Source: Pseudoduganella lutea
Lineage (GTDB): Bacteria; Pseudomonadota; Gammaproteobacteria; Burkholderiales; Burkholderiaceae_D
Direction of reading: 5' to 3'
DNA: 64,000 nt
Assembly (NCBI RefSeq): GCF_004209755.1
Contig: NZ_CP035913.1
Span: 434,001 to 498,000 of the forward strand
The translations under genes and the position numbers were made by a program. The notes beneath the pieces are model-generated. The model worked only from the letters and a program-made list of their open reading frames with translations, was not told the DNA's origin and searched no databases. Each line of letters opens with the position of its first letter. Position 1 is the stretch's first letter. Positions 1-64,000 of the stretch are shown here, piece by piece.

Positions 1-1663
1 CCACCAGTTTCTCGAATCCGGGCCCGAATGCCTCGACCGGATTCGGACGCACGGCAGTCTGGACGTCGTAGTGGGCCTCGCCGCCGTGGAACGTCACATC
101 GCGCCGGGACAGGCGCACCCCCATGTCGAGGGCGGACAGGATGCCGGCGTTCAGGCGGTAGGTGGCGTCGGTGCGCCACTGGGCCTGCTCCCCCTTCGAG
201 ACGGCGAAGTTCTCCACCATCCCGCGCATCACGAACTGGCGTGGATCGGTCAGCGGCGCATTGCTGGTCGGCGTGGTGATGGCATTGAAACCGCCATGGC
301 CATCGGCGCCGTAGGTGTACACGCTGGAGCTTGCGCCGGGAATCGCCTGGTCGACGATCAGGCGTTCATCGGTGAACCTGGAGCGCGAGAAGGCGGCGTT
401 GGACACCACTTTCCATGGGCCGTCCTTGTATTCCAGGGCAAAGCTCAGGTAGTGGCCCTTGGTGCGTTCCTGCACGCCCCAGGTGCTGGTGGCGGTGAAC
501 GGATCCCAGTCGTACGGCCCGCCGAAGCTGGCGGCCGGTGCGGTGGCCGAGGTGATCGGGCAGATCGCGCCATCCCGGGTGCCGCACCAGGCATCGTCTT
601 TCGGCAGTACCACGTTGGTCAGCCTGGGCGCCCAGCCGACGATCGAGAAGATGTAGTCGACCTCGTGCTCGCCACGATAGCCCATGCCCAGGTACTGGGT
701 GGTGAATTCAAGCCTGGGATTGATCTTCCACTGGAAGGCACCGTGCAGGCTGGAGCGCGAACGTTCGCCGTTGTTGTAGATCCCGCCGATGTGCGGCAGG
801 TTGCCGAGCCGGTCGCCGGCCTTGAGCGGCGCGACCGGCTGGTCGTCGTTCAGGCGCACCGCGGTGCCGTCCGGGCTGACCGAGAACAGGCGGTCGACGC
901 GGTCGTTCCACTGTACCGGATAGGTCCAGTTCTGGCGGTTCCACGAGGCGTCCAGCACCACGCCCATTTCGCCCATGCCGCTGTTCCAGCGCTTGCTGTA
1001 CAACACGCTGCCGCCCGGATCGGTCTTGTCCCTGGCATTGCTGCTGCCATTGGTGGACGAACGGCGCCCTTCGACGTGGCCGGTCAGGGTGTCCTGCTTG
1101 AAGTCGAACGGGGCGCGCAGGCGCACGTTGACCCCGCCGGCGATGCCGCCCTCGAGCTGGTTGGCGCTGGCCGATTTGTACACGTCGAGCCCGCCGATCG
1201 AGGAAATCGGCAAGTCCTGGTAGGACAGGCGGCGCCCGGTGCCCGTGAAGATCTCGTTGCCGTCGAATGTGGTGGAGACGTCGGGAAGGCCGCGGATGAT
1301 GACACTGTTGGTCTCGCCCCTGTCGCGCCCCACCTGCACGCCGGCGATGCGCTGCAGCGCGTCACCGGCCGCGCGGTCGGGGAACTTGCCGATGTCGTCG
1401 GCGTTGATCGAGTCGACCACCTGCGCCGCCAGGCGCTTGATCTGCTCGGCCGAACGGATACTCTGGCGCAGGCCGGTGACCTGCACCGTCTGGACCGGTG
1501 CGGCGGTCGGTTCATCGGGGCTTGCAGCGGCGCCTGCCGCCGGACTCGCGGGCGCGCCAGGGGCAGCGGCGCTGGTGCCGGATTCTTGCGCAAAAGATGG
1601 CGCGGCGTAAGCGGTCAACAACATGATGGCCGCGCATACCGGCCGGAGAGTGAATACGGTCAT
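1..1663 (-). CDS. TonB-dependent receptor, N-terminal part (cut by window edge)
   Basis: Outer-membrane importer, probably for oligosaccharides. The frame starts at ATG 1663 behind an AGGAG Shine-Dalgarno and is still open at base 1. A Sec signal peptide ends near residue 25 (PSFAQ). The plug domain follows: VTGLRQSIRSAEQIKR, then DDIGKFPDRAAGDALQRIAG, VIIRGLP and the GGLDVYKSASANQLEGGIAG segment, typical of the large Xanthomonas/Caulobacter-type receptors. From about residue 150 beta-strand-rich barrel sequence begins. It is divergent from the LacI gene region and its promoter carries a palindrome shared with the neighbouring dioxygenase gene, suggesting LacI control. The substrate is inferred from the neighbours only. 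Confidence 0.92.
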   Translation of the reverse strand, partial: MTVFTLRPVCAAIMLLTAYAAPSFAQESGTSAAAPGAPASPAAGAAASPDEPTAAPVQTVQVTGLRQSIRSAEQIKRLAAQVVDSINADDIGKFPDRAAGDALQRIAGVQVGRDRGETNSVIIRGLPDVSTTFDGNEIFTGTGRRLSYQDLPISSIGGLDVYKSASANQLEGGIAGGVNVRLRAPFDFKQDTLTGHVEGRRSSTNGSSNARDKTDPGGSVLYSKRWNSGMGEMGVVLDASWNRQNWTYPVQWNDRVDRLFSVSPDGTAVRLNDDQPVAPLKAGDRLGNLPHIGGIYNNGERSRSSLHGAFQWKINPRLEFTTQYLGMGYRGEHEVDYIFSIVGWAPRLTNVVLPKDDAWCGTRDGAICPITSATAPAASFGGPYDWDPFTATSTWGVQERTKGHYLSFALEYKDGPWKVVSNAAFSRSRFTDERLIVDQAIPGASSSVYTYGADGHGGFNAITTPTSNAPLTDPRQFVMRGMVENFAVSKGEQAQWRTDATYRLNAGILSALDMGVRLSRRDVTFHGGEAHYDVQTAVRPNPVEAFGPGFEKLV

Positions 1664-1682
1664 GCGTGCGTCTCCTGATTTT

Positions 1683-1744
1683 ATTAGTCGACGACCACGG
1701 ACTTCCGCCCGCGATCGCAAAGTCCATGCTTGAGGACGACTAAT
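1683..1744. repeat. Nested inverted repeat upstream of the TonB receptor
   Basis: Outer arms ATTAGTCG (1683-1690) and CGACTAAT (1737-1744) enclose inner arms GGACTT (1699-1704) and AAGTCC (1720-1725). It lies between the receptor start codon and its predicted -10 box; the right outer arm overlaps that -10, so the outer repeat is more likely a protein site than an RNA stem. The function is unknown. Confidence 0.45.
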
Positions 1745-1771
1745 ACTATCGAAGATTATTACTAATAACAA
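1743..1771 (-). promoter_or_regulatory. Predicted promoter of the TonB receptor with embedded operator
   Basis: On the minus strand, TTGTTA (1771-1766), a 17-bp spacer and TAGTAT (1748-1743). The perfect palindrome TTATTACTAATAA (1756-1768) overlaps the -35 box and spacer, which is a classic repressor position. The same 13 bases occur at 2931-2943. Confidence 0.5.
1756..1768. promoter_or_regulatory. Candidate LacI operator, copy 1
   Basis: Perfect 13-bp palindrome TTATTACTAATAA in the receptor promoter. An identical copy lies upstream of the dioxygenase gene, on the other side of the LacI gene. The likely ligand is the LacI protein at 1817-2857. This is inferred from position and identity only; the AT-only arms are unusual for a LacI operator. 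Confidence 0.5.
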
Positions 1772-1816
1772 TTACCAATTTTCGTGACCGTGTTGGAAAT
1801 ACGACAAGCCGGTCCT

Positions 1817-2857
1817 TCAGGCGGCCGGCGGGGCCACCGAGTCTCGTGGCACCAGCGGGCATTCCATCTTGATGGCGACGCGCCGCAACGGCGCCTCGGC
1901 GCGCGCCTCGGCGATCAGGGTTTCGGCCGCCCAGCGCCCCATTTCGTAGTTGGGCAACAGCACCGTCGACAGGGGTGGATGGGTATAGCGCGCGATGTCC
2001 TGGTCGTCGTAGCCGACCACCGACAGCTGGTCAGGTATTGCCAGCTTCAGTTCGCGGGCGGCGTCGATCGCGCCCAGCGCCATCAGGTCGTTGGCGCAGA
2101 ACAGCGCGGTGGGACGCCCGGGCCTGGACAGCAGGTCGCGCGCGTGCTCGAAACCGCTGCCGACCTGCCAGTCGCCCTGGCGCACCAGCGCCGGATCGAA
2201 CGGGATATCACAGGTCGACAGTGCCTGGCGGTAGCCCTTCAGGCGCTCGCCCGATGCTTCGATCCAGCCCTCGCCCGTGATCATGCCGATGCGGCGATGG
2301 CCCGCTTCGATCAGGTGCATGGTGGCCGCGAAGCCGCCCAGCATTTCGCTGGGCACGACGGAGGAATGGGTGCGCCCTTTGGTGTGGCAGTTGAGCAGGA
2401 CGGTCGGCACCTGCGCCAGGGCCGCGGGCACCGTGGTGGCGCGGGTAAAGATGGTGGAATAGATCACCCCCAGCAACGCCGGGTTGTCCAGCATCTGCGC
2501 CAGCACTGCGCTTTCCAGGTCGGGATTGCTGCGGGTGGCGAAAACGGCCACCAGGCAGTCCTGCTCCCAGGCGTAATCCTTGGCGCCGTCGATGGTCTGC
2601 ATGGTGTGCGGACTGGTGGACAGTTCGTCGGTCAGGTACAGGATCAGGTTGCGCTGCTGGCGCGCCGGGCCGCGCACATGGCGGTCGATCGGGTAGCCGA
2701 TCTCGCGCGCGACCCTGAGGACTGTCTCGCGCGTGCGCGCAGAGACCTGGGTGCCGCGCACATCGTTGAGCACCAGCGACACGGTCGACTGGGAGACCCC
2801 GGCCAGCTTGGCGATATCGGTCATGGTGGGACGGCGGGAGCGGGTCGGTTCGGTCAT
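1817..2857 (-). CDS. LacI-family transcriptional regulator
   Basis: Repressor of 346 residues, full length for the family. The N-terminal helix-turn-helix reads MTDIAKLAGVSQSTVSLVLND (residues about 12-31), followed by the hinge and a sugar-binding domain with the usual GHRRIGMITGE, ALFCANDLMALGAI and VVGYDDQDIARYTHPPLSTV segments. ATG 2857 is used; an internal ATG at codon 12 begins nearer the helix-turn-helix and cannot be excluded. It sits between the TonB receptor (same strand) and the dioxygenase-GH43 run (opposite strand), and an identical palindrome lies in both flanking control regions. It probably represses both until an oligosaccharide or monosaccharide binds. The effector is not deducible from sequence. 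Confidence 0.93.
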   Translation of the reverse strand: MTEPTRSRRPTMTDIAKLAGVSQSTVSLVLNDVRGTQVSARTRETVLRVAREIGYPIDRHVRGPARQQRNLILYLTDELSTSPHTMQTIDGAKDYAWEQDCLVAVFATRSNPDLESAVLAQMLDNPALLGVIYSTIFTRATTVPAALAQVPTVLLNCHTKGRTHSSVVPSEMLGGFAATMHLIEAGHRRIGMITGEGWIEASGERLKGYRQALSTCDIPFDPALVRQGDWQVGSGFEHARDLLSRPGRPTALFCANDLMALGAIDAARELKLAIPDQLSVVGYDDQDIARYTHPPLSTVLLPNYEMGRWAAETLIAEARAEAPLRRVAIKMECPLVPRDSVAPPAA

Positions 2858-2930
2858 CGTTGTTATTTATTCACTTACCAGAGATATATCAGTATACCGG
2901 AGCGATGAAGCGGAAAAAAACTATATCGAT

Positions 2931-2955
2931 TTATTACTAATAATAGTGATAGAAT
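2931..2955 (+). promoter_or_regulatory. Candidate LacI operator, copy 2, and -10 of the dioxygenase run
   Basis: The palindrome TTATTACTAATAA (2931-2943) lies just upstream of a good -10 box TAGAAT (2950-2955). No strong -35 is visible. The copy matches 1756-1768 base for base. It would control the rightward run starting at 2997. Confidence 0.5.
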
Positions 2956-2996
2956 TCGTCCAATAAGAAAATATTGCCTACAACAAAGGAGACCCC

Positions 2997-3809
2997 ATGG
3001 CACGCCTCACCGCCAGCCAGCTGGACCAGCACGCCGCCGATGTCCGGCGCGACGGCATCACCATCCTGCGCGAGCATTTCGATCCGGCCATGCTGCGTGC
3101 CTGGGCCGCGGCCTTCACGCCGCTGCTCGACGCCCACCTGGCCCGAACCCAGGATTCCAACCGCGGCGCGGCGCGCCACTACATCACCCTGCCCCTGGCC
3201 GGCATCTTCGCCGATCCGGCAGTGTTCGCCGATGCCGACATCCTCGGCATCGTCGACCGCCTGGTCGGCCCCGAGCCGGTGCTGTGTCAGCTCGCCACCG
3301 ACACGCCGATGCGCGGCTCGGATTACCAGCCGCTGCACCGCGACACGCCGCCGCTGTTCCCCGAGACCGGCGAAGAAACGCCGGCTTTCCAGCTGGCGGT
3401 CAACTTCCCCCTGTGCGACGTGACGCTGGAGAACGGTCCGTTCGAAACCACCCGGGCCACCCACCTGATGCCGCGCCAGGAAGCGCTGGCGGGCATCGAA
3501 GCCGGCAGCATCGCCGTGCTGCCGGTACCGATGCGGCTGGGCGACGTGATGATCCGCGACGTGCGCGCGATCCATCGCGGCACCCCCAACCGCACCGAGA
3601 CCCCGCGCCCGATGGTGGTGCTGGGCTACTCGCGGCGCTGGCTGCTGCGCCCGGAAGTGAGCATCGCGGTGCCACGCGCCCTGCTGGCCAGCCTGCCGGA
3701 GCGCGCCGCCCACCTGCTGCGCTTCAATCCGGTGGTGGACGCGGCGGGCGACGCCGTGGGCGAAACAGCGGCGCCGGCTGGCGAACGCTATCAGAGCTTC
3801 ATGCACTGA
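2997..3809 (+). CDS. Phytanoyl-CoA dioxygenase (PhyH) family protein
   Basis: Non-haem Fe(II)/2-oxoglutarate oxygenase of 270 residues. The His-x-Asp iron pair is visible in QPLHRDTPPLF (about residues 115-117), the distal iron His in RAIHRGTPNR (about 192), and a candidate 2-oxoglutarate-binding Arg in GYSRRW. The ATG follows an AAAGGAG Shine-Dalgarno. No signal peptide, so cytoplasmic. It is the first gene of the rightward GH43-GH2-ABC-galTK run, 41 bp ahead of the first GH43 gene. Its substrate is unknown; members of this broad family hydroxylate very different small molecules, so its link to the sugar pathway is only contextual. Confidence 0.88.
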   Translation: MARLTASQLDQHAADVRRDGITILREHFDPAMLRAWAAAFTPLLDAHLARTQDSNRGAARHYITLPLAGIFADPAVFADADILGIVDRLVGPEPVLCQLATDTPMRGSDYQPLHRDTPPLFPETGEETPAFQLAVNFPLCDVTLENGPFETTRATHLMPRQEALAGIEAGSIAVLPVPMRLGDVMIRDVRAIHRGTPNRTETPRPMVVLGYSRRWLLRPEVSIAVPRALLASLPERAAHLLRFNPVVDAAGDAVGETAAPAGERYQSFMH

Positions 3810-3850
3810 CGGCCGCCGTGCTCTGCGCCATGCTGCTCCCGATCCTCTCC

Positions 3851-4861
3851 ATGAACGCCCGCCTGCGGGCGCCCGGATTCACCCTTGCGCTGGCGGGCAC
3901 GCTGCTGCTGGGCGCCTGCGGCAGCGGCGCGCCGGCGCCCAGCACCGCTGCCGGCGTTCCTGTAGCCCCCGCTGCGCCGGCCACGAGCTCCCTGGGCGAC
4001 TTCCCGGATCCCTTCGTGCTGGCCGATGGTGGCGGCTGGTATGCCTACGCCACCAATGCATCCGGCCGCCACGTGCAGGCCGCGCACTCCACCGACCTGC
4101 GCGCCTGGAAGCCCCTGCCCGATGCGATGCCCACGCTGGCCAGCTGGGTCAGGCAAGACCGGCCGGATGTGTGGGCACCGGAAGTCGTCATGCTCGGTGA
4201 ACGCTACGTGCTGTACTACACGGCGCGCGAGCACGCCAGCGGCAAACAGTGCATCGGCGCCGCCGTGGCGACCGCGCCAGGCGGGCCGTTTCGCGACCCG
4301 GCCGGCGTGCCGCTGGTCTGCCAGCGGGCCGAAGGCGGCACCATCGACGCCAGCCCGCTGGCCGCCGACGGCCGGCTGTACCTGTATTTCAAGAACGACG
4401 GGAACTGCTGCGGCATGCCCACCCATCTCTACGCGCAGGAGCTGAGCGCCGACGGCCTGGCCCTGAAGGGCGCGCCGGTTCCCCTGCTGCGCAACCAGCG
4501 CGGCTGGGAAGGCGGCGTGGTGGAAGCGCCCAGCATGTATCTTCACCAGGGCCGCCATCTGCTGTTTTACTCGGCCAACGACTATGGCGGCAGCGCCTAC
4601 GCGGTCGGTTATGTCAGCTGCGCCGGTCCGATGGGACCGTGCCAGGCGGGTGCCGAGGCGCCGCTGCTCCACAGTCGCGGCAACCTGATCGGCCCCGGCC
4701 ACCAGCACCTCTTCGACGCCGGCGGCCAGACCTGGATCGCCTACCACGCGTGGGAACAACTGGCGGGCGGCGCAAAAGGCGATCGCCGCTTCATGTATAT
4801 CGACAAACTGGACTGGGTGGATGGCGCACCGCTGGTGCGCGGCCCCACCATGGTGCCTTGA
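3851..4861 (+). CDS. GH43-type glycosidase, lipoprotein
   Basis: Five-bladed beta-propeller glycosidase of 336 residues, probably an arabinofuranosidase, arabinanase or xylosidase. The N-terminus is a lipoprotein signal with lipobox LLGAC, so it is membrane-anchored. The GH43 triad is readable: Asp base in GDFPDPFV (about residue 53), Asp modulator in GGTIDASPL (about 165) and Glu acid in GVVEAPSMYL (about 227). The start chosen is ATG 3851; ATG 3830 in the same frame is possible but adds residues ahead of the lipid signal. It is followed 11 bp later by a second GH43 gene, implying co-translation. Confidence 0.9.
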   Translation: MNARLRAPGFTLALAGTLLLGACGSGAPAPSTAAGVPVAPAAPATSSLGDFPDPFVLADGGGWYAYATNASGRHVQAAHSTDLRAWKPLPDAMPTLASWVRQDRPDVWAPEVVMLGERYVLYYTAREHASGKQCIGAAVATAPGGPFRDPAGVPLVCQRAEGGTIDASPLAADGRLYLYFKNDGNCCGMPTHLYAQELSADGLALKGAPVPLLRNQRGWEGGVVEAPSMYLHQGRHLLFYSANDYGGSAYAVGYVSCAGPMGPCQAGAEAPLLHSRGNLIGPGHQHLFDAGGQTWIAYHAWEQLAGGAKGDRRFMYIDKLDWVDGAPLVRGPTMVP

Positions 4862-4872
4862 GCGGACTGGCG

Positions 4873-6753
4873 ATGAGACGACTCCTGAAGAACCCGCTGG
4901 GCCGTGGCGCGACGTTGTCGATGCCGCTGCTGATGCCGTTGCTGATGCCGTTGCTGGCGCTGACGCCTGAAAACGCCCGGGCGCAAGCGCCGGACAGTGC
5001 GCCGGCAACCTACCAGAATCCGCTGCCGGTCCGGCTGGCCAACGGCACGCTGGCCGAGAACTGCGCCGACCCGGCCCTGCTGCGCGACCAGCAGGCCGCC
5101 CGGGCGACCTGGTACCTGTTCTGCACCACCGACCCGGTCAGCCGCACGGAGCGGGCCGATGGCGACCCGGCAGCCTGGAAGTTCCGCCTGATGCCGGTCT
5201 ACCGGTCGAACGACCTGGTGCAGTGGGACGAGGTGGGCGACGCCTTCACCGGCCTGCCCGCCCTGGCCGCGCCCAAGGCCGGACTGTGGGCGCCCGAGCC
5301 GGTCTGGCTCAACGGCCGCTATCACCTGTACTTCACCGTCACCGACGTGATCGATGCGCTGAGCCCGGAGCCGGGCTGCGACAAGGACAGCGCGATCGCT
5401 GTCGCCACCTCGGCTTCGCCCACCGGCCCGTGGCAGGTCGGCGATGCGCTGGTGGTGCCGCCGCGCCGCGCCGCCGCCGGCAAGGGCTGCGACTTCGAAT
5501 GGACCTTCGATCCCGAAGTGGCCGTCGATGCCGATGGCCGCGGCTACCTGTATTACGGCAGCTACGGCGGCGGCATGTTCGTGCAGCCCTTGAGCGAGGA
5601 CGGCCTGCGCGCCACCGGCATGCCGGTCCGCATCGGCGCCGCCGGCCGCTATGAGGGCGCCGAGGTCGTGCGCCATGGCGACGCCTGGTACCTGTTCGCC
5701 TCCGCCACCGACTGCTGCAACGGCCCGCTGACCGGCTACGCCGTCTTCGTCGGCCGTGCCGCCGGCCCGCAAGGCCCGTTCCTCGACCGCCTCGGCAACG
5801 ACATGGCGGCCAGCCGCGCCGGCGGCTCGCCGCTGCTGGCGCAGAACGGCAACCGCTGGGTCGGGGTCGGCCACAACACGGTCTTCCCCGACCTGGCCGG
5901 CCAATGGTGGACCATCTACCACGCCGTCGACCGCAACAATCCCTACTTCAGCGCGAAGGACCGCCTGACCCGGCGCGTCGCCTTGCTCGACCGCATCGAC
6001 TGGGTGGACGGCTGGCCGATTGCGACAGGGCCCTCCGACCAGCGCCTGCCGGCGCCCAGCCTGGTTCCGGCAACCGCGCCAGGCGCTGTCCCTGCCGGCA
6101 TCGAGCTGGCGCCCAGGGCGACGCTGTTGTGGCGCGAGCGCTTTACCGCATCGCGGCTGGCGCCGCGCTGGCGGTGGGTGCGCAAGGCCGATGGCTGGCG
6201 CACCGGTGCCCAGGGCTTGCAGGGCGAGACCCGCAAGACCGACCTGCACCAGTCGAGCAACGACGCCGGCGTGCTGACGACGGCCCTGCCGGCCACCGGC
6301 GACTACCGGATCGAAGCACGCGTGCGGCTCGGCGCGCCGGACGACTGCTGCGCCGATCCGGTCCAGGCGGGCGTGGTCGTGTACGGCGACGACGACAAAT
6401 ACATCAAGCTGGTCGAACTGGCCCACCGCGGCCTGCGCCAGGTGGAATTCGCCAAGGAGACCTGGCCGGTGGAAGAAGGCTATCCACGCTACGGCAACAC
6501 CGTGGTGGGCACGCCCGGCGAGTGGACCTGGCTGAGGATCGATGTCCGGCGTGGTGGCCGCGGCAGCGATGGCGGCGCCGGCCACGACGAACTGTACACG
6601 GCGTACTCCAGCCAGGACGGACGCACCTGGGTGCGCGGCGGCAGCTGGACCCACCGCCTGGGCGGCAATGTCCGGCTGGGCCTGGTGGCGATGGGCGGGG
6701 ACGGCCAGCGCGCCACGTTCACCGACCTCGCGCTCAGCCGCCTGGAACGCTGA
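4873..6753 (+). CDS. Exported GH43 glycosidase with C-terminal beta-sandwich domain
   Basis: Secreted enzyme of 626 residues. The signal peptide contains a three-fold MPLL repeat, then ENARAQA cleavage. The GH43 propeller spans about residues 45-390 with Asp in ENCADPALL (about 65), Asp in WTFDPEVAV (about 212) and Glu in YEGAEVVRHG (about 262). Residues about 420-626 form a concanavalin-like beta-sandwich (FTASRLAPRWRWVRKADGW, DKYIKLVEL, GEWTWLRIDV), a layout seen in arabinan- and xylan-active GH43 enzymes. Start ATG 4873 lies 11 bp after the preceding GH43 gene. It probably cleaves arabinose- or xylose-containing side chains in the periplasm; the exact linkage cannot be read from sequence. 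Confidence 0.9.
   Translation: MRRLLKNPLGRGATLSMPLLMPLLMPLLALTPENARAQAPDSAPATYQNPLPVRLANGTLAENCADPALLRDQQAARATWYLFCTTDPVSRTERADGDPAAWKFRLMPVYRSNDLVQWDEVGDAFTGLPALAAPKAGLWAPEPVWLNGRYHLYFTVTDVIDALSPEPGCDKDSAIAVATSASPTGPWQVGDALVVPPRRAAAGKGCDFEWTFDPEVAVDADGRGYLYYGSYGGGMFVQPLSEDGLRATGMPVRIGAAGRYEGAEVVRHGDAWYLFASATDCCNGPLTGYAVFVGRAAGPQGPFLDRLGNDMAASRAGGSPLLAQNGNRWVGVGHNTVFPDLAGQWWTIYHAVDRNNPYFSAKDRLTRRVALLDRIDWVDGWPIATGPSDQRLPAPSLVPATAPGAVPAGIELAPRATLLWRERFTASRLAPRWRWVRKADGWRTGAQGLQGETRKTDLHQSSNDAGVLTTALPATGDYRIEARVRLGAPDDCCADPVQAGVVVYGDDDKYIKLVELAHRGLRQVEFAKETWPVEEGYPRYGNTVVGTPGEWTWLRIDVRRGGRGSDGGAGHDELYTAYSSQDGRTWVRGGSWTHRLGGNVRLGLVAMGGDGQRATFTDLALSRLER
4921..4956 (+). repeat. Three tandem 12-bp units inside a signal peptide
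   Basis: Three head-to-tail copies of ATGCCGYTGCTG (4921, 4933, 4945) encode MPLL-MPLL-MPLL in the hydrophobic core of the GH43 signal peptide. Copies 2 and 3 are identical. This is a slippage-prone in-frame array that would lengthen or shorten the signal core by four residues per step. Confidence 0.85.
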
Positions 6754-6841
6754 ATCCCTGCGAACAATTCCAGTTTTTCAACCAATCGAACACAACGCGC
6801 CGCCAGTGGCGCGCACTCGGCTTTCAAGGAGGAATCACACC

Positions 6842-8866
6842 GTGGACTATCCCCGCCCGCAGATGCGGCGTACCCAATGGCTCAATCTCGACGGCGCATG
6901 GGACGCCATGCTCGACGACCAGGCGCACTATGCCGACCCGGCGACGGTACCGTTCGACCGTACCATCATCGTGCCCTTCCCGCCCGAGGCGAAAGCCAGC
7001 GGCGTGCACGACACGGGCTTCCGCCGGCGCGTCTGGTACCGCCGCGTGGTCGGGCTGGACGACGACAGCCTGGCGCCGGGCCGGGACGAGCGCCTGATGC
7101 TGCATTTCGGCGCGGTCAACCACCGCGCGCGGGTATGGGTCAACGGCCATTTCGCCATCCAGCACAAGGGCGGCCACAGCCCGTTCTCGATCGACATCAC
7201 GCGCTACCTGGTGGCCGGGCAAGGCGAGCGGATCGAGCCGGTCGAAATCATCGTCCAGGCCGAGGACGACCCGACCGACATGCACAAGGTGCGCGGCAAG
7301 ATGGACTGGGAACTCGACCCGCACTCGATCTGGTATCCGCGCACCACCGGCATCTGGCGCACGGTCTGGCTCGAGAAGGTATCGCGTGCCCACGTCGAAC
7401 AGCTGCGCTGGAGCGCCGACGTGGCTTGCTGGCAGATCCACCTGAACGCGCTGGTGTCGCACGTGCCGCCGGACTGCACCCTCAACGTCATCCTGCGCCT
7501 GGGCGACAAGACCCTGGTCAACGACCGCTGCATGCTGACCGGACCGCGGCTGTCGCGCATCTTCCAGCTGCCCGACCCGGGCATCGACGACGCAAGGGCC
7601 GAGTGGCTGTGGAGCCCGGAAAGCCCGCAACTGATCGAGGCCGAAGTCAGCCTGCACGACGCCGACGGTACCCTGCTCGACACGGTGTTCAGCTACACCG
7701 CGCTGCGCACGGTGGGCGTCGACGGCGACCGCTTCGTGCTCAACAGCCGGCCCTACTACCTGCGCATGGTGCTCGACCAGGGCTACTGGCCCGAGAGCCT
7801 GATGGTGGCCTCCAGCGACCAGCTCAAGGAAGACGTCATGCTGATCAAGCGGCTCGGCTTCAACGGCGTGCGCAAGCACCAGAAATCCGAAGACCCGCGC
7901 TGGCTGTACTGGTGCGACGTGCTGGGCCTGTGCGTGTGGGGCGAAATGCCGTCCGCCTATGGTTTTTCCAGCGAGACCGTGCACGGCGTGATGGAGGAAT
8001 GGAAGGAGCTGGTCGAACGCGACATCTCCCACCCCTGCATCGTGGCCTGGGTACCGACCAACGAATCGTGGGGCGTGCCTGAACTCATGTACGACAAGCG
8101 CCAGGTCGACTTCGTGCGCGCCATGTACCACATGACGCGCGCGCTGGACGGCTCGCGTCCGGTGGTCGGCAACGACGGCTGGGAAATGCCGTGCGGCGAC
8201 TTCGTCAACATCCATGACTATCACGCCGATCCCGAAGAGCTGTACGGGCGCTACGGCACGCGCGACAAGGTTGCCTATACGCTCGAACACGTGCGTCCGG
8301 CGCGCCGGCGCCTGGTCATCGACGGCTTCTCGGGTGCCGGCAAGCCGCTGTTCCTCTCCGAGTTCGGCGGCATCGCCTGCCTCGATTCGTCCAAGGAAAA
8401 AGGCTGGGGCTACTCGGTGGCCAAGGACGGGCCGGAACTGCTGGAACGCTACCAGAAGCTGATGGCCGCGATCCACCGCTGCCGTCCCCTGTCGGGTTTC
8501 TGCTACACCCAGCTGACCGACACGTTCCTGGAAAAGAACGGCCTGCTGACCGAGGACCGGGTTCCCAAGGCGCCGATCGCGGCGCTGGCCGAGGCCACGC
8601 GCGGTCCGGAAGCCAACCTGCACGACTGGTACATCGACCCGCTCGGTCACAGCGAGAAGTGGCGCGGCCGCCGCGGCGGCGACTGGGAGCTGGAATGGAT
8701 GCTGACCGGCGCCGAGATGCTGGCCCAGCCCGGCCTGGCGGTCCTGCCTGCCGGGACACCGGCACCGGCGGAGACGGCCGACGTGCTGCCGCCGCTGGAT
8801 CGCCAGCTCGGCGTGGGGCCGGACGATGCGCCGGGCGGCGCCAGGCCCATGGCGAGCCGCCAGTGA
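6842..8866 (+). CDS. GH2-family glycosidase, cytoplasmic
   Basis: Exo-glycosidase of 674 residues starting at GTG 6842 behind a strong AAGGAGG Shine-Dalgarno. The layout is GH2: jelly-roll sugar-binding domain (residues about 1-180), immunoglobulin-like domain, then the TIM barrel. The acid/base Glu is in PTNESWG (about 407) and the nucleophile Glu in FLSEFGG (about 506). There is no signal peptide, in contrast to the two exported GH43 neighbours, so it should act on oligosaccharides brought in by the ABC transporter encoded immediately downstream. With galT and galK in the same run, beta-galactosidase is plausible, but GH2 also covers beta-glucuronidase and beta-mannosidase. The C-terminal 40 residues are low-complexity and Pro/Ala-rich. 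Confidence 0.9.
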   Translation: MDYPRPQMRRTQWLNLDGAWDAMLDDQAHYADPATVPFDRTIIVPFPPEAKASGVHDTGFRRRVWYRRVVGLDDDSLAPGRDERLMLHFGAVNHRARVWVNGHFAIQHKGGHSPFSIDITRYLVAGQGERIEPVEIIVQAEDDPTDMHKVRGKMDWELDPHSIWYPRTTGIWRTVWLEKVSRAHVEQLRWSADVACWQIHLNALVSHVPPDCTLNVILRLGDKTLVNDRCMLTGPRLSRIFQLPDPGIDDARAEWLWSPESPQLIEAEVSLHDADGTLLDTVFSYTALRTVGVDGDRFVLNSRPYYLRMVLDQGYWPESLMVASSDQLKEDVMLIKRLGFNGVRKHQKSEDPRWLYWCDVLGLCVWGEMPSAYGFSSETVHGVMEEWKELVERDISHPCIVAWVPTNESWGVPELMYDKRQVDFVRAMYHMTRALDGSRPVVGNDGWEMPCGDFVNIHDYHADPEELYGRYGTRDKVAYTLEHVRPARRRLVIDGFSGAGKPLFLSEFGGIACLDSSKEKGWGYSVAKDGPELLERYQKLMAAIHRCRPLSGFCYTQLTDTFLEKNGLLTEDRVPKAPIAALAEATRGPEANLHDWYIDPLGHSEKWRGRRGGDWELEWMLTGAEMLAQPGLAVLPAGTPAPAETADVLPPLDRQLGVGPDDAPGGARPMASRQ

Positions 8867-8960
8867 CAGGCAAGGATGCGTGACAGGTCGCGACGGCACG
8901 TCGCGGCGCGCAGCAGGTAGAGAAGAGCCAGAACAGCAACACTACAAGATTGGAGACACC

Positions 8961-10268
8961 GTGACGTTTATCGGAAAATCGCTTGCCGCCCTGCTGGTCG
9001 CGCTATGCGTCCCGGCGCTGGCCCAGGCCAGGCAGCAGGAAGGCGAACAGATCGAAGTCAGGCTGTGGACCTTGCTGAGCGGGGGCGACGGCGCACGCAT
9101 GGCGGCATTGATACAGCAGTTCAACGCCAGCCAGCGCGAGGTGCGGGTGGTCAGCACCACCCTCAAGTGGGGCGAGCCCTTCTACACCAAGCTGATCACC
9201 GCATCGGTGGTCGGCGCCGGCCCGGACCTGGCCACGGTCCACCTGTCGCGCATTCCCAACCTGGCCAGCGGCGGCGTGCTGCGGCCGATCGCCGCGCCGG
9301 AACTGGCGGCCTCCGGGCTGGCCGGCCGGGACTTCTTCCCGCGCCAGTGGCAAAAAGCGCAGTACGAGGGCGACCTGTACGCGGTGCCGCTCGACCTGCA
9401 TCCGCTGGTCCTGTACTACAACAAGACGCTGGCTGGCGAGGCAGGCCTGCTCGACGGCGCCGGCAAGCTGAAACCGATCGAAGGGGTCGATGCGCTCACC
9501 GCAGCCTTCCGCGCCGTCAGGGAACAAACGGGCAAGGCCGGCATGACGATGGAGAGCAGCCAGAGTTCCTACGCCATCTGGCGCCTGTGGCTGTCCATGC
9601 TGGCCCAGCGCAATGTCGCGGTGATCGACCAGGGCCGCTTTACCTACGGGCGCGCCGGCGAGGAATGCCTGGCCCAGGTGGGCGCCTGGTTCGACCGCGG
9701 CTATGCCGTGCCGGGCCTCGATTACGCGGCCTCGACGGCCCAGTTCATGGGCGGCCAGGCCGGCTTCATGATCAACGGCGCGTGGGAAGTGCCGGAAATG
9801 GTGCGCGCCAGTACCGCCGGCACGCTCGGCTTCGACTACGGCATCGTGCCGCTGCCGCGCATGTATGACAACGCCAGCGCCTGGGCCGACTCGCATGCCC
9901 TGGCGATCCCGGTCAACCAGCGTACCCCGATGTCGCCGGCCAAGGCCCGCGCGGTGCTCGGCTTCGCGGCGTTCGTGAGCCGCAATTCGCTGCGCTGGGC
10001 GGAGGGCGGCCACATTCCCGCCTACCGCCCGGTGGCCGAGTCGGCCCAGGCGCGCGCCCTGATGCCCAACGCGATGTATGCGCAAGCCGCGCAGAACGTC
10101 GTGTACGACCCGGACGGCTGGTACCTGGGCGCGGCCGGGCCGCTGCAGGCGATGGCGTCCAAGTTCCTGCCGGCGGCGCTGTCGCGGCAGCTGACGCCGG
10201 CCGAGGCGCTGGGCATGTTCGAGAAAGAAGCCGGGCGCCTGATCAAGAAGCGTCCACCCATCTACTGA
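8961..10268 (+). CDS. Sugar ABC transporter substrate-binding protein
   Basis: Periplasmic binding protein of 435 residues starting at GTG 8961 with a GGAG Shine-Dalgarno. The Sec signal peptide ends near PALAQA. The mature protein has the cluster B/D sugar-binder pattern: EVRLWTLLSGGDG, LITASVVGAGPDLATVHLSR, AVPLDLHPLVLYYNKTLAGEAG and GGQAGFMINGAWEVPE. It is followed 13 bp later by the first permease gene, in the usual order binding protein-permease-permease-ATPase. The probable ligand is a di- or oligosaccharide released by the exported GH43 and other enzymes. Confidence 0.94.
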   Translation: MTFIGKSLAALLVALCVPALAQARQQEGEQIEVRLWTLLSGGDGARMAALIQQFNASQREVRVVSTTLKWGEPFYTKLITASVVGAGPDLATVHLSRIPNLASGGVLRPIAAPELAASGLAGRDFFPRQWQKAQYEGDLYAVPLDLHPLVLYYNKTLAGEAGLLDGAGKLKPIEGVDALTAAFRAVREQTGKAGMTMESSQSSYAIWRLWLSMLAQRNVAVIDQGRFTYGRAGEECLAQVGAWFDRGYAVPGLDYAASTAQFMGGQAGFMINGAWEVPEMVRASTAGTLGFDYGIVPLPRMYDNASAWADSHALAIPVNQRTPMSPAKARAVLGFAAFVSRNSLRWAEGGHIPAYRPVAESAQARALMPNAMYAQAAQNVVYDPDGWYLGAAGPLQAMASKFLPAALSRQLTPAEALGMFEKEAGRLIKKRPPIY

Positions 10269-10281
10269 AGCGGGAACCTCG

Positions 10282-11178
10282 ATGAAACCGAACTTCCATT
10301 CGCCGCCGGCCGGTGCGCGCGCGCGCCGCGAGAACCTGGCCGCGGCCATGCTGCTGGCACCGTTCGCGCTGGTATTCCTGCTGTTTTTCCTGGTGCCCGC
10401 GCTGCAGACGCTGTACCTGAGCCTGACCGAGAGCAGCCTGACCCGCACCAGCGGCTTCGTCGGCCTGGCCAACTACGCCACGCTGGTGCAGGATCCCGGG
10501 TTCTGGGCTTCGCTCGGCAATACCTTTTATTTCGCGTTGCTGACCGTGATCCCGCTGACCGCGCTGGGCCTGGTGATGGCGCTGCTGGTCGAGCACTTCA
10601 CGCGCGCCCGCTCCTGGCTGCAGGGAGCGTTCTTCCTGCCCTTCGTGCTGCCCATCTCGGTGATGACCCTGATCGCCGACTGGATGCTGCAGCCCTCGTC
10701 GGGCATCGTCAATCACCTGCTGGGCACGCAGCGCGCCTGGCTCGCCGACTTGCACTGGGCCATGCCGATGGTGGCCATCGGCACCATCTGGTGGACGGTC
10801 GGCTTCAACATGCTGATGTTCATCGCCGGCCTGCGCAACATCCCGGTCGACCTGTACGAAGCGGCGGCACTCGATGGCGCGCGCGGCTTCACGCTGTTCC
10901 GCCACATCACGTGGCCCGCGCTGCGTCCGGTGGTGGGCACCGCCGTACTGCTGTCGCTGATCGCCTCGCTCAAGATCTTCGGCCAGACCTACATCCTGAC
11001 CACGGGCGGGCCGTTCAATACCACCCGGGTCACCCTTCACTATATGTACGAAACCGCGTTTACCCAGAGCGACGCGGGCTACGCCGCCGCCATCGCCATG
11101 GCCTTCGTGGCCATCGTGATCGCCCTGTCGCTGCTGCAGGGCGGCCTGGTCAGATGGTCGGCAAGGAAACGGGCATGA
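10282..11178 (+). CDS. Sugar ABC transporter permease (MalF/UgpA type)
   Basis: Inner-membrane permease of 298 residues with six predicted membrane segments, the first at LLAPFALVFLLFFLVPAL. The EAA loop that docks the ATPase reads DLYEAAALDGARGFTLFRHI (about residues 192-211). The position between binding protein and second permease, and the length, are standard for carbohydrate uptake family 1 transporters. Confidence 0.94.
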   Translation: MKPNFHSPPAGARARRENLAAAMLLAPFALVFLLFFLVPALQTLYLSLTESSLTRTSGFVGLANYATLVQDPGFWASLGNTFYFALLTVIPLTALGLVMALLVEHFTRARSWLQGAFFLPFVLPISVMTLIADWMLQPSSGIVNHLLGTQRAWLADLHWAMPMVAIGTIWWTVGFNMLMFIAGLRNIPVDLYEAAALDGARGFTLFRHITWPALRPVVGTAVLLSLIASLKIFGQTYILTTGGPFNTTRVTLHYMYETAFTQSDAGYAAAIAMAFVAIVIALSLLQGGLVRWSARKRA

Positions 11179-11196
11179 CAAGCATGCATGACAAGA

Positions 11197-11224
11197 ACGA
11201 CATGAGGAGTACGACATGAGGAGT
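11197..11224 (+). repeat. Perfect 14-bp tandem duplication carrying the permease ribosome-binding site
   Basis: ACGACATGAGGAGT occurs twice head to tail (11197-11210 and 11211-11224). Each copy contains GAGGAG; the second sits 6 bp before ATG 11230. The first copy also has an ATG-Shine-Dalgarno arrangement, so the array duplicates the ribosome-binding site of the second permease. Confidence 0.85.
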
Positions 11225-11229
11225 ACAGA

Positions 11230-12060
11230 ATGAAGCGGCGCAGCAGCATCGGCTGGTCGGCCGTCGCCCTGGTCTCGGCCATCACCCTGGCCGCCCTGTG
11301 GGTGTTTCCCCTGCTGTGGGCGCTCAGTACCGCGTTGCGCCCCGAGCACGAAACGGTCTCCAGCGTGTTCCACTTCCTGCCGCGTACCTGGACCCTGGAG
11401 GCGTTCGCCAAGGTGCTCGGTGCCGGCAACGTGCCGCGCTGGCTGTTCAACAGCGCGGTGGTGGCGGTGCTGGTCACGGTGCTGACCATGGCCCTGAGCC
11501 TGATGGCCGCGTACGCTTTTTCGCAGATGCGCTTTCGCGGGCGCGGCTGGCTGTTCGGCCTTACCATGGTGGCCTTCCTGCTGCCCTTCGAAGCGCTGCT
11601 GGTGCCGCTGTTCCGCACCATGAACCAGCTCGGCCTGATCAACAGCTATGCCGGCATCGTCTTGCCGCAAGTGGTGTCGCCGATGGTGATCTACGTGTTC
11701 AAGCAATTCTTCGACGCCATTCCGAAAGACTTCCGCGAGGCGGCCGTCATCGACGGCGCCTCGCCCGCGCGGGTGTTGTGGAGCCTGTATCTGCCGGTCT
11801 CGGCCAACATCGTCTGGGCCATGGCCATCGTGACCTTCATCGGCGCGTGGAACAACTTCCTGTGGCCGTTCATCATCGTCACGTCGAACGACATGATGAC
11901 CATCCCGCTCGGCCTGACCCAGACCTACGATGCCTACGGCGTACGGTATGCCCAGCTGATGGCGGCGGCCCTGCTGGGTGCCTTGCCGGCGGGCCTGGCG
12001 TATGTGCTGTTCCAGCGCCGCGTGACCCAGGGCTTCCTGGCCGCAAGCGGGCTCAAATAA
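11230..12060 (+). CDS. Sugar ABC transporter permease (MalG/UgpE type)
   Basis: Second inner-membrane permease, 276 residues, six predicted membrane segments starting [20 protein letters not shown]. The EAA loop is [20 protein letters not shown] (about residues 171-190). It pairs with the permease at 10282-11178. The gap between the two holds a duplicated ribosome-binding site. The C-terminus [14 protein letters not shown] is typical of the MalG branch. Confidence 0.94.
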
Positions 12061-12109
12061 GCCTGGCATTTCCTGGGCAATCCCAGTCAATCATCTGTTT
12101 GGAGTCGAC

Positions 12110-13219
<1,110 letters not shown>

Positions 13220-13285
13220 TGTTCCGACAATAATTTCCGAGATGGCGGCGCGCCCGTTACCGCCCATCGATCACAGAGGAGCCGC

Positions 13286-14347
13286 ATGTTCGATCCCACA
13301 GACCATCCCCATCGCCGTTTCAACCCGCTCATCGGCGAGTGGGTGCTCGTCTCGCCGCACCGCGCCAGGCGGCCGTGGCAGGGGCAGCAGGAAGCGGTCG
13401 ACGATACGCCGAAGCCCGCCCACGATCCGCACTGCTACCTGTGCGCCGGCAACACGCGCGTGAACGGCGAAGTCAATCCCGACTACAAGGGAACGTTCGT
13501 CTTCAACAACGATTTCGCCGCGCTGATGGCCGATACGCCGGACGCGCCGGCCGGCACCGACCCGCTGTTCCGGAACACGAGCGCGCGCGGCTTGAGCCGG
13601 GTCATCTGCTTCTCGCCGGACCACGGCAAGTCGCTGCCGGAAATGGACCTGCCGGGGCTCGAGCAGGTGGTCGACACGTGGTGCGCGCAGGCCGGGGAGC
13701 TGGGCAGGACGTACCCGTGGGTGCAGGTGTTCGAGAACAAGGGCCAGGCGATGGGCTGCTCCAATCCGCACCCGCATGGCCAGGTGTGGGCCAACAGCTT
13801 CATCCCGAACTCGCCGGCCAGGGAAGACGTGCAACAGCGCGCCTATCACCAGGAACACGGCCGCCCGATGCTGCTCGACTATGCCGAACGCGAGGCGGCG
13901 GCGGGCGACCGCACCGTCGTCATCACCGGGCATTGGCTCGCGGTGGTGCCGTACTGGGCCGCCTGGCCGTTCGAGACGCTGCTGCTGCCGCGCTTCGAAG
14001 TGAAGCGCCTGGAAGAGCTGACGAAGGAACAGCGCACCGACCTGGCCGTGGCCATCAAGCAGCTGACCATCAAGTACGACAACCTGTTCCAGACCTCGTT
14101 CCCGTACTCGATGGGCTGGCATGGCGCCCCGTACGCGGTGGACGGCCAGGGCGGCAACGAGGGGAACACCAGCGCGCCATGGCAGCTGCATGCGCACTTC
14201 TACCCGCCGCTGCTGCGCTCCGCCTCGGTGCGCAAGTTCATGGTCGGCTACGAGATGCTGGCCGAGGCGCAGCGCGACCTGACGCCGGAGCAGGCGGCCG
14301 CGCGGTTGCGCGCGCTGCCCGATGTGCACTACCTGCAACGCCCGTAG
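13286..14347 (+). CDS. galT: Galactose-1-phosphate uridylyltransferase
   Basis: Leloir enzyme exchanging UMP between UDP-glucose and galactose-1-phosphate; 353 residues, full length. The active-site HPH triad with the uridylylated His is in [12 protein letters not shown] (about residues 160-163). A zinc-type Cys pair is in [12 protein letters not shown]. It starts at ATG 13286 behind AGAGGAG. Placement directly after the ABC transporter and before galK shows that galactose is a product of the imported sugar. galE and galM are not in this window. Confidence 0.97.
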
Positions 14348-14398
14348 TGCACACCGACGACTTACCCCTATTCGACACGCAAACAAGAAGAGATCCTG

Positions 14399-15562
14399 AT
14401 GAGCGAAATGCTGATTGACCACACCCGCACCGCGTTCGAGAACAAGTTCGGTGCCGCACCCGAGGTGATGGTGCAGGCCCCCGGCCGGGTCAACCTGATC
14501 GGTGAACACACCGATTACAACGACGGATTCGTGCTGCCGGCGGCCATCGACTACAGCACCGTGATCGCCGCGCGCCGCCGCGCCGACCGCATCGTGCACA
14601 TCGTGGCGGCGGACTACACATGCGCGGAAGACCAATTCTCGCTGGAAGCGCCGATCGAGCGCCGCGACGAACCCATGTGGGCCAACTACGTGCGCGGGGT
14701 GATCCGCGACATGGTGGAACGGGGCTTGCCGCTGCAAGGCTTCGACATGGTGGTATCGGGCGACGTGCCGCAGGGCGCCGGCCTGTCGTCGTCGGCATCG
14801 CTGACGGTGGCCATCGGCCGCCTGTTCGCCACGCTGCCGGGCCTCGAGGACGTGAGGCCGATCGACATCGCCCTGGCCGCGCAGCGCGCCGAAAACAACT
14901 TCGTCGGCACCAGGTGCGGCAACATGGACCAGATCATCTCGGCCTCCGGCATCGCCGGCCATGCGCTGATGATCGACTGCCGCTCGCTGGAAACCACGCC
15001 GGTGCCGATCCCGGCCGGCGCGGCCATCATGATCTTCAACTCCAACGTGCAGCGCGGCCTGGTGGACAGCGAGTACAACACGCGCCGCAGGCAGTGCGAG
15101 GCGGCCGCCCGCCACTTCGGCGTGAAGGCGCTGCGCGACGTCGACCAGGCGATGCTCGATGCGCGCGGCGGCGGACTCGATGCCGTCACGCTCAAGCGTG
15201 CGCGCCACATCGTTTCCGAGAATGCCCGCGTGCTGGCGGCCGCCGATGCACTGGGCCGGGGCGACCTGGCGCGCATGGGCGAGCTGATGGCCGCGTCGCA
15301 CGCATCGATGCGCGACGATTTCGAGATCACCGTGCCGCTGATCGACCAGCTGGTGGACATCGTCAGGAACGTCATCGGGTCCGAGGGCGGCGTGCGCATG
15401 ACGGGCGGTGGATTCGGCGGCTGCGTCGTGGCGCTGGTTCCGGACGCCAGGGTAACGCCCGTACGCGACGCCGTGACGAAGGAATATACGGGTCCGAACG
15501 GGATGGGCGCCACGATCTACGTGTGCAAGGCTTCACCCGGGGCAGGTGTCGTGCCGGCCTGA
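14399..15562 (+). CDS. galK: Galactokinase
   Basis: GHMP-family kinase phosphorylating alpha-D-galactose at O1; 387 residues. The galactokinase signature [15 protein letters not shown] (about residues 28-42), the ATP loop [12 protein letters not shown] (about 123-134) and the C-terminal [11 protein letters not shown] (about 336-346) are intact. It starts 51 bp after galT behind AAGAGATCC and ends the catabolic run; the downstream two-component genes are about 190 bp away. Confidence 0.97.
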
Positions 15563-15755
15563 CTGTCCGACAGTATTGCCCGGCTGCGTGGCTGTGCAGT
15601 CCACGCCACTGCCGGCGTCTCGAATCTCGGCCAGCCGGAACGAGCGCATCATCGCGCGACAGCCGTCCATGCCATGTTCCCGCAATGTGCACCCGCTATG
15701 CTGGTCATGGCGCCTGCCTGCCGCTGCGCCGAACCGTACTGGAGGGAAGCCATCG

Positions 15756-16430
15756 ATGAGAATCTTGCTGGTAAAGGACGAGATCGAATTTGCCGACACC
15801 GTGCGCAGCGCACTGGAGCGAGAAAAATTCGTGGTCGACCACGCGGACCGCCTGGGAGTGGCCCGCGAGGCATGCCGCCTGGCCACCTATGACCTCGTCC
15901 TGCTCGACCGCACCTTGCCCGACGGCGACGGGCTGTCCTTGCTGCCCGCCTTGCGCGGCGCGCTTCCTGGACTGGCGGTGATCGTGCTGAGCGCCCGAGG
16001 CGGGGTGGCCGAGCGTGTCACGGGACTGGACGAAGGGGCGGACGACTATCTGGTCAAGCCGTTCGCGCTGGAAGAGCTGTTTGCGCGCATCCGCGCGGTG
16101 CGGCGTCGTCCCGCCGACCTCGGCGTCGAAGAGATCGGGGTCGGCGCGCTGGTTTTCGACATCGCCAACGACGAAGCCAGCGTGGCCGGCGTCCGCCTCG
16201 TCCTGGCCCGCCGCGAGTTGCGCGTGCTGGCCACGCTCATCAGGAGGCGTGGACGCACGGTCCTGCGGGAATCGCTGGAGCAGAGCGTGTATGGCTTCGA
16301 CGATGCGATCCAGTCGAACACGCTCGATTCACATGTTTCGCGGCTGCGCCGCAAGCTGGCCGAGGCGAATGCGGGCGTCGAGATCCACGCCATCAAAGGG
16401 GTCGGCTACCTGTTGCAGGCGCGCCCGTGA
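15756..16430 (+). CDS. OmpR/PhoB-family response regulator
   Basis: DNA-binding response regulator of 224 residues. Receiver domain 1-115 with phosphoacceptor Asp51 in YDLVLLDRTLPDGDG and the conserved Lys in DDYLVKPF; winged helix about 130-222 ending HAIKGVGYLLQ. An oddity is that the acidic pocket reads MRILLVKDE, so the first acidic residue is Lys7 rather than the usual Glu/Asp, while Asp8 is kept. ATG 15756 follows TGGAGGGAAG. The kinase gene overlaps its stop by a GTGA junction. The regulon is unknown. Confidence 0.93.
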   Translation: MRILLVKDEIEFADTVRSALEREKFVVDHADRLGVAREACRLATYDLVLLDRTLPDGDGLSLLPALRGALPGLAVIVLSARGGVAERVTGLDEGADDYLVKPFALEELFARIRAVRRRPADLGVEEIGVGALVFDIANDEASVAGVRLVLARRELRVLATLIRRRGRTVLRESLEQSVYGFDDAIQSNTLDSHVSRLRRKLAEANAGVEIHAIKGVGYLLQARP

Positions 16431-17770
16431 GGCAGCGGCTGCCTTCGCTGAAGTGGCCGCTGATCGTCCAGCCGCTGCTGCTGCAGTTGACCATCCTGTT
16501 CCTCGGCCTGGTCGGCATGATCGCGCTGGCGACACGGATCGACAGCGGCGGACCGTACACCGACGAGACCATCACCCCCGTCATCGCCGGCGCCATCGTG
16601 CGCGACGGCGATGGCCGGCTGGCGGTGCGCATGACGCGCGAGCTGGCCGCGTTGCGCGCGGAGACGCCGGCCCTGTGGTACATCGCCGAGGACGATGCCG
16701 GCCGCCGCGTCGGCTTCGGCCAGGTGCCGGTGGAGTACGCCGCATTCAGCGGCGTACTTCGTCAGCTCGCGTATGGACATGTGCGCGACCGCTTCGCGCC
16801 CCACGTCATGTCCGCCGTCATTCGCCGCGAACCTTCGCCCGCTGGTCCACTGACGATCATGGGACACGGCAAGCTGACCGAACTGAGCTTCACCGTACTC
16901 CTGGCCTCCAGCGTTGGCGCCCTTCCGGTCGCGCTCCTGATGGTCCTGGTGTCGTTCATCGCCACTCCCCTGATCGTCAGGCGCTCGCTGGCCGGCGTGG
17001 CGCAGATCGCCCGGGAAGCCGAACGGATCGGCGCAGGCAGTCGCGCCGCCAGGCTCAGCGAGGAACATGTGCCGGTCGAGATCGCGCCGCTGGTCAGGGC
17101 GGTGAACGATGCCCTCGGTCGCCTCGATGAGGGCTATGAGCGACAGCGCCGCTTCATCGCGTCCGCCGCGCACGAATTGCGTACGCCGATCGCGATCCTG
17201 CGCGTCAAGGTCGATGCGGCGCCGGAGCCGGCTACGCGCAGGCTGGGCATCGATATCGAGCGGCTCGCCAACCTGGCGGAGCAGATGCTCGACCTGCAGC
17301 GCCTCGATTCGGCCTGGCACGAACAGGCGTTCGACCTCGCCCTGCTGGTGCGCCGCGTAGCCGCCGACCTCGCGCCCCTGGTGATCGCAGCGGACCGCTC
17401 GATCGAGGTCGTGGTCGATCACGCGCAGCAGGTCAGCGGCGATGCCAGCGCGATCGAAAGGGTGCTGACGAACCTGGTACAGAACGCGATCGACCATGGC
17501 GGGCGCTCTGTCACCATCCGGGTCCAGGGGACGGCGGTCGAAGTCGAGGACAACGGTCCGGGCATTCCGCCGGACGAGCGCGAGCGTGTATTCGAACCGT
17601 TCCACCGCCTGCGGCCGCGGTCGACGGGAAGCGGTCTCGGCTTGCACCTGGTCCAGCACGTGGTGCAACGGCACGGCGGCCACGTGTCGATCAGCGACGC
17701 GCGCGGTGGCGGCACGGTCGCGCGGGTTGAATTTCCTCCGGTACGCCCTGCCCTACGGGACACGCCATGA
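16427..17770 (+). CDS. Sensor histidine kinase
   Basis: Membrane kinase of 447 residues starting at GTG 16427, overlapping the response-regulator stop (GTGA). Two membrane segments (about residues 14-35 and 150-180) bracket a short periplasmic sensor, then HAMP, the H-box SAAHELRTPIAI with His249, N-box LTNLVQNAIDHG, G1 VEDNGPGIPP and G2 STGSGLGLHLV. All catalytic motifs are present. It forms a two-component pair with the gene before it; the QseC/TctE-like layout suggests sensing of a small periplasmic signal. Confidence 0.93.
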   Translation: MRQRLPSLKWPLIVQPLLLQLTILFLGLVGMIALATRIDSGGPYTDETITPVIAGAIVRDGDGRLAVRMTRELAALRAETPALWYIAEDDAGRRVGFGQVPVEYAAFSGVLRQLAYGHVRDRFAPHVMSAVIRREPSPAGPLTIMGHGKLTELSFTVLLASSVGALPVALLMVLVSFIATPLIVRRSLAGVAQIAREAERIGAGSRAARLSEEHVPVEIAPLVRAVNDALGRLDEGYERQRRFIASAAHELRTPIAILRVKVDAAPEPATRRLGIDIERLANLAEQMLDLQRLDSAWHEQAFDLALLVRRVAADLAPLVIAADRSIEVVVDHAQQVSGDASAIERVLTNLVQNAIDHGGRSVTIRVQGTAVEVEDNGPGIPPDERERVFEPFHRLRPRSTGSGLGLHLVQHVVQRHGGHVSISDARGGGTVARVEFPPVRPALRDTP

Positions 17771-17866
17771 TCCCGCAATCCTGAACTGTTCTACTGTCGT
17801 ACAGCCAGGGTCCTGCCACCCGATCGCAGGGCCATGAACCGAAACCGTACAACAGGAGAACAGACC

Positions 17867-18223
17867 ATGAAGTTGCCTTACTCGACCAGAATGACCCGCC
17901 GCGCGCTTGCGCTCGGCTTCGCCGCCGCGTGTGGCGCGGGCCTCGGCGCGTGCGCATCCCCGGAGCAGAAGCGACAGGCCAACCTCTACCAGGACGGCGC
18001 GACCTGTACCGAGTTCGGCGCGCGCTCCGGCACGCCGGAGTACACCGAATGCATGCTGACCCAGCAAAGCCGGCGCGACAACAAGCAACGCGACTCGCTC
18101 GAACAGACCGCGCTGACCAGCCAGATTGCCAGGGACAGCCAGGAAATGAGCCGCAAGGTGCGATGCGATCGCGACGCGAAGAAAGACCGTGAGGCTGGAC
18201 TGCGTCCACGACGCTGCGACTGA
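17867..18223 (+). CDS. Small hypothetical lipoprotein
   Basis: A protein of 118 residues with an Arg-rich N-terminus, hydrophobic segment and lipobox GLGAC near residue 30, so probably a lipoprotein. The mature part is polar and charged, with a Cys pair (ATCTEFG, TECMLTQ) and two more Cys near the C-terminus, which could form disulfides. ATG 17867 has an AACAGGAGAA Shine-Dalgarno; an in-frame ATG at 17834 has none. I do not recognise the family. It follows the two-component genes by 96 bp and may belong to their regulon. Confidence 0.7.
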   Translation: MKLPYSTRMTRRALALGFAAACGAGLGACASPEQKRQANLYQDGATCTEFGARSGTPEYTECMLTQQSRRDNKQRDSLEQTALTSQIARDSQEMSRKVRCDRDAKKDREAGLRPRRCD

Positions 18224-18295
18224 GCGGCCACGGGCGGTTGGGCGCAACCGGATTCCCGTTCGACCTTGGCGAAGGCCGCTCATCTGGTCGCGCTC

Positions 18296-20104
18296 CTACC
18301 TGGCTTCGTAATATCCGCCGAAGTATTTCACGGGCGACCATGACGGCAGCACTTCGGGCAGTCGTGGCGCCAGCGTGCGATAGTCCTGCGCGCCGAACAC
18401 CACCCTGCCGTCCATCACGGTCAGGACCGAGGCAATCGACTTGATCTGGTTTTCCGGCACCGTGAAGTAATCCTTGTCCAGCAGGACGAAGTCGGCCAGA
18501 TGGCCTGGTGCGACCATGCCCAGTTCGGACTCCGCGTTCATGAACCATGCGGCGCGCCGGGTGAACAGGTCCAGCGCTTCGGCCCGCGAGAGCCGGTTAT
18601 CCGCTGCCAGCACCTCGGACCCGGAGACCGATTTTCCGGTCACCATCCAGCTGATGCCGACCCAGGGGTTGAAGGTCGCGGCGCGGAAGGCGTCGGTACT
18701 CATCGCCACGTTGACACCGCTGTCGACGAGCTGGCGCAGGCGTGGCGTCATCAATGCCTTTTCGCGGCCGTGCGTCTTGATGAAGCCATCGCCATGCAAG
18801 GCCATCTTGGGGTCCAGCGCAATCCCGCCGCCCAGCGCCTTGACCCTGGCGATGTTGGCCGGACTGATGGTCTCGGCGTGCTCGATACTCCAGCGCAGGC
18901 CGGCGAGCGGCTTGCGTTTGTTCAGCTCTTCCAGGGCGTCCAGGAAAGGCGTGATGTTCTCGTCGTAGCTGATATGCAGGCGGAACGGGATGCGACGCTC
19001 GACGAGCTTGGCCACATCCTGGTTCACGAGTTGCCGCATCTTCCCGGGCTCGATGATGACGGCGGGCTTGTCGAAGTTCTCGTGATCGTGGACATCCAGG
19101 TGCAATACTTCGCCGGCGCCGCGGTAGACATGGCCGTGGGCCAGTTCCGGGTGCAGATTCTCGCCAGGACTGATTGGCGCGGTCCGGGTGATGGCGGTGA
19201 TCTGCGCATCGACCATGTTCATCGGGCTGCCGTCACCGAACTGCATGTCGACAAACGGCATGCGCAGATTGAGCCGGTTTTCGCGCGCCAGCGCTGCCAC
19301 GTTGGCCTGCATGCGCGGGTAGCCGCGGTTGCCGGCATCGATCGCCGAGGTGACGCCGAAGCGGTTCATCGCATGCACCACATGGACAAGCGAACTGACC
19401 TCCTCTTCCGCGCTGAGCTGCGGCACCATGGTTTCCACCGCAATGAAAGTAAAGGTATAGCCGTGCACGACACCGGTGTAGTTCCCCTTGCTGTCCTTCT
19501 CGAATTCGGTGCCGGGCAGGTTGGGAAATTTATCGGTGCCGACGCCCAATGCCTTCATCGCACGCTGGTTCACGAAAGCCCGGTTGTAGGCGTATTGCAC
19601 GATCAACGGATGGTCCGGGACGGCCTTGTCCAGTTCCTGCATGGTCGGGAAACGGTTCTCTTCGAACTGATAGGGAGACCAGCCCCCGATGGCCTTGACC
19701 CATTGTCCCCTGGGTGTGCGCTTCGACTGCTCGCCCAGCATGGCCAGTGCCCGCCGAAGCGTCGGCACGCCATCCCAGCGCACGTTGTAGGTATAGCCGG
19801 ATTCGTTGAGCACATGGGTGTGCGAGTCGATAATGCCTGGAATCAGCCTGCGCTGGCGCGAATCGATGAGGCGCGTCGCGGCACCCTTCAGTGCGAGGAT
19901 CTCGGCATCGCCGCCGACGGAGTAGATGCGGCCATTCCTGACCGCCACGGCGGACGCTTCGGGCTGCGCCGGATTGCCGGTGAAAATTCTTGCGTTGTGG
20001 ACGATTAGGTCCGCGCCAGCCGTCTCCTGCTTCGCCTGGCCATGCGCGAGTGTCACGGCGCCCGCCGCCATGAGCGTCATCAGTAGTTTGAAAATCATTG
20101 CCAT
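18296..20104 (-). CDS. Exported amidohydrolase (amidohydrolase family 3, YtcJ-like)
   Basis: Metal-dependent hydrolase of 602 residues with a Sec signal peptide (ending VTLAHGQA). Amidohydrolase marks are the N-terminal composite domain DLIVHNARIFTGN, the metal motif GIIDSHTHV (about residues 92-100), the HISYDE and SIEHAET His ligands, and the Asp ligand in VAMSTDAFR. The C-terminal GHLADFVLLDKDYFTVP restores the beta-sandwich domain, a standard ending for this family. The substrate is unknown; exported members often hydrolyse amides or carbamates. It starts 33 bp after the pirin gene on the same strand, so the two are probably cotranscribed. Confidence 0.9.
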   Translation of the reverse strand: MAMIFKLLMTLMAAGAVTLAHGQAKQETAGADLIVHNARIFTGNPAQPEASAVAVRNGRIYSVGGDAEILALKGAATRLIDSRQRRLIPGIIDSHTHVLNESGYTYNVRWDGVPTLRRALAMLGEQSKRTPRGQWVKAIGGWSPYQFEENRFPTMQELDKAVPDHPLIVQYAYNRAFVNQRAMKALGVGTDKFPNLPGTEFEKDSKGNYTGVVHGYTFTFIAVETMVPQLSAEEEVSSLVHVVHAMNRFGVTSAIDAGNRGYPRMQANVAALARENRLNLRMPFVDMQFGDGSPMNMVDAQITAITRTAPISPGENLHPELAHGHVYRGAGEVLHLDVHDHENFDKPAVIIEPGKMRQLVNQDVAKLVERRIPFRLHISYDENITPFLDALEELNKRKPLAGLRWSIEHAETISPANIARVKALGGGIALDPKMALHGDGFIKTHGREKALMTPRLRQLVDSGVNVAMSTDAFRAATFNPWVGISWMVTGKSVSGSEVLAADNRLSRAEALDLFTRRAAWFMNAESELGMVAPGHLADFVLLDKDYFTVPENQIKSIASVLTVMDGRVVFGAQDYRTLAPRLPEVLPSWSPVKYFGGYYEAR

Positions 20105-20137
20105 TCCCTCCTCATAAACAACAAGAACATGCTGCGG

Positions 20138-20974
20138 TCAGCCCTGGAATACCGGGACACTGCCAGTGGCCTGGCGGCGGTCGCCAGCTGCGGTCAACAG
20201 CGTGCGCAGGTGCTCGATATTGGCCTCGCCCCTGGCCAGTGCCGCCGCGGATGTGTGCACCGAGTAGTGCCCGAGATGCAGCTCGTGGGCATGCGGCACG
20301 GCGCTGCCGATGACGATCACGGCGTCGCCCTCCGCGCTCGCCTGCACGGTGAACGATTGCCCGGATTGTTCGAAGACCAGCATGTCGCCCGCCGTGGCGG
20401 CGGTATCGCCTTCCAGCGCGCCACTGGCAACGGCCAGCCAGGCCCTGATTCCGTCCGGCGCGCGCGCGGGGCTGCGCGCGGCGCCATAGCTCCCCAGGAT
20501 CACGCGGGCAGGTCCGCTCGCCGGCACCTGATCCGCTTCCACGTATTGACTGTCCACCGGCGCGAGCTCCAGCCCGGGCCCCAGGGCGATCCACAGCTGG
20601 AAACCCTTCACCCTCGGCGAGTCGCCGGCGGACATTTCCTTACCGTGCCAGACGCCGACGCCGGCACGCATCCATTCGAAGCCCCCGAAGCCGATGCGCC
20701 CCATGCCGCCGGCGGGGTCGTCGAAGCGCATGTCGCCATCGGCGAGAACGGTGATCGTCGCGATGCCCGAGTGCGGGTGGATCGGGAACTCGGCACGGGG
20801 ATCATGCAGATCCAGGTCGAACAGGTCGAGGAATACAAAGGGCTTGAGGGACCGCCCCAGGGTGCCGGGGCTCATCAGGCGCCTGATCCCGCCATGCTCG
20901 GTGCCGCGCGTTCGCCTGAGGATCCGCCGCGCGGAAGTCGCTGCCAGGGTTTCCTGTGAATCGATTCGGTTCAT
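20138..20974 (-). CDS. Pirin family protein
   Basis: Bicupin protein of 278 residues. The metal-site motif HPHSGIATIT (about residues 66-75) and the second half of the N-terminal cupin, MRAGVGVWHGKEM, with the metal His/Glu, are intact; the C-terminal cupin starts near residue 175. Pirins of this type include quercetin 2,3-dioxygenase-like enzymes and redox-responsive regulators, so the activity is not certain. ATG 20974 has a TAGGAGAAAATC leader. It is upstream of and on the same strand as the amidohydrolase, and 44 bp downstream of an NTF2-like gene. Confidence 0.92.
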   Translation of the reverse strand: MNRIDSQETLAATSARRILRRTRGTEHGGIRRLMSPGTLGRSLKPFVFLDLFDLDLHDPRAEFPIHPHSGIATITVLADGDMRFDDPAGGMGRIGFGGFEWMRAGVGVWHGKEMSAGDSPRVKGFQLWIALGPGLELAPVDSQYVEADQVPASGPARVILGSYGAARSPARAPDGIRAWLAVASGALEGDTAATAGDMLVFEQSGQSFTVQASAEGDAVIVIGSAVPHAHELHLGHYSVHTSAAALARGEANIEHLRTLLTAAGDRRQATGSVPVFQG

Positions 20975-21018
20975 GATTTTCTCCTATGTCAGATAACGGT
21001 ATCGGGCAGGCGACGTGC

Positions 21019-21471
21019 TCAGAACATCGCGCCGTCCATGGCCGCTGAGAACGCGCACGGGTTCCAGTACTCCCGGTAATTCACGATCAGCCCATTGTCG
21101 AAGGTCACGAATGTCGCGTAGCTCATCTCGTAGGGATTGCCGTTGCTGATCACCTGTCCCGAAACGCTCCACTCGGCGATGGCAAGGCGCGGATCGTCGG
21201 TGCCATGGATGCTCATCGTGCGTGTCGTCTTCAGGTCGATGACGCCGGGATAGTCCTTCAGGTACTCGTAGATCGCCGCCCGGCCGACGATCTTCCTGGA
21301 TGCTTCATCGGGTGCGAAGGGAAACTCGACGATCACGTTCTCGTCGCACAGTGCGGCCCAGCCTGCGATGTCCTTGGCCAGGAACGTTTCCAGGCTGCGC
21401 CGCAGCAGTTGCACTGCGTCAGGGGTAGCGCCTGGCGTCGCCGGGTGGCTATTTGGAAATGCGTTTTGCAT
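21019..21471 (-). CDS. SnoaL/NTF2-like protein
   Basis: Cytoplasmic alpha+beta-cone protein of about 150 residues, with LRRSLETFLAKDIAGWAALCDENVIVEFPF at the start and YATFVTFDNGLIVNYREYWNP at the end, typical of the SnoaL-like fold used by small isomerases and hydrolases. ATG 21471 is preferred because GGAG lies 7 bp upstream; that GGAG belongs to an earlier in-frame ATG at 21483, which has no ribosome-binding site. It precedes pirin and amidohydrolase on the same strand and is probably the first gene of that transcript. The substrate is unknown. Confidence 0.85.
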   Translation of the reverse strand: MQNAFPNSHPATPGATPDAVQLLRRSLETFLAKDIAGWAALCDENVIVEFPFAPDEASRKIVGRAAIYEYLKDYPGVIDLKTTRTMSIHGTDDPRLAIAEWSVSGQVISNGNPYEMSYATFVTFDNGLIVNYREYWNPCAFSAAMDGAMF

Positions 21472-21821
21472 GTCTTTCTCCATGTGGGAAGCGCCATGGC
21501 GGCATGGCCGCCACGCGTCGTGCTGCGATCCGGATCAATCAATCTCGCTCCGATGCCGGTCCGGCCCAGCCAATGTCGTGCGATGGATTCAATGGTAGTG
21601 AGCGGGGATGGATGGCGCGTTGCCTGCCTTGCGCCAAGGGTGCCGATCTTGCGGTTCGATGCGCGGCCGGGCCGCGAACGGCAGGGCGATGCCTGCACGC
21701 CGGCTATTGGGCGGAATGCGGAAGAGACGTCCCCGGAGGGATGGGATGGAGAAGCAGGGGCGGCGGACCGCTGACGGCACGCCTGCCGGGTTTATGGAAG
21801 GCGCGGCCGCGTTGACGGGCG
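21472..21821. other. Intergenic region between AraC regulator and NTF2-like gene
   Basis: About 350 bases between two leftward genes. I find no supported gene, strong hairpin or clear -35/-10 pair. It presumably holds the promoter of the NTF2-like-pirin-amidohydrolase transcript. Confidence 0.5.
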
Positions 21822-22712
21822 TCAGGTCCTGGTATTGCGAATGATACGGCGATACTCGGTCGGGCTCCGGTGAAAGTGCTTGAGGAAGATCCGCGCCAGC
21901 ACCTGGTTGGACGAATAGCCGACTTCCTGGGCGATCTGGGTAATCGTCAGCTCGGTCTTTTGCAACAGCTCGGTTGCCCTTTGCATTCTCAGTTGCGTGA
22001 GATAGACCCTGGGGGGCACGCCGAGGCTCTGCTTGAACATGCGAGCAAAATGAAACACCGAGAGCCCTGCATCGGCAGCCAGTTCGTCGAGACTGAGATC
22101 TTCCGACATCCGTGCCCGCATCGCTTCGAGGCAGCGGCGCCTGATCAATGGAGCAAGGCCGCCGGTCACCGTTTCCAGCGGCGCACCGCCCAAGCGGCAA
22201 AGCTCGGCAAGGATTTCACATCCGGCGGCGCGCACCAGCAGCCGCGATGGCACGCCCTCTTCCTCACCGAGGAACCACAGGTTCTGGAGTGCCGAACGGA
22301 TGACTGGCGAGTGGAAGGCGCCACGGTAAAGACGCAGCGATTCAACGGAAAACTGCCCGCCGGCTGCCTCGTCCAGCATGGTCTGCCACTGCGTGAGGGA
22401 AAAGGACAGGCTGCGGACGTGATGACTCCTGTCGACCATCACGGTTTGCGCAAAATTGGGGGCGGCGAGGAAAAAATTGCCCTGCTCGCTTTTCACGCTG
22501 AAAAATCCGCCTCCCGCGTTGGCGCTCACCTGGCCGCCACCGACTTGATCCTGGTACAGCACGAGTTCCGCCAGCGCCGGATGCGACATGTCGCCGGCCG
22601 GGCGCGCCAGATCGACCAGATCGAGGAGCCCACCGGGAGATTTCCTGGTGCGCACGTAGCTTGCTTCGTGACTGGCGCTGTACCACTCGGTAAAGCTATT
22701 GGTATTGAGCAT
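21822..22712 (-). CDS. AraC-family transcriptional regulator with cupin sensor
   Basis: Regulator of 296 residues. The N-terminal cupin-like ligand domain spans about residues 10-180; the C-terminal double helix-turn-helix (about 195-292) contains LSLDELAADAGLSVFHFARMF and TITQIAQEVGYSSNQVLARIFLKHF before the terminal SPTEYRR. This is the AraC_binding type common beside oxidoreductase and SnoaL genes. It is on the same strand as, and upstream of, the NTF2-like, pirin and amidohydrolase genes, which are its likely targets. No effector can be read. Confidence 0.92.
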   Translation of the reverse strand: MLNTNSFTEWYSASHEASYVRTRKSPGGLLDLVDLARPAGDMSHPALAELVLYQDQVGGGQVSANAGGGFFSVKSEQGNFFLAAPNFAQTVMVDRSHHVRSLSFSLTQWQTMLDEAAGGQFSVESLRLYRGAFHSPVIRSALQNLWFLGEEEGVPSRLLVRAAGCEILAELCRLGGAPLETVTGGLAPLIRRRCLEAMRARMSEDLSLDELAADAGLSVFHFARMFKQSLGVPPRVYLTQLRMQRATELLQKTELTITQIAQEVGYSSNQVLARIFLKHFHRSPTEYRRIIRNTRT

Positions 22713-22986
22713 TCCAGAATCCTTTCGCAGAAGCGGCTGGCAGCGAAGTCCTCCGTTTGCTACCCTCCGGCCTTTCCCGATCTGACGGACACCGGACTTT
22801 CGATGTCCTGGACAATCTTACGCCAATCGGATCCTATCATGACAATATCGTAACGGCCGAGGCACTACTGTGGCCCGGGTGAAGGTCAAGGAGAAAGTCG
22901 CCGGATCACTCGACGATTATCCGCGTCGGCCGTGGACATTGTCGAGTTACCGCCCATTGCGTTTTTTGGTGGCCGATTGTGTTTGT

Positions 22987-23547
22987 TCATTGCATCGCCA
23001 GCCATCTTCCCGCCCACCGGGAGAGCAGCGGCATCAGCCAGTACACCATGATGGCCGAGATGATCGCGGCGGTGAACGCCAGCACCAGGACACCAGGCAC
23101 GGCCAGGGGCAGCTTGCGCGCCAGCGCGCCGACGAGCGCAGGGATCACCGCGGTCAAGGGAAAGACAGCCAGTGTCGACAGCAGCCATTGCTTCCAGCGT
23201 TTGGGTGGGCTGGATTTGCCGGGCGTTGAAAACCAGAATTCATTGTTGTCATGGACCCGATAGGTGTCTTCACGCAGGAGCCAGGGCTCGACCTCCTTCA
23301 ACAGCGCCGCACGCACGCCCGATCGGAGCCACGCCTCGGCGTCGGGACCGGAACAGAACCGGAGTATCACCACGTAGCGCAGACCTGCCCCCACCGGCCG
23401 GATGATATCCGTTGCCAGATACCCCTGGAACAGCCGGTGGGCCGCTACCGCCGTATCGATCCACGCTTCGTAACTGGCGTGGCGGTCGGGTGCGATGTCG
23501 TGGACGATCACACTGGTTCCCTGTGCGGCGTCGGTATGTGTGTTCAT
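22987..23547 (-). CDS. Antibiotic-biosynthesis-monooxygenase (ABM)-type protein with two membrane segments
   Basis: A protein of 186 residues. Residues 1-100 have the ABM ferredoxin-like pattern: TSVIVHDIAPDRHASYEAWI, GYLATDIIRP, RYVVILRFCSGPDAEAWLRS. Then come a basic linker (PPKRWKQWLL) and two hydrophobic helices (FPLTAVIPALVGAL, VLVLAFTAAIISAIMVYWLM). Related proteins are annotated only as ABM-domain membrane proteins; some ABM domains bind haem or quinone-like ligands, but no residues here prove that. It is flanked by about 270-bp gaps and is probably monocistronic. Confidence 0.8.
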   Translation of the reverse strand: MNTHTDAAQGTSVIVHDIAPDRHASYEAWIDTAVAAHRLFQGYLATDIIRPVGAGLRYVVILRFCSGPDAEAWLRSGVRAALLKEVEPWLLREDTYRVHDNNEFWFSTPGKSSPPKRWKQWLLSTLAVFPLTAVIPALVGALARKLPLAVPGVLVLAFTAAIISAIMVYWLMPLLSRWAGRWLAMQ

Positions 23548-23838
23548 TGTTTTCGACCTCTACGTCATTGCATAGTGATGAACGGCCATCGATCGCAGGA
23601 TGTGCGCAATGAAATCACAGGTCGCGGGCCGAAGCGGCTTGGCCTTTCGTGTTCCTCAACCAAAAAGCCGGCCGGCGGTTCGGGCAACCAGCTCCCCCTT
23701 GGTGCCGCGCTCCACCCAGTTCGATCTCGCTCGGCTGGCACTGCCCCTGGCCACCGGCGATGGTGGTCCCTCGGTACGAAAAGACGGATAACGACGGCAC
23801 TTGTGGAACGCAGTTAGTCCTGACTGTCTTTCAATGGA

Positions 23839-25302
23839 TCAGGCCACCCCCGGTTGCATGACGATGTGTTTGTGTTCCAGGAAATCCTCGAGTTGCGCAA
23901 CGCCGCGCAAACGCCCCTGCCCGCTTTGCTTGTATCCGCCTTCCTCGAATTCATCGCGCATGACGGCCCAGTCGTTGATCCAGATCGTTCCCGCTTCAAT
24001 GGCCCGCGCGACGCGCAGCGGCCTGTCGACATCCCGCGACCAGATACTCGCCGCCAGGCCATACTCGCTGTCGTTGGCCAGCGCGATGGCCTCCGCCTCG
24101 GTGTCGAATACCTGCATGGTCAACACGGGGCCGAAGGTTTCTTCCTGCACGATCGCCATCGTCGGGTCGTTCACTTCCAGCAGCGTTGGCAGATAGAAGG
24201 CACCGCGTGAGAGGGGACCATCGAGCACCGGTCCGCCGCGAACGATGCTGCTTGCGCCGGCGGCCAGCGCGGCTTCGACGATCCGGTCGACGCGAGCGAC
24301 ATTGGCTTTATCGATCAGTGGCCCCATTTCGCTGGACGGGTCCGATGCCGGCCCTGCTTTCACTTCAGGCAGTCGTCGCTTGAGCCGCTCGCGCAGCTGG
24401 TCGGCAACGCCACGCTGGACCAGCAGACGGCTGCCGGTCATGCAGAATTGGCCAGCGAAGGTCGTCAGAGCCTTCTCGATGCGCGGCAAGGCGGCGTCCA
24501 GGTCGGCGTCGTCGAACACCAGGAAAGGCGTCTTGCCACCCAGTTCGAGTCCGAAACGCTTGAGCCGCACAGCGCCGGCCCGGGAAATGGCCCGTCCGGT
24601 CGCGGTGCTGCCCGTGAAGCTGATCGTCGGCACGTCAGGCGCGTCGACGAGGTAACTGATCACTTCCTTGCTACCGGTCACGATGTTCACGACACCAAGC
24701 GGCAACCCGGGTGTTTCGCTGATCACCTTGCTGACCAGTGCGTTGACCTGGGCGGTCTGGGCCGGCATTTGCACGACTGCCGTGCAGCCGGCCGCCAGCG
24801 CAGGCGCAAGCGAACGCACCATCAGTCCGACAGGCGAATTCCACGGAACGCTGATGCCGGCAACGCCCATCGGTTCACGCAGGACCATGGAAAACCTGCC
24901 GGGCGACCACTCGGAGGCGCGTCCCTGGTCGGTTGCAATCAGTGCCGCGCAGTAGCGCAGACCGGGCGCCGCCAGCGCGATTTCAAAAGTAGCCTCCGCC
25001 GCGATCTTGCCGTTTTCAAGACTCAGCAGTGCCGCCAGTTCGCCGGCGCGCGCCTCGAACCGGTCGGCCATTGCATGCAAAACGCGAACGCGCAATGCCC
25101 GGTCGTGGCGCCATGGCCCGGATTGAAAAGCGCGCGAAGCGGCAGCCACGGCATCGGCTGCCTCATACTCGGCGCCAAAAGCGTAGCGCCCGATGACTTC
25201 ACCGGTGGCCGGATCGAAGCTGTCGCCATGCTCGGCGGAGTCGCGCCAGGCGCCGTCGATCCAGTGCCGTGCGTGGGGGAATGTCAATGCGGGTAGTTTC
25301 AT
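23839..25302 (-). CDS. NAD(P)-dependent aldehyde dehydrogenase
   Basis: ALDH-superfamily enzyme of 487 residues. The catalytic Cys is in FAGQFCMTGSR (about residue 285), the general-base Glu in LELGGKTPF (about 252), and the Asn oxyanion residue in VPWNSPVG (about 153). NAD-fold motif FTGSTATGR is present. ATG 25302 has a GGAGGCC Shine-Dalgarno; the open frame extends further upstream without support. A sigma-54 promoter lies at 25370-25385 on the same strand, 67 bp before the start, with two sites matching those of the gene at 30708, so control by the activator at 28678-30372 is likely. It resembles aromatic or vanillin-type aldehyde dehydrogenases, but the substrate is open. Confidence 0.93.
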   Translation of the reverse strand: MKLPALTFPHARHWIDGAWRDSAEHGDSFDPATGEVIGRYAFGAEYEAADAVAAASRAFQSGPWRHDRALRVRVLHAMADRFEARAGELAALLSLENGKIAAEATFEIALAAPGLRYCAALIATDQGRASEWSPGRFSMVLREPMGVAGISVPWNSPVGLMVRSLAPALAAGCTAVVQMPAQTAQVNALVSKVISETPGLPLGVVNIVTGSKEVISYLVDAPDVPTISFTGSTATGRAISRAGAVRLKRFGLELGGKTPFLVFDDADLDAALPRIEKALTTFAGQFCMTGSRLLVQRGVADQLRERLKRRLPEVKAGPASDPSSEMGPLIDKANVARVDRIVEAALAAGASSIVRGGPVLDGPLSRGAFYLPTLLEVNDPTMAIVQEETFGPVLTMQVFDTEAEAIALANDSEYGLAASIWSRDVDRPLRVARAIEAGTIWINDWAVMRDEFEEGGYKQSGQGRLRGVAQLEDFLEHKHIVMQPGVA

Positions 25303-25369
25303 ATGGCCTCCAGAAAAGTAGGGTTCCTCCAGGGCGCTCCATGTTTCAGTGCCCTTCCCTATTCCTGTT

Positions 25370-25385
25370 TGCAAGCGCCATGCCA
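25370..25385 (-). promoter_or_regulatory. Sigma-54 (-24/-12) promoter of the aldehyde dehydrogenase gene
   Basis: On the minus strand the sequence is TGGCATGGCGCTTGCA, matching the RpoN consensus TGGCAC-N5-TTGCA with exact spacing. It is 14/16 identical to the promoter at 30617-30632. Transcription would start near 25360, about 57 bases before ATG 25302. Confidence 0.85.
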
Positions 25386-25426
25386 GCAAATATCGATCCG
25401 ATGACGGGCTCACCGGAGCTGGCTGC

Positions 25427-25437
25427 GCTGCACCGCA
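25427..25437 (-). promoter_or_regulatory. Candidate activator site 2 (aldehyde dehydrogenase)
   Basis: Minus-strand TGCGGTGCAGC, 41 bp upstream of the -24 element. The equivalent site at 30564-30574 reads TGCATTGCAGC, 42 bp upstream of its -24 element. Confidence 0.55.
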
Positions 25438-25482
25438 AAAGACACATCGACAGAAGAGAAATCGTCAAAGATCGCAGCAATA

Positions 25483-25494
25483 ATGCTGCATTGC
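25483..25494 (-). promoter_or_regulatory. Candidate activator site 1 (aldehyde dehydrogenase)
   Basis: Minus-strand GCAATGCAGCAT, 97 bp upstream of the -24 element. The identical 12 bases occur at 30508-30519, also exactly 97 bp upstream. Here it also overlaps a palindrome, GCAGCA-N4-TGCTGC (25474-25489). Confidence 0.7.
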
Positions 25495-25524
25495 AAAATA
25501 ATATTTCCCGTTATCTATAATCAC

Positions 25525-25570
25525 CATTTCGTCATTTTATGTAGAGCACGTAGCTCAAGGTGACGAAATG
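25525..25570. repeat. Nested 46-bp inverted repeat
   Basis: Perfect 10-bp outer arms CATTTCGTCA (25525-25534) and TGACGAAATG (25561-25570) enclose a second inverted repeat GAGC-ACGTA-GCTC (25544-25556). It lies downstream of the TetR gene and upstream of the aldehyde dehydrogenase control sites. No T-run follows on either strand, so it is either a regulator site or an atypical terminator for tetR. Confidence 0.6.
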
Positions 25571-25710
25571 ATCAATCGAGCGGGACGGTTGGACACGGAA
25601 GTGCCGAGGCTCGGGATAGCCGTGCAGCAGGACAGAAACGCGCCACCAACCCGGCGGTGGACAATGGCGCTATCGCGCGTGGCGGAAAGAGCAGCCACGT
25701 CGACCGATCC

Positions 25711-26286
25711 TCATGCGGGCGCCGAGAGCCACGCTACCGTGAGCGACGCAAGGTCTCCGGCAGCCACTTCCTCTCTCACACGGCCCAGCACCATGGCGTC
25801 GGACAACGCTTCGGCCGCCCCGACGATGCCAACGCAGCGGCGCCGCACTTCATCGGAACGCAAAGGCGATACCGGCGCCAGGAAACGGTGATAGAACTCG
25901 ACATAGCCGTCGATCATCGTCCGCTGATAGCGCTGCATTTCGGCATCGCCGCGCAGCGCGGCGCCGATCGCATGCCATTCCGGCCCCAGCGCTGCATGGC
26001 AGGCCATATAGGCCGAGGCCAAGGCGCCTGCCACATCCGCGAGATTGGCCGGAACCTCCCGCAGTGCCGCGGCAACCGTCTGCAAGCGTCGCTGGTTGAT
26101 GTCTTCGTAGAGCGCAATCATGAGCCCCGGGCGCGTCTGGAAATGGTTGTACGCAATGGGCTTGCTGATGCCTGCCCGCTGGGCCAGCGCGCCGAGGGTC
26201 AGCGCATCGGTGCCGTACTCCCGGACGATATCCCACGCCGTGGCGAGCAGTTGCGCCCGCCGTTCGTCCTTGCTCATCTTCTTCAT
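25711..26286 (-). CDS. TetR-family transcriptional regulator
   Basis: Repressor of 191 residues. The helix-turn-helix LTLGALAQRAGISKPIAYNHF lies at about residues 29-49, followed by the variable ligand-binding domain. The start is ATG 26286 behind AAAGGGA. It is divergent from the epoxide-hydrolase-like/ankyrin pair at 26518, with a perfect palindrome CGTAACTTACG in its own promoter, which suggests autoregulation and control of the hydrolase pair. The ligand is unknown. Confidence 0.93.
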   Translation of the reverse strand: MKKMSKDERRAQLLATAWDIVREYGTDALTLGALAQRAGISKPIAYNHFQTRPGLMIALYEDINQRRLQTVAAALREVPANLADVAGALASAYMACHAALGPEWHAIGAALRGDAEMQRYQRTMIDGYVEFYHRFLAPVSPLRSDEVRRRCVGIVGAAEALSDAMVLGRVREEVAAGDLASLTVAWLSAPA

Positions 26287-26326
26287 GCATTCCCTTTCGT
26301 GCGCGCTTGACACCGTGTCCGAGCCG

Positions 26327-26352
26327 ATTATACTTACCAAACGTAACTTACG
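26327..26352 (-). promoter_or_regulatory. tetR promoter with palindromic operator
   Basis: A consensus -10 TATAAT lies on the minus strand (26332-26327). Immediately upstream, CGTAACTTACG (26342-26352) is a perfect palindrome of 5-bp arms around one base, in the spacer/-35 region. A looser TTACGA-N15-TCGTAA pair follows (26348-26374). This fits TetR autoregulation. Confidence 0.6.
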
Positions 26353-26517
26353 ACACGTAGCTTACTCATCGTAACACATCGTGCGGCCAGGACCAGTCAC
26401 CTCTGGCGGCTTCCCGCGCCGTCGGCCATGGCACGCAAAGCGCTGCCGTGATCAGTGCCGTGGCAGACGAGCTGCCACTTCCCTGTCGACGGGCCACTTC
26501 AGAAAAGGAGTTTCAGC

Positions 26518-27630
26518 ATGCTCCCGGATTTCCAATCGTTTGCCCGGTTACACGCCGGCGTTGCGACGCCGGTTCTTCATACCAGAAGGCGGCTTCTCGG
26601 TGCCGCTGCCCTCCTCGGACTCGGCGTGCAGCCTCGCGCCATTGCGGACGAGCCCGAACGCCCATCCCGGTTCCCGCTGCAGCGGCATTCATTGAGCATC
26701 AACGGGCAGCCATTCCATGTGCTCGAACAGGGCACGGGCCCGGCAGTGCTGTTCTGCCATGGCTTTCCCGATACCGCCGAAACCTGGCGCAAGCAGATGT
26801 CCGCCATGGCGGAAGCGGGCTACCGTGCCGTTGCGCCGGACATGCGCGGGTTTGGCAAGAGCCATGCACCGGCCGCGGCAAGCCTGTACAGCTCGCGGCA
26901 CATCGTGGCCGACCTGGTCGGCATCCTCGACGCACTGAAGATACCGTCGGCTGCCATCGTCGGCCATGACTGGGGCGCCGATCATGCGCAGCGCGCCGCA
27001 CTCATGCATCCCGAGCGCTTCCGGGCCCTGGTCAGCATCAGCATCCCGTACGCGCCCCGGGGCGAGATCGACACTTGGGAATCCCTGCGCCGCCGCGGCC
27101 TGGGTCAGCGTTACTACGCCCTCGATTGGCTCAAGCCCGGTTCGGAGGCGGCCTTCACGCCAGCGGCGGCGTCGATCCGGTCAATACTGTACTGGGCTTC
27201 TTCCAGCCCACCGCCGGACCGGCGCTGGGATCCGGTCGACCCGTCTCGCAGCCTGTTGCGCCCTGCTCCCGCCAGTTTGCCCGCCTGGGCGGACCCCGGC
27301 TATGTGCGGCACACCATCCGGAGCTTCGAGGAAAGCGGTTTTCGAGGCGGCTTGAACTATTACCGCGCATTGCCCGTCAGTTTTGCGGAAACGGCGGCGT
27401 TCAAGGACGCGCCAATCAGGCAGCCGTCCTTATACGTCTGGGGCGCCGACGATGGCTTGTGCCGGTTCTTCCATCCCGACACGCCCCAGCTGGCCGAGCT
27501 GCGGCGCATGCAACCGCGGCTGGTCGATCAGGTCCGGCTCGATGGCGTCGGCCATTGGGTGCAGCACGAAGCGCCGGACCGCCTCAATGCGGCCTTGCTG
27601 CAATTCCTGGCGGGACTGGGGGCGTCATGA
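26518..27630 (+). CDS. Exported alpha/beta hydrolase, epoxide-hydrolase type
   Basis: Hydrolase of 370 residues. The N-terminus has a twin-arginine-type signal (HTRRRLLGAAALLGLG). The fold marks are the oxyanion motif CHGFPDTAETWR, the nucleophile elbow VGHDWGADHAQ with Asp as nucleophile, and the catalytic His in GVGHWVQHEAP. Asp in the elbow marks epoxide hydrolase or haloalkane dehalogenase rather than esterase; a Tat-exported enzyme of this sort is not common. ATG 26518 has AAAAGGAG upstream. Its stop overlaps the ankyrin gene start (ATGA), so the two are translationally coupled. Confidence 0.9.
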   Translation: MLPDFQSFARLHAGVATPVLHTRRRLLGAAALLGLGVQPRAIADEPERPSRFPLQRHSLSINGQPFHVLEQGTGPAVLFCHGFPDTAETWRKQMSAMAEAGYRAVAPDMRGFGKSHAPAAASLYSSRHIVADLVGILDALKIPSAAIVGHDWGADHAQRAALMHPERFRALVSISIPYAPRGEIDTWESLRRRGLGQRYYALDWLKPGSEAAFTPAAASIRSILYWASSSPPPDRRWDPVDPSRSLLRPAPASLPAWADPGYVRHTIRSFEESGFRGGLNYYRALPVSFAETAAFKDAPIRQPSLYVWGADDGLCRFFHPDTPQLAELRRMQPRLVDQVRLDGVGHWVQHEAPDRLNAALLQFLAGLGAS

Positions 27631-28676
27631 ATCTTGCAAACGCCATCCGCCAGGACGACATGACGCAGGTCCGCGAACACCTCGGCACCATGAAAAATCC
27701 GGCTCAGCGTGACGCTGACGGTTTTACACCCCTCATGCTTGCCAGCGCCCTGGGCAAGACAGGGATCGTTCATCTGCTACTGGACGCCGGGGCCGACGTG
27801 CATGCGGTCGACGCACGCATGGGGACGACCGCCCTGCACAAGGCGGCGCAGGCCGGATCGGTCGACGCAGTGCGCGTCCTGCTGGACAACGGGGCCTTCA
27901 TCGACCAGCAATCGGCCGGCCTCGGCAACACGGCGCTGATGGACGCCACAGTCCACCGGCATGAGCGCGTTGTCCGGTTCCTGCTCGACCGCGGCGCCAG
28001 GACCACGCCAATGAACTACGCCGGGGAGACCGCGTTGGACCTGGCGCGCGCCGGCAGGCTCGAGGCCATCGCCGGCCTGATCGAGACTCGGATCGCGTGC
28101 GACCAGGCACGTATTCGTGGCCAGTCGCTGATGGCGGCGGTCAAGCGAGACGACCTTGCCGACGTGCGGCGCCTGGTCGCGGCAGGCCATGCCGTCGACG
28201 AGCGCTCACCCAGGAGCGGCGGACCGGACGAGGACTGCACGCCGCTCGGCATGGCTGCGCGCATGGGGCATGCCGGGATCGTGCGCGCCTTGCTCGAGCT
28301 TGGCGCCGATGCGGCCCGTGTCAATGGTCCGATGAAAGCGACAGCTGCTCACGAGGCTGCCTATTTCGGGCATGCCGACGTGCTGCGCGTCCTGGCATCG
28401 CCGCTTCACGAGGGCGCCGCCGTCGTCGATATCGATGCCCGGGGACAGTACAACGGCATGACCGCGTTGCATGACGCTGTGTGGCATGGCCATCTGGACG
28501 CGGCGCGCGCGCTGGTGCGGGCCGGTGCGCGGCTCGATCTTCGGTCACATGCGGGGCTGCGTCCGCGCGAACTCGCTGAACTCCACGGCTACGACGAGGT
28601 CGCCCGGATGATCGCCATTGCGGAAGCCGGCAGCCAACAGGATCGGGCCATCCCGGCGGCAATGCGCAGCGCGTGA
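27627..28676 (+). CDS. Ankyrin-repeat protein
   Basis: A 349-residue protein made of about eight ankyrin repeats (for example DGFTPLMLASALGKTGIVHLLLDAGADV and GMTALHDAVWHGHLDAARALVRAGA). There is no signal peptide or membrane segment, so it should stay in the cytoplasm. It starts at ATG 27627, overlapping the hydrolase stop by four bases. Bacterial ankyrin genes coupled to an exported enzyme gene often encode a cytoplasmic partner that keeps the enzyme unfolded or inactive before export (known for some catalase and toxin systems); here that role is an inference from coupling alone. Confidence 0.9.
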   Translation: MNLANAIRQDDMTQVREHLGTMKNPAQRDADGFTPLMLASALGKTGIVHLLLDAGADVHAVDARMGTTALHKAAQAGSVDAVRVLLDNGAFIDQQSAGLGNTALMDATVHRHERVVRFLLDRGARTTPMNYAGETALDLARAGRLEAIAGLIETRIACDQARIRGQSLMAAVKRDDLADVRRLVAAGHAVDERSPRSGGPDEDCTPLGMAARMGHAGIVRALLELGADAARVNGPMKATAAHEAAYFGHADVLRVLASPLHEGAAVVDIDARGQYNGMTALHDAVWHGHLDAARALVRAGARLDLRSHAGLRPRELAELHGYDEVARMIAIAEAGSQQDRAIPAAMRSA

Positions 28677-28677
28677 A

Positions 28678-30372
28678 TCAGCCTGGCACGTGATCGTCGG
28701 CGGTGCCGGGCGTGCACCGCTTCAGCCGGTAACTGAGCTGCGGCCGGGTGATCCCGAGCAGGCGCGCGGCGCCGGACAGGTTGCCCTTGCAGCGGGCGAC
28801 CGCTTCGCGCAGCACCATGTTCTCGATATCCTCCAGCGACATGCCGCTGCCAAGAATCCGGTCGCATAGCGAGCCCTCGCGTTCCTGGCCAGGGTCTTGG
28901 AGTGCCCCCGCCTTGTCGACGGCAACGCGCTCCATTTCGGGAAGCACGAAGTTCGGAAACAGTTCCTTGCATTCGATCCAGTCACCCTGACCAGCCAGGA
29001 TGACCCCGCGTTCGATCATGTTCCCAAGCTCGCGAACATTGCCGGGCCAGTCGTAGGCCGTCAACGCCCGCATCGCCTGGTCGGTCACGCCTGCCACGCG
29101 CTTTTCGTGCAGCGCGCAGAACTTCTCGACCATCGTCGACACCATGGACGGGATATCGCTGCGCCGTTCCCGCAGTGGGGGGATCAGGATGGGATAGACA
29201 CTCAGGCGGTAGTACAAATCAGCCCGGAAGCGCCCCGCCTTGACGGCCTCCGGCAAGTCGACGTTGGTCGCCGCAACGATGCGCACGTCGACCTTGCGAG
29301 GACGGTCGTCGCCGAGCCTTTCGATCTCGCCTTCCTGCAGTGCCCGTAACAGTTTCGCTTGCGAGGCGAGTGGCAGCTCACCAAGTTCGTCCAGGAACAG
29401 GGTGCCACCGTCGGCACGTTCGAACTTGCCTGCGCGGGAATTGCTTGCGCCGGTAAAGGCGCCCTTTTCCACACCGAACAGCTCCGCCTCGATCAGGTCA
29501 TGCGGCAGTGCCGCGCAGTTGATCGTCACGAAGGGCTTGTCCGCTCGCCGGCTCCGGTTGTGGATGGCACGCGCAAACCGTTCCTTGCCCACGCCGGTCT
29601 CACCGGCCAGCAGCACGGTCACGCTGGTCTCGGCAGCCTTCTCCACCAGGCGGTAGGCTTGCCTGAAGCTTGGCGACTCGCCGACCATGTCCTCCAGGGT
29701 ACGCGATGTCTTCAGGCTGCTGCGCAACGTCTCGACCTGGGACGACAGTTCCAGCATCTGGGAAACGATGGATTCAGGTTCAAAGAAGCACGTGAAGTCC
29801 TCGGCGTCGGGCCATTCCTCGACGGGCTTGCCGACGATCCGGCATTCGTCGTCCGAACAGCCGATGCACTTGGTTTCCTTGAACAGGATGAAGCGCCCCA
29901 TGAAGGCGGACGTGTAGCCGGAGGCGTAACCGATCAGGCTCCAGCATACGGCGTCCTGCTGCGGGCCGAAGGCATTGACATGGGCATCGGCTTCCCACGA
30001 GTTACGCCAGATGAACTCGCCATGGAATTCACCCTTCTCGACGTCCATGTGGCCAAGCACGGGGATCACCTGAACGCCGCCCTCGAGCATGTGCATCTGC
30101 GGTCCCGTTGCAAACGCTTCTTCGATCGTGAGATTGCCACGGATCTTGCGCGCCAATTCCGCGTCGCGCTTTCCGGACGCAAAACCCATGCGCGTGAACA
30201 TTCGCCGCGTAAATTCCTGGCCGACGGAATTGACCATCTCTTCGCGCAAGCCGCCGAGTGAAGCCGCATGCAGCAACAGCATCCGGCTTTCGGACAGCCA
30301 GATCGACCCGTCGTCCGGCGAGAAGCGGATGAGCCGGCGTAGATCCAGGTCTTCGGGGAATTCGATCATCAC
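28678..30372 (-). CDS. Sigma-54-dependent activator with V4R sensor (XylR/DmpR/PoxR type)
   Basis: Enhancer-binding protein of 564 residues. XylR_N domain (1-110), V4R domain (about 120-190) with the metal-type Cys cluster CIGCSDDEC, linker helix, AAA+ domain (about 230-460) with Walker A GETGVGKE, sigma-54 contact loop GAFTGA and Walker B GGTLFLDE, and a Fis-type helix-turn-helix at the C-terminus (NLSGAARLLGITRPQLSYRLKR). Known relatives bind aromatic effectors such as phenols directly. Two sigma-54 promoters flank it, in front of the NTF2-like gene (30708) and the aldehyde dehydrogenase gene (25302), with matching upstream sites, so these are its probable targets. Confidence 0.95.
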   Translation of the reverse strand: MMIEFPEDLDLRRLIRFSPDDGSIWLSESRMLLLHAASLGGLREEMVNSVGQEFTRRMFTRMGFASGKRDAELARKIRGNLTIEEAFATGPQMHMLEGGVQVIPVLGHMDVEKGEFHGEFIWRNSWEADAHVNAFGPQQDAVCWSLIGYASGYTSAFMGRFILFKETKCIGCSDDECRIVGKPVEEWPDAEDFTCFFEPESIVSQMLELSSQVETLRSSLKTSRTLEDMVGESPSFRQAYRLVEKAAETSVTVLLAGETGVGKERFARAIHNRSRRADKPFVTINCAALPHDLIEAELFGVEKGAFTGASNSRAGKFERADGGTLFLDELGELPLASQAKLLRALQEGEIERLGDDRPRKVDVRIVAATNVDLPEAVKAGRFRADLYYRLSVYPILIPPLRERRSDIPSMVSTMVEKFCALHEKRVAGVTDQAMRALTAYDWPGNVRELGNMIERGVILAGQGDWIECKELFPNFVLPEMERVAVDKAGALQDPGQEREGSLCDRILGSGMSLEDIENMVLREAVARCKGNLSGAARLLGITRPQLSYRLKRCTPGTADDHVPG

Positions 30373-30507
30373 ATCTCCTCAAGCGAATGTCAGGCAACGC
30401 GTCGTGCAGCCTGATACCAAATTTTAATCATTTCGTACGCTCATCGGTAGATAAAGCTGCAACTTCTCCAAATGATAAAAACGACCTGACCTGGCGCTTC
30501 CGGTATC

Positions 30508-30519
30508 GCAATGCAGCAT
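30508..30519 (+). promoter_or_regulatory. Candidate activator site 1 (NTF2-like gene)
   Basis: GCAATGCAGCAT, 97 bp before the -24 element; identical in sequence, orientation and distance to 25483-25494 on the other strand. Confidence 0.7.
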
Positions 30520-30563
30520 ACCAATCGCGTGAAATGCCTTGGATTCAGCCTGCTGTCTCGGTG

Positions 30564-30574
30564 TGCATTGCAGC
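30564..30574 (+). promoter_or_regulatory. Candidate activator site 2 (NTF2-like gene)
   Basis: TGCATTGCAGC, 42 bp before the -24 element. It forms an inverted pair with GCAATGCA at 30508 and matches the site at 25427-25437 in nine of eleven bases. Confidence 0.55.
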
Positions 30575-30616
30575 AGAAATGGCTTTTCTCACGCCATGAA
30601 AGGATTCCGTACAAGG

Positions 30617-30632
30617 TGGCACGGGGCTTGCA
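30617..30632 (+). promoter_or_regulatory. Sigma-54 (-24/-12) promoter of the NTF2-like gene
   Basis: TGGCACGGGGCTTGCA is a perfect RpoN promoter with exact GG/GC spacing. Expected start near 30643, about 65 bases before ATG 30708. Confidence 0.9.
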
Positions 30633-30707
30633 AACTGCTAGGGCACGAAGCTGATGAAAGCTCGTTTTGGCAGAGCGCCACGTATCGACCAACTGGAAAG
30701 GAATAAA

Positions 30708-31316
30708 ATGAAACCCATCATCAATATCGCAGGCACCGCGCGACAAACCTTCATCGCCGCCGTAGTGTCGGTCGGCGCGGTCATGCTGCTCGGCGCTTCA
30801 TCGGCTTCGGCACGGGAGCCGGCGAAGGCCGCCGCAAGCCGCGCGCCGATCGACGTCGTCAAGGAATTCCTCGAGAACACCGCTCCCGACAAGGTCGATG
30901 CCGCGGCAAAGCGGCTGGTCGCGCCCGACGCGACCTATATCTCCCTCACCTTCGACAATCCGGAGCTCAAGAAGATCGAGCCCTGGGCAGGGAAATCGAC
31001 CGGCCCGGCGGGCTTCAGCACCACGTTTTCGCGCGTGGCCAAGTACTGGAAGATCGAGGATTTCAAGATCACGGACATGTTCGGCAGTGGCGAAAACGTT
31101 GCGGTGTTCGGGACCTTCACTTACCGCTCGGTGGCTGTCGGCACCTTGTTCAGTTCGCCATTCTCGATCCATTCCAAAGTGAGGAACGGGAAGATCGTGT
31201 ACTTCCAGTTCATGGAGGATACCTATGCATCGGCCGCGTCGTTCCGGCAAAGCGGCAGCTGGACAGTGAAAACCGATCCAGGCGCACCGGCGTTCGAAGT
31301 GGGCAAGGGCAAATAA
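30708..31316 (+). CDS. Exported NTF2-like protein
   Basis: A protein of 202 residues with a Sec signal peptide ending ASSASA. The mature part (VVKEFLENTAPDKVDAAAKRLVAPDATYISL, then KITDMFGSGENVAVFGTFTYRS and KIVYFQFMEDTYA) follows the SnoaL/NTF2-like pattern, a cone-shaped ligand pocket. ATG 30708 has GGAAAGGAA upstream; an in-frame ATG at 30654 lacks one and would bury the signal peptide. Its sigma-54 promoter implies induction by the divergent V4R activator, together with the aldehyde dehydrogenase. The ligand and activity are unknown. Confidence 0.85.
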   Translation: MKPIINIAGTARQTFIAAVVSVGAVMLLGASSASAREPAKAAASRAPIDVVKEFLENTAPDKVDAAAKRLVAPDATYISLTFDNPELKKIEPWAGKSTGPAGFSTTFSRVAKYWKIEDFKITDMFGSGENVAVFGTFTYRSVAVGTLFSSPFSIHSKVRNGKIVYFQFMEDTYASAASFRQSGSWTVKTDPGAPAFEVGKGK

Positions 31317-31601
31317 GACACGCTGCCCGGACGTGATGCGAAACGCCGCTTTCGCCCCGAACGCACGAGCGGCCATCTGCATGGCGGCGATTTCCTCGAC
31401 ATGGACAATCGCCGCCTCATCGGACCGCAAGATCGGCTTCAACTGCGCAAGGGGCGCAACGCGGCATTCGATCCACGTCCATAGAATTTCGACATTGCAC
31501 GGCGCGGCGCGAACCAGCAACCAGGCGGTTTGCGGCGCGCTCCCGGCCGCCCCGCTTCATCTACCGGCTGCATTTACCGCCTTGCATCCGAAAGGAGAAT
31601 C

Positions 31602-31763
31602 ATGAACACCCATCGCACAATCGACACCGTCGCCACCAGGGACGGCACCATCATCCACTTCACCGATTGGGGACATGGCCAACCGGTCGTGTTCGGCCAC
31701 GGCTGGCCGCAAACGCAGAAGGATCGCCGGAATGCCGGAATGCTGGCCTTCCCGCGCACATGA
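31602..31763 (+). pseudogene. Truncated alpha/beta hydrolase (chloroperoxidase-like) fragment
   Basis: A 53-codon frame behind AAAGGAG matches only the start of a non-haem chloroperoxidase/hydrolase: [25 protein letters not shown], up to the oxyanion loop. The sequence then departs ([17 protein letters not shown]) and stops; the nucleophile, acid and His regions are absent from the following DNA. It looks like a remnant after an internal deletion. The good ribosome-binding site suggests a recent loss. Confidence 0.75.
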
Positions 31764-31820
31764 CAGACACGCGGACCCGGCTGGTCCGGGCGTCACGGAA
31801 GTAGGCACGGGGAGGCAATC

Positions 31821-32768
31821 ATGCCGGAGTCGATGTCGAGCCTGTTCAACCAGTACGGCACGCTGCTGGTGTTCGTGAATGTGCTGCTTGTTCACCTGGG
31901 CCTGCCCATTCCGGCAGTGCCTGGCCTGATCATTGCGGGTGGCCTGGTGGCGGCAGGACAGCTCGACCCGGTCCTTGTCCTTGCAGCGGCGGTGATGGCA
32001 AGCACCCTGGCGGACTATGGCTGGTACCTGGCAGGCCGCCGCCTCGGATATACCGTCCTGCGGGTTCTCTGCCGTTTTTCGCTGTCGCCCGATCTGTGCG
32101 TACGGCAGGCAGAGATCAAGTACGAGCGCTGGGGAGGCGGGCTGCTGCTGTTCGCGAAATTCGTTCCCGGGGCGGCCTTGCTCGCCCCGCCCCTGGCAGG
32201 CATCTTGCACATGCCGTGCCATCGCTTCCTGGTGTATGCGGGCATGGGAGGTTTGTTGTGGGCAGGTACTTTCATCGCCATCGGTTACGCCCTGGACGTA
32301 CAGGCAGGCACCGTCATTGCGGTGCTGGAACGCGTGGGCATCTACACGGCACTGGCCACGGCGACCATGCTGGCGAGTTATGTTCTCGTCCGCCTGCTGC
32401 ATCGCCAGCGCCGGCTCCGCGTGGTCGAGGCGATGCGGATCAGTGCAAGGCAGGCGCAGCACCTTCTGTCGGCACCAGCAGGCGCGGTTCTGGTCGATGT
32501 CCGCTCCGCCGCCGCGAGAAACCTGGACGGCAGGCAGCTTCCTGGCGCGATGGTCTTCGATGTCGACGAGCTGGAGAAGATCGTCCGCTCGATCCCCAGG
32601 GAGGCGCACGTGGTGATCTTTTGCGCCTGCCCGGACGAGGTATCGTCCGCCCACGTGACAAGTCGGCTGAGGCGGCTGGGCTACCTGCACGTATCTTCAT
32701 TGAAAGACGGCATCGATGGCTGGGTCAACGCCGGGCTCCCGATCCTTGCAGCGGAAATCCCGGCATGA
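31821..32768 (+). CDS. DedA-family membrane protein fused to a rhodanese domain
   Basis: A 315-residue fusion. Residues 1-200 are DedA/SNARE-associated, with several membrane segments, the LGLPIPAVPGLIIAGGL re-entrant region and the FAKFVPGAALLAPPLAG motif containing the family's FxRxxPG-like sequence. Residues about 215-312 form a rhodanese domain (AVLVDVRSAAARNLDGRQLPGA) with active-loop FCACPDE, so a catalytic Cys is present near residue 267-269. DedA proteins act in lipid flipping and membrane homeostasis; the cytoplasmic rhodanese could link this to sulfur or thiol state. ATG 31821 has GGGGAGG upstream. Confidence 0.9.
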   Translation: MPESMSSLFNQYGTLLVFVNVLLVHLGLPIPAVPGLIIAGGLVAAGQLDPVLVLAAAVMASTLADYGWYLAGRRLGYTVLRVLCRFSLSPDLCVRQAEIKYERWGGGLLLFAKFVPGAALLAPPLAGILHMPCHRFLVYAGMGGLLWAGTFIAIGYALDVQAGTVIAVLERVGIYTALATATMLASYVLVRLLHRQRRLRVVEAMRISARQAQHLLSAPAGAVLVDVRSAAARNLDGRQLPGAMVFDVDELEKIVRSIPREAHVVIFCACPDEVSSAHVTSRLRRLGYLHVSSLKDGIDGWVNAGLPILAAEIPA

Positions 32769-32826
32769 TGGTCGTCGGCGAACGCCAGATCGAATTCAGC
32801 ATGCCAAACGGCTTCTGACATGATAC

Positions 32827-32839
32827 GATATAACATATC
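32827..32839. promoter_or_regulatory. Palindrome upstream of the uronate-dehydrogenase-like gene
   Basis: GATAT-AAC-ATATC, an AT-rich palindrome in an otherwise GC-rich stretch, 22 bp before a short leader frame. It could be a GntR- or LacI-type operator or part of the promoter. No partner copy was seen in the window. Confidence 0.35.
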
Positions 32840-32860
32840 TTAACTGTTTTGAGGAATGCC

Positions 32861-32917
32861 ATGCGCCAGACGCACCTGCGGCACCGGGGCACCGGCGTTC
32901 CAGCCTGCCGCCCATGA
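32861..32917 (+). CDS. Possible 18-codon leader peptide
   Basis: ATG 32861 follows TTTTGAGGAATGCC, a usable Shine-Dalgarno. The frame reads MRQTHLRHRGTGVPACRP and stops at TGA 32915-32917, overlapping the ATG of the next gene (32914) as ATGA. It is rich in Arg, His and Pro. It could simply couple ribosomes into the downstream gene, which has no Shine-Dalgarno of its own. Too short to judge by composition. Confidence 0.3.
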   Translation: MRQTHLRHRGTGVPACRP

Positions 32918-33747
32918 CCCTGACTCCATCCCCGACTGCCGTGCCGGAAGGCACCGTCTTCATCACCGGCGGCGCTGGCCGCATCGGCACCGACCTGCGC
33001 GCGCGCCTTGCCGCCCTGGGTTACCAGGTGCGCTTTGCCGATATCCGGCCACCCGCCGACGGCAACCTCGACGGCTTTTACCAGCTCGACCTGGCCGACC
33101 AGGACGGCATGGCGGCCGCGATGGCCGGCTGTCGTGCCCTCGTGCACCTGGGCGGCCATCCGCGCGAAGCCGACTGGGAAACCATCGAGGCGCTCAATTT
33201 CACCGGCGCCTACAATGCGCTGATGGCTGCGCGCCGGGCCGGCATTTCCACCGTCATCTATGCCAGCTCGAACCACTATGGCGGCCTGCATCCCGCGGAC
33301 ACGGTTTTGGCGGCCGACCTGGCGCCTCACCCGACCGGCCTGTATGGCGCCTCGAAGGTGTTTGGCGAAAGCCTGCTGCGCGCCGAATGCGCCGCCTTTC
33401 CCGTCATCGGCTTTGCCTGGCGCATCTGCGCGTACAAGCCCGAGCCGGTCAACGCACGCGACTTGCGCATGTGGTGCAGCCCGGACGATGCCGCCCGCCT
33501 GGTCGACCGCTGCCTGCGCTGGACCGGGCCGGGCTTCCAGGTGATCTGGGGCGTGTCCGGCAACACGCGCACGATAAAGAACGACCCGGCCGCCGAACGC
33601 ATCGGCTACCGCCCGCAAGATGATGCGGAACAGTGGATCGGGCGCCTGCGGGCGGCCGGCATCGATACCGCCCGGGTGTCGGAATGGTCCTGCCTGGGCG
33701 GCGAGAAGGCGGCCGACTGGCTGGCACAGCGCCGTCCCGGCGCCTGA
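32914..33747 (+). CDS. NAD-dependent epimerase/dehydratase, uronate-dehydrogenase-like
   Basis: Short-chain dehydrogenase of 277 residues. The Rossmann motif is FITGGAGRIGTDL (residues about 16-28); catalytic Ser/Tyr/Lys are in IYASSNHYGG and LYGASKVFGESLL. The C-terminal pattern DLRMWCSPDDAARLVDR and WGVSGNTRTIKND matches uronate dehydrogenases, which oxidise galacturonate or glucuronate to aldarolactone. This fits the GH105 enzymes in the same arm, which release uronic-acid products. Other sugar-nucleotide epimerase-like activities cannot be excluded. It is followed 19 bp later by an exported glycosidase gene. Confidence 0.82.
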   Translation: MTLTPSPTAVPEGTVFITGGAGRIGTDLRARLAALGYQVRFADIRPPADGNLDGFYQLDLADQDGMAAAMAGCRALVHLGGHPREADWETIEALNFTGAYNALMAARRAGISTVIYASSNHYGGLHPADTVLAADLAPHPTGLYGASKVFGESLLRAECAAFPVIGFAWRICAYKPEPVNARDLRMWCSPDDAARLVDRCLRWTGPGFQVIWGVSGNTRTIKNDPAAERIGYRPQDDAEQWIGRLRAAGIDTARVSEWSCLGGEKAADWLAQRRPGA

Positions 33748-33766
33748 ACAATCGAAGAGGCCTCAC

Positions 33767-35266
33767 TTGACCACGACCCTGACCCGACGCACCCTGCTGA
33801 CCCTTGCCGCGGCCGGAGCCCTCCTCCCGGCTGTCGCCGTGGCACAGCAGGCCGCGCCGCCCCTGACCCATATCGGCGATGTGGCGCCGAGGCCCGCCCA
33901 TGCCGGCACGCGCAACAACTGGCTGCTCGGCTGCGAGACGCTGGACCGCGATTTCGCCAGCTACGACGCCTACAAGGACTACCTGGTGCCGCTCGGTATC
34001 CGCCGCCTGCGCCTGCAGGCCGGCTGGGCCAAGACGGAAAAGAAACCGGGCGAATACGACTGGGCCTGGCTCGACCACATCGTCGACGATGCCACCTCGC
34101 GCGGCCTGGCGCCCTGGCTGCAACTCGCGTACGGCAACGCCATCTATCCCGGCGGCGGCGGCACCAACCTGGCCGCCGGCGTGCCCGATTCGCCGCAAGC
34201 GCTGGCCGCCTGGGACCGCTGGGTCACCGCGCTGGTGACCCGCTACCGCGACCGGGTAACGGACTGGGAAGTGTGGAACGAACCGAATTTCGGCGACAAC
34301 ACCTACAACACGCCCGAGTCGTTCGCGGCGCTGTCGGCGCGCAGCGCCGCCATCATCCGCCGCCTGCAGCCGAAAGCGAAGATCTCCGGCCTGGCGCTGG
34401 GCCATATCGACTACGACTACGCCGAGCGCTTCTTCCAGGCGCTGCACGCCAAACGCCAGCTGGCGCTGTTCGACAACATCACCTACCACGACTACGTCTA
34501 CAACCCGGACCAGCACTACCCCAAGGTGGAAAAGCTGCGCGCCATCCTGCACAAGTACGCGCCGGGCATGCCGCTGCGCCAGGGCGAGAACGGCGCGCCG
34601 TCGGTGCCCTACAGCGGCGGCGCGCTGGGCGACTGGGCCTGGTCCGAGATCGCCCAGGCCAAGTGGGCCACGCGCCGCATGCTGGGCGACCTGGGGCACG
34701 ACATCGAGTCGAGCGTGTTCACCATCATCGAGATCGCCTATACCAACGGGCCGATCAATACCCTCAACACCAAGGGCCTGATCAAGTCCGATGCGAGCAA
34801 GCGCGCGTTGCGGCCCAAGGCGGCCTACCGCGCGGTGCAGACAGTGGTGGCGATCTTCGACGACCAGCTGGCCCGCCTGCCCGACATCGGCCACGTCCAC
34901 AACGACAAGCTGGTGCCGCAGGACCCGCGCAAGGTGCTGATGACGGCGTCGACCGACCGCACGGTCGCGGCCTATGGCTACCGCCACAAGGCCAGCGGCA
35001 AGGACGCGTACACCCTGTGGCTGGCCGACGTCATCCCCGGCAGCGACCTGGCCAGGAAAAGCTACCGGATCGGCCTGGCCAACGCCCGCTTCGAGCAGCC
35101 GGTGTACGTCGACGTCATCAGCGGCAAGGTCTACGACATCCCGGCCAGCGAATGGCACGTCAAGGACGGCCGCACGGTCTTCACCAACATCCCGCTGTTC
35201 GACGGTCCCGTGGTGATCGCCGACAAGTCGCTGGTGCCGCTGGCGGCCGCGTCGCCCGCCGGCTGA
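33767..35266 (+). CDS. Exported clan GH-A glycosidase (GH39/GH5-like)
   Basis: A 499-residue enzyme starting at TTG 33767, with AAGAGG 5-11 bp upstream. The signal is twin-arginine-like (TRRTLLTLAAAGALLPAVAVAQ). The TIM barrel shows the acid/base Glu in WEVWNEPNFG (about residue 171) and the probable nucleophile Glu in LRQGENGAPS (about 273), the clan-A pair. A small beta domain follows from about residue 370. GH39 beta-xylosidases are the closest type I recognise, but the family is not certain. It is coupled to the uronate-dehydrogenase-like gene and converges with the pyruvyltransferase-fold gene, ending 21 bp from it. Confidence 0.82.
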   Translation: MTTTLTRRTLLTLAAAGALLPAVAVAQQAAPPLTHIGDVAPRPAHAGTRNNWLLGCETLDRDFASYDAYKDYLVPLGIRRLRLQAGWAKTEKKPGEYDWAWLDHIVDDATSRGLAPWLQLAYGNAIYPGGGGTNLAAGVPDSPQALAAWDRWVTALVTRYRDRVTDWEVWNEPNFGDNTYNTPESFAALSARSAAIIRRLQPKAKISGLALGHIDYDYAERFFQALHAKRQLALFDNITYHDYVYNPDQHYPKVEKLRAILHKYAPGMPLRQGENGAPSVPYSGGALGDWAWSEIAQAKWATRRMLGDLGHDIESSVFTIIEIAYTNGPINTLNTKGLIKSDASKRALRPKAAYRAVQTVVAIFDDQLARLPDIGHVHNDKLVPQDPRKVLMTASTDRTVAAYGYRHKASGKDAYTLWLADVIPGSDLARKSYRIGLANARFEQPVYVDVISGKVYDIPASEWHVKDGRTVFTNIPLFDGPVVIADKSLVPLAAASPAG

Positions 35267-35287
35267 GCGCCATGGCGGGGGCTCGCA

Positions 35288-36589
35288 TCAGGCGCGGCGC
35301 GCCTTGTCGAGTTCCTTGCCCAGCACCGCCATGGTCTCCGCGTGGCGCCTGCGGGTGAGGTCGCGTGCACGGCCCGCCCTGGCACGGGACTCGGCCGGTT
35401 GCTGCGCCATCTTCAGAACGGCGGCCGGGAATGCCGCCACCTCTTCCTCGACGTCGAAATTGAACAGCCATTCCGACAGGCCGATGTCGTCCCACATGCG
35501 CCCCTTGCTGCTCTGCTCCACCCAGCGGTTAACGATGGCCGGCACACCCAGGCCGATGCACATGATCGGGCTGTGCATCTCGTTGCTGAACATGCCCTCG
35601 CAGCGCTTGTAGACGCCCATCGCCTCTTCCAGCGTCCATGGCCGGTCCAGCCAGACGACCTTGCGCCGGACGTCTTCCGGCAGGTGATCGTAGACCCAGG
35701 TCTTGCCGATCTCCGTCTCGGTCTCGTCCTCGTTGCCGATCAGGATCTTCAGGCCGGTCTGGCGCACCACGGCGACGATCGCCTCGCGCAGCGGCGCATG
35801 GTCGAAATCCTTCATTTCCTCGTTGCGCTGGTGCTGGCGTCCGTCGAAGGCGCGCTTCTTGCGCACGTGCAGCCAGGTCGGCGTATAGCGCTGCTTGGGC
35901 AGGCAGACCATGAACCTGCTGTCGGCCAGCCCCAGTTTCTCCAGCAGCCGCGCCGCCGCCGCGTCGTCGGCCACGTCGGTGGAAAACACCACGTCCGGGG
36001 ACCAGCCCATGATCGGCGCCTTCACCCCGTCCAGCTCGGCCTTCCTGAGCGACACCGAATCGCGGAAGTAGGCAAAGGCGGCGCGCGTCAGCGTGTCTTT
36101 CTCGGCGTTGCCGAAGATCCAGTGGCCGTAGGTCACGCCATACACGCCGAACGGTTTGCCGGTGCGCTTGCTGAACGCTTCCAGGTCCATCCATGCCAGC
36201 GCGTACGGCCCGGAATTGTGCAGCATGAAGTCGGCCGATGCCACGGCCGCCTCCAGTTCCGGCGTCGAGCCGGCGCCATTGGCGTCCAGCTTGCCCTGGG
36301 CAATCTTCAGCTTTGGGAAGCGGTTCGTCAGCATGCGGATTTCGTGCGCCGGGACTTCGTCGTACCACGGCCATAGCGTCACCTCGACCTGCGGCAGGTG
36401 GCGCTCCAGCAGCGCCAGCGCGGCCGGCGTATGCGCCACGTCGCCGATGTTCTCGATCTGCCAGTGCGAGCGCAGGATGATGCGGCGCGGACCGGCGGCG
36501 GCCAGGGCGGCGAAAGGCAGCATCGCCGCGCCGGCGGCGGCGGACAGGACGCCGAGCGCGCGGCGGCGGGATGGCTGGTGCTGGGTCAT
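35288..36589 (-). CDS. Exported polysaccharide-pyruvyltransferase-fold protein, copy 1
   Basis: A 433-residue protein of the PS_pyruv_trans family with a twin-arginine-type signal (QPSRRRALGVLSAAAGAAML). The family start is IENIGDVAHTPAALALLERH and the C-terminal signature region is FSNEMHSPIMCIGLGVPAIVNR. Known enzymes transfer pyruvate from PEP to sugars in the cytoplasm and have Arg-x-His in this region; here it is Glu337-x-His339. Export away from PEP plus this change argues against ordinary pyruvylation. A promoter with the shared CGCAATTG element precedes it, so it is expressed with the glycosidases. A second copy is at 53679-55133. The actual reaction is unknown. Confidence 0.82.
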   Translation of the reverse strand: MTQHQPSRRRALGVLSAAAGAAMLPFAALAAAGPRRIILRSHWQIENIGDVAHTPAALALLERHLPQVEVTLWPWYDEVPAHEIRMLTNRFPKLKIAQGKLDANGAGSTPELEAAVASADFMLHNSGPYALAWMDLEAFSKRTGKPFGVYGVTYGHWIFGNAEKDTLTRAAFAYFRDSVSLRKAELDGVKAPIMGWSPDVVFSTDVADDAAAARLLEKLGLADSRFMVCLPKQRYTPTWLHVRKKRAFDGRQHQRNEEMKDFDHAPLREAIVAVVRQTGLKILIGNEDETETEIGKTWVYDHLPEDVRRKVVWLDRPWTLEEAMGVYKRCEGMFSNEMHSPIMCIGLGVPAIVNRWVEQSSKGRMWDDIGLSEWLFNFDVEEEVAAFPAAVLKMAQQPAESRARAGRARDLTRRRHAETMAVLGKELDKARRA

Positions 36590-36621
36590 GCTTGTCTCCA
36601 GGGTCGGGTTGTCGTGCGCGG

Positions 36622-36655
36622 ATTCTGAAGAGCGCCGCTCCGCCTGGCAATTGCG
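36622..36655 (-). promoter_or_regulatory. CGCAATTG-type promoter of pyruvyltransferase-fold gene 1
   Basis: Minus strand TTTTCGCAATTGCC, in which TTGCCA (36650-36645) is the -35 box; a 17-bp spacer and CAGAAT (36627-36622) follow. Start codon 32 bases downstream. An extra half-site TTTGCGGAA lies about 20 bp upstream. Confidence 0.7.
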
Positions 36656-36695
36656 AAAACCGTCGGCGCGTTCCGCAAAGAACGCGCCGGCCCGC

Positions 36696-38300
36696 CTATT
36701 CGATGCGCACGCCGTGCACGTGCCGGTTGAAGCGCACCGGGTTGAAGCCGTGCGCGCCCAGGCGCGTCCCACCGGCGCGGATATTGCGCAGCGTGAGGCC
36801 GTGGATCGGCGACTGCTCGGTGCCGACGATATGCCCTTCGTCGGCGAACCACTGGTCCAGCACGATGTCCTCGAAGGTCAGGTCATCGATGCGCCCCGGC
36901 GCGTGGCTGGTATCGAAGCCGAACAGGCCGGCCATGTTGTACGGCACGTTGTTGCTGTTGCCGCTGCGCCGGCGTTCCTCGACGACCAGGTCGCGGATGG
37001 TGATGCCGCGCGCATTCTTGCGCACCCGGCGCGACGGCGTCGAGAACGATTCCAGCACGAACAGCACATGCGCGCCCTCCTTGCCGATCATGTCCACATG
37101 CTCGATCACCAGGTCTTCGACGGGATGCGTGTCGCGGTAGATGTTCTGCACCAGCAGGATGCGGCCCCAGGTGCCGCCCCACACCACGGCGTTGGACACG
37201 CGCGTGCCGCGCCCGCCCTTGGTGACGAAGAAATCGTCGTTGTTGAAGATGAAGACATCGTCGACCACGTTGTGGTCCCCGGTGACCCAGATGCCATCGG
37301 TGCAGCCGTTCCAGCTGACGGTCTTGAAGTTGCGGTACTGGTTGTGATGGGTCGCGTTGCCGCCGCCGTCCTCCAGCGCCACCTGCCAGGTGGTGCTCTG
37401 CACCAGCGTGATGCCTTCCAGCGTGAAGTGGTGCGATCCCTTGCCGCCGATCGCGGGGCGGGTGTACTGCCAGCGCGGATCGACCTTCTCGAACGGCCAT
37501 TCGCCCCCCGACAGCAGGCCGCGCCCGCGGATGGTGATGTGCTCGCTGCCCTCGGCCAGGTCAAAGCGCCCTTCGACGATGGCGCCGGCGGCGATGTACA
37601 CGCGCTCGTGCGACTTCAGGTGCAGCGTGCCGTCGCCGGGCAGGCGGTGCACGCCCGGGCCGAAATAATGGGTGGCGGCGGTGTCGGGCACGTCGGGCGC
37701 ATCGGCGAACAGGAACAGCGGGTCGAGGCGGTCGTTGATCTCGACCGACAGCTTCTGGGCGCGCTGCAGGGTGATGTCGACCGTGCGACCGTCCGCGGCG
37801 ATGACCGCAGGGATCGCGCGGCGCAGCGGGCGGACGGTCACGGTGCGTGCGCGCGCCGCCGGATCGAGCAGCTTGATGCGCACGTCGACCGCCATGCCCT
37901 CGAACGAGAACGGCGAGAACGACGCGGTGCGCAGGTCGGCCTTGCCGGTATCGAGGCGGCCCGGGATCACGCGGGACAGGCCGACCTGCCCGGCCGGTTG
38001 CAGCACGTCGCGCCGCCGCGCCGGGTCGGGATGAAAGAAGTCGTACAGCACCCAGTCGTTGCGCGTCTCGAACACCGTGGCCCGGCGCCACGCGTCTTCG
38101 CCCGCGCCGTGCGGGCGCACCAGCACCTGGTAACGGGCGGAATGGTGCAGGCGTTCGACGCTGGAAAGGTCGGCCGGGTAGGACGGCACGTGCAGGGCCG
38201 CGGCGCCCGCGGGCACCGCCGCCAGCATCGCCAGCGCCCACAGCCAGCGGCCGATGATGTGCCGGGCCAGGAATTGCCAAGTCAGGAAGTGCAGGGTCAT
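36696..38300 (-). CDS. Exported right-handed beta-helix glycoside hydrolase (GH28/GH49-like)
   Basis: A 534-residue protein with a Sec signal peptide (ALAMLAAVPAGAAA). Residues about 40-200 form a beta-sandwich; from about 210 a parallel beta-helix begins (GVHRLPGDGTLHL, HERVYIAAGAIVEG, ITIRGRGLLSGGEW). The catalytic region has NGCTDGIWVTG and IFNNDDFFVTKGG, resembling the TDG and DD-K positions of GH28 polygalacturonases and GH49 dextranases, but the GHG and RIK motifs of GH28 are not evident. It probably cleaves a polyuronide or glucan backbone. Its promoter carries the shared CGCAATTG element. Confidence 0.78.
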   Translation of the reverse strand: MTLHFLTWQFLARHIIGRWLWALAMLAAVPAGAAALHVPSYPADLSSVERLHHSARYQVLVRPHGAGEDAWRRATVFETRNDWVLYDFFHPDPARRRDVLQPAGQVGLSRVIPGRLDTGKADLRTASFSPFSFEGMAVDVRIKLLDPAARARTVTVRPLRRAIPAVIAADGRTVDITLQRAQKLSVEINDRLDPLFLFADAPDVPDTAATHYFGPGVHRLPGDGTLHLKSHERVYIAAGAIVEGRFDLAEGSEHITIRGRGLLSGGEWPFEKVDPRWQYTRPAIGGKGSHHFTLEGITLVQSTTWQVALEDGGGNATHHNQYRNFKTVSWNGCTDGIWVTGDHNVVDDVFIFNNDDFFVTKGGRGTRVSNAVVWGGTWGRILLVQNIYRDTHPVEDLVIEHVDMIGKEGAHVLFVLESFSTPSRRVRKNARGITIRDLVVEERRRSGNSNNVPYNMAGLFGFDTSHAPGRIDDLTFEDIVLDQWFADEGHIVGTEQSPIHGLTLRNIRAGGTRLGAHGFNPVRFNRHVHGVRIE

Positions 38301-38333
38301 GCTTTGCTCCGCTCGAAGGATGGTTCCCGGCGC

Positions 38334-38368
38334 ATTGTGGGGAGCTTGCCGCGGCCCTGCAATTGCGA
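38334..38368 (-). promoter_or_regulatory. CGCAATTG-type promoter of the GH28/49-like gene
   Basis: Minus strand ATATCGCAATTGCAG: -35 TTGCAG (38362-38357), 17-bp spacer, -10 CACAAT (38339-38334), start codon 33 bases on. A second CGCAA lies 9 bp upstream of the core and AAAGCATGAA 13 bp upstream; the latter also precedes the GH27 element. Confidence 0.7.
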
Positions 38369-38431
38369 TATTTGCGGCTTTTCATGCTTTACCGCACGCG
38401 CGGGCCCGTGCGGTGTCCAGGCCAGCCAGCC

Positions 38432-40669
38432 TCAGTCGGTCAATTCGAACTGCCCTTTCAGGCGGATGTCGTCCGACGCACTGCCGATCATCAGGTCGAA
38501 GCGGCCCGGCTCGGCGCCCCATTTCAGGTCGGCGTTGTGGAAGGACAGCAGTTCGCGGTCGATCTCGAAGCTGACGGACTGGCGCTGGCCGGGCTCGAGG
38601 CGCAGCTTGCGGAAGCCCTTGAGCTCCTTCACTGGCCGCGCGATCGACGCCACCGGATCGCGCAGGTACAGCTGCACCACTTCCTCGCCGGCGCGCTTGC
38701 CGCTGTTTTGCAGGTCGAACGACACGGTCAGCTTGCCGTTGCCGGCCAGGCTGCTGGTGGACAGGCGCAGGTTGTCGTACTTGAAGGTGGTGTACGACAG
38801 ACCATGGCCGAAGGCGTACAGCGGGGTATTCGGCGAATCCATGTAGGCCGAGCCATACAGCGCCTCGACCTCCGGCACCGGGCGGCCCGTGTTCAGGTAC
38901 GAGTAGTAGATCGGCACCTGGCCCAGGCTGCGCGGGATGGTGATCGGCAGCTTGCCCGACGGGTTGTAGTCGCCGAACAGCACGTCGGCCATGGCATTGC
39001 CGCCTTCACTGCCCGGCAGCCATGCATACAGGATGGCATCGGCTTTTTCGGCCACGTCGGCGAACGCCAGCGGGCGGCCCGCCAGCACCACCAGCACCAC
39101 CGGCTTGCCGGCCGCCTTCGCGGCGGCGCGCACCTGGTGGAACAACTGGTCCTGCTTGCCCAGCAGGGTGATCGACGTGTAGGAACGCGCTTCGCCGGTA
39201 TGGTCGAACGATTCGCCCAGCGCCATCACGACGACATCCGCCTCGCGTGCCGCCTTCACCGCGGCGGCGAAGCCCTTGCTGTCCTTGCAGGCGATGTCGC
39301 AACCGGCAGTCACCGTCAGCCGGCTTCCCGCGGCCAATCCCTTGCGCAATCCGTCGGCCAGCGAGGGCACGCTCTTCGGATCGCTGTGCACGATCCACGC
39401 GCCTTCCAGGTCGCGGCGGGCCTCGGCCAGCGGGCCGATCAGGGCAATCCGGCGCGTGTCCTTCTTCAGGGGAAGCACGGCGCCTTCGTTCTTCAGCAGC
39501 ACCATGCTCTTCCTGGCGACGTCGCGCGTGGCGGCGCGGTGTTCGGGATTGGCGTGCACCGCCTTCTCGCGTGCCGCGTCGCTGTAGCGGTACGGGTCGT
39601 CGAACAGGCCCAGTTCGAACTTCTTGGCCAGCACATGGCCGACCGCGTCGTCCAGCGTGGCCTGGCCGACCTTGCCTTCCTTGACGAGCTCCGCCAGGTG
39701 GTTGCTGTAGGCGTAGCCTTCCATGTCGATCGTGTTGCCGGCGTTGATCGCCCTGGCGCCGGCGTCTTTCAGGTCGGCCGCGTAGCCATGGCGCACCATC
39801 TCCGCGACGGACTGCCAGTCGCTGACGACGATGCCATCGAATCCCCACTTCTGGCGCAGGATGTCCTTCTGCAGCATGGCGCTGCCGGTCGCCGGGATGC
39901 CGTTCAGGGTATTGAACGAATTCATGAAGGTCGCCACGCCCGCTTCCACCGCCGCCCTGAACGGCGGCAGATACACCTCATGCAGCTGTTGCGGGCTGAT
40001 GTCCACGGCCTGGTAGTCGCGCCCGGCCACGGCGGCGCCGTACGCGGCGAAGTGCTTCGCCGTGGCCATCACGCTGTCCAGCTGGCCGATGCCCTTGCCC
40101 TGGAAGCCTTTCACGCGCGCCTTCGCGATCGCCGAGCCGAGGAACGCATCCTCGCCCGCCCCTTCCATCACGCGGCCCCAGCGCGGATCGCGCGCCACGT
40201 CGACCATGGGCGCGAAGGTCCAGTGCACGCCCGAGGCAGCGGCTTCGGTGGCGGCGATGCGCGCCGAGCGCTCGATCGCTTCCATGTCCCATGAAGCCGC
40301 TTCGCCCAGCGGCACCGGGAACACGTTCTTGTGGCCATGGATGACATCGAGCGCGAAGATCAGCGGGATCTTCAGGCGCGACTGCATCGCCAAGTCCTGC
40401 AGCTCGCGCGTTTCCGCGACCGACTTCACGGTCAGCAGCGAGCCGATCTTGCCCGCCTTGATGTCGGCGCGCTTGTCGACGTTCTTCGCCTGGGCGTTTT
40501 CCGGGCCCGTCAGGCCGCTGGCCACGACCTGGTTCAGCTGCCCGACTTTTTCTTCCAGCGTCATCTGCTGGAGCAGTGCCCGCACTTTCGCGGCGGTGGC
40601 GGCATCGGTGCCGTGGGCGGGGCCGGCGCAAATGCCGAGTACAGCAAGCGAAACAAGGGTGCGCTTCAT
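38432..40669 (-). CDS. Exported GH3 beta-glycosidase (BglX type)
   Basis: A 745-residue enzyme with a Sec signal peptide (LAVLGICAGPAHG). GH3 three-domain layout: TIM barrel with ALDVIHGHKNVFPVPLGEAASW and WTFAPMVDVARDPRWGR, nucleophile Asp in GFDGIVVSDWQSV (about residue 284), alpha/beta sandwich with VLVVLAGRPLA, and the C-terminal fibronectin-like domain (KRAGEEVVQLYLRDPVAS). This is the periplasmic beta-glucosidase type; beta-xylosidase side activity is common. It is divergent from the GH36 gene, and both promoters have the shared element. Confidence 0.94.
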   Translation of the reverse strand: MKRTLVSLAVLGICAGPAHGTDAATAAKVRALLQQMTLEEKVGQLNQVVASGLTGPENAQAKNVDKRADIKAGKIGSLLTVKSVAETRELQDLAMQSRLKIPLIFALDVIHGHKNVFPVPLGEAASWDMEAIERSARIAATEAAASGVHWTFAPMVDVARDPRWGRVMEGAGEDAFLGSAIAKARVKGFQGKGIGQLDSVMATAKHFAAYGAAVAGRDYQAVDISPQQLHEVYLPPFRAAVEAGVATFMNSFNTLNGIPATGSAMLQKDILRQKWGFDGIVVSDWQSVAEMVRHGYAADLKDAGARAINAGNTIDMEGYAYSNHLAELVKEGKVGQATLDDAVGHVLAKKFELGLFDDPYRYSDAAREKAVHANPEHRAATRDVARKSMVLLKNEGAVLPLKKDTRRIALIGPLAEARRDLEGAWIVHSDPKSVPSLADGLRKGLAAGSRLTVTAGCDIACKDSKGFAAAVKAAREADVVVMALGESFDHTGEARSYTSITLLGKQDQLFHQVRAAAKAAGKPVVLVVLAGRPLAFADVAEKADAILYAWLPGSEGGNAMADVLFGDYNPSGKLPITIPRSLGQVPIYYSYLNTGRPVPEVEALYGSAYMDSPNTPLYAFGHGLSYTTFKYDNLRLSTSSLAGNGKLTVSFDLQNSGKRAGEEVVQLYLRDPVASIARPVKELKGFRKLRLEPGQRQSVSFEIDRELLSFHNADLKWGAEPGRFDLMIGSASDDIRLKGQFELTD

Positions 40670-40700
40670 GATTTCCTTAGCAATATCCAAAATTCGGGCG

Positions 40701-40735
40701 AGCGTAGCACGGCCCGGATCGCGCAGAAATTGCGT
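40701..40735 (-). promoter_or_regulatory. CGCAATTG-type promoter of the GH3 (BglX) gene
   Basis: Minus strand AAAACGCAATTTCTG: -35 TTTCTG (40729-40724), 17-bp spacer, -10 TACGCT (40706-40701), start codon 31 bases on. The core is CGCAATTT here. Another CGCAA lies 9 bp upstream and GAAATGAG about 20 bp upstream. Confidence 0.65.
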
Positions 40736-40807
40736 TTTTTGCGATGGCGTACTCATTTCCGCCGACAGGCGCCAGGCCGGCCCTTTGCGTTTTGTGCGCC
40801 GGTGCAA

Positions 40808-40845
40808 TATCGCAATTGACCTGGCACGACCGGCATCGCTAGGCT
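40808..40845 (+). promoter_or_regulatory. CGCAATTG-type promoter of the GH36 gene
   Basis: ATATCGCAATTGACC: -35 TTGACC (40816-40821), 18-bp spacer, -10 TAGGCT (40840-40845), start codon 30 bases on. It shares AATATCGCAATTG with the GH28/49-like promoter. Confidence 0.7.
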
Positions 40846-40875
40846 GCACCGATTGATCCTTCGACGATTGCCGAC

Positions 40876-43056
40876 ATGACCACCGACCCCACCGCACTGC
40901 CCAACCCGCGCCGCCGCCTGCTGGCGTTCGCCCCCGCGCTTGCCGCCCTGCCCTGGTGTGCGCCATCGACCGCCCAGGAGGCGCCGGCCTATGCAAGCTG
41001 GAGCGCCACCGAACTGTTGCTCGACAACGGCGCAGTGCGCCGCCGCATTGCCCTCCCTGGTCCCGGAACCGGGCTGGCCACGGTGGACTATCGCGGCGCG
41101 CGGGCGCCGTCGCGCTTCTTTGCCGGCCATGACGGCAGCAAGCCCCGGCGCTCCGATGAATTCCGCTTCCTGGTGGACGGCAAGGCCGTCACCAGCGCGT
41201 CGGGCTGGCGCGTGAAGAACATCGCCGCGGCGCGGGACGCCCACGGCGGGCACGGTGCCCGCATCGCGCTCGATTCCGTGGACGGCCGGCTGTCGGTGGC
41301 CGTCGAGTACCTGCTGTATCCGGGCCTGCCGCTGGTGCGCAAGCGCCTGGCCGTGACCAACCGCGGCCGCCGCCGCGTGCGCATCGAGTCGGTCGAGATC
41401 GAACGCTTCGAGATGGAGGAATACTATCCCGGCACCTACGGCTGGATCTACAGCGACTACGGCCGGCGCAAGTCGCTGGCGCCGTTCCTGGGCACGCGCC
41501 AGGATTGCCTGATGGCGCTGCACAATCCCGACTGGCAGGAAGGCATCGTGCTGGGCAACGAGGCGCCGGGAGTGCTCAAGCACATGGCCGCCTTTTACGA
41601 CAGCCGGGCACTGGTGGCCGGACTGACGCCGGCCGGCCAGCCGTACGCCTTCCGCCGCCACCTGGCGCCGGGGCGCAGCTGGGAATCGCCCCAGGTGTTC
41701 TCGATCGTCTACGCCAACGCGCGCACCTTCGAGACGATCCTCAACAGCGTCGTGCCGGACTTCGTGCGTCGCCACCTGGGCAGCCGGCTGGCGGCCAATC
41801 CGCACCGCCCCGGCTTCGTCTACAACACGTGGGAACCGTTCCAGACCGATATCAACGAAGCCCTGCTGCTCGAGCTGGTCGATGCCGCGGCGGACGCCGG
41901 CGCCCAGGAATTCGTCATCGACGATGGCTGGCAGGACGTCAACGGCGACTGGGGCGTGGACCGCGCCAGGTTCCCGCGCGGCCTCGGCCCCGTCATCGAG
42001 CGCATCCGCCAGCGCGGCATGAAGCCCGGCCTGTGGGTCAGCGTGGGGTCGGCCGACAAGCACAGCCGGGTGTTCCGCGCCCACCCCGACTGGTTCGTCG
42101 AGAACCGCGCGGGCCAGCTCACCAACCTGCACCTGGAAAGCTGGGCGGGCGACAAGCTCACCGCCTGCTTCACCACCGGCTGGCGCGACTACATCGGCGG
42201 CGTGCTGGCCCGGCTGGTGCGCGAACATGGCCTGGTCTACCTGAAGCTGGACTTCGCCGTCGTCACCAGCTCCTATGTCTTCGACCTGAAGCGCAACGGT
42301 TGCCACGCGCGCAAGCATTCGCATGCCGACCAGCCCGAGTCGCTGGCCCTCAACCACCAGGCCATGTGGGACCTGTTCGACGGCCTGCACCGCCAGTTCC
42401 CGCAGCTCTTCATCGATTGCACGTTCGAGGCGATGGGCGGCATGCAGCTGATCGACTACGCGATGCTGCGCCATGCCGAAGGCAACTGGTTGTCGAACTT
42501 CAACGAGGCCGACGCGGCGAACGACCTGCGCATCCGCCAGATGGCATGGTGGCGCGCGCCGGCGATGCCGGCCGCCGCGCTGGTGATCGGCAACGCGCGG
42601 CTGGAGGACGGCGGCGTGGAAACGCACCTGCAGTCGCTGGCCGGCACGCTGCCGATGCTGCTGGGCGACCCGCGCAAGATGGATGCGGCACGCAAGGCGC
42701 TGTGCCGCCGCTACAGCGCCTGGTTCAGCGCGCTGCACCAGCGCAGCGGCTATATGGACTACCGCCAGGACTTGCCGGGATTCGGCGAACCGCAGGAAGG
42801 CCGCTGGGACGGCTTCCAGCGCATCAATACCGACAGCGGCGCCGGCGGCATGGTCGGCGTGTTCCGCCATGGCGCGCCCGACGCCGCCGTGACGGCAAGG
42901 GTCGGCCACCTGCAGGCACGCGCCACCTACCTGGTGCTGGACATGGAAGGACGCGAAGTCGCCCGGGCCAGCGGCGCGCAGCTGGGCAGCCAGGGCTTCG
43001 CCGTGCGGATCGACGAAGACCACGGCGGGCGCCTGTTGGAAGTGCGCAGGCTGTAG
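40876..43056 (+). CDS. Exported GH36 alpha-galactosidase
   Basis: A 726-residue enzyme with a twin-arginine-type signal (NPRRRLLAFAPALAALPW). The N-terminal beta-supersandwich (residues about 40-300) precedes the barrel, with EFVIDDGWQDVNGDWG, nucleophile Asp in VYLKLDFAV (about 458) and acid/base Asp in NFNEADAANDLRIRQM (about 545). It releases alpha-linked galactose, feeding the galT/galK pathway encoded 26 kb away. A second alpha-galactosidase (GH27) lies nearby, suggesting different chain contexts or linkages. Confidence 0.92.
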   Translation: MTTDPTALPNPRRRLLAFAPALAALPWCAPSTAQEAPAYASWSATELLLDNGAVRRRIALPGPGTGLATVDYRGARAPSRFFAGHDGSKPRRSDEFRFLVDGKAVTSASGWRVKNIAAARDAHGGHGARIALDSVDGRLSVAVEYLLYPGLPLVRKRLAVTNRGRRRVRIESVEIERFEMEEYYPGTYGWIYSDYGRRKSLAPFLGTRQDCLMALHNPDWQEGIVLGNEAPGVLKHMAAFYDSRALVAGLTPAGQPYAFRRHLAPGRSWESPQVFSIVYANARTFETILNSVVPDFVRRHLGSRLAANPHRPGFVYNTWEPFQTDINEALLLELVDAAADAGAQEFVIDDGWQDVNGDWGVDRARFPRGLGPVIERIRQRGMKPGLWVSVGSADKHSRVFRAHPDWFVENRAGQLTNLHLESWAGDKLTACFTTGWRDYIGGVLARLVREHGLVYLKLDFAVVTSSYVFDLKRNGCHARKHSHADQPESLALNHQAMWDLFDGLHRQFPQLFIDCTFEAMGGMQLIDYAMLRHAEGNWLSNFNEADAANDLRIRQMAWWRAPAMPAAALVIGNARLEDGGVETHLQSLAGTLPMLLGDPRKMDAARKALCRRYSAWFSALHQRSGYMDYRQDLPGFGEPQEGRWDGFQRINTDSGAGGMVGVFRHGAPDAAVTARVGHLQARATYLVLDMEGREVARASGAQLGSQGFAVRIDEDHGGRLLEVRRL

Positions 43057-43126
43057 CGGCAACGCGGGAAAGCGACATGTGCGCCGCGGCCACGGTGTAC
43101 CGCGCCCGGGCCACGGGGCAGCGTGC

Positions 43127-44755
43127 TTACTTGGCCGGGATCGGCACTTCCGGCAGGTTCGGCATATTGCCCGTCACCGCGATCATGGTCACCATCAGCA
43201 CCGTGTCGCCGTAGTATTCGGGCGTCACGCTCTTGCCGTTGTAACTGTAGGGCTGGCCGGGAATCTGCTTGCGCATCCAGTCATACAGGGTATTCAGGCG
43301 GGCCTGATTGCTGGCGTCGGTCATCGCGCCCACCGCCATCGCGCCGGCCGTGTGGCGCTGCCCGTAGACAAACGTGTTCGGCCACGGCGAGCCGTTCAGT
43401 TGGTAGCCGTACAGCGCCGCGGTCGGGTCGTTGTTGACGGTGTTCATGAACCAGGCCGCGTTCACCTTGGGCAGGTCCTGCGCCAGCGTGGCGCGAATGT
43501 TCGCATCGAGGCTGTTGGCGTAGCGTGAATTGCCGTTCTCGTGCCACAGGAAATCGAGCCCCACGCGCCAGGGGATGCGGCACGAGTCGGGGCCGAAGTT
43601 GTAACCCTTGGCGGACGGCTTGTACTGGTTCGCGCCCGGCTTCGTCAGGAACGTGTACGGCGTGAGCGCGGTGGCAGGGTTGGCCTCGTAATAATAGTCG
43701 AAGGCCTTGTAGCCGGCGCGCAGCGTGTCGCGCCACTTCGCCGCGCGGGTGGCGTCGGAGGCGTTCGCGAATTGCCGCATGTACGACACCACCTGGTAGG
43801 AGCTCATCGTGAAGTTGGCATCGCCCTCGGTCGAGGACAGCTCCTTCTCGCTGTTGGCGACCAGGTCCGAGTGGGTATCGCCGCGGTTGTAGACGGCGAA
43901 CCGCTGCAGCCCGTTGAGGATGGTCTGCGCTTCCGCCCAGTAGTTCGGGTTGCCGTTCCCGCTGCCCCATTTCTTGTCCGCCACCAGCAGCGCGAACGCC
44001 GCGTCGATGTCGCCGTCGGGCGCCGTCCACACATCGGCCACGCTGCCGTCGCCATTGATCCGCCAGCTCATCAGGCCCGTGTTCTCGCCGTTCAGGATGC
44101 GCCGCTTGGACTTGTAGTACGTGAGCATCTTGTCGAAGTCGCTCTTGCCCTGGTTCGCGCCATCGGCCATGTAGACCGAGATCAGCATGCCGTAGCCCTG
44201 GCCTTCGGACACCGTTTCGCCACCCTCGTCGGGCTTGTAGACGCGCGCGCCACCGGTGCCGGCACCCGCCGTGGTCACGTACTTGGCGCGCCACAGGTTG
44301 TACATGTCGCGTACGTCGGCGTCCATCTGGTCCTGGCTGTAGTTCGACGGCAATATGCCGCGCCCGTAACCGCGCCTGTACGGAAAGTTCAGCTGGAGCG
44401 CGGCGGTGCTGGTGCTGATGTAGCCGGTGCCCGGGCCGCCCGGACGATAGGCCTTGACCCGGTATTCGTAGCGGGTCAGCGGCGCCACGGTGGTGTCGGC
44501 ATGGCTGCGCAGCGGCTCCTTGACATAGGCGATCTCGTTCCAGGCGGTGGCGCCGACCGGGCGGCGCTCGATGCCGTAGCCGCTGGCGGCCGGCGCGTCC
44601 GCACCCCAGGTCACGGTGGCCCTGGGCGTGGCGGGATCGTAGGCCACACGCACGGTGTAGGGTTCGTTGACGGCCGCGCCGGCCAGCGGCGCGGCGCTGG
44701 TCATCACGGCGGCAAGCGCCAGTGCTCGCAGGAGGAACCGTTTTTGTTGTTTCAT
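43127..44755 (-). CDS. Exported GH8 endoglycanase with N-terminal fibronectin-III domain
   Basis: A 542-residue enzyme: Sec signal peptide (AAVMTSAAPLAGA), fibronectin type III domain (about residues 35-120; ATVTWGADAPAASGYGIERR, YEYRVKAY), then the GH8 barrel. The acid Glu is in ETVSEGQGYGMLI (about 183) and the base region is APDGDIDAAFALL (about 250). GH8 covers cellulase, chitosanase, lichenase and reducing-end xylanase, so the backbone is uncertain. Its promoter with the shared element sits inside the 3' end of the GH27 gene, and a terminator-like hairpin lies between that promoter and the start codon, suggesting attenuation. Confidence 0.92.
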   Translation of the reverse strand: MKQQKRFLLRALALAAVMTSAAPLAGAAVNEPYTVRVAYDPATPRATVTWGADAPAASGYGIERRPVGATAWNEIAYVKEPLRSHADTTVAPLTRYEYRVKAYRPGGPGTGYISTSTAALQLNFPYRRGYGRGILPSNYSQDQMDADVRDMYNLWRAKYVTTAGAGTGGARVYKPDEGGETVSEGQGYGMLISVYMADGANQGKSDFDKMLTYYKSKRRILNGENTGLMSWRINGDGSVADVWTAPDGDIDAAFALLVADKKWGSGNGNPNYWAEAQTILNGLQRFAVYNRGDTHSDLVANSEKELSSTEGDANFTMSSYQVVSYMRQFANASDATRAAKWRDTLRAGYKAFDYYYEANPATALTPYTFLTKPGANQYKPSAKGYNFGPDSCRIPWRVGLDFLWHENGNSRYANSLDANIRATLAQDLPKVNAAWFMNTVNNDPTAALYGYQLNGSPWPNTFVYGQRHTAGAMAVGAMTDASNQARLNTLYDWMRKQIPGQPYSYNGKSVTPEYYGDTVLMVTMIAVTGNMPNLPEVPIPAK

Positions 44756-44768
44756 TGTGCTCCCTGAT

Positions 44769-44793
44769 AAAAAAAGTCGGCCCATCGGGCCGA
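44769..44793 (-). terminator. Intrinsic-terminator-like hairpin just before the GH8 gene
   Basis: On the minus strand: TCGGCCC-GAT-GGGCCGA (44793-44777), one base, then seven T (44775-44769). The U-tract ends 13 bases before ATG 44755. It can end GH27 transcripts, but any GH8 transcript from the promoter at 44872-44900 must pass through it. Confidence 0.7.
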
Positions 44794-44841
44794 GTCGGGC
44801 GTTCGGATCTCCTCCATCACGCCCACACGGATCCGGTCCGC

Positions 44842-44856
44842 GACTATCCGATAGTC
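44842..44856. promoter_or_regulatory. Palindrome GACTATC-C-GATAGTC in the GH8 leader
   Basis: A perfect 7-bp inverted repeat around one base, overlapping the GH27 stop codon and lying in the predicted GH8 leader about 15 bases after the -10 box. It may be an operator or an RNA stem upstream of the terminator hairpin. Confidence 0.45.
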
Positions 44857-46934
44857 CGGCCGGGTGACGACATGGTCTGTCGGGCACGATTGCCGGGCAA
44901 TTGCGTTTTCCGCCAGTCCATTGCTGATTTCTCCTGCTTCGGCTCCCTGCCCAGGGCCGCGGCCGGACGGACCGCGCCCAGCGCCGCCTTGCCCCAGGTG
45001 ACCACCAGGTTGCCGGCGCCGCCCTCGGTACCGACCTGCCGCGCGATCAGTTCCACCACCTTGACGCCCGCCACGTCGGCCTGCAGCGCCCGGGCATCCT
45101 GGCCCCAGCGCAGCAAGGGCGTGCTGGCCAGCAGACGGCCATCGCCATACACTTCGAACACCACCGCGTCCCGGCTGTTGCGGGTGCCGTCATCGACGCC
45201 CACCTCGGCCGTGAACCGGCTGAACTGGCCATCGTTCTTCACCTCCATGCGCGAGCCGGCCAGGATGCCGATCCCGGTGCGGTAGCCCTTGCCGTTGACC
45301 TGCAGCGCACCGTCGTACGGGGTCATGTCCACCTGCGCGCCACCCCAGCCCATGTATTGCGGCCGCTCGCCGCCATTGCGGGTGCCAGCCCAGACATTGA
45401 TCGACCGGTACACGGTCGGATCCGCCTGCGGTACCACGATGCCATCGTCGGCCACGTGCACGCGGCCCGGCATCTCGGACAGGTACAGGCCGTCGGCCAG
45501 TTCGCGTTCGCCGCTCGCTTCGAAGGTGAGCGACTCGTGCGGCTCGAGCCGGAAACTGGTTTCGCCCGTGAAGCTGGACGATGCCTTGCTCCACAGGTTG
45601 CGCAGCCGGACCGGCGCGGCCGCATCGAACTTCAGGTGGGCGGCGGTCAGGTCGGCGCTCATTGCCGACCCGGTGCGGTTGACGATCACCACGCCCTTCT
45701 TCGACGGGTCGGCCAGCTGCTTGACGATGATCTGGATATCGTGGCTGTCGTAGGCCAGCGTGCCCTGGTTGCCGGCCTTGTCCTGGTTCAGCGCGATGAC
45801 GTCGGTGTTGCCGTAGATGGCCAGCAGCGACGCCGGCGTCCTGCTCAGGTCTTCGCCGATGAGCAATGGCGCATTGATGATGGCCCACATGGCAAAGTGG
45901 GTGCGCGCCTCGGTCAGGTGGCCGGCATCGAATTCGCCATGGCCGATATGCAGCATGTCCGGATCGTTCCAGCTGCCCGGGCGCGCATACAGGGCGCGGT
46001 GCGAGGCGCTGTCGAAGGCGTGCAGCATGCGGCCCCACCACGGCGCGATGTCCAGGCTGGTGCGGACCACGTTGCCGACATGCTGGCCCCAGGTGCGGGA
46101 ATCGGCATCGCCCCACACGCAGACCGAGTACGTGAAGTCGTTGGCCGGGCGGGTCTTCGCCAGGGCGCGCCCCACCTCGTCGTAGGCGTTGCGCACGCCC
46201 GCGATATCGGTGCGCAGCGGCGAGACCACGTCGATCCACGGCTGCACCATGCGGTAGCCGCGCTCCTTGACCGGGCGGGATTCGGGACCGTACATGGCCA
46301 GCCCGCAGGCGTCGAGCTTGAGGTAGTCGAAGCCCCACTCTCCCATGAACAGGTCGATGTCCTGGGCGACGTGGCCGCGCATGCCGATCGACTTCTCCGC
46401 CAGCGTGCCGCGCGGCGAGCGCGCGATGTCGCCAGGGCTGTTGGCCTGCTGTCCGCAAGTGTTGTAACCGATATCGGTATAGATGCCGGGCTTCAGTCCC
46501 ATGGCCTTGATGCGGTCGGCGAACGGCTTGAAGCTGTTGCCGCCCGGCGTCGCCGCCGACGGGAAGCGCTCGGTATTGACCACCAGGCGGCCGGTCGCGG
46601 GATCGCGCCTGGCCGCCCAGCCGTCGTCGATGTTGACATGCACATAGCCGGCCCTGGCCAGCCCCGAATCGACCAGCGCCCGGGTCGATGCCATGACGCG
46701 CTGTTCGGACAGGTCGGTGAGAAAGGCGTTCCAGCTGGCCCAGCCCATCGGCGGCAAGGGTGCGTGGCCGCGGGCGAGCGCGGTCCAATTGCCGGTTGCC
46801 TGCAGGGGCGCGCGTTCCGGCGTGGTACCGGCGGCCAGCGCGCCACCAGGGCACAGGTTGAACAGGATGAGCAGGGCGGCCGCCAGCGGCAGCATGGGGC
46901 TGCGCGGCCGTTGGCGAGGGAGCGTTTCGTGCAT
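44844..46934 (-). CDS. Exported GH27 alpha-galactosidase with NPCBM domain
   Basis: A 696-residue enzyme with a Sec signal (LPLAAALLILFNLCPGGALA). The GH27 barrel shows PPMGWASWNAF, HVNIDDGWAARRD, nucleophile Asp in YLKLDACGLA (about residue 206) and acid/base Asp in GSWNDPDMLHIG (about 325); a beta domain follows, then an NPCBM-type sugar-binding domain (about 515-655; YRSINVWAGTRNGG, GTRNSRDAVVFEVYGDG). The last 40 residues (EPKQEKSAMDWRKTQLPGNRAR and on) look non-homologous and are encoded by DNA that also carries the GH8 promoter. Its own CGCAATTG promoter is upstream. Confidence 0.92.
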   Translation of the reverse strand: MHETLPRQRPRSPMLPLAAALLILFNLCPGGALAAGTTPERAPLQATGNWTALARGHAPLPPMGWASWNAFLTDLSEQRVMASTRALVDSGLARAGYVHVNIDDGWAARRDPATGRLVVNTERFPSAATPGGNSFKPFADRIKAMGLKPGIYTDIGYNTCGQQANSPGDIARSPRGTLAEKSIGMRGHVAQDIDLFMGEWGFDYLKLDACGLAMYGPESRPVKERGYRMVQPWIDVVSPLRTDIAGVRNAYDEVGRALAKTRPANDFTYSVCVWGDADSRTWGQHVGNVVRTSLDIAPWWGRMLHAFDSASHRALYARPGSWNDPDMLHIGHGEFDAGHLTEARTHFAMWAIINAPLLIGEDLSRTPASLLAIYGNTDVIALNQDKAGNQGTLAYDSHDIQIIVKQLADPSKKGVVIVNRTGSAMSADLTAAHLKFDAAAPVRLRNLWSKASSSFTGETSFRLEPHESLTFEASGERELADGLYLSEMPGRVHVADDGIVVPQADPTVYRSINVWAGTRNGGERPQYMGWGGAQVDMTPYDGALQVNGKGYRTGIGILAGSRMEVKNDGQFSRFTAEVGVDDGTRNSRDAVVFEVYGDGRLLASTPLLRWGQDARALQADVAGVKVVELIARQVGTEGGAGNLVVTWGKAALGAVRPAAALGREPKQEKSAMDWRKTQLPGNRARQTMSSPGRTIG
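44872..44908 (-). promoter_or_regulatory. CGCAATTG-type promoter of the GH8 gene, inside the GH27 frame
   Basis: Minus strand GAAAACGCAATTGCCC: -35 TTGCCC (44900-44895), 17-bp spacer, -10 GACCAT (44877-44872). Start codon 116 bases on, the longest leader of the set, with a palindrome and a terminator-like hairpin in between. Confidence 0.6.
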
Positions 46935-46970
46935 GGGTTTTCCGTTGTCGGCATGGCTGGTGAAACGGCG

Positions 46971-47006
46971 AGTCTGCGCACCCACCGCGCCCTTGGCAAT
47001 TGCGAA
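46971..47006 (-). promoter_or_regulatory. CGCAATTG-type promoter of the GH27 gene
   Basis: Minus strand TGTTTTCGCAATTGCCA: -35 TTGCCA (46999-46994), 17-bp spacer, -10 CAGACT (46976-46971), start codon 36 bases on. AAAGCATGAA lies 15 bp upstream of the core, as at the GH28/49-like promoter. Confidence 0.7.
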
Positions 47007-47082
47007 AACAGGCGACCGGTTCATGCTTTTTCGGCATCGCCGCATGCTGGGCCGGCTTGCGCCAGCGCGCACGGGCTGCCAG

Positions 47083-47141
47083 AAATCGCAACGAAACGTC
47101 CAGAAAACGCAATTGAGCTTTGTCGCCGGCCGGGCCAGCAT
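47083..47141 (+). promoter_or_regulatory. CGCAATTG-type promoter of the second GH3 gene
   Basis: AAAACGCAATTGAGC: -35 TTGAGC (47113-47118), 17-bp spacer, -10 CAGCAT (47136-47141), start codon 29 bases on. A direct repeat AAATCGCAA (47083-47091) lies exactly 21 bp upstream of AAAACGCAA (47104-47112), the usual spacing of AraC-family half-sites. Confidence 0.75.
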
Positions 47142-47170
47142 GGCGGATGCCCGCCCGCCCAGGAGAAGAA

Positions 47171-49576
47171 GTGAGCCGTTCCCGCCGCCGTTTTCTGCAA
47201 CAAGCCGCCGTTCTCGGCGCCCTGCCCGTCCTGCCCGCCGGAGCCGCCGCCGTAGGCGCGAGGCCACCCGCCGACGCGCCCTACCGCGACCCGCGACTGC
47301 CGGCCGTCCAGCGGGTGCGCGACCTGCTGGCCCGCATGACGCTGGACGAGAAGGTCATGCAGCTGCAATGCATCTGGAGCGGCAAGAGCGCCCTCCAGGA
47401 CCCCGACGGCAGCTTCTCGCCCGACAAGGCCAGCCGCCGCCTGCCGCATGGACTGGGCATGCTGGCGCGCCCCTGCGAGCGCCAGGTCGACGTGGGACTG
47501 GACGTGATCGGCGATACCGGCCGCGACGTGCACCGCGATGCCGCCGACACGGCGCGCTACAGCGGCGCGGTGCAGCGCTGGGCGCGCGAACACACGCGCC
47601 TGGGCATCCCCCTGCTCCTGCACGAGGAAGCCCTGCACGGCTATGCCGCGCGCGGCGCCACCAGCTTCCCGCAGGCGATCGCGCTGGCCTCGTCGTTCGA
47701 CCCGGCGCTGGTGACCGAGGTGTTCGGCGTCGCCGCGGCCGAGATGCGGGTGCGCGGCGCCAACCTGGCGCTGGCGCCGGTAGTCGACGTGGCGCGCGAT
47801 CCCCGCTGGGGCCGCATCGAGGAGACGTTCGGCGAAGACCCGCTGCTGTGCGCGGAGATCGGCAAGGCGGCCGTGCGGGGCTTCAGCGGCGACACGCTGC
47901 CGCTGGCGCGCGGCAAGGTGCTGGCCACGCTCAAGCACTTCGCGGCCTACGGGCAGCCGGAGAGCGGCACCAACACCGGGCCGGTGTCGGTGGGCGAGCG
48001 GGTGCTGCGCGAGGAATTCCTCGCCCCGTTCGAGGACGTGCTTGCCGCCACGAAGGCCGTCGCGGTAATGCCCGCCTATAACGAGATCGACGGCATTCCG
48101 GCGCATGGCCATGACTGGTTGCTGAACCGCGTGCTGCGCGGCGAATGGCGATTCGACGGCATCGTGGTGGGCGACTACGGCGGGGTCGGCAACCTGGCGA
48201 ACCGCTTCAAGGTTGCCGCCGACCTGGAACAGGCCGCCGCGATGGCGCTGGCCGCCGGGGTCGACGTCGACACGCCGGATGCGCGCGCGTTCCAGAAGCT
48301 GGCCGAGGGCGTGCGCGCCGGCCGCATCGACATCGCCCTGGTCGACCAGGCGGTGGCGCGCGTGCTGCGGGTCAAGTTCGAGGCCGGGCTGTTCGAGATG
48401 GCCGATGCCGATCCGGCAGCGGCCGACGCCGCCACGGCCACCCCTGCCGCCATCGCGCTGGCGCGCAAGGCGGCCGCGCGCTGCGCCGTCCTGCTCAGGA
48501 ACGAAGGAGGCCTGCTGCCGCTCGGCGCGGACAAGGTCGGCCGCATGCTCGTGCTGGGCACCCATGCGCGCGACACCCCGATCGGCGGTTATTCCGGTGT
48601 GCCGCGCAAGGTGGTGTCGGTGCTGGAAGGCCTGCAGGAAGAAGGCGTGCGCGCCGGCTTCCCGGTAGCCTACGCGGAGGGCGTGCGCCTCACGGAGCAG
48701 CGCATCTGGGGCCAGGATCCGATCAACTTCACGCCGCCGGAAGTCAACCGGCGCCTGATCGCCGAGGCGGTCGAGGCGGCGCGCGCGGCCGACACCATCG
48801 TCATGGTATTGGGCGACAACGAAATGACGGCACGCGAAGCCTGGTCGGAACGCCACCTGGGCGACCGCCTGGGCCTCGACCTGCTGGGCCAGCAGAACGC
48901 GCTGGCGCAGGCCATCTTCGACCTGGGCAAGCCGACCGTGGTGCTGCTGCTCAATGGCCGGCCGCTGTCGGTCAACCTGCTGGCGCGGCGCGCCACGGCG
49001 CTGATCGAAGGCTGGTACATGGGCCAGGAAACCGGCCATGCGGTCGCCGACCTGCTGTTCGGCCGCGCCACCCCGGGCGGCAAGCTGCCGGTCACCATCG
49101 CGCGCGACGCCGGCCAGTTGCCGGTCCACTACCGCACCAAGGTGGGTGCGCGGCGGGGCTACCTGGACGGTCCTGTCGAACCGCTCTACCCGTTCGGCTT
49201 CGGCCTGTCCTATACCCGCTTCGCGATCGGCGCGCCGCAACTGGACCGGAGCAGCATCCGAGCAGGCGAATCGGTGCGGGTGCGGGTCGAGGTGGCCAAC
49301 GTCGGCACACGCGAGGGCGATGAAGTGGTGCAACTGTACCTGAGCCCGGAGAGCGGGCCCGTCACGCGCGCCACGCTGGCCCTGCGGGCGTTTCACCGCG
49401 TCACCCTGGCACCGGGCCAGCGCCGCACCGTGGCGTTCACGCTGGGCCCGCGCGACTTCCACGCCTGGGACCGCGCCATGCGCCGCCAGCCGGCACCCGG
49501 CACCTACCAGGTGCGCGCCGGCGCGAGCAGCGTCCAGCTGGCATCGGCGCCGCTGCGCGTGCTGCCGGCCGCCTGA
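47171..49576 (+). CDS. Exported GH3 beta-glycosidase (xylosidase/glucosidase type)
   Basis: An 801-residue enzyme starting at GTG 47171 behind AGGAGAAGAA. The twin-arginine signal is RSRRRFLQQAAVLGALPVLP. GH3 layout: barrel with LLHEEALHGYAARGATSFPQ, nucleophile Asp in FDGIVVGDYGGVGN (about residue 335), sandwich domain with VVLLLNGRPLSVNLLARRA, and fibronectin-like C-terminus (TREGDEVVQLYLSPESGP). The N-terminal motif and length are nearer beta-xylosidase/arabinofuranosidase-type GH3 than BglX. It is divergent from the GH27 gene; both promoters carry the shared element. Confidence 0.92.
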   Translation: MSRSRRRFLQQAAVLGALPVLPAGAAAVGARPPADAPYRDPRLPAVQRVRDLLARMTLDEKVMQLQCIWSGKSALQDPDGSFSPDKASRRLPHGLGMLARPCERQVDVGLDVIGDTGRDVHRDAADTARYSGAVQRWAREHTRLGIPLLLHEEALHGYAARGATSFPQAIALASSFDPALVTEVFGVAAAEMRVRGANLALAPVVDVARDPRWGRIEETFGEDPLLCAEIGKAAVRGFSGDTLPLARGKVLATLKHFAAYGQPESGTNTGPVSVGERVLREEFLAPFEDVLAATKAVAVMPAYNEIDGIPAHGHDWLLNRVLRGEWRFDGIVVGDYGGVGNLANRFKVAADLEQAAAMALAAGVDVDTPDARAFQKLAEGVRAGRIDIALVDQAVARVLRVKFEAGLFEMADADPAAADAATATPAAIALARKAAARCAVLLRNEGGLLPLGADKVGRMLVLGTHARDTPIGGYSGVPRKVVSVLEGLQEEGVRAGFPVAYAEGVRLTEQRIWGQDPINFTPPEVNRRLIAEAVEAARAADTIVMVLGDNEMTAREAWSERHLGDRLGLDLLGQQNALAQAIFDLGKPTVVLLLNGRPLSVNLLARRATALIEGWYMGQETGHAVADLLFGRATPGGKLPVTIARDAGQLPVHYRTKVGARRGYLDGPVEPLYPFGFGLSYTRFAIGAPQLDRSSIRAGESVRVRVEVANVGTREGDEVVQLYLSPESGPVTRATLALRAFHRVTLAPGQRRTVAFTLGPRDFHAWDRAMRRQPAPGTYQVRAGASSVQLASAPLRVLPAA

Positions 49577-49684
49577 ACCGGGCGCGCCAGTCGCCCACGC
49601 CCGCACCCGCTTCGACGATGCAGGAAACGAGCTTATGAAATTGATCTCGCCATTATGAATTGCCGTATCCGGCGCCGCCGGCCC

Positions 49685-49713
49685 TTCGCCGGGCGCGGCA
49701 GCGCTCCTATAAT
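49685..49713 (+). promoter_or_regulatory. Predicted promoter of the beta-helix protein gene
   Basis: TTCGCC (49685-49690), 17-bp spacer, consensus -10 TATAAT (49708-49713). Start codon 57 bases on. Unlike neighbouring glycosidase genes it has no CGCAATTG element at the -35. Confidence 0.5.
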
Positions 49714-49770
49714 CGGCTCGCTGCCCAGCCAGCCCTCGACCGCCTGATTTCCTTGCCCAAGACCGAACCC

Positions 49771-51201
49771 ATGACACTGCGCCTGATTCCAACGACCCTG
49801 TCCCTGCTCGTTTCCTTTGCCGTCAGCCACGCGGCGTTCGCCACCGAATGGCACGTCGCGCCGAACGGCGACAACAGCCGCGATGGCCGCACACCTGCCA
49901 CCGCCTTCCGTACCCTGCAGCACGCCGAGTCGGTGGTGCAGCCGGGCGACGTGGTGCTGCTCGCCAGCGGCGACTACCCCAGCGACCCCGCCTCGGACCG
50001 GGCCGACGGATCGGCCCTGCTGAAGATCACCCGCAGCGGCCGGCCGGATGCCTGGATCACGTGGAAGGCGGCGCCGAAGGCGCGCCCCGTGCTGCATCCG
50101 CGGGCCTGGGCCGGCATCCAGGTCGAAGGGTCGTACCACATCATCGAGGGCCTGACCCTGGTCGGCGCGAACGACGAGATCGCCCTGGTCAAGGCGCTGG
50201 AAGCACCGAAGAAGGCCACCAAGGATCCCTACTACAACACGAACGGCATCCTGGTCGAAGGGCGCCGCAACGGTGCCGACAGCAAGCCGCACCATGTCGT
50301 CATCCGCAACAACAGCGTATCGAAATTCCCCGGCGGCGGCATCACGGCGATCGAGGCCGACCACGTCACGGTGGAGAACAATGAAGTGTTCGACAACGCC
50401 TGGTTCATGGAATACGGCGGCTCGGGCATCACCTTCCTCACCAACTGGCAGGTCGACGACGCGCCCGGCTATCACATCGTCGTGCGCGGCAACAAGGTGT
50501 GGAACAACAGGACCATGGTGCCATGGTCGAAGATCGGCAAGCTGTCGGACGGTAACGGCATCCTGCTCGACGTGACCGACCAGGCCGGCGGCTCGGGCGG
50601 CGCCACCAATCCGAACGCCGACGCGGTAGTGCAGGCGGCCAGGCCGGCCGCGCAAAAAGTGGAAGCGGCCACGGCGACCGCCGATCCGGCACCTCCGCCG
50701 GGCGTAGCCAAGGGCAAGCGCCCTGTCTGGACCGCGCGCTCGCTGATCGCCAACAACCTGTCGGCCTTCAACGGCGGTTCCGGGATTCACACGTTCCGCG
50801 CGGCCCACGTCGACATCGTCAACAACACCACGTACTGGAACGGCAGCGTCGTCGACTACCAGGAACTGTTTCCCAACCGCTCGGACGATGTCGTCATCAT
50901 GAACAACATCATCGTGCCGCGCCCGGGCGGCAAGGTCACCTCGAACAACCGCAATACCAATATCCGTTGGGATTGCAACGTCTATTCAGCCGCGCAGGAC
51001 GTGTTCAAGGGTGCGCGCGACAGCGTCGCCGATCCGCTATTCGTCAAGGTGGCGCGCGACTTGCGCGATGCCGACTTCCGCCTGAAACCCGGTAGTGCGG
51101 CGCGTGACGCGGGCTGCGCGGAGGTGCCGCAGGCGCTCGACCTGGCCGGCAGGAAGCGCCCGCAAGGCAAGGGCCGCGACCGCGGCGCCTACGAGCAGTA
51201 A
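49771..51201 (+). CDS. Exported right-handed beta-helix protein, pectate-lyase-like
   Basis: A 476-residue protein with a Sec signal (LLVSFAVSHAAFA). It opens with EWHVAPNGDNSRDGRTPATAFRTLQHAESVVQPGDVVLLASGDY, the standard start of extracellular beta-helix lyases (PL9/PL1-like), followed by helix rungs such as HHVVIRNNSVSKFPGGGITAIEADHVTVENNEVFDN. A Pro/Ala-rich insert lies at about residues 285-315. The C-terminus (DFRLKPGSAARDAGC, GRDRGAYEQ) is the usual end of this group. It probably cuts acidic polysaccharide, giving the unsaturated ends that GH105 removes. The catalytic residues are not identifiable by eye. Confidence 0.8.
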   Translation: MTLRLIPTTLSLLVSFAVSHAAFATEWHVAPNGDNSRDGRTPATAFRTLQHAESVVQPGDVVLLASGDYPSDPASDRADGSALLKITRSGRPDAWITWKAAPKARPVLHPRAWAGIQVEGSYHIIEGLTLVGANDEIALVKALEAPKKATKDPYYNTNGILVEGRRNGADSKPHHVVIRNNSVSKFPGGGITAIEADHVTVENNEVFDNAWFMEYGGSGITFLTNWQVDDAPGYHIVVRGNKVWNNRTMVPWSKIGKLSDGNGILLDVTDQAGGSGGATNPNADAVVQAARPAAQKVEAATATADPAPPPGVAKGKRPVWTARSLIANNLSAFNGGSGIHTFRAAHVDIVNNTTYWNGSVVDYQELFPNRSDDVVIMNNIIVPRPGGKVTSNNRNTNIRWDCNVYSAAQDVFKGARDSVADPLFVKVARDLRDADFRLKPGSAARDAGCAEVPQALDLAGRKRPQGKGRDRGAYEQ

Positions 51202-51342
51202 GCCTTTCCTTCGACGAGCTCCCAGGGCGGGCCGATTTCCGGCCCATGGCGGCGACGGGCGGCGAATCGACGCTCGCCGCGGCAGGGCCGGCGACGCGCA
51301 TGAGCGCACATGAGCGCACAGGAAAAACGCAACCGGCCGCGT

Positions 51343-51381
51343 ACTTTCGGAATTGCCAACGGCAGGGCCGGCACCAATAAT
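51343..51381 (+). promoter_or_regulatory. Degenerate CGCAATTG-type promoter of the GH105-DUF4861 gene
   Basis: CTTTCGGAATTGCCA: -35 TTGCCA (51353-51358), 17-bp spacer, -10 AATAAT (51376-51381), start codon 55 bases on. The core has one mismatch (CGGAATTG). A half-site AAAACGCAA (51324-51332) lies 20 bp upstream. Confidence 0.6.
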
Positions 51382-51436
51382 CGCGCCACCACGCTGGCAT
51401 GCCCAGCCCCGTCATCAACGTTTCGAAAGACCCGCA

Positions 51437-53566
51437 ATGCGCACCATCCTGTACGGACTCGCCCTGAGTGCCGGCATCGGCATGCCGGCACTGGCCGCGG
51501 CACCGCAGCCGGCCGGCGGCACGCCCGCCGCCACGGCGCCCGCCGCTGTGCCGAAAGCCACCGAGATCGCCGCCGCCATCGAGCGCACCGTCGCCTGGCA
51601 ACTGGCCAACCCCAGCGGCACCGCCATGCGGGACTGGGTGATCGCGCCGTTGTACGATGGCCTGATACAGGCCGCGCTGGCGACCGGGCGGGCGCACTAC
51701 CTGGTGCCGGTGCTGCGGATGGGCCAGCAGTCCGGCTGGACCCTGGGTTCGCGCGGCCGCTTCGCCGACGACCACGCGGTGGGCCATGCCTGGCTCGACC
51801 TGTACCTGATGAATCCGCGCCGCACCGAGCGGCTGGCGGCGATCCGCGAGCAGATGAGCGGGATCGTCGACAACCCGATCGCCGAGAAGCTGGTCTACCA
51901 CCACACGCCCGCGACGCCCGGCGTGAGCTTCGTGGACCGCTGGACCTGGTCCGATGCGCTGTACATGGGCCCGCCCGTGTTCGCGCGGCTGTACAGCGCC
52001 ACGGGCGACGCCAAGTACCTTGCCTTCATGGACCGCGAATACCGCGCCGCCGTCGATGCCCTGTACGACCGCGGCGAGCACCTGTTCTACCGCGACTTCA
52101 ACTTCATCGACAAGCGCACCGCGCATGGCAGGAAGGTGTTCTGGAGCCGCGGCAACGGCTGGGTATATGCCGCCCTGCCGCAGATCCTCACCTACCTGCC
52201 GAAGAACCATTCCAGCCGCGGCTATTACGAGGCACTGTTCCGCGACATGACGATCGGCATCCTGAAGACCCAGCAGGCGGATGGCCTGTGGCGCCCCAGC
52301 CTGCTCGATCCCGAGGAAGTGCCGATCGGCGAAACCTCCGGCAGCGGCTTCTTCGTCTACGGACTGGCCTGGGGCATCAACCACGGCCTGCTGGACCGGG
52401 CCGCGACCTGGCCGGCGCTGGCGCGCGGCTGGGCGGGCCTGATGACGCGCGTGCGGTCGGACGGCTACGTCGGCTATGTGCAGCCGATCGGCTCTGCGCC
52501 GCGGTCGGAAGAGGCCTACCTGACCGTCATGCCGGACGGGACGAAGGTGCATGCGCCACCCAAGCCGCGCGTGCTCGACCCCGACTCGACCCAGGACTAC
52601 GGAACGGGCGCGTTCCTGCTGGCCGCCAGCGAGATGCTGCGCCTGGCCGGCGGTGCAAGGTCGGTCAAGCCGGCCGCGCTGCTGGCCGATGCCGAAGCGC
52701 GCCTGGCCAGGGAAGCCCAGCAGCCACGCGCCTATGCGCGGGTGGTGCCGGAACGGATGGACGACCTGGCCTGGGAAAACGACAAGGTGGCCTTCCGCAT
52801 GTATGGTCCGGCGCTGCGCGCGGGCCCGGAAGACAGCGGCATCGACGCATGGTTCAAGAAGGTGCACTACCCGGTGCTGGACAAATGGTATGGCCTGGCC
52901 ACCGGCAAGCAGCAGAAGAGCTACCACGTCGACCGGGGCGAAGGCTACGACGCCTACCACGTCGGCGACACGCGCGGCGTGGGCGGCCTGGGGCTGTGGG
53001 TCGATGGCAGGCTCGTCACCTCCGACACGTTCGTGAAGGGCCATGTGCACTGGAGCAAGGCCGACGTGGCCGAGTTCTCCAACATCTTCGAATACCCGAT
53101 CAAGATCGACGGCAAGCCGGTCTACGAGCACCGTTATTCGCGCCTGAAGATGGGCGAACGCATGACCGAGATCCGCTCGTTCTTCTCGCATTCGCAAAGC
53201 CTGTACGATTCGCATCCGATCCGCGACTTCCCTTACGAGGTGGCGATCGGCCTGGTGACGCAGGATGCGCGCCGGGCGGAGGTGGTGCTGGACGGTCCGC
53301 GTGGCCTGATCGCCGTGACCGAACCGGTCGACGGCAAGCCGTTCGGGGCCGGCGTGGTGATCGACCCGGCGCGCGTGGTGCGCACCGCCAGGCTGGCAGC
53401 CGCGGACAAGGAAGGCAAGCATGCGCACGGCCTGGTCTTCACCCGCGTGGACGACGCCGGCTACGTGAAGTATCGCAGCGGCTTCGCCTGGAGCGGCGAC
53501 GGCGAGATCACCCGGCCGGCCGAGTGGCTCGACTACCTGGCGCGCCAGGCTGGGCGACGGCCCTAG
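51437..53566 (+). CDS. Exported GH105-DUF4861 fusion enzyme
   Basis: A 709-residue protein with a Sec signal (LALSAGIGMPALAAA). Residues about 35-410 form an (alpha/alpha)6 GH105 barrel with the catalytic-type Asp in RFADDHAVGHAW (about 112) and WTWSDALYMGPP (about 173), and FWSRGNGWVYAAL; GH105 removes 4,5-unsaturated galacturonate or glucuronate from lyase products. Residues about 430-705 match DUF4861 (YARVVPERMDDLAWENDKVAFRMYGPAL and VDRGEGYDAYHVGDTRGVGGLG), a beta-rich domain with no assigned activity known to me. The fusion puts DUF4861 into uronide processing. ATG 51437. Confidence 0.88.
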   Translation: MRTILYGLALSAGIGMPALAAAPQPAGGTPAATAPAAVPKATEIAAAIERTVAWQLANPSGTAMRDWVIAPLYDGLIQAALATGRAHYLVPVLRMGQQSGWTLGSRGRFADDHAVGHAWLDLYLMNPRRTERLAAIREQMSGIVDNPIAEKLVYHHTPATPGVSFVDRWTWSDALYMGPPVFARLYSATGDAKYLAFMDREYRAAVDALYDRGEHLFYRDFNFIDKRTAHGRKVFWSRGNGWVYAALPQILTYLPKNHSSRGYYEALFRDMTIGILKTQQADGLWRPSLLDPEEVPIGETSGSGFFVYGLAWGINHGLLDRAATWPALARGWAGLMTRVRSDGYVGYVQPIGSAPRSEEAYLTVMPDGTKVHAPPKPRVLDPDSTQDYGTGAFLLAASEMLRLAGGARSVKPAALLADAEARLAREAQQPRAYARVVPERMDDLAWENDKVAFRMYGPALRAGPEDSGIDAWFKKVHYPVLDKWYGLATGKQQKSYHVDRGEGYDAYHVGDTRGVGGLGLWVDGRLVTSDTFVKGHVHWSKADVAEFSNIFEYPIKIDGKPVYEHRYSRLKMGERMTEIRSFFSHSQSLYDSHPIRDFPYEVAIGLVTQDARRAEVVLDGPRGLIAVTEPVDGKPFGAGVVIDPARVVRTARLAAADKEGKHAHGLVFTRVDDAGYVKYRSGFAWSGDGEITRPAEWLDYLARQAGRRP

Positions 53567-53678
53567 TGCCGAAGGGCGATGGCGCCCCATCGGAAACATG
53601 AGGCGCCATGCGTTTTCAGTATCGACAGCCCTGCCCCGGCTGGCCTAGCATGGGCATATTGCCCTACTCGAGAATGCG

Positions 53679-55133
53679 ATGCACCAACCCAACCACACCC
53701 GTCGCCTGCTGCTGGCGGCACTCGGCGCCGCCGGCACGCTGCCCGCGGCCTTCGCCGCCAGCCCCGCGCGCCGCCCCGTCATCCTGTGGCGCAATGCCTG
53801 GAACACCAACAACATCGGCGACATCGGCCACGTGCCGGGCGCCCTGGCCCTGCTGCGCCATTACATTCCCGAGGCGAAGGTCATCCTGTGGGCGCACAAG
53901 GACCTGGTGATCCGCGGTGAATACGCCGCGCTGGGCCGGGTGGCCGACGGCGCGCTGGATGCCGGCACGGTCAGCCGCAAGGTGATCCCCGACCTGCACG
54001 TGGTGCGCGGCGAACTGGATGCCAACGGCCGTGCCGACAATCCCGCGCTGGACGCGGCCGTTTCCGCCGCCGGCCTGATGGCGATCGGCTCCGGCGCCGG
54101 CATCCTCGAGCCGAATGCGCTGCTGCGCTTCACGCGCCGCACCGGCAAGCCGATGGGCATGTTCGGCATCACCACCGACCCGTTCAACTTCAGCAATTTC
54201 CACGACGGCGAAGCGAGCCCCGACGTGCAGGCGCTGCGCGCGGCCAGCTTCGTGTTCACGCGCGAGCGCACCTCCTTGCGCGTCCTGCGGGGCGAGGACG
54301 TCGACGGCCCGGACGGCGCTTCGCCGGACCGGCCAGACACCCCCGTCAACGAAGCCATCAACCGCAAGGCGACCGGCATCGACCTGTCCGGGGTGCCGGC
54401 CGCCTTCGTTCCCGACACGACGTTTGCCTTCGCCGCGCGCGACGAGGCGCGCGCCCGCGTGTTCCTGCAGACGCACGGACTGGCATCGGGCAAGTTCATC
54501 TGCGTGGTGCCGCGCCACCGCTGGACCCCGACAGGCACGCCGACCCGCCAGGGCGATTCGCGGGATGCCTACAATGCGCTGTACTTCGAACGGGACTGCG
54601 CCGCGCTGCGCACGGCCATCGTGGCCTACGTGCGCCAGACCGGCAACAAGGTGGCGCTGGTGCCCGAAACGGTCTACGTGGTCGCGCACCTGGATGCCAT
54701 GCTGCGCGACGGCCTGCCGGCCGACGTCGCCGCGAAGGTGGTGACGCGGCGCGACTACTGGCTGCCGGACGAGGCGCAATCCGTGTTCGCCCATGCCCAG
54801 GCCGTGGTCAGCATGGAGAACCACTCGCCGATCCTTGCGGCGGCCGCCGGCACCCCGTTCGTCATGGTGCACCAGCCGGAAGACTCGTTCAAGAGCGACA
54901 TGTTCGCCGACATCGGCCTGGGCGACTGGTATATCGAAGACATCAACCGCGCCGGCGGCGCCGACGTGGCCGATGCGCTGATGCGTATCGTGACGGACCT
55001 GCCGGCCGCCCGGCGCCGCCTGGCCGGCGCCATGGCCCTGGTCGAGGAACGCCACCAGTTCGGCATGCAGCGCCTGCGCCAATTGCTTGCCCTGCCGCCG
55101 TCGCGCGCGCCGCGCTACCGGGTGCGAGCCTGA
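53679..55133 (+). CDS. Exported polysaccharide-pyruvyltransferase-fold protein, copy 2
   Basis: A 484-residue paralogue of the protein at 35288-36589. The signal is twin-arginine-like (NHTRRLLLAALGAAGTLPAAFA). The family opening reads NTNNIGDIGHVPGALALLRHYIPEAKVILW, and the late signature VVSMENHSPILAAAAGTPFVMVHQPEDSFKSDMF keeps the donor-site His (His382) but has Glu380 where Arg is usual, the same change as copy 1. It lies between the GH105-DUF4861 gene and a LacI gene. Exported, with an altered donor site, inside a degradation locus: likely a new hydrolytic or lytic activity, perhaps on pyruvylated or uronic sugars; unproven. Confidence 0.8.
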   Translation: MHQPNHTRRLLLAALGAAGTLPAAFAASPARRPVILWRNAWNTNNIGDIGHVPGALALLRHYIPEAKVILWAHKDLVIRGEYAALGRVADGALDAGTVSRKVIPDLHVVRGELDANGRADNPALDAAVSAAGLMAIGSGAGILEPNALLRFTRRTGKPMGMFGITTDPFNFSNFHDGEASPDVQALRAASFVFTRERTSLRVLRGEDVDGPDGASPDRPDTPVNEAINRKATGIDLSGVPAAFVPDTTFAFAARDEARARVFLQTHGLASGKFICVVPRHRWTPTGTPTRQGDSRDAYNALYFERDCAALRTAIVAYVRQTGNKVALVPETVYVVAHLDAMLRDGLPADVAAKVVTRRDYWLPDEAQSVFAHAQAVVSMENHSPILAAAAGTPFVMVHQPEDSFKSDMFADIGLGDWYIEDINRAGGADVADALMRIVTDLPAARRRLAGAMALVEERHQFGMQRLRQLLALPPSRAPRYRVRA

Positions 55134-55266
55134 GCCTGCCCGAGGCAGCCCGTCGGCATGCTCCGGGCAGGGCCTGTTTCTGCTACCATGCGGCACGATG
55201 AAATGAACCGCGGCAGGCGCAGTTTCGCCGCCCCCGACAAGGTCCCGACCAGGAGCAGGAACCCCG

Positions 55267-56286
55267 ATGATGCGCAAGGCAGTCACGTTGCAGCAGGTAG
55301 CCGATGCGGCCGGCGTGTCGCTGAACACAGCATCGCGCGCGATCCGTGCCGACCGCTATGTTTCCGACGAGGCGCGCGCGCGCGTCCAGGAAGCCGCCGA
55401 GCGGTTGCAGTATCGTCCCAATGTGCTGGCCCGGCGCATGCGCGGCGACAAGGCACGCCTGCTGGGCATCTTCGTCAATGCGATCGGCTGGGGCGTCGTG
55501 CACGAGCTGGTCGACCACATCAGCGAGGAGGCGCGCCGCCTCGACTTCGACCTGGTGGTGTTCTCGGCCCAGAACTTCCATGACCGCCGCCGCATCGGTA
55601 CCAGCGACCTGCTGGCCGACCTGTGCGACGGCCTGCTGATGCTGCTGCCCAATCGCGAAGACAAGATCCTCGACGTGCTCGAACGGGAGCGCGGCAACTG
55701 CGTGCTGGTCAGCTTCGCCGCGCGCGAGATCGGCCTGCCGGTGGTCTCGGTGGACAACCGCGCGGGCGGGCGCACGGCCACCGAGCACCTGCTGGGCCTC
55801 GGCCACCGGCGCATCGCCTTCATCCACGGCAGCCATGCCACCGGCCAGAGCACCGAGCGCCAGAAAGGCTATGTCGATGCACTGGAAGCGGCCGGCATTG
55901 CGCCCGATCCCGCCCTGATGGTGCTGGGGAACTTCAATCCCGTCGAAACCCGCGCCGCCACCACCGACCTGCTCGACCTGGCCGAGCCGCCCACCGCCAT
56001 CTTTGCCGCCAACGACGGCATGGCGCTCACCGTGCTGGAAGTGCTGCGTGCACGCGGCCTGGCCGTGCCGGCTGACATTTCCGTGATCGGCTTCGACGAC
56101 ATGCCCCTGGCCAGCTATGCGCAGCCGCCCCTGACCACCCTGCGCCAGCCTTCGCACGACATCGCCGTGCGCGCCGTGCACCGGCTGCTGGCCATGATCG
56201 ACGGCGAGCCGTTCGATCCGGCGCGCGAGCTGATCGCGGCCGAACTGGTGGTGCGCGCATCCACCGGCCCGCTCCGGCGAAACTGA
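55267..56286 (+). CDS. LacI-family transcriptional regulator
   Basis: A 339-residue repressor. The helix-turn-helix reads VTLQQVADAAGVSLNTASRAI (about residues 6-26) and the hinge RPNVLARRMRG; the ligand domain includes GHRRIAFIHGS, PTAIFAANDGMALTVLEVLR and VIGFDDMPLASYAQPPLTT. It precedes an MFS transporter by 30 bp, so the two form a transcript. A LacI-style operator (TGGTAACGTTCC) lies in the control region of the XylR-type gene at 61700, a plausible target. Its effector is likely a uronic-acid or oligogalacturonide sugar, from context. Confidence 0.93.
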   Translation: MMRKAVTLQQVADAAGVSLNTASRAIRADRYVSDEARARVQEAAERLQYRPNVLARRMRGDKARLLGIFVNAIGWGVVHELVDHISEEARRLDFDLVVFSAQNFHDRRRIGTSDLLADLCDGLLMLLPNREDKILDVLERERGNCVLVSFAAREIGLPVVSVDNRAGGRTATEHLLGLGHRRIAFIHGSHATGQSTERQKGYVDALEAAGIAPDPALMVLGNFNPVETRAATTDLLDLAEPPTAIFAANDGMALTVLEVLRARGLAVPADISVIGFDDMPLASYAQPPLTTLRQPSHDIAVRAVHRLLAMIDGEPFDPARELIAAELVVRASTGPLRRN

Positions 56287-56316
56287 CCCGCCAACCCCGC
56301 CACCTGCCTATCGCGC

Positions 56317-57681
56317 ATGGCCCCGCCCCTGATCGACCGCGCGCGCGCGCCGCGCTACGACGCCGGGACGCTGCGCTACAGCCTGCTCGGACTGCTGCTG
56401 GTGATCGGCTGGCTGCTGGTCGGCGAGATCGGCTTCGCCATGCGCGACCGCGCGGTCATCCCCACCGCGCTGGAAGTGCTGCGCCGTTATGGCGCCTCGA
56501 ATCACACGGTGTCAGTGCTGTTGAGCGGCATCCCGGCGCTGCTGTCGCTCGTGATGAGCCCCCTGATCGGACCGGTCTCGGACCGCCTGCGCAGCCGCTG
56601 GGGGCGCAGGAGGCCCTTCCTGGCCGTGCTGGCCCCGCTCGGTGGACTGGCCCTGCTGGGCATCGCCGGCTCGAACCGGCTGGGCACGATCATCGCCGGC
56701 ATCCCGGGAGCCGGTGGCGCGCCGGCCGAGCACGCGCTGACCGTGTTCGCGGTCTGCTGGACCATTTTCGCCGGCGTGCTCCTGTGCATGCAGGCGCTCT
56801 ACACGGGGCTGATCAATGATGTGCTGCCGCGCGCCTGGCTGGGCCGCTTCTTCGGCCTGTACCGGGTGCTCAGCCTGGGGATCGGCATCGGCTTCTACCT
56901 GTGGGTATTCCCGCTGCTGGACGCTGATCCGCACCGGGTGATCGCGCTGATCGCCGTCATCTTCACGGGCATGATCCTGCTGATGTGCGCGATGGTGCGC
57001 GAAGGCGCGTATCCGCCGGCCACGCCCCGCCCCGGCGCGGCTGCGCCGCCCCTGGCGCGGGCCCGCGCTACCCTGGCGGAAGCCTTCACCCTGCCGCAAT
57101 CGGGCTGGATCTATGGCGCGCTGATCCTGGGAGGCATGGCGTTCGGCCCCTTCAACACCTTCAGCCAGTACCACGCCGAATCGCTGGGCGTGACCAAGAC
57201 CGAACTGGGCGAGCTGTCGTCGCTGGCCTATGGCGTGTCGATGGCGCTGGCGTTGATGATCGGCATGCTGGTCGACCGCATCGGCGCGGTGCGCATGTCC
57301 CTGTACGTGATGGCGCTATACAGCGTGGCTGTCGGCGCCGGCTACGTGCTGCTTGCCGACGCCGCCGCGTTCCGCCATGTCTACACGGCGCACGTGATCC
57401 TGTCGGGCGCCTACTTCACCGCGGCCGCATCGCTGCCGATGGCGCTGTTCCCGCGCCTCGATTTCCTGCGCTTCTGCGCGTTTCGCGACCTGCTGGGTTC
57501 CTTCCTCGGCATCGCCCTCAGCTTCGCGCAGGGCGCCGTACTGGACCGCTTCGGGCAGGACTACCGCCTGACGCTGCTGTTTGCCGCGCTGTGCGGCGCC
57601 ACCTGCGCCCTGTGCCTGGCACGCCTGGCCTGGGCCGGCCACGGGCGCCCGGACCCGCCGGCCGCGCAGGGAAATCGCTAG
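56317..57681 (+). CDS. MFS sugar transporter (GPH/SLC45-like)
   Basis: A 454-residue inner-membrane protein with about 12 hydrophobic segments. The loop after segment 2 reads GPVSDRLRSRWGRRRPFLAVL, the RxGRRRP signature of disaccharide/proton symporters and AmpG-like carriers. It follows the LacI gene and precedes GH105, so it probably imports a di- or monosaccharide produced by the periplasmic enzymes. Specificity is unknown. Confidence 0.88.
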   Translation: MAPPLIDRARAPRYDAGTLRYSLLGLLLVIGWLLVGEIGFAMRDRAVIPTALEVLRRYGASNHTVSVLLSGIPALLSLVMSPLIGPVSDRLRSRWGRRRPFLAVLAPLGGLALLGIAGSNRLGTIIAGIPGAGGAPAEHALTVFAVCWTIFAGVLLCMQALYTGLINDVLPRAWLGRFFGLYRVLSLGIGIGFYLWVFPLLDADPHRVIALIAVIFTGMILLMCAMVREGAYPPATPRPGAAAPPLARARATLAEAFTLPQSGWIYGALILGGMAFGPFNTFSQYHAESLGVTKTELGELSSLAYGVSMALALMIGMLVDRIGAVRMSLYVMALYSVAVGAGYVLLADAAAFRHVYTAHVILSGAYFTAAASLPMALFPRLDFLRFCAFRDLLGSFLGIALSFAQGAVLDRFGQDYRLTLLFAALCGATCALCLARLAWAGHGRPDPPAAQGNR

Positions 57682-57731
57682 GGCACCAACCAGATTTCGC
57701 AATTGCCGGGCAAGCCGCCAGGCCGCAGACT
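57672..57731 (+). promoter_or_regulatory. CGCAATTG-type promoter of the second GH105 gene
   Basis: ATTTCGCAATTGCCG: -35 TTGCCG (57703-57708), 17-bp spacer, -10 CAGACT (57726-57731), start codon 36 bases on. A half-site AAATCGC (57672-57678) lies 22 bp upstream, within the end of the MFS gene. Confidence 0.7.
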
Positions 57732-57767
57732 TCGGCCATGGCACCGCGATCGCCGCGGCGCACCTTC

Positions 57768-59027
57768 ATGGATCATGCACCTATGCCCGTCACCGATTCA
57801 TCCATCCCGCTTTCCCCTGCACGCCGGCCGCGTGCCCCGCGCCGTGCCTGCCGTGGCGCCGGCACGTTGCTGCTGATGCTCCTCGCCCTGCAGGCGCCGG
57901 CGGCCACGGCGGCCACCTCGGCGCAGCCGACGCTCGCACCGGACGCCGTACTCGCCCTCGCCGAGCGTGCCGCCGACTACCAGCTGGCCAGCATGGCGGC
58001 CGGCTGGGTGCCGGCCAACGCCGCCTACGAAACCCCGGACAGGAAGGGCTGGGTGCAGGGTGCGTTTTTCGTCGGGCTGACCGACCTTGCCGCGCGCAGC
58101 AGCCGCCCGATCTATCGGCAGACGATTTTGTTGCGGGGCATCGCCAATGAATGGAAACTGGACGAGCGCCTGTACCATGCCGACGACCAGGTGATCGGCC
58201 AGTCCTATATATGGGCCGCCGCCAACGGCGCCGGCCCTGAGGCGCTGGCGCCGAGCCGCAAGGCACTTGACCAGATCCTCGAGAAGCGTCCGCGCGTGCC
58301 GCTGGGATTCTTCACCGAAGCCGGCGTCGATTGCCAGACCCGCTGGTGCTGGTGCGACGCGCTGTTCATGGCGCCGCCACTGTGGGCGCAGATGAGCCGC
58401 GCCACCGGCGACACCCGCTACGCCAGCTTTGCCAAGGAAGAGCTGAAGGTCACCACCGATTACCTGTTCGACCCGAAGGAGCACCTGTACTACCGCGACT
58501 CGCGGTTCTTCGACCGGCGCGGCCCGGATGGCGAAAAGATCTTCTGGAGCCGCGGCAACGGCTGGGTGTTCGCCGGCCTCGCGCGCACGCTGGAGGCGCT
58601 GCCGAAAACCGATCCGGGACGGGGCGCCATCGAGACCACGTTCCGGCAGATGGCCGCCAGGCTGCGCGGCATCCAGAAACCCGATGGTTACTGGAGCCCC
58701 TCGCTGCTGGGCAATCCGGCAAAGTCGCTGCCCGAATCCAGCGGCACCGCCTTCTACACGTATGGCTTCGCCTGGGGCATCCGCAATGGCCTGCTCGATC
58801 GTGCCGGCTACGAGCCGGTGGTGCGCCGCGGCTGGCGCGCGTTGACGGCATCGGTCCACCCCAGCGGCAAGGTCGGCCACGTGCAGCCGATCGGCGACAG
58901 TCCGGACAACGTCACTCACGACGATACCCAGTATTACGGCGTCGGCGCTTTCCTGATGGCCGCCACGGCCGTGGCCGACCTCAAGCTAGACGCCTCGAAC
59001 CAACCCTCCAAAGCAACCAGCAAATGA
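57768..59027 (+). CDS. Exported GH105 unsaturated glucuronyl/galacturonyl hydrolase
   Basis: A 419-residue enzyme with a long, Arg-rich signal peptide ending ALQAPAATAA. The (alpha/alpha)6 barrel has the active-site regions YHADDQVIGQSYIWAA (about residue 139), TRWCWCDALFMAPPLWAQ (about 197) and FWSRGNGWVFAGLAR, and ends HDDTQYYGVGAFLMAATAV. It removes the unsaturated uronic acid left by polysaccharide lyases. ATG 57768 is chosen because the predicted transcription start is near 57738; ATG 57783 is an alternative. Its stop overlaps the DUF2264 gene start (ATGA), so the two proteins are made together. Confidence 0.9.
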   Translation: MDHAPMPVTDSSIPLSPARRPRAPRRACRGAGTLLLMLLALQAPAATAATSAQPTLAPDAVLALAERAADYQLASMAAGWVPANAAYETPDRKGWVQGAFFVGLTDLAARSSRPIYRQTILLRGIANEWKLDERLYHADDQVIGQSYIWAAANGAGPEALAPSRKALDQILEKRPRVPLGFFTEAGVDCQTRWCWCDALFMAPPLWAQMSRATGDTRYASFAKEELKVTTDYLFDPKEHLYYRDSRFFDRRGPDGEKIFWSRGNGWVFAGLARTLEALPKTDPGRGAIETTFRQMAARLRGIQKPDGYWSPSLLGNPAKSLPESSGTAFYTYGFAWGIRNGLLDRAGYEPVVRRGWRALTASVHPSGKVGHVQPIGDSPDNVTHDDTQYYGVGAFLMAATAVADLKLDASNQPSKATSK

Positions 59028-60313
59028 CGAACATTCCCATGCAAGACCAGCCACCCAAACGCCGCTTGTTCCTTGGCGGCCTTCTCGCCGGTTCAGCCGC
59101 CCTGACCGCCGGATTGCCGCTGTCGGCACTCGCCGCCGGCACGCAGGCATCGCCGCCGGCGCGCCAGTACCTGGTGAAGCTGCTCGAACGCATCGCCGAG
59201 CCGGTGTTCAGCGCCATGGCCGAAGGCAAGCTGAAACAGACCTTCGAGCTGGAGCTGTCGCCCACCTGGGACGGCCGGCCGAAGGAAGTCGCCTATCTCG
59301 AGTGCTTCGGCCGCCTGCTGTCGGCCTGCGCGCCATGGTTCGCCCTGCCCGACGACGACAGTGCCGAGGGCAGGAGCCGCAAGCGCCTGCGCCAGCTGGC
59401 CCTGAAGAGCCTGGCGCACGCGGTCGACCCGGCCAGCCCGGACTTCCTGCTGTGGCAGGGACCGCCCCAGGTGCTGGTCGATTCGGCCTATATCTCGAGC
59501 GCCATGCTGCGCGCCCCCGCCGCGCTGTGGGAACCGCTCGATGCCGCCACCAGGGGGCGCATCGTGGAGGTGATCAAGGGTATCCGCAGTATCGAGTCGG
59601 CCCATACGAACTGGCTGCTGTTCGCCTCGATGAACGAAGCGTTCCTGCTGTCGGTGGGCGAAAAATACGACCCGCTGCGCCTGACCACGGGCGTGCGCAA
59701 GATGCGCGAATGGTATGTGGGCGATGGCTGGATCAAGGATGGCGACACCTTCCACTTCGACTACTACAACGCCTTTGTCATCTATCCGATGCTGGTGACC
59801 GTGCTGCAGACCATGGTCAGGTACAAGGCCAGTTACTGGGGCGCCGCGCCGGCCGACCTGCTGGCCCAGGCTACCCGGCGCATGCAGCGCTACAGCGAGC
59901 ACCTGGAACGCTACATCTCGCCCACCGGGACCTACCCGCCGATCGGCCGTTCGATCACCTATCGCACCGCGGCGTTCCAGCCGCTGGCCTTCCTGGCGCT
60001 GCACAGGCTGCTGCCCGCCAGCCTGCCCGAAGGCCAGGTGCGCGCGGCGCTGGAGGCGGTGCACCGGGCCATCTGGACGCCGGCCGGCAATTTCGGCAAG
60101 GGTGGTTTCCTCACCATCGGCTTCGCCGGCCACCAGCCCACGCTGGGCGACTGGTATTCCAACACCGGCAGCATGTACATCGCCGCGGAAAGCCTGATCA
60201 CGCTGGGACTGCCGGCCAGCGACAGCTACTGGACCGCGCCGGCCCTGGACTGGACCCAGAAGAAAGCCTTCGCCAACCAGCCCTTCCCCAAGGACTACCA
60301 CGTCGACTATTGA
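59024..60313 (+). CDS. Exported DUF2264 protein, probable glycoside hydrolase
   Basis: A 429-residue protein with a twin-arginine-type signal (PPKRRLFLGGLLAGSAAL). The sequence has the DUF2264 pattern: RQYLVKLLERIAEPVFSAMAEGKL, EVAYLECFGRLLSACAPWF, DGWIKDGDTFHFDYYNAFVIYPML and IGRSITYRTAAFQPLAFLAL, an alpha/alpha-barrel-type enzyme fold. I recall that part of this family has been placed in a CAZy glycoside hydrolase family acting on uronic acids, but cannot verify it here. The start ATG overlaps the GH105 stop. Co-translation with GH105 suggests action on the same acidic oligosaccharide. Transcription ends at strong hairpins downstream. Confidence 0.85.
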   Translation: MTNIPMQDQPPKRRLFLGGLLAGSAALTAGLPLSALAAGTQASPPARQYLVKLLERIAEPVFSAMAEGKLKQTFELELSPTWDGRPKEVAYLECFGRLLSACAPWFALPDDDSAEGRSRKRLRQLALKSLAHAVDPASPDFLLWQGPPQVLVDSAYISSAMLRAPAALWEPLDAATRGRIVEVIKGIRSIESAHTNWLLFASMNEAFLLSVGEKYDPLRLTTGVRKMREWYVGDGWIKDGDTFHFDYYNAFVIYPMLVTVLQTMVRYKASYWGAAPADLLAQATRRMQRYSEHLERYISPTGTYPPIGRSITYRTAAFQPLAFLALHRLLPASLPEGQVRAALEAVHRAIWTPAGNFGKGGFLTIGFAGHQPTLGDWYSNTGSMYIAAESLITLGLPASDSYWTAPALDWTQKKAFANQPFPKDYHVDY

Positions 60314-60334
60314 GGCGCCCGGGAAGCAGGCAAG

Positions 60335-60380
60335 CGGCGCGGGGCGCGGCCGGTCGCGGCCACGCCCCGCGCCGGCTTTT
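60335..60380 (+). terminator. Intrinsic terminator of the GH105-DUF2264 transcript
   Basis: A 12-bp stem CGGCGCGGGGCG/CGCCCCGCGCCG, continued by GGCCG-GTCG-CGGCC across a one-base bulge on each side, then GCTTTTGCTTCTTCC. It is 21 bp after the DUF2264 stop. Confidence 0.85.
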
Positions 60381-60445
60381 GCTTCTTCCTGGATTTGCAG
60401 CACGCCGCTTCCCTGACCCGCCACGTGCCGGTGGCGCACGGAAAC

Positions 60446-60475
60446 GACAACGCCGGCGTGCGGGCCGGCGTTGTC
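60446..60475. terminator. Second hairpin between convergent genes
   Basis: Perfect 12-bp stem GACAACGCCGGC/GCCGGCGTTGTC with loop GTGCGG. There is no T-run on either side. It lies between the DUF2264 gene and the oppositely oriented XylR-type gene, so it may serve as the XylR-side terminator or as a back-up. Confidence 0.6.
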
Positions 60476-60509
60476 ATGCGGGATGCCGGTACAACCGGCT
60501 CGGGGGCCT

Positions 60510-61700
60510 TCAGGCGGCGGCGAGCGCGCCTTGCTTGAGGATGCGGTCCTGCCACACGCGCGGCGTGCAGCCCAGCTCCCGCCCGAAGACGGTGTACAGG
60601 TACTGCACCGAGGTGAAGCCGCAATTGACCGCCACCTCGGGCATGCTGGCCGCCCCGCTGCGCAGCATCTGCTTGGCTTCTTCCAGCTTGAAGCGCAGGA
60701 TCTCGTCGTGCACGGAGCGCCCCAGCTCGCGCTTGAAGCGCGCTTCCAGCGCCGAGCGCGACATGCGCACGTAGTACGCCACCTGCTCCGCCTTGATGCC
60801 GCGCCGGGCATTCAGGCGGATGAAGTGCAGCGCGCGCATGACCTGCGGATGGTAGCTGGGCGCACCGGTCTTGTGCGGGGCCTGCGCCAGTTCCAGCGGG
60901 GCCACCCATTCCTCCTGCACCTGCAGGCGGCGCTCGAGCGCGCGGTGCAGCATCTGCGCGGCGCGCCGGCCCATTTCCTGCCGGTCCAGCATGACCGAGG
61001 CCAGCGGCACCGGCGACAGGTCCTGCGCCAGCGGGTCGCTGTCGATGCCGACGATCAGCACCTGCGATCCGGCGTCGTAGCCGGCCAGCGCACAGGCCTG
61101 GGTCAGCAGGCGCGCACGGATCTCATCCGCGGCGAAGATCGCCACCGGCTTGGGCAGGCCATCCAGCCACCCGATCAGCCGGGTCATCGCCACGCCGAAT
61201 ACCGGCTGGCTGCCCTGCTCGCCCTGGAACACGGACACATCGGCCCGGTCGCGCCGGGCCAGCGCGATGAATTCTTCTTCCCGTTCCCGCACCCAGCACC
61301 GTCCCTCCGCGGCCGGCGCACTGAGGACCGCGAAACGTGCCGCACCATGGCTGATCAGGTAGTCGTAGGCCTTGCGCACCAGCGCGACGTTGTCGGCGAA
61401 GACCGTGGGGGCGCGGTGTTCCACGGGCAGTGCGCTGCGGCCCAGCGCAACGCCGATCACGGTGGCGCCGCCCGCCCGCAGCGATTCCACGTCATGGACA
61501 TCGCTGTTGACAATGAAGGCGTCGGCATGCCTGGCGAGCGGCGCCAGCGATTCGCCGTCGGCAGGGGCGCTCGTCAATAACAGGTTCCAGTTGAGCAGAT
61601 GCTGGCGCATGTGCTCGACAATGCCGGTGATCATCTTGCTGTTGCTGACTTCATTTTCGCCCAGCAACAGGGCGATTCGGCTACGTTTGGTCGGCTCCAC
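60510..61700 (-). CDS. XylR-type regulator (LacI-like sensor with AraC DNA-binding domain)
   Basis: A 396-residue activator. Residues about 1-275 form a periplasmic-binding-protein fold related to LacI sensors (RIALLLGENEVSNSKMITGIVEHM, KPVAIFAADEIRARLL, VLIVGIDSDPLAQDL); residues about 290-390 are an AraC double helix-turn-helix (RRGIKAEQVAYYVRMSRSALEARFKRELG and MPEVAVNCGFTSVQYLYTVFGRELG). The start is GTG 61700 behind CAGGAGACATGCC; a TTG frame extends 11 codons further but has no site. It is the best candidate to bind the CGCAATTG elements, whose repeated half-sites about 21 bp apart next to the -35 box are typical for AraC-type activators. Confidence 0.92.
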   Translation of the reverse strand: MEPTKRSRIALLLGENEVSNSKMITGIVEHMRQHLLNWNLLLTSAPADGESLAPLARHADAFIVNSDVHDVESLRAGGATVIGVALGRSALPVEHRAPTVFADNVALVRKAYDYLISHGAARFAVLSAPAAEGRCWVREREEEFIALARRDRADVSVFQGEQGSQPVFGVAMTRLIGWLDGLPKPVAIFAADEIRARLLTQACALAGYDAGSQVLIVGIDSDPLAQDLSPVPLASVMLDRQEMGRRAAQMLHRALERRLQVQEEWVAPLELAQAPHKTGAPSYHPQVMRALHFIRLNARRGIKAEQVAYYVRMSRSALEARFKRELGRSVHDEILRFKLEEAKQMLRSGAASMPEVAVNCGFTSVQYLYTVFGRELGCTPRVWQDRILKQGALAAA

Positions 61701-61727
61701 GGCATGTCTCCTGTATTCGCGTTTTTG

Positions 61728-61771
61728 GTTCAAGGAACGTTACCAGACGGCTCTGGTAACGTTCCTTGAAC
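61728..61771. promoter_or_regulatory. Perfect 44-bp inverted repeat in the XylR-type gene leader
   Basis: Arms of exactly 20 bp, GTTCAAGGAACGTTACCAGA (61728-61747) and its complement (61752-61771), around CGGC. Each arm contains a TGGTAACGTTCC-like pseudo-palindrome with a central CG, as in LacI-family operators. A third partial copy TCTGGTAACGTT lies at 61818-61829. It starts just after the predicted transcription start. Confidence 0.75.
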
Positions 61772-61782
61772 AATTTTTTATC

Positions 61783-61811
61783 ATGTTATGGCGCGTAATG
61801 GAGGACGTCAA
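61783..61811 (-). promoter_or_regulatory. Predicted promoter of the XylR-type regulator
   Basis: Minus strand TTGACG (61811-61806), 17-bp spacer, TAACAT (61788-61783). It is flanked by repeat TCTGGTAACGTT upstream (61818-61829) and the 44-bp inverted repeat downstream, so repressor binding on both sides could close it. Confidence 0.65.
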
Positions 61812-61841
61812 CAGGTTTCTGGTAACGTTGCGAGAGTGTTG

Positions 61842-63953
61842 TCAGGATGCATAGCTCAGACCCGCATCGCCGGCAGCGCCAGCGTCCGGGGCCGACGGCA
61901 GGATCGTGCGCAGGCCAACCAGGCCGGCGGCGACAGCTGCGCCAAGGTCGCGCTCCAGCTCGGCCACGGGTGGCGGCGGCCCCGTCGGCGGCAGCAACTG
62001 GCAACAGCGGTTGCGCCCCGCCGACTTGGCCAGGTACAACGCCCCGTCGGCCAGTTCCAGCGCCTGCTGCCAGCCGCACTGCGCCTCGTCCAGGCCGGCA
62101 AACGGCAGGTCGATCATGCCGGCGCTGACCGTGACCCGCAGCAGCGTGCCGCCCGCGTCGACCGGGGTGCCGGCGATCGCATCGAGGATGCGCCGGGCCA
62201 GGGCGGCGGCCTGCGCGGCATCGCAGCCGGCCGAGTGGATGACGAACTCCTCGCCGCCCCAGCGCAGCACGGTGTCGCTGTCGCGCACCACCGCCTGCAG
62301 GCGTTTCGCCACCTCGACCAGCACGGCATCGCCCGCGCCATGGCCGTGGGTGTCGTTGACCTGCTTGAAATGGTCGAGGTCCAGCACCACCAGGACGTCG
62401 CCGGCGCCCCGTGCCTGGCCGCGCCGCTCATGTGCGACACCGCCGGCACGCGCCTGCATCCTGTCGACGAACGAACGGCGGTTGTACAGCCCGGTGAGCG
62501 GATCGCGCTCCGCATGCTCCGCCAGGCGCCCGTTCAGTTCCCGCAAGCGGGCATTGGACTTGCCGGCGCGACGGTACATCAGGCCGATGAAACCACCGAT
62601 CACCAGCATCAGCACCACCGCCAGGCCCAGCACCACGCGCTGCAGCTCGCGGTTGCGGATGACCGCATCCTTGAGCCGGTTCTGCTCCTGCAGCAATTCG
62701 ATGCGCCGCTGGTTCTCCGTCCGTTCGAAGCGCTCCTGCAGCGCCGCGACAGCCTTGCTGCGCTGCTCCGTGAATTGCTTGCGCTCGAGCTCCTGCTGTT
62801 CGCGCAGCACCCCGACCAGTTCCTTCAGCGCACCCTGGCGCTGCAGCATGCGGCCCTTCTCGTCCAGCATGCTGACGAGTGCCTGCTTGTTGCCCTGCCT
62901 GCGGAAATGCGCGATGACCTGGTCGATGTAGCCGAGGGCTTCCGCCAGCCTGCTCTGGCCGCCCAGCGCAAAACCGAGATTGGCGCGCGCCGTGATCGCC
63001 GTGCCGTTGTCGGCCGACGCCTCGGCCACCCGCAGGGCAGCGCGGGAAAGGCGCTCGGCATCGGCGAACCGTTCGCGCCGCAGTGCCAGGTCGGCCCAGT
63101 CGGCCAGCACCCGCCCTTCCAGCACGGACATCGCGCCGTCGCGGCTGATGCGCAGGGCGCGGGCGAAATCCTGTTCCGCCTCGGCCGGGCGTCCAAGATC
63201 GATCAGCGACAATGCGCGCGCCAGGTGCAGCAGGGACCGCGTCCGCGCGCGCAGCCTGCCATCGTCCGCCTGGAAGGCTTCCGTCACCACGCGATACGCG
63301 CCGGCATGGTCCAGCAAGCCGGTATAGGTGTAGGCGATGTTCATCAGCGCCTCGACCCGCGACGCGGCCGGGTGTCCGGTCCGGTCGCTGAGCGCGGCCC
63401 CGGCCTGGAACCGCTCGATGGCGTGTTCGTACTCCGCCTTGAGCAAATGCGCCCGCCCGTAGGCCATGTCGATGCTGAACGCCAGGTCGGGTGCGCCAGG
63501 CAGGTCGCCCCCGCCGGCGACGCGATCCAGCGCTTCGCGGGCGGCATCGGGCCGATAGCTGCGCAGGTGCTCGTCGATGTCGGGCAGCTGCGCCCAGGCC
63601 AGGCTGACCGGGTCGCGCTCCCGCAGGCCCAGCTCGCGCAGCTGCATGCTGACCCGTCCCGCAGCGGCGTTGTCACCCAGGTCGACATACGCCTGCCGAA
63701 GGCGCAGCAACAGCGCGCGCCGCACCGGCAAGGCCCGTGCTCCGGGTTCCGCGGCGAAGTGCTCGAGAACGGCGATGGCTTCGCGCGGACGGGTCTGTGC
63801 AAGTGAATCGGCCGCCGTCAATGGCGCAGGCAGTTCGGCGCCGCTGGCCATGGCCGTGATGCCCATGCCGATGAGCACCAACGTAACGCCGATCAATACC
63901 ATTCTCCGAGCCGTTCCCACGATCATGCTGTCATCGCCAACGAAAGTGGCCAC
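61842..63953 (-). CDS. GGDEF diguanylate cyclase with TPR-like periplasmic sensor
   Basis: A 703-residue membrane protein. An N-terminal hydrophobic segment (MVLIGVTLVLIGMGITAMASG) exports a helical, TPR-like region (about residues 40-440; LAQTRPREAIAVLEHFA, AEQDFARALRIS). A coiled coil (QQELERKQFTEQRSKAVAALQERF) and a second membrane segment (VVLGLAVVLMLVIGGFIGLMY) lead to the GGDEF domain with intact GGEEF (about 565-569) and the inhibitory RxxD site (RDSD) just upstream, so it should make c-di-GMP with product feedback. ATG 63953 is used; codon 10 is an alternative. It is not obviously tied to the sugar locus except by position. Confidence 0.9.
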   Translation of the reverse strand: MATFVGDDSMIVGTARRMVLIGVTLVLIGMGITAMASGAELPAPLTAADSLAQTRPREAIAVLEHFAAEPGARALPVRRALLLRLRQAYVDLGDNAAAGRVSMQLRELGLRERDPVSLAWAQLPDIDEHLRSYRPDAAREALDRVAGGGDLPGAPDLAFSIDMAYGRAHLLKAEYEHAIERFQAGAALSDRTGHPAASRVEALMNIAYTYTGLLDHAGAYRVVTEAFQADDGRLRARTRSLLHLARALSLIDLGRPAEAEQDFARALRISRDGAMSVLEGRVLADWADLALRRERFADAERLSRAALRVAEASADNGTAITARANLGFALGGQSRLAEALGYIDQVIAHFRRQGNKQALVSMLDEKGRMLQRQGALKELVGVLREQQELERKQFTEQRSKAVAALQERFERTENQRRIELLQEQNRLKDAVIRNRELQRVVLGLAVVLMLVIGGFIGLMYRRAGKSNARLRELNGRLAEHAERDPLTGLYNRRSFVDRMQARAGGVAHERRGQARGAGDVLVVLDLDHFKQVNDTHGHGAGDAVLVEVAKRLQAVVRDSDTVLRWGGEEFVIHSAGCDAAQAAALARRILDAIAGTPVDAGGTLLRVTVSAGMIDLPFAGLDEAQCGWQQALELADGALYLAKSAGRNRCCQLLPPTGPPPPVAELERDLGAAVAAGLVGLRTILPSAPDAGAAGDAGLSYAS

Positions 63954-64000
63954 GCTGCGCGGCCGGATCGGAAATGATACTGCTATCCAACACCAGCTAA

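What the first reader, a model, noticed from the sequence alone, without database searches (positions are those of the whole stretch)
35288..36589. Exported pyruvyltransferase-fold protein with Glu-x-His in place of Arg-x-His
Polysaccharide pyruvyltransferases use cytoplasmic phosphoenolpyruvate. This protein has a twin-arginine-type signal, is co-regulated with secreted glycosidases by the CGCAATTG element, and reads SNEMHSP (Glu337, His339) where characterised members have Arg-x-His at the donor site (from memory of the family). Export plus charge reversal suggests the fold has been recruited for another reaction, such as removing pyruvate ketals or cleaving a glycosidic bond. This would be a new activity for the fold in polysaccharide breakdown.
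Basis: partly seen in the sequence, partly recalled or inferred. Interest (0 to 1): 0.9.

Follow-up and report, generated by a model that had tools for sequence, protein, structure and literature searches.

The report
Exported pyruvyltransferase relatives for polysaccharide breakdown
This gene encodes a signal-bearing member of a large, apparently unstudied branch of the pyruvyltransferase family in which the donor-site arginine has become a constant glutamate and whose genes often sit among sugar-polymer-degrading enzymes, so it probably breaks a polysaccharide bond rather than adding pyruvate; the bond is unknown.

Summary
Window 35288-36589(-) encodes a 433-aa PF04230 protein with a Tat-type signal and SNEMHSP at 335-341. 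Glu337 lies in the column of the donor-site Arg (CsaB R306, Pvg1p R337, WcaK R335). It is no oddity of one protein: an E-x-H paralogue lies in the same window (53679-55133), and Glu is present in 236 of 238 homologue rows covering the site (found with E-type queries). In a quick tree 62 of 62 E-type rows lie on one side of a branch, apart from 20 R-type rows. Most members carry a signal by my heuristic; seven Gram-positive ones checked do not. Neighbours in part of the loci are SusD, sugar ABC transporters, GH88 and DUF2264 (beta-glucuronate dehydratase family); one member is fused to GH88. A catabolic, PEP-independent enzyme is well supported by sequence. 'Charge reversal' overstates it: the counterparts of CsaB R148 and H308 are kept, and a carboxylate pair (E287, E337) is added. 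Arg loss alone is not diagnostic: Ser, Lys and Ala also occur there. Leading idea: a hydrolase removing an acidic cap, a pyruvate ketal being the most specific candidate (about 0.33), a new glycosidase close behind. No substrate is shown; ten literature searches listed no description.

The parts
35288..36589 (-). E-x-H pyruvyltransferase-fold protein 1 (433 aa), the finding
36500..36589 (-). predicted Tat-type signal, residues 1-30 (AxA-like site A28-L29-A30)
   Evidence: sequence; heuristic class; cleavage not tested
35579..35581 (-). codon of Glu337, in the column of the donor-site Arg (CsaB R306 / Pvg1p R337)
35573..35575 (-). codon of His339 (CsaB H308 / Pvg1p H339), kept
35729..35731 (-). 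codon of Glu287, second constant carboxylate of the E-type clade
36062..36064 (-). codon of Arg176 (CsaB R148 / Pvg1p R217), kept
35888..35890 (-). codon of Arg234, near-invariant, possibly the loop of CsaB R207 (alignment uncertain)
35504..35506 (-). codon of Lys362, near-invariant, two residues past the column of WcaK's Lys (canonical CsaB K328)
53679..55133 (+). second E-x-H paralogue (484 aa, SMENHSP, Tat-type signal), 35% identical to the first
36648..36655 (-). CGCAATTG element 59 bp upstream of the finding's start codon
38360..38367 (-). CGCAATTG element upstream of 36696-38300
40811..40818 (+). CGCAATTG element between divergent GH3 and melibiase-type (PF02065) genes
46997..47004 (-). 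CGCAATTG element at the 5' end of the PF16499 (alpha-galactosidase A) gene, 27 bp inside my called start
47108..47115 (+). CGCAATTG element upstream of the second GH3 gene
57698..57705 (+). CGCAATTG element upstream of the GH88 and DUF2264 genes
51437..53566 (+). GH88 + DUF4861 protein next to paralogue 2
55267..56286 (+). LacI-like regulator judged from its sequence only; candidate reader of the element, not tested
57876..59027 (+). GH88 protein (unsaturated uronyl hydrolase family)
59024..60313 (+). DUF2264 protein; PDB relatives 8oi4 (named beta-galactosidase, best match), 9o4u and 9nwf (glucuronate dehydratases)

Best explanation
The protein belongs to one catabolic branch of PF04230 that works where imported or extracellular oligosaccharides are found: periplasm or outside in diderms, cytoplasm in the Gram-positives checked. 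Mechanism proposed: the old PEP pocket in the GT-B cleft no longer takes PEP. The kept Arg176 and His339, with Arg234 and Lys362, hold the carboxylate of an acidic sugar cap, while Glu337 (in place of the Arg) and Glu287 act as acid/base pair to hydrolyse the bond. Of single reactions, hydrolysis of a pyruvate ketal on a terminal sugar is the most specific candidate (about 0.33), because the Arg/His of the pyruvyl-donor site are kept; hydrolysis of a glycosidic bond to or from an acidic sugar is next (about 0.30); elimination or dehydration about 0.10. Shown by computation: family, fold, residue equivalences, grouping, gene context. Inferred: export, loss of PEP use, acid/base roles, substrate.
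For: E337 in the Arg column, R176/H339 kept. Polar or aromatic positions at 97% or more in the 332 E-type rows: W43 N47 D50 H53 W73 S126 R176 S180 D199 R234 N256 D263 E287 W318 E337 H339 K362 W374 (E337 by definition); E287 is Glu in 5 of 20 R-type rows. 62 of 62 E-type rows on one side of a branch, SH-aLRT 100 (quick tree, some rows identical). Some kind of signal by my heuristic in 100 of 120 family-1 rows and 60 of 74 locus targets; none in five Gram-positive loci and two actinobacterial rows. In 13 genomes 4 of 15 DUF2264 and 5 of 102 GH88 hits (one of the five is the fusion itself) lie within 5 kb of one of 21 E-type genes (expected 0.03 and 0.21), against 0 of 15 and 1 of 102 for the 10 non-E PF04230 genes. 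SusD, ABC permeases, GH92, GH38, GH88, DUF2264, GH10 among 81 operon partners. One open frame joins an E-type domain to GH88, next gene DUF2264, in Paenibacillus harenae.
Against: No activity data and no coordinates for the pocket; nearness of E287 and E337 is inferred from strand order. 15 of 21 E-type genes in the 13 genomes, the finding's own gene included, have neither GH88 nor DUF2264 within 5 kb; the enrichment was not corrected for general clustering of sugar genes. The GH88 fusion is one case: none of 120 listed GH88 relatives (of 445) carries PF04230. Non-Arg residues occur at this site in other branches too (S 12, K 1, A 1 of 59). A published xanthan cluster (P. taichungensis I5) is described with GH9, GH38, GH92, two GH88 and two PL8; 'pyruvyl transferase' does not occur in the text and the passages that I saw (12 of 13 places) name no such enzyme, although xanthan is pyruvylated. 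A Pel9A-like gene shares the element; pyruvate ketals in land-plant pectin are not known to me. Four E-type copies in tandem (Runella) suit a diversified glycosidase family as well.
Confidence: 0.55

Rival explanations
1. A new glycoside hydrolase family with a GT-B fold, cleaving a glycosidic bond next to a uronic acid (for example a cap on O4 of GlcA, so that the DUF2264 dehydratase and GH88 can then remove the GlcA). The bond is a sugar-sugar bond, not a ketal.
For: GH88/DUF2264 neighbours in part of the loci; the dehydratase primes terminal GlcA for GH88 (PMC12269599, abstract and passages); tandem paralogues; two constant carboxylates.
Against: Among the structure-comparison rows that I saw (50 per call) none is named a glycosidase; kept PEP-site Arg and His have no special reason to be there unless the substrate carries a carboxylate.
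Confidence: 0.3
2. A lyase or dehydratase: E337/E287 and H339 abstract and deliver protons so that the GT-B cleft performs an elimination, as the structurally similar UDP-GlcNAc 2-epimerases do with UDP (mechanism recalled).
Confidence: 0.1
3. Still a PEP-dependent pyruvyltransferase: Glu tolerated because Arg234, Arg176 and Lys362 bind PEP, acting before export or in the cytoplasm.
For: PF04230 membership; R148 and H308 equivalents kept; cytoplasmic Gram-positive members could meet PEP; other branches also lack the Arg.
Against: Signals in most diderm members by heuristic, degradative context, clade-wide Glu, separate RLH copy in the same genome.
Confidence: 0.07
4. A non-catalytic exported glycan-binding protein.
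For: Signal-bearing and linked to polysaccharide genes; a GT-B cleft could bind sugars.
Against: 18 polar or aromatic positions at 97% or more across 332 rows, including two carboxylates, look catalytic.
Confidence: 0.08

Closest known systems
Ketalpyruvyltransferases CsaB (P. alvei), Pvg1p (S. pombe, 5AX7), WcaK (E. coli)
   Same: PF04230, GT-B-like fold, N-x-G-D motif, Arg of CsaB R148, His of CsaB H308
   Different: Glu for CsaB R306, Lys shifted by two residues, new E287 and R234, signal peptide, degradative gene context
UDP-GlcNAc 2-epimerases and other GT-B enzymes
   Different: 7-14% identity in the 50 rows listed; no epimerase family among Pfam matches at E up to 1
DUF2264 (ex-GH154) beta-glucuronate dehydratase plus GH88 pair (PMC12269599)
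   Same: shared gene neighbourhoods in part of the loci; removal of acidic termini
   Different: partners, not relatives; different protein families
PvGal-ase (GH1 beta-galactosidase that releases pyruvylated galactose, PMC6090015)
   Same: catabolism of pyruvylated glycans
   Different: GH1; releases the intact pyruvylated sugar, does not remove the ketal

Membership tests
PF04230 (sequence family) | Pfam score above the gathering cut-off | tested here: met
   56.2 bits against 25.3; paralogue 33.2 bits
Ketalpyruvyltransferase (CsaB/Pvg1p type) | GT-B fold | tested here: met
Ketalpyruvyltransferase (CsaB/Pvg1p type) | PEP-site Arg of CsaB R148 / Pvg1p R217 | tested here: met
   R176 aligned; Arg in 329 of 329 E-type rows with a residue
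Ketalpyruvyltransferase (CsaB/Pvg1p type) | PEP-site Arg of CsaB R306 / Pvg1p R337 (R-x-H) | tested here: not met
   Glu337
Ketalpyruvyltransferase (CsaB/Pvg1p type) | PEP-site His of CsaB H308 | tested here: met
   H339; His in 330 of 332 E-type rows
Ketalpyruvyltransferase (CsaB/Pvg1p type) | PEP-site Lys of CsaB K328 | tested here: inconclusive
   column of WcaK's Lys holds Ser360; Lys362 two residues on, 330 of 332 rows
Ketalpyruvyltransferase (CsaB/Pvg1p type) | loop Arg of CsaB R207 | tested here: inconclusive
   R234 near-invariant in a loop after the first strand of domain 2; alignment uncertain
Ketalpyruvyltransferase (CsaB/Pvg1p type) | PEP-dependent transfer of pyruvate to a saccharide | not testable with these tools
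   needs an assay
Ketalpyruvyltransferase (CsaB/Pvg1p type) | gene in a glycan biosynthesis locus | tested here: not met
   the window neighbours scanned at 33767-60313 are mostly degradative families
UDP-GlcNAc 2-epimerase | sequence-family match | tested here: not met
   only PF04230 and a sub-cut-off DUF6525 listed at E up to 1
Tat-exported protein | twin arginine, hydrophobic region, cleavage site | tested here: met
   sequence motif only; no dedicated predictor; translocation not tested

The most novel reading that the evidence does not exclude
This clade is a dedicated family of enzymes that remove pyruvate ketals from polysaccharides: a pyruvyltransferase fold turned into a pyruvate-ketal hydrolase by replacing a donor-site Arg by Glu and adding a second carboxylate, then sent to the periplasm.
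Probability: 0.33. Interest if true: 0.88.

Novelty: new variant of a known kind. Interest (0 to 1): 0.68.

Why it matters
480 of 497 pattern-matched stretches in the species-genome collection encode a relative (best 80 kept), in Bacteroidota, Verrucomicrobiota, Planctomycetota, Paenibacillus and others, and the listed proteins with source names are called polysaccharide pyruvyl transferase or hypothetical: a biosynthetic name on what looks like a degradative enzyme. If right, a widespread step of acidic-polysaccharide breakdown has been missed, and GT-B would gain a secreted catabolic branch. [quoted passage not shown]

Tried and rejected
Sequence search of the PDB with the protein and with the 71-row profile found no chain that I take for a relative (best E 0.024 and 0.045, alcohol dehydrogenase). 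Foldseek and VIA-align listed many GT-B enzymes; Pvg1p (5AX7) was not among the 50 rows shown by either, so no residue-level overlay on it was possible and I used profile-profile alignment. A model of the paralogue from a single sequence failed (pLDDT 36) and was not used. NCBIfam listed no family for the finding at E up to 0.001. Xanthan as the general substrate: considered because GH88, GH38 and GH92 recur, but the described xanthan cluster does not mention such a gene in what I saw. Genus and order searches found the gene only in this genome: 1 of 60 and 1 of 399 genomes, own included in both, so close relatives gave no context. The GH88 fusion looked decisive but is one case. My signal heuristic also flags 4 of 20 R-type rows, WcaK among them, so single calls are unsafe. 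Literature: ten searches listed no paper that, from title, abstract or passages seen, describes an exported or PUL-linked PF04230 protein; the library holds open-licence papers only. Papers seen as passages: PMC4872226, PMC10435577, PMC6801904, PMC12269599, PMC12827396, PMC10881899, PMC6090015, PMC8136628; none was read whole.

Rows dropped or chosen: 71 of 120 listed homologues went into A2 and 31 of 120 plus the paralogue into A1; 74 of 80 loci had the target gene called by my gene finder; 18 of 120 GH88 matches weaker than 3e-7 were left out of the co-location test (one of them, G120:C1:939025, lies beside the Runella array); 7 loci and proteins of 120 aa or less were left out of the operon-partner list, and 81 of its 169 proteins were scanned for counts, mostly Bacteroidota and Paenibacillus, so the Verrucomicrobiota and Planctomycetota contexts are little examined. 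The tree is the quick one; the careful search did not finish, several rows are identical, and R-type rows have long branches. Of the four WWWCGCAATTGMC matches outside the cluster one lies upstream of the Pel9A-like gene, one inside a gene, two have no clear target.

Full report
What is there. The ORF at 35288-36589(-) encodes 433 residues and matches PF04230 at 56.2 bits, cut-off 25.3. SNEMHSP starts at 335, giving E337 and H339; that these numbers equal Pvg1p R337 and H339 is coincidence. A second PF04230 protein with a Tat-type start and SMENHSP lies at 53679-55133(+) in the same window, 35% identical. The same 7.5-Mb genome has one further member with TRLHG and no evident signal.

Which residue is replaced. 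From passages of PMC10435577 and PMC4872226: CsaB R148, R306, H308 and K328 correspond to Pvg1p R217, R337, H339 and K361 at the docked PEP site; CsaB R148K/Q, H308A/R and R207D are inactive, H308K/S and K328R active; R306 is not among the 12 mutants; Pvg1p R217A and R337A could not be expressed. A Paenibacillus CsaB-like protein (L116) carries the same residue at seven checked CsaB positions up to 207, R148 and R207 included, with one offset; the R306/H308/K328 spacing I matched by eye. hhalign of 71 E-type against 15 R-type sequences (prob 96.5, E 8e-10) aligns E337 with WcaK R335, H339 with H337 and R176 with R183, the column of CsaB R148. WcaK's Lys falls on Ser360, two before Lys362. So of the four PEP-site residues two are kept, one is Glu, one is shifted.

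How general it is. One search found 1186 relatives among the 7999 candidates scored (120 shown), one with the paralogue 488 among 7997 (120 shown). In an alignment of 373 sequences (240 listed homologues, 74 locus targets, 59 members from genomes) 238 homologue rows have a residue at 337: 236 Glu, 1 Asp, 1 Arg in a poorly aligned fragment. These were found with E-type queries, so the point is constancy down to about 35% identity, not a census. The 59 members from genomes, found with the Pfam model, have R 20, E 22, S 12, K 1, A 1, gap 3: the Arg is not universal, but Glu is confined to this clade in that sample. Among the 332 rows with Glu, E287 is Glu in 332 (5 of 20 R-type rows), D199 332, R176 329 of 329, H339 330, R234 330, K362 330. 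In a quick ML tree of 99 rows (93 different) the 62 E-type rows sit on one side of a branch (SH-aLRT 100, stem 2.28) away from the R-, S- and other rows; R-type branches are long and the careful tree did not finish.

Where it acts. My heuristic (not a trained predictor) of 120 family-1 rows TAT-like, 8 Sec-like, 4 lipoprotein-like and 20 without signal; of 74 locus targets 60 have some signal; of the 120 rows found with the paralogue 94. Five Gram-positive loci and two actinobacterial rows show none. It also flags 4 of 20 R-type rows, WcaK among them, so it over-calls. The pattern fits an enzyme that follows its substrate: periplasm in diderms, cytoplasm in Paenibacillus; ABC-transport genes occur among the 81 operon partners scanned.

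Gene context. Window neighbours include GH39, GH3 (two), PF02065 and PF16499 alpha-galactosidase types, GH8, GH88 (two, one with DUF4861), DUF2264 and beta-helix proteins. DUF2264 matches solved chains named beta-galactosidase (8oi4, best) and glucuronate dehydratase (9o4u, 9nwf); PMC12269599 (abstract and passages) shows a member of the ex-GH154 family dehydrating terminal GlcA for GH88 and argues that the family are dehydratases; that DUF2264 is this family I take from the PDB match. In 13 genomes with 21 E-type genes, 4 of 15 DUF2264 and 5 of 102 GH88 hits lie within 5 kb (expected 0.03 and 0.21 for uniform placing; binomial p 2.5e-8 and 2.7e-6; one of the five is the fusion); the 10 non-E PF04230 genes have 0 and 1. 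15 of the 21, including the finding's own gene, have neither within 5 kb. General clustering of sugar genes is not corrected for. Among 81 operon-partner proteins (same strand, gaps under 150 bp): SusD (3), TonB-receptor plug (2), ABC permease (4), GH92 (3), GH88 (3), DUF2264 (3), GH10 (3), GH38 C-terminal domain (3), PF04230 itself (3). Paenibacillus harenae has one 805-aa frame of E-type domain plus GH88, DUF2264 next; none of 120 listed GH88 relatives (of 445) shares this, whereas 14 of those 120 join GH88 to DUF2264.

Regulation. Eight CGCAATTG sites against 4.05 expected; of the seven in 33767-60313, five are intergenic although only 5.7% of that stretch is. WWWCGCAATTGMC, derived from these sites, occurs 9 times genome-wide, 5 in this cluster (one of them inside a gene, one 27 bp inside a called start); reversed control 1. 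One of the other four lies about 157 bp upstream of a beta-helix gene with a Pel9A-like match, about 30 kb beyond the window, near a Pec_lyase-type gene; the other three have no evident target. The shared element is supported at motif level; regulation is inferred.

Mechanism. AlphaFold2 (pLDDT 93.6) gives alternating strands and helices in two halves. R234, E287, E337/H339 and K362 each follow strands of the second half (226-230, 281-284, 332-335, 351-355), the ends that face the cleft in GT-B enzymes (general knowledge of the fold). I infer a donor pocket re-equipped with two carboxylates beside kept anion-binding residues, hence hydrolysis of an acidic cap. A pyruvate ketal is the most specific guess, since residues of the pyruvyl-donor site remain; a glycosidic bond near a uronate fits the neighbours about as well. 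I could not measure distances or test any substrate.

Verdict. Not a CsaB-type transferase by the Arg test, but a member of the same sequence family: a new variant of a known kind. The gene was not found in 59 other genus genomes or 398 other order genomes sampled, so it probably came in by transfer (inference).

Noticed in passing
window 53679-55133: Second E-x-H PF04230 paralogue (SMENHSP) with a Tat-type start, directly after the GH88+DUF4861 gene.
   Followed up: yes
L145:1150-4602 (own genome, about 30 kb beyond the window): Pel9A-like beta-helix gene with the CGCAATTG element upstream and a Pec_lyase-type gene near it; possibly the same regulon.
   Followed up: partly
12 loci among L095-L112 (same-family genomes): PF04230 members with Ser in the Arg column (such as GSSLHGRIV), 12 of 59 family members aligned; several start with ILFGAFDRHNFGDLLFPH-like sequence. 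Function not examined.
   Followed up: no
L076 / G120:C1:933396-938506: Four E-type genes in tandem after SusD/TonB-type genes in Runella, one with an E-P-H variant on its own branch.
   Followed up: partly
window 36696-38300: 534-aa protein with no Pfam match at E up to 1; weak similarity to isopullulanase (E 8e-4).
   Followed up: partly
L017:12074-14449: Glycyl-radical (pyruvate formate lyase-like) enzyme gene two genes downstream of an E-type gene in a roe-deer-rectum Bacteroidales MAG.
   Followed up: no
L010:7917-9839, L012:3701-5635, L013:8368-9858, L017:7744-9909: Genes immediately upstream of E-type genes with no Pfam match at E up to 0.001; L010 and L012 fall in one recurring cluster.
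   Followed up: no
window 1817-13219: Another sugar-type cluster with a LacI-like regulator and an ABC ATPase, judged from sequence starts only; not analysed.
   Followed up: no
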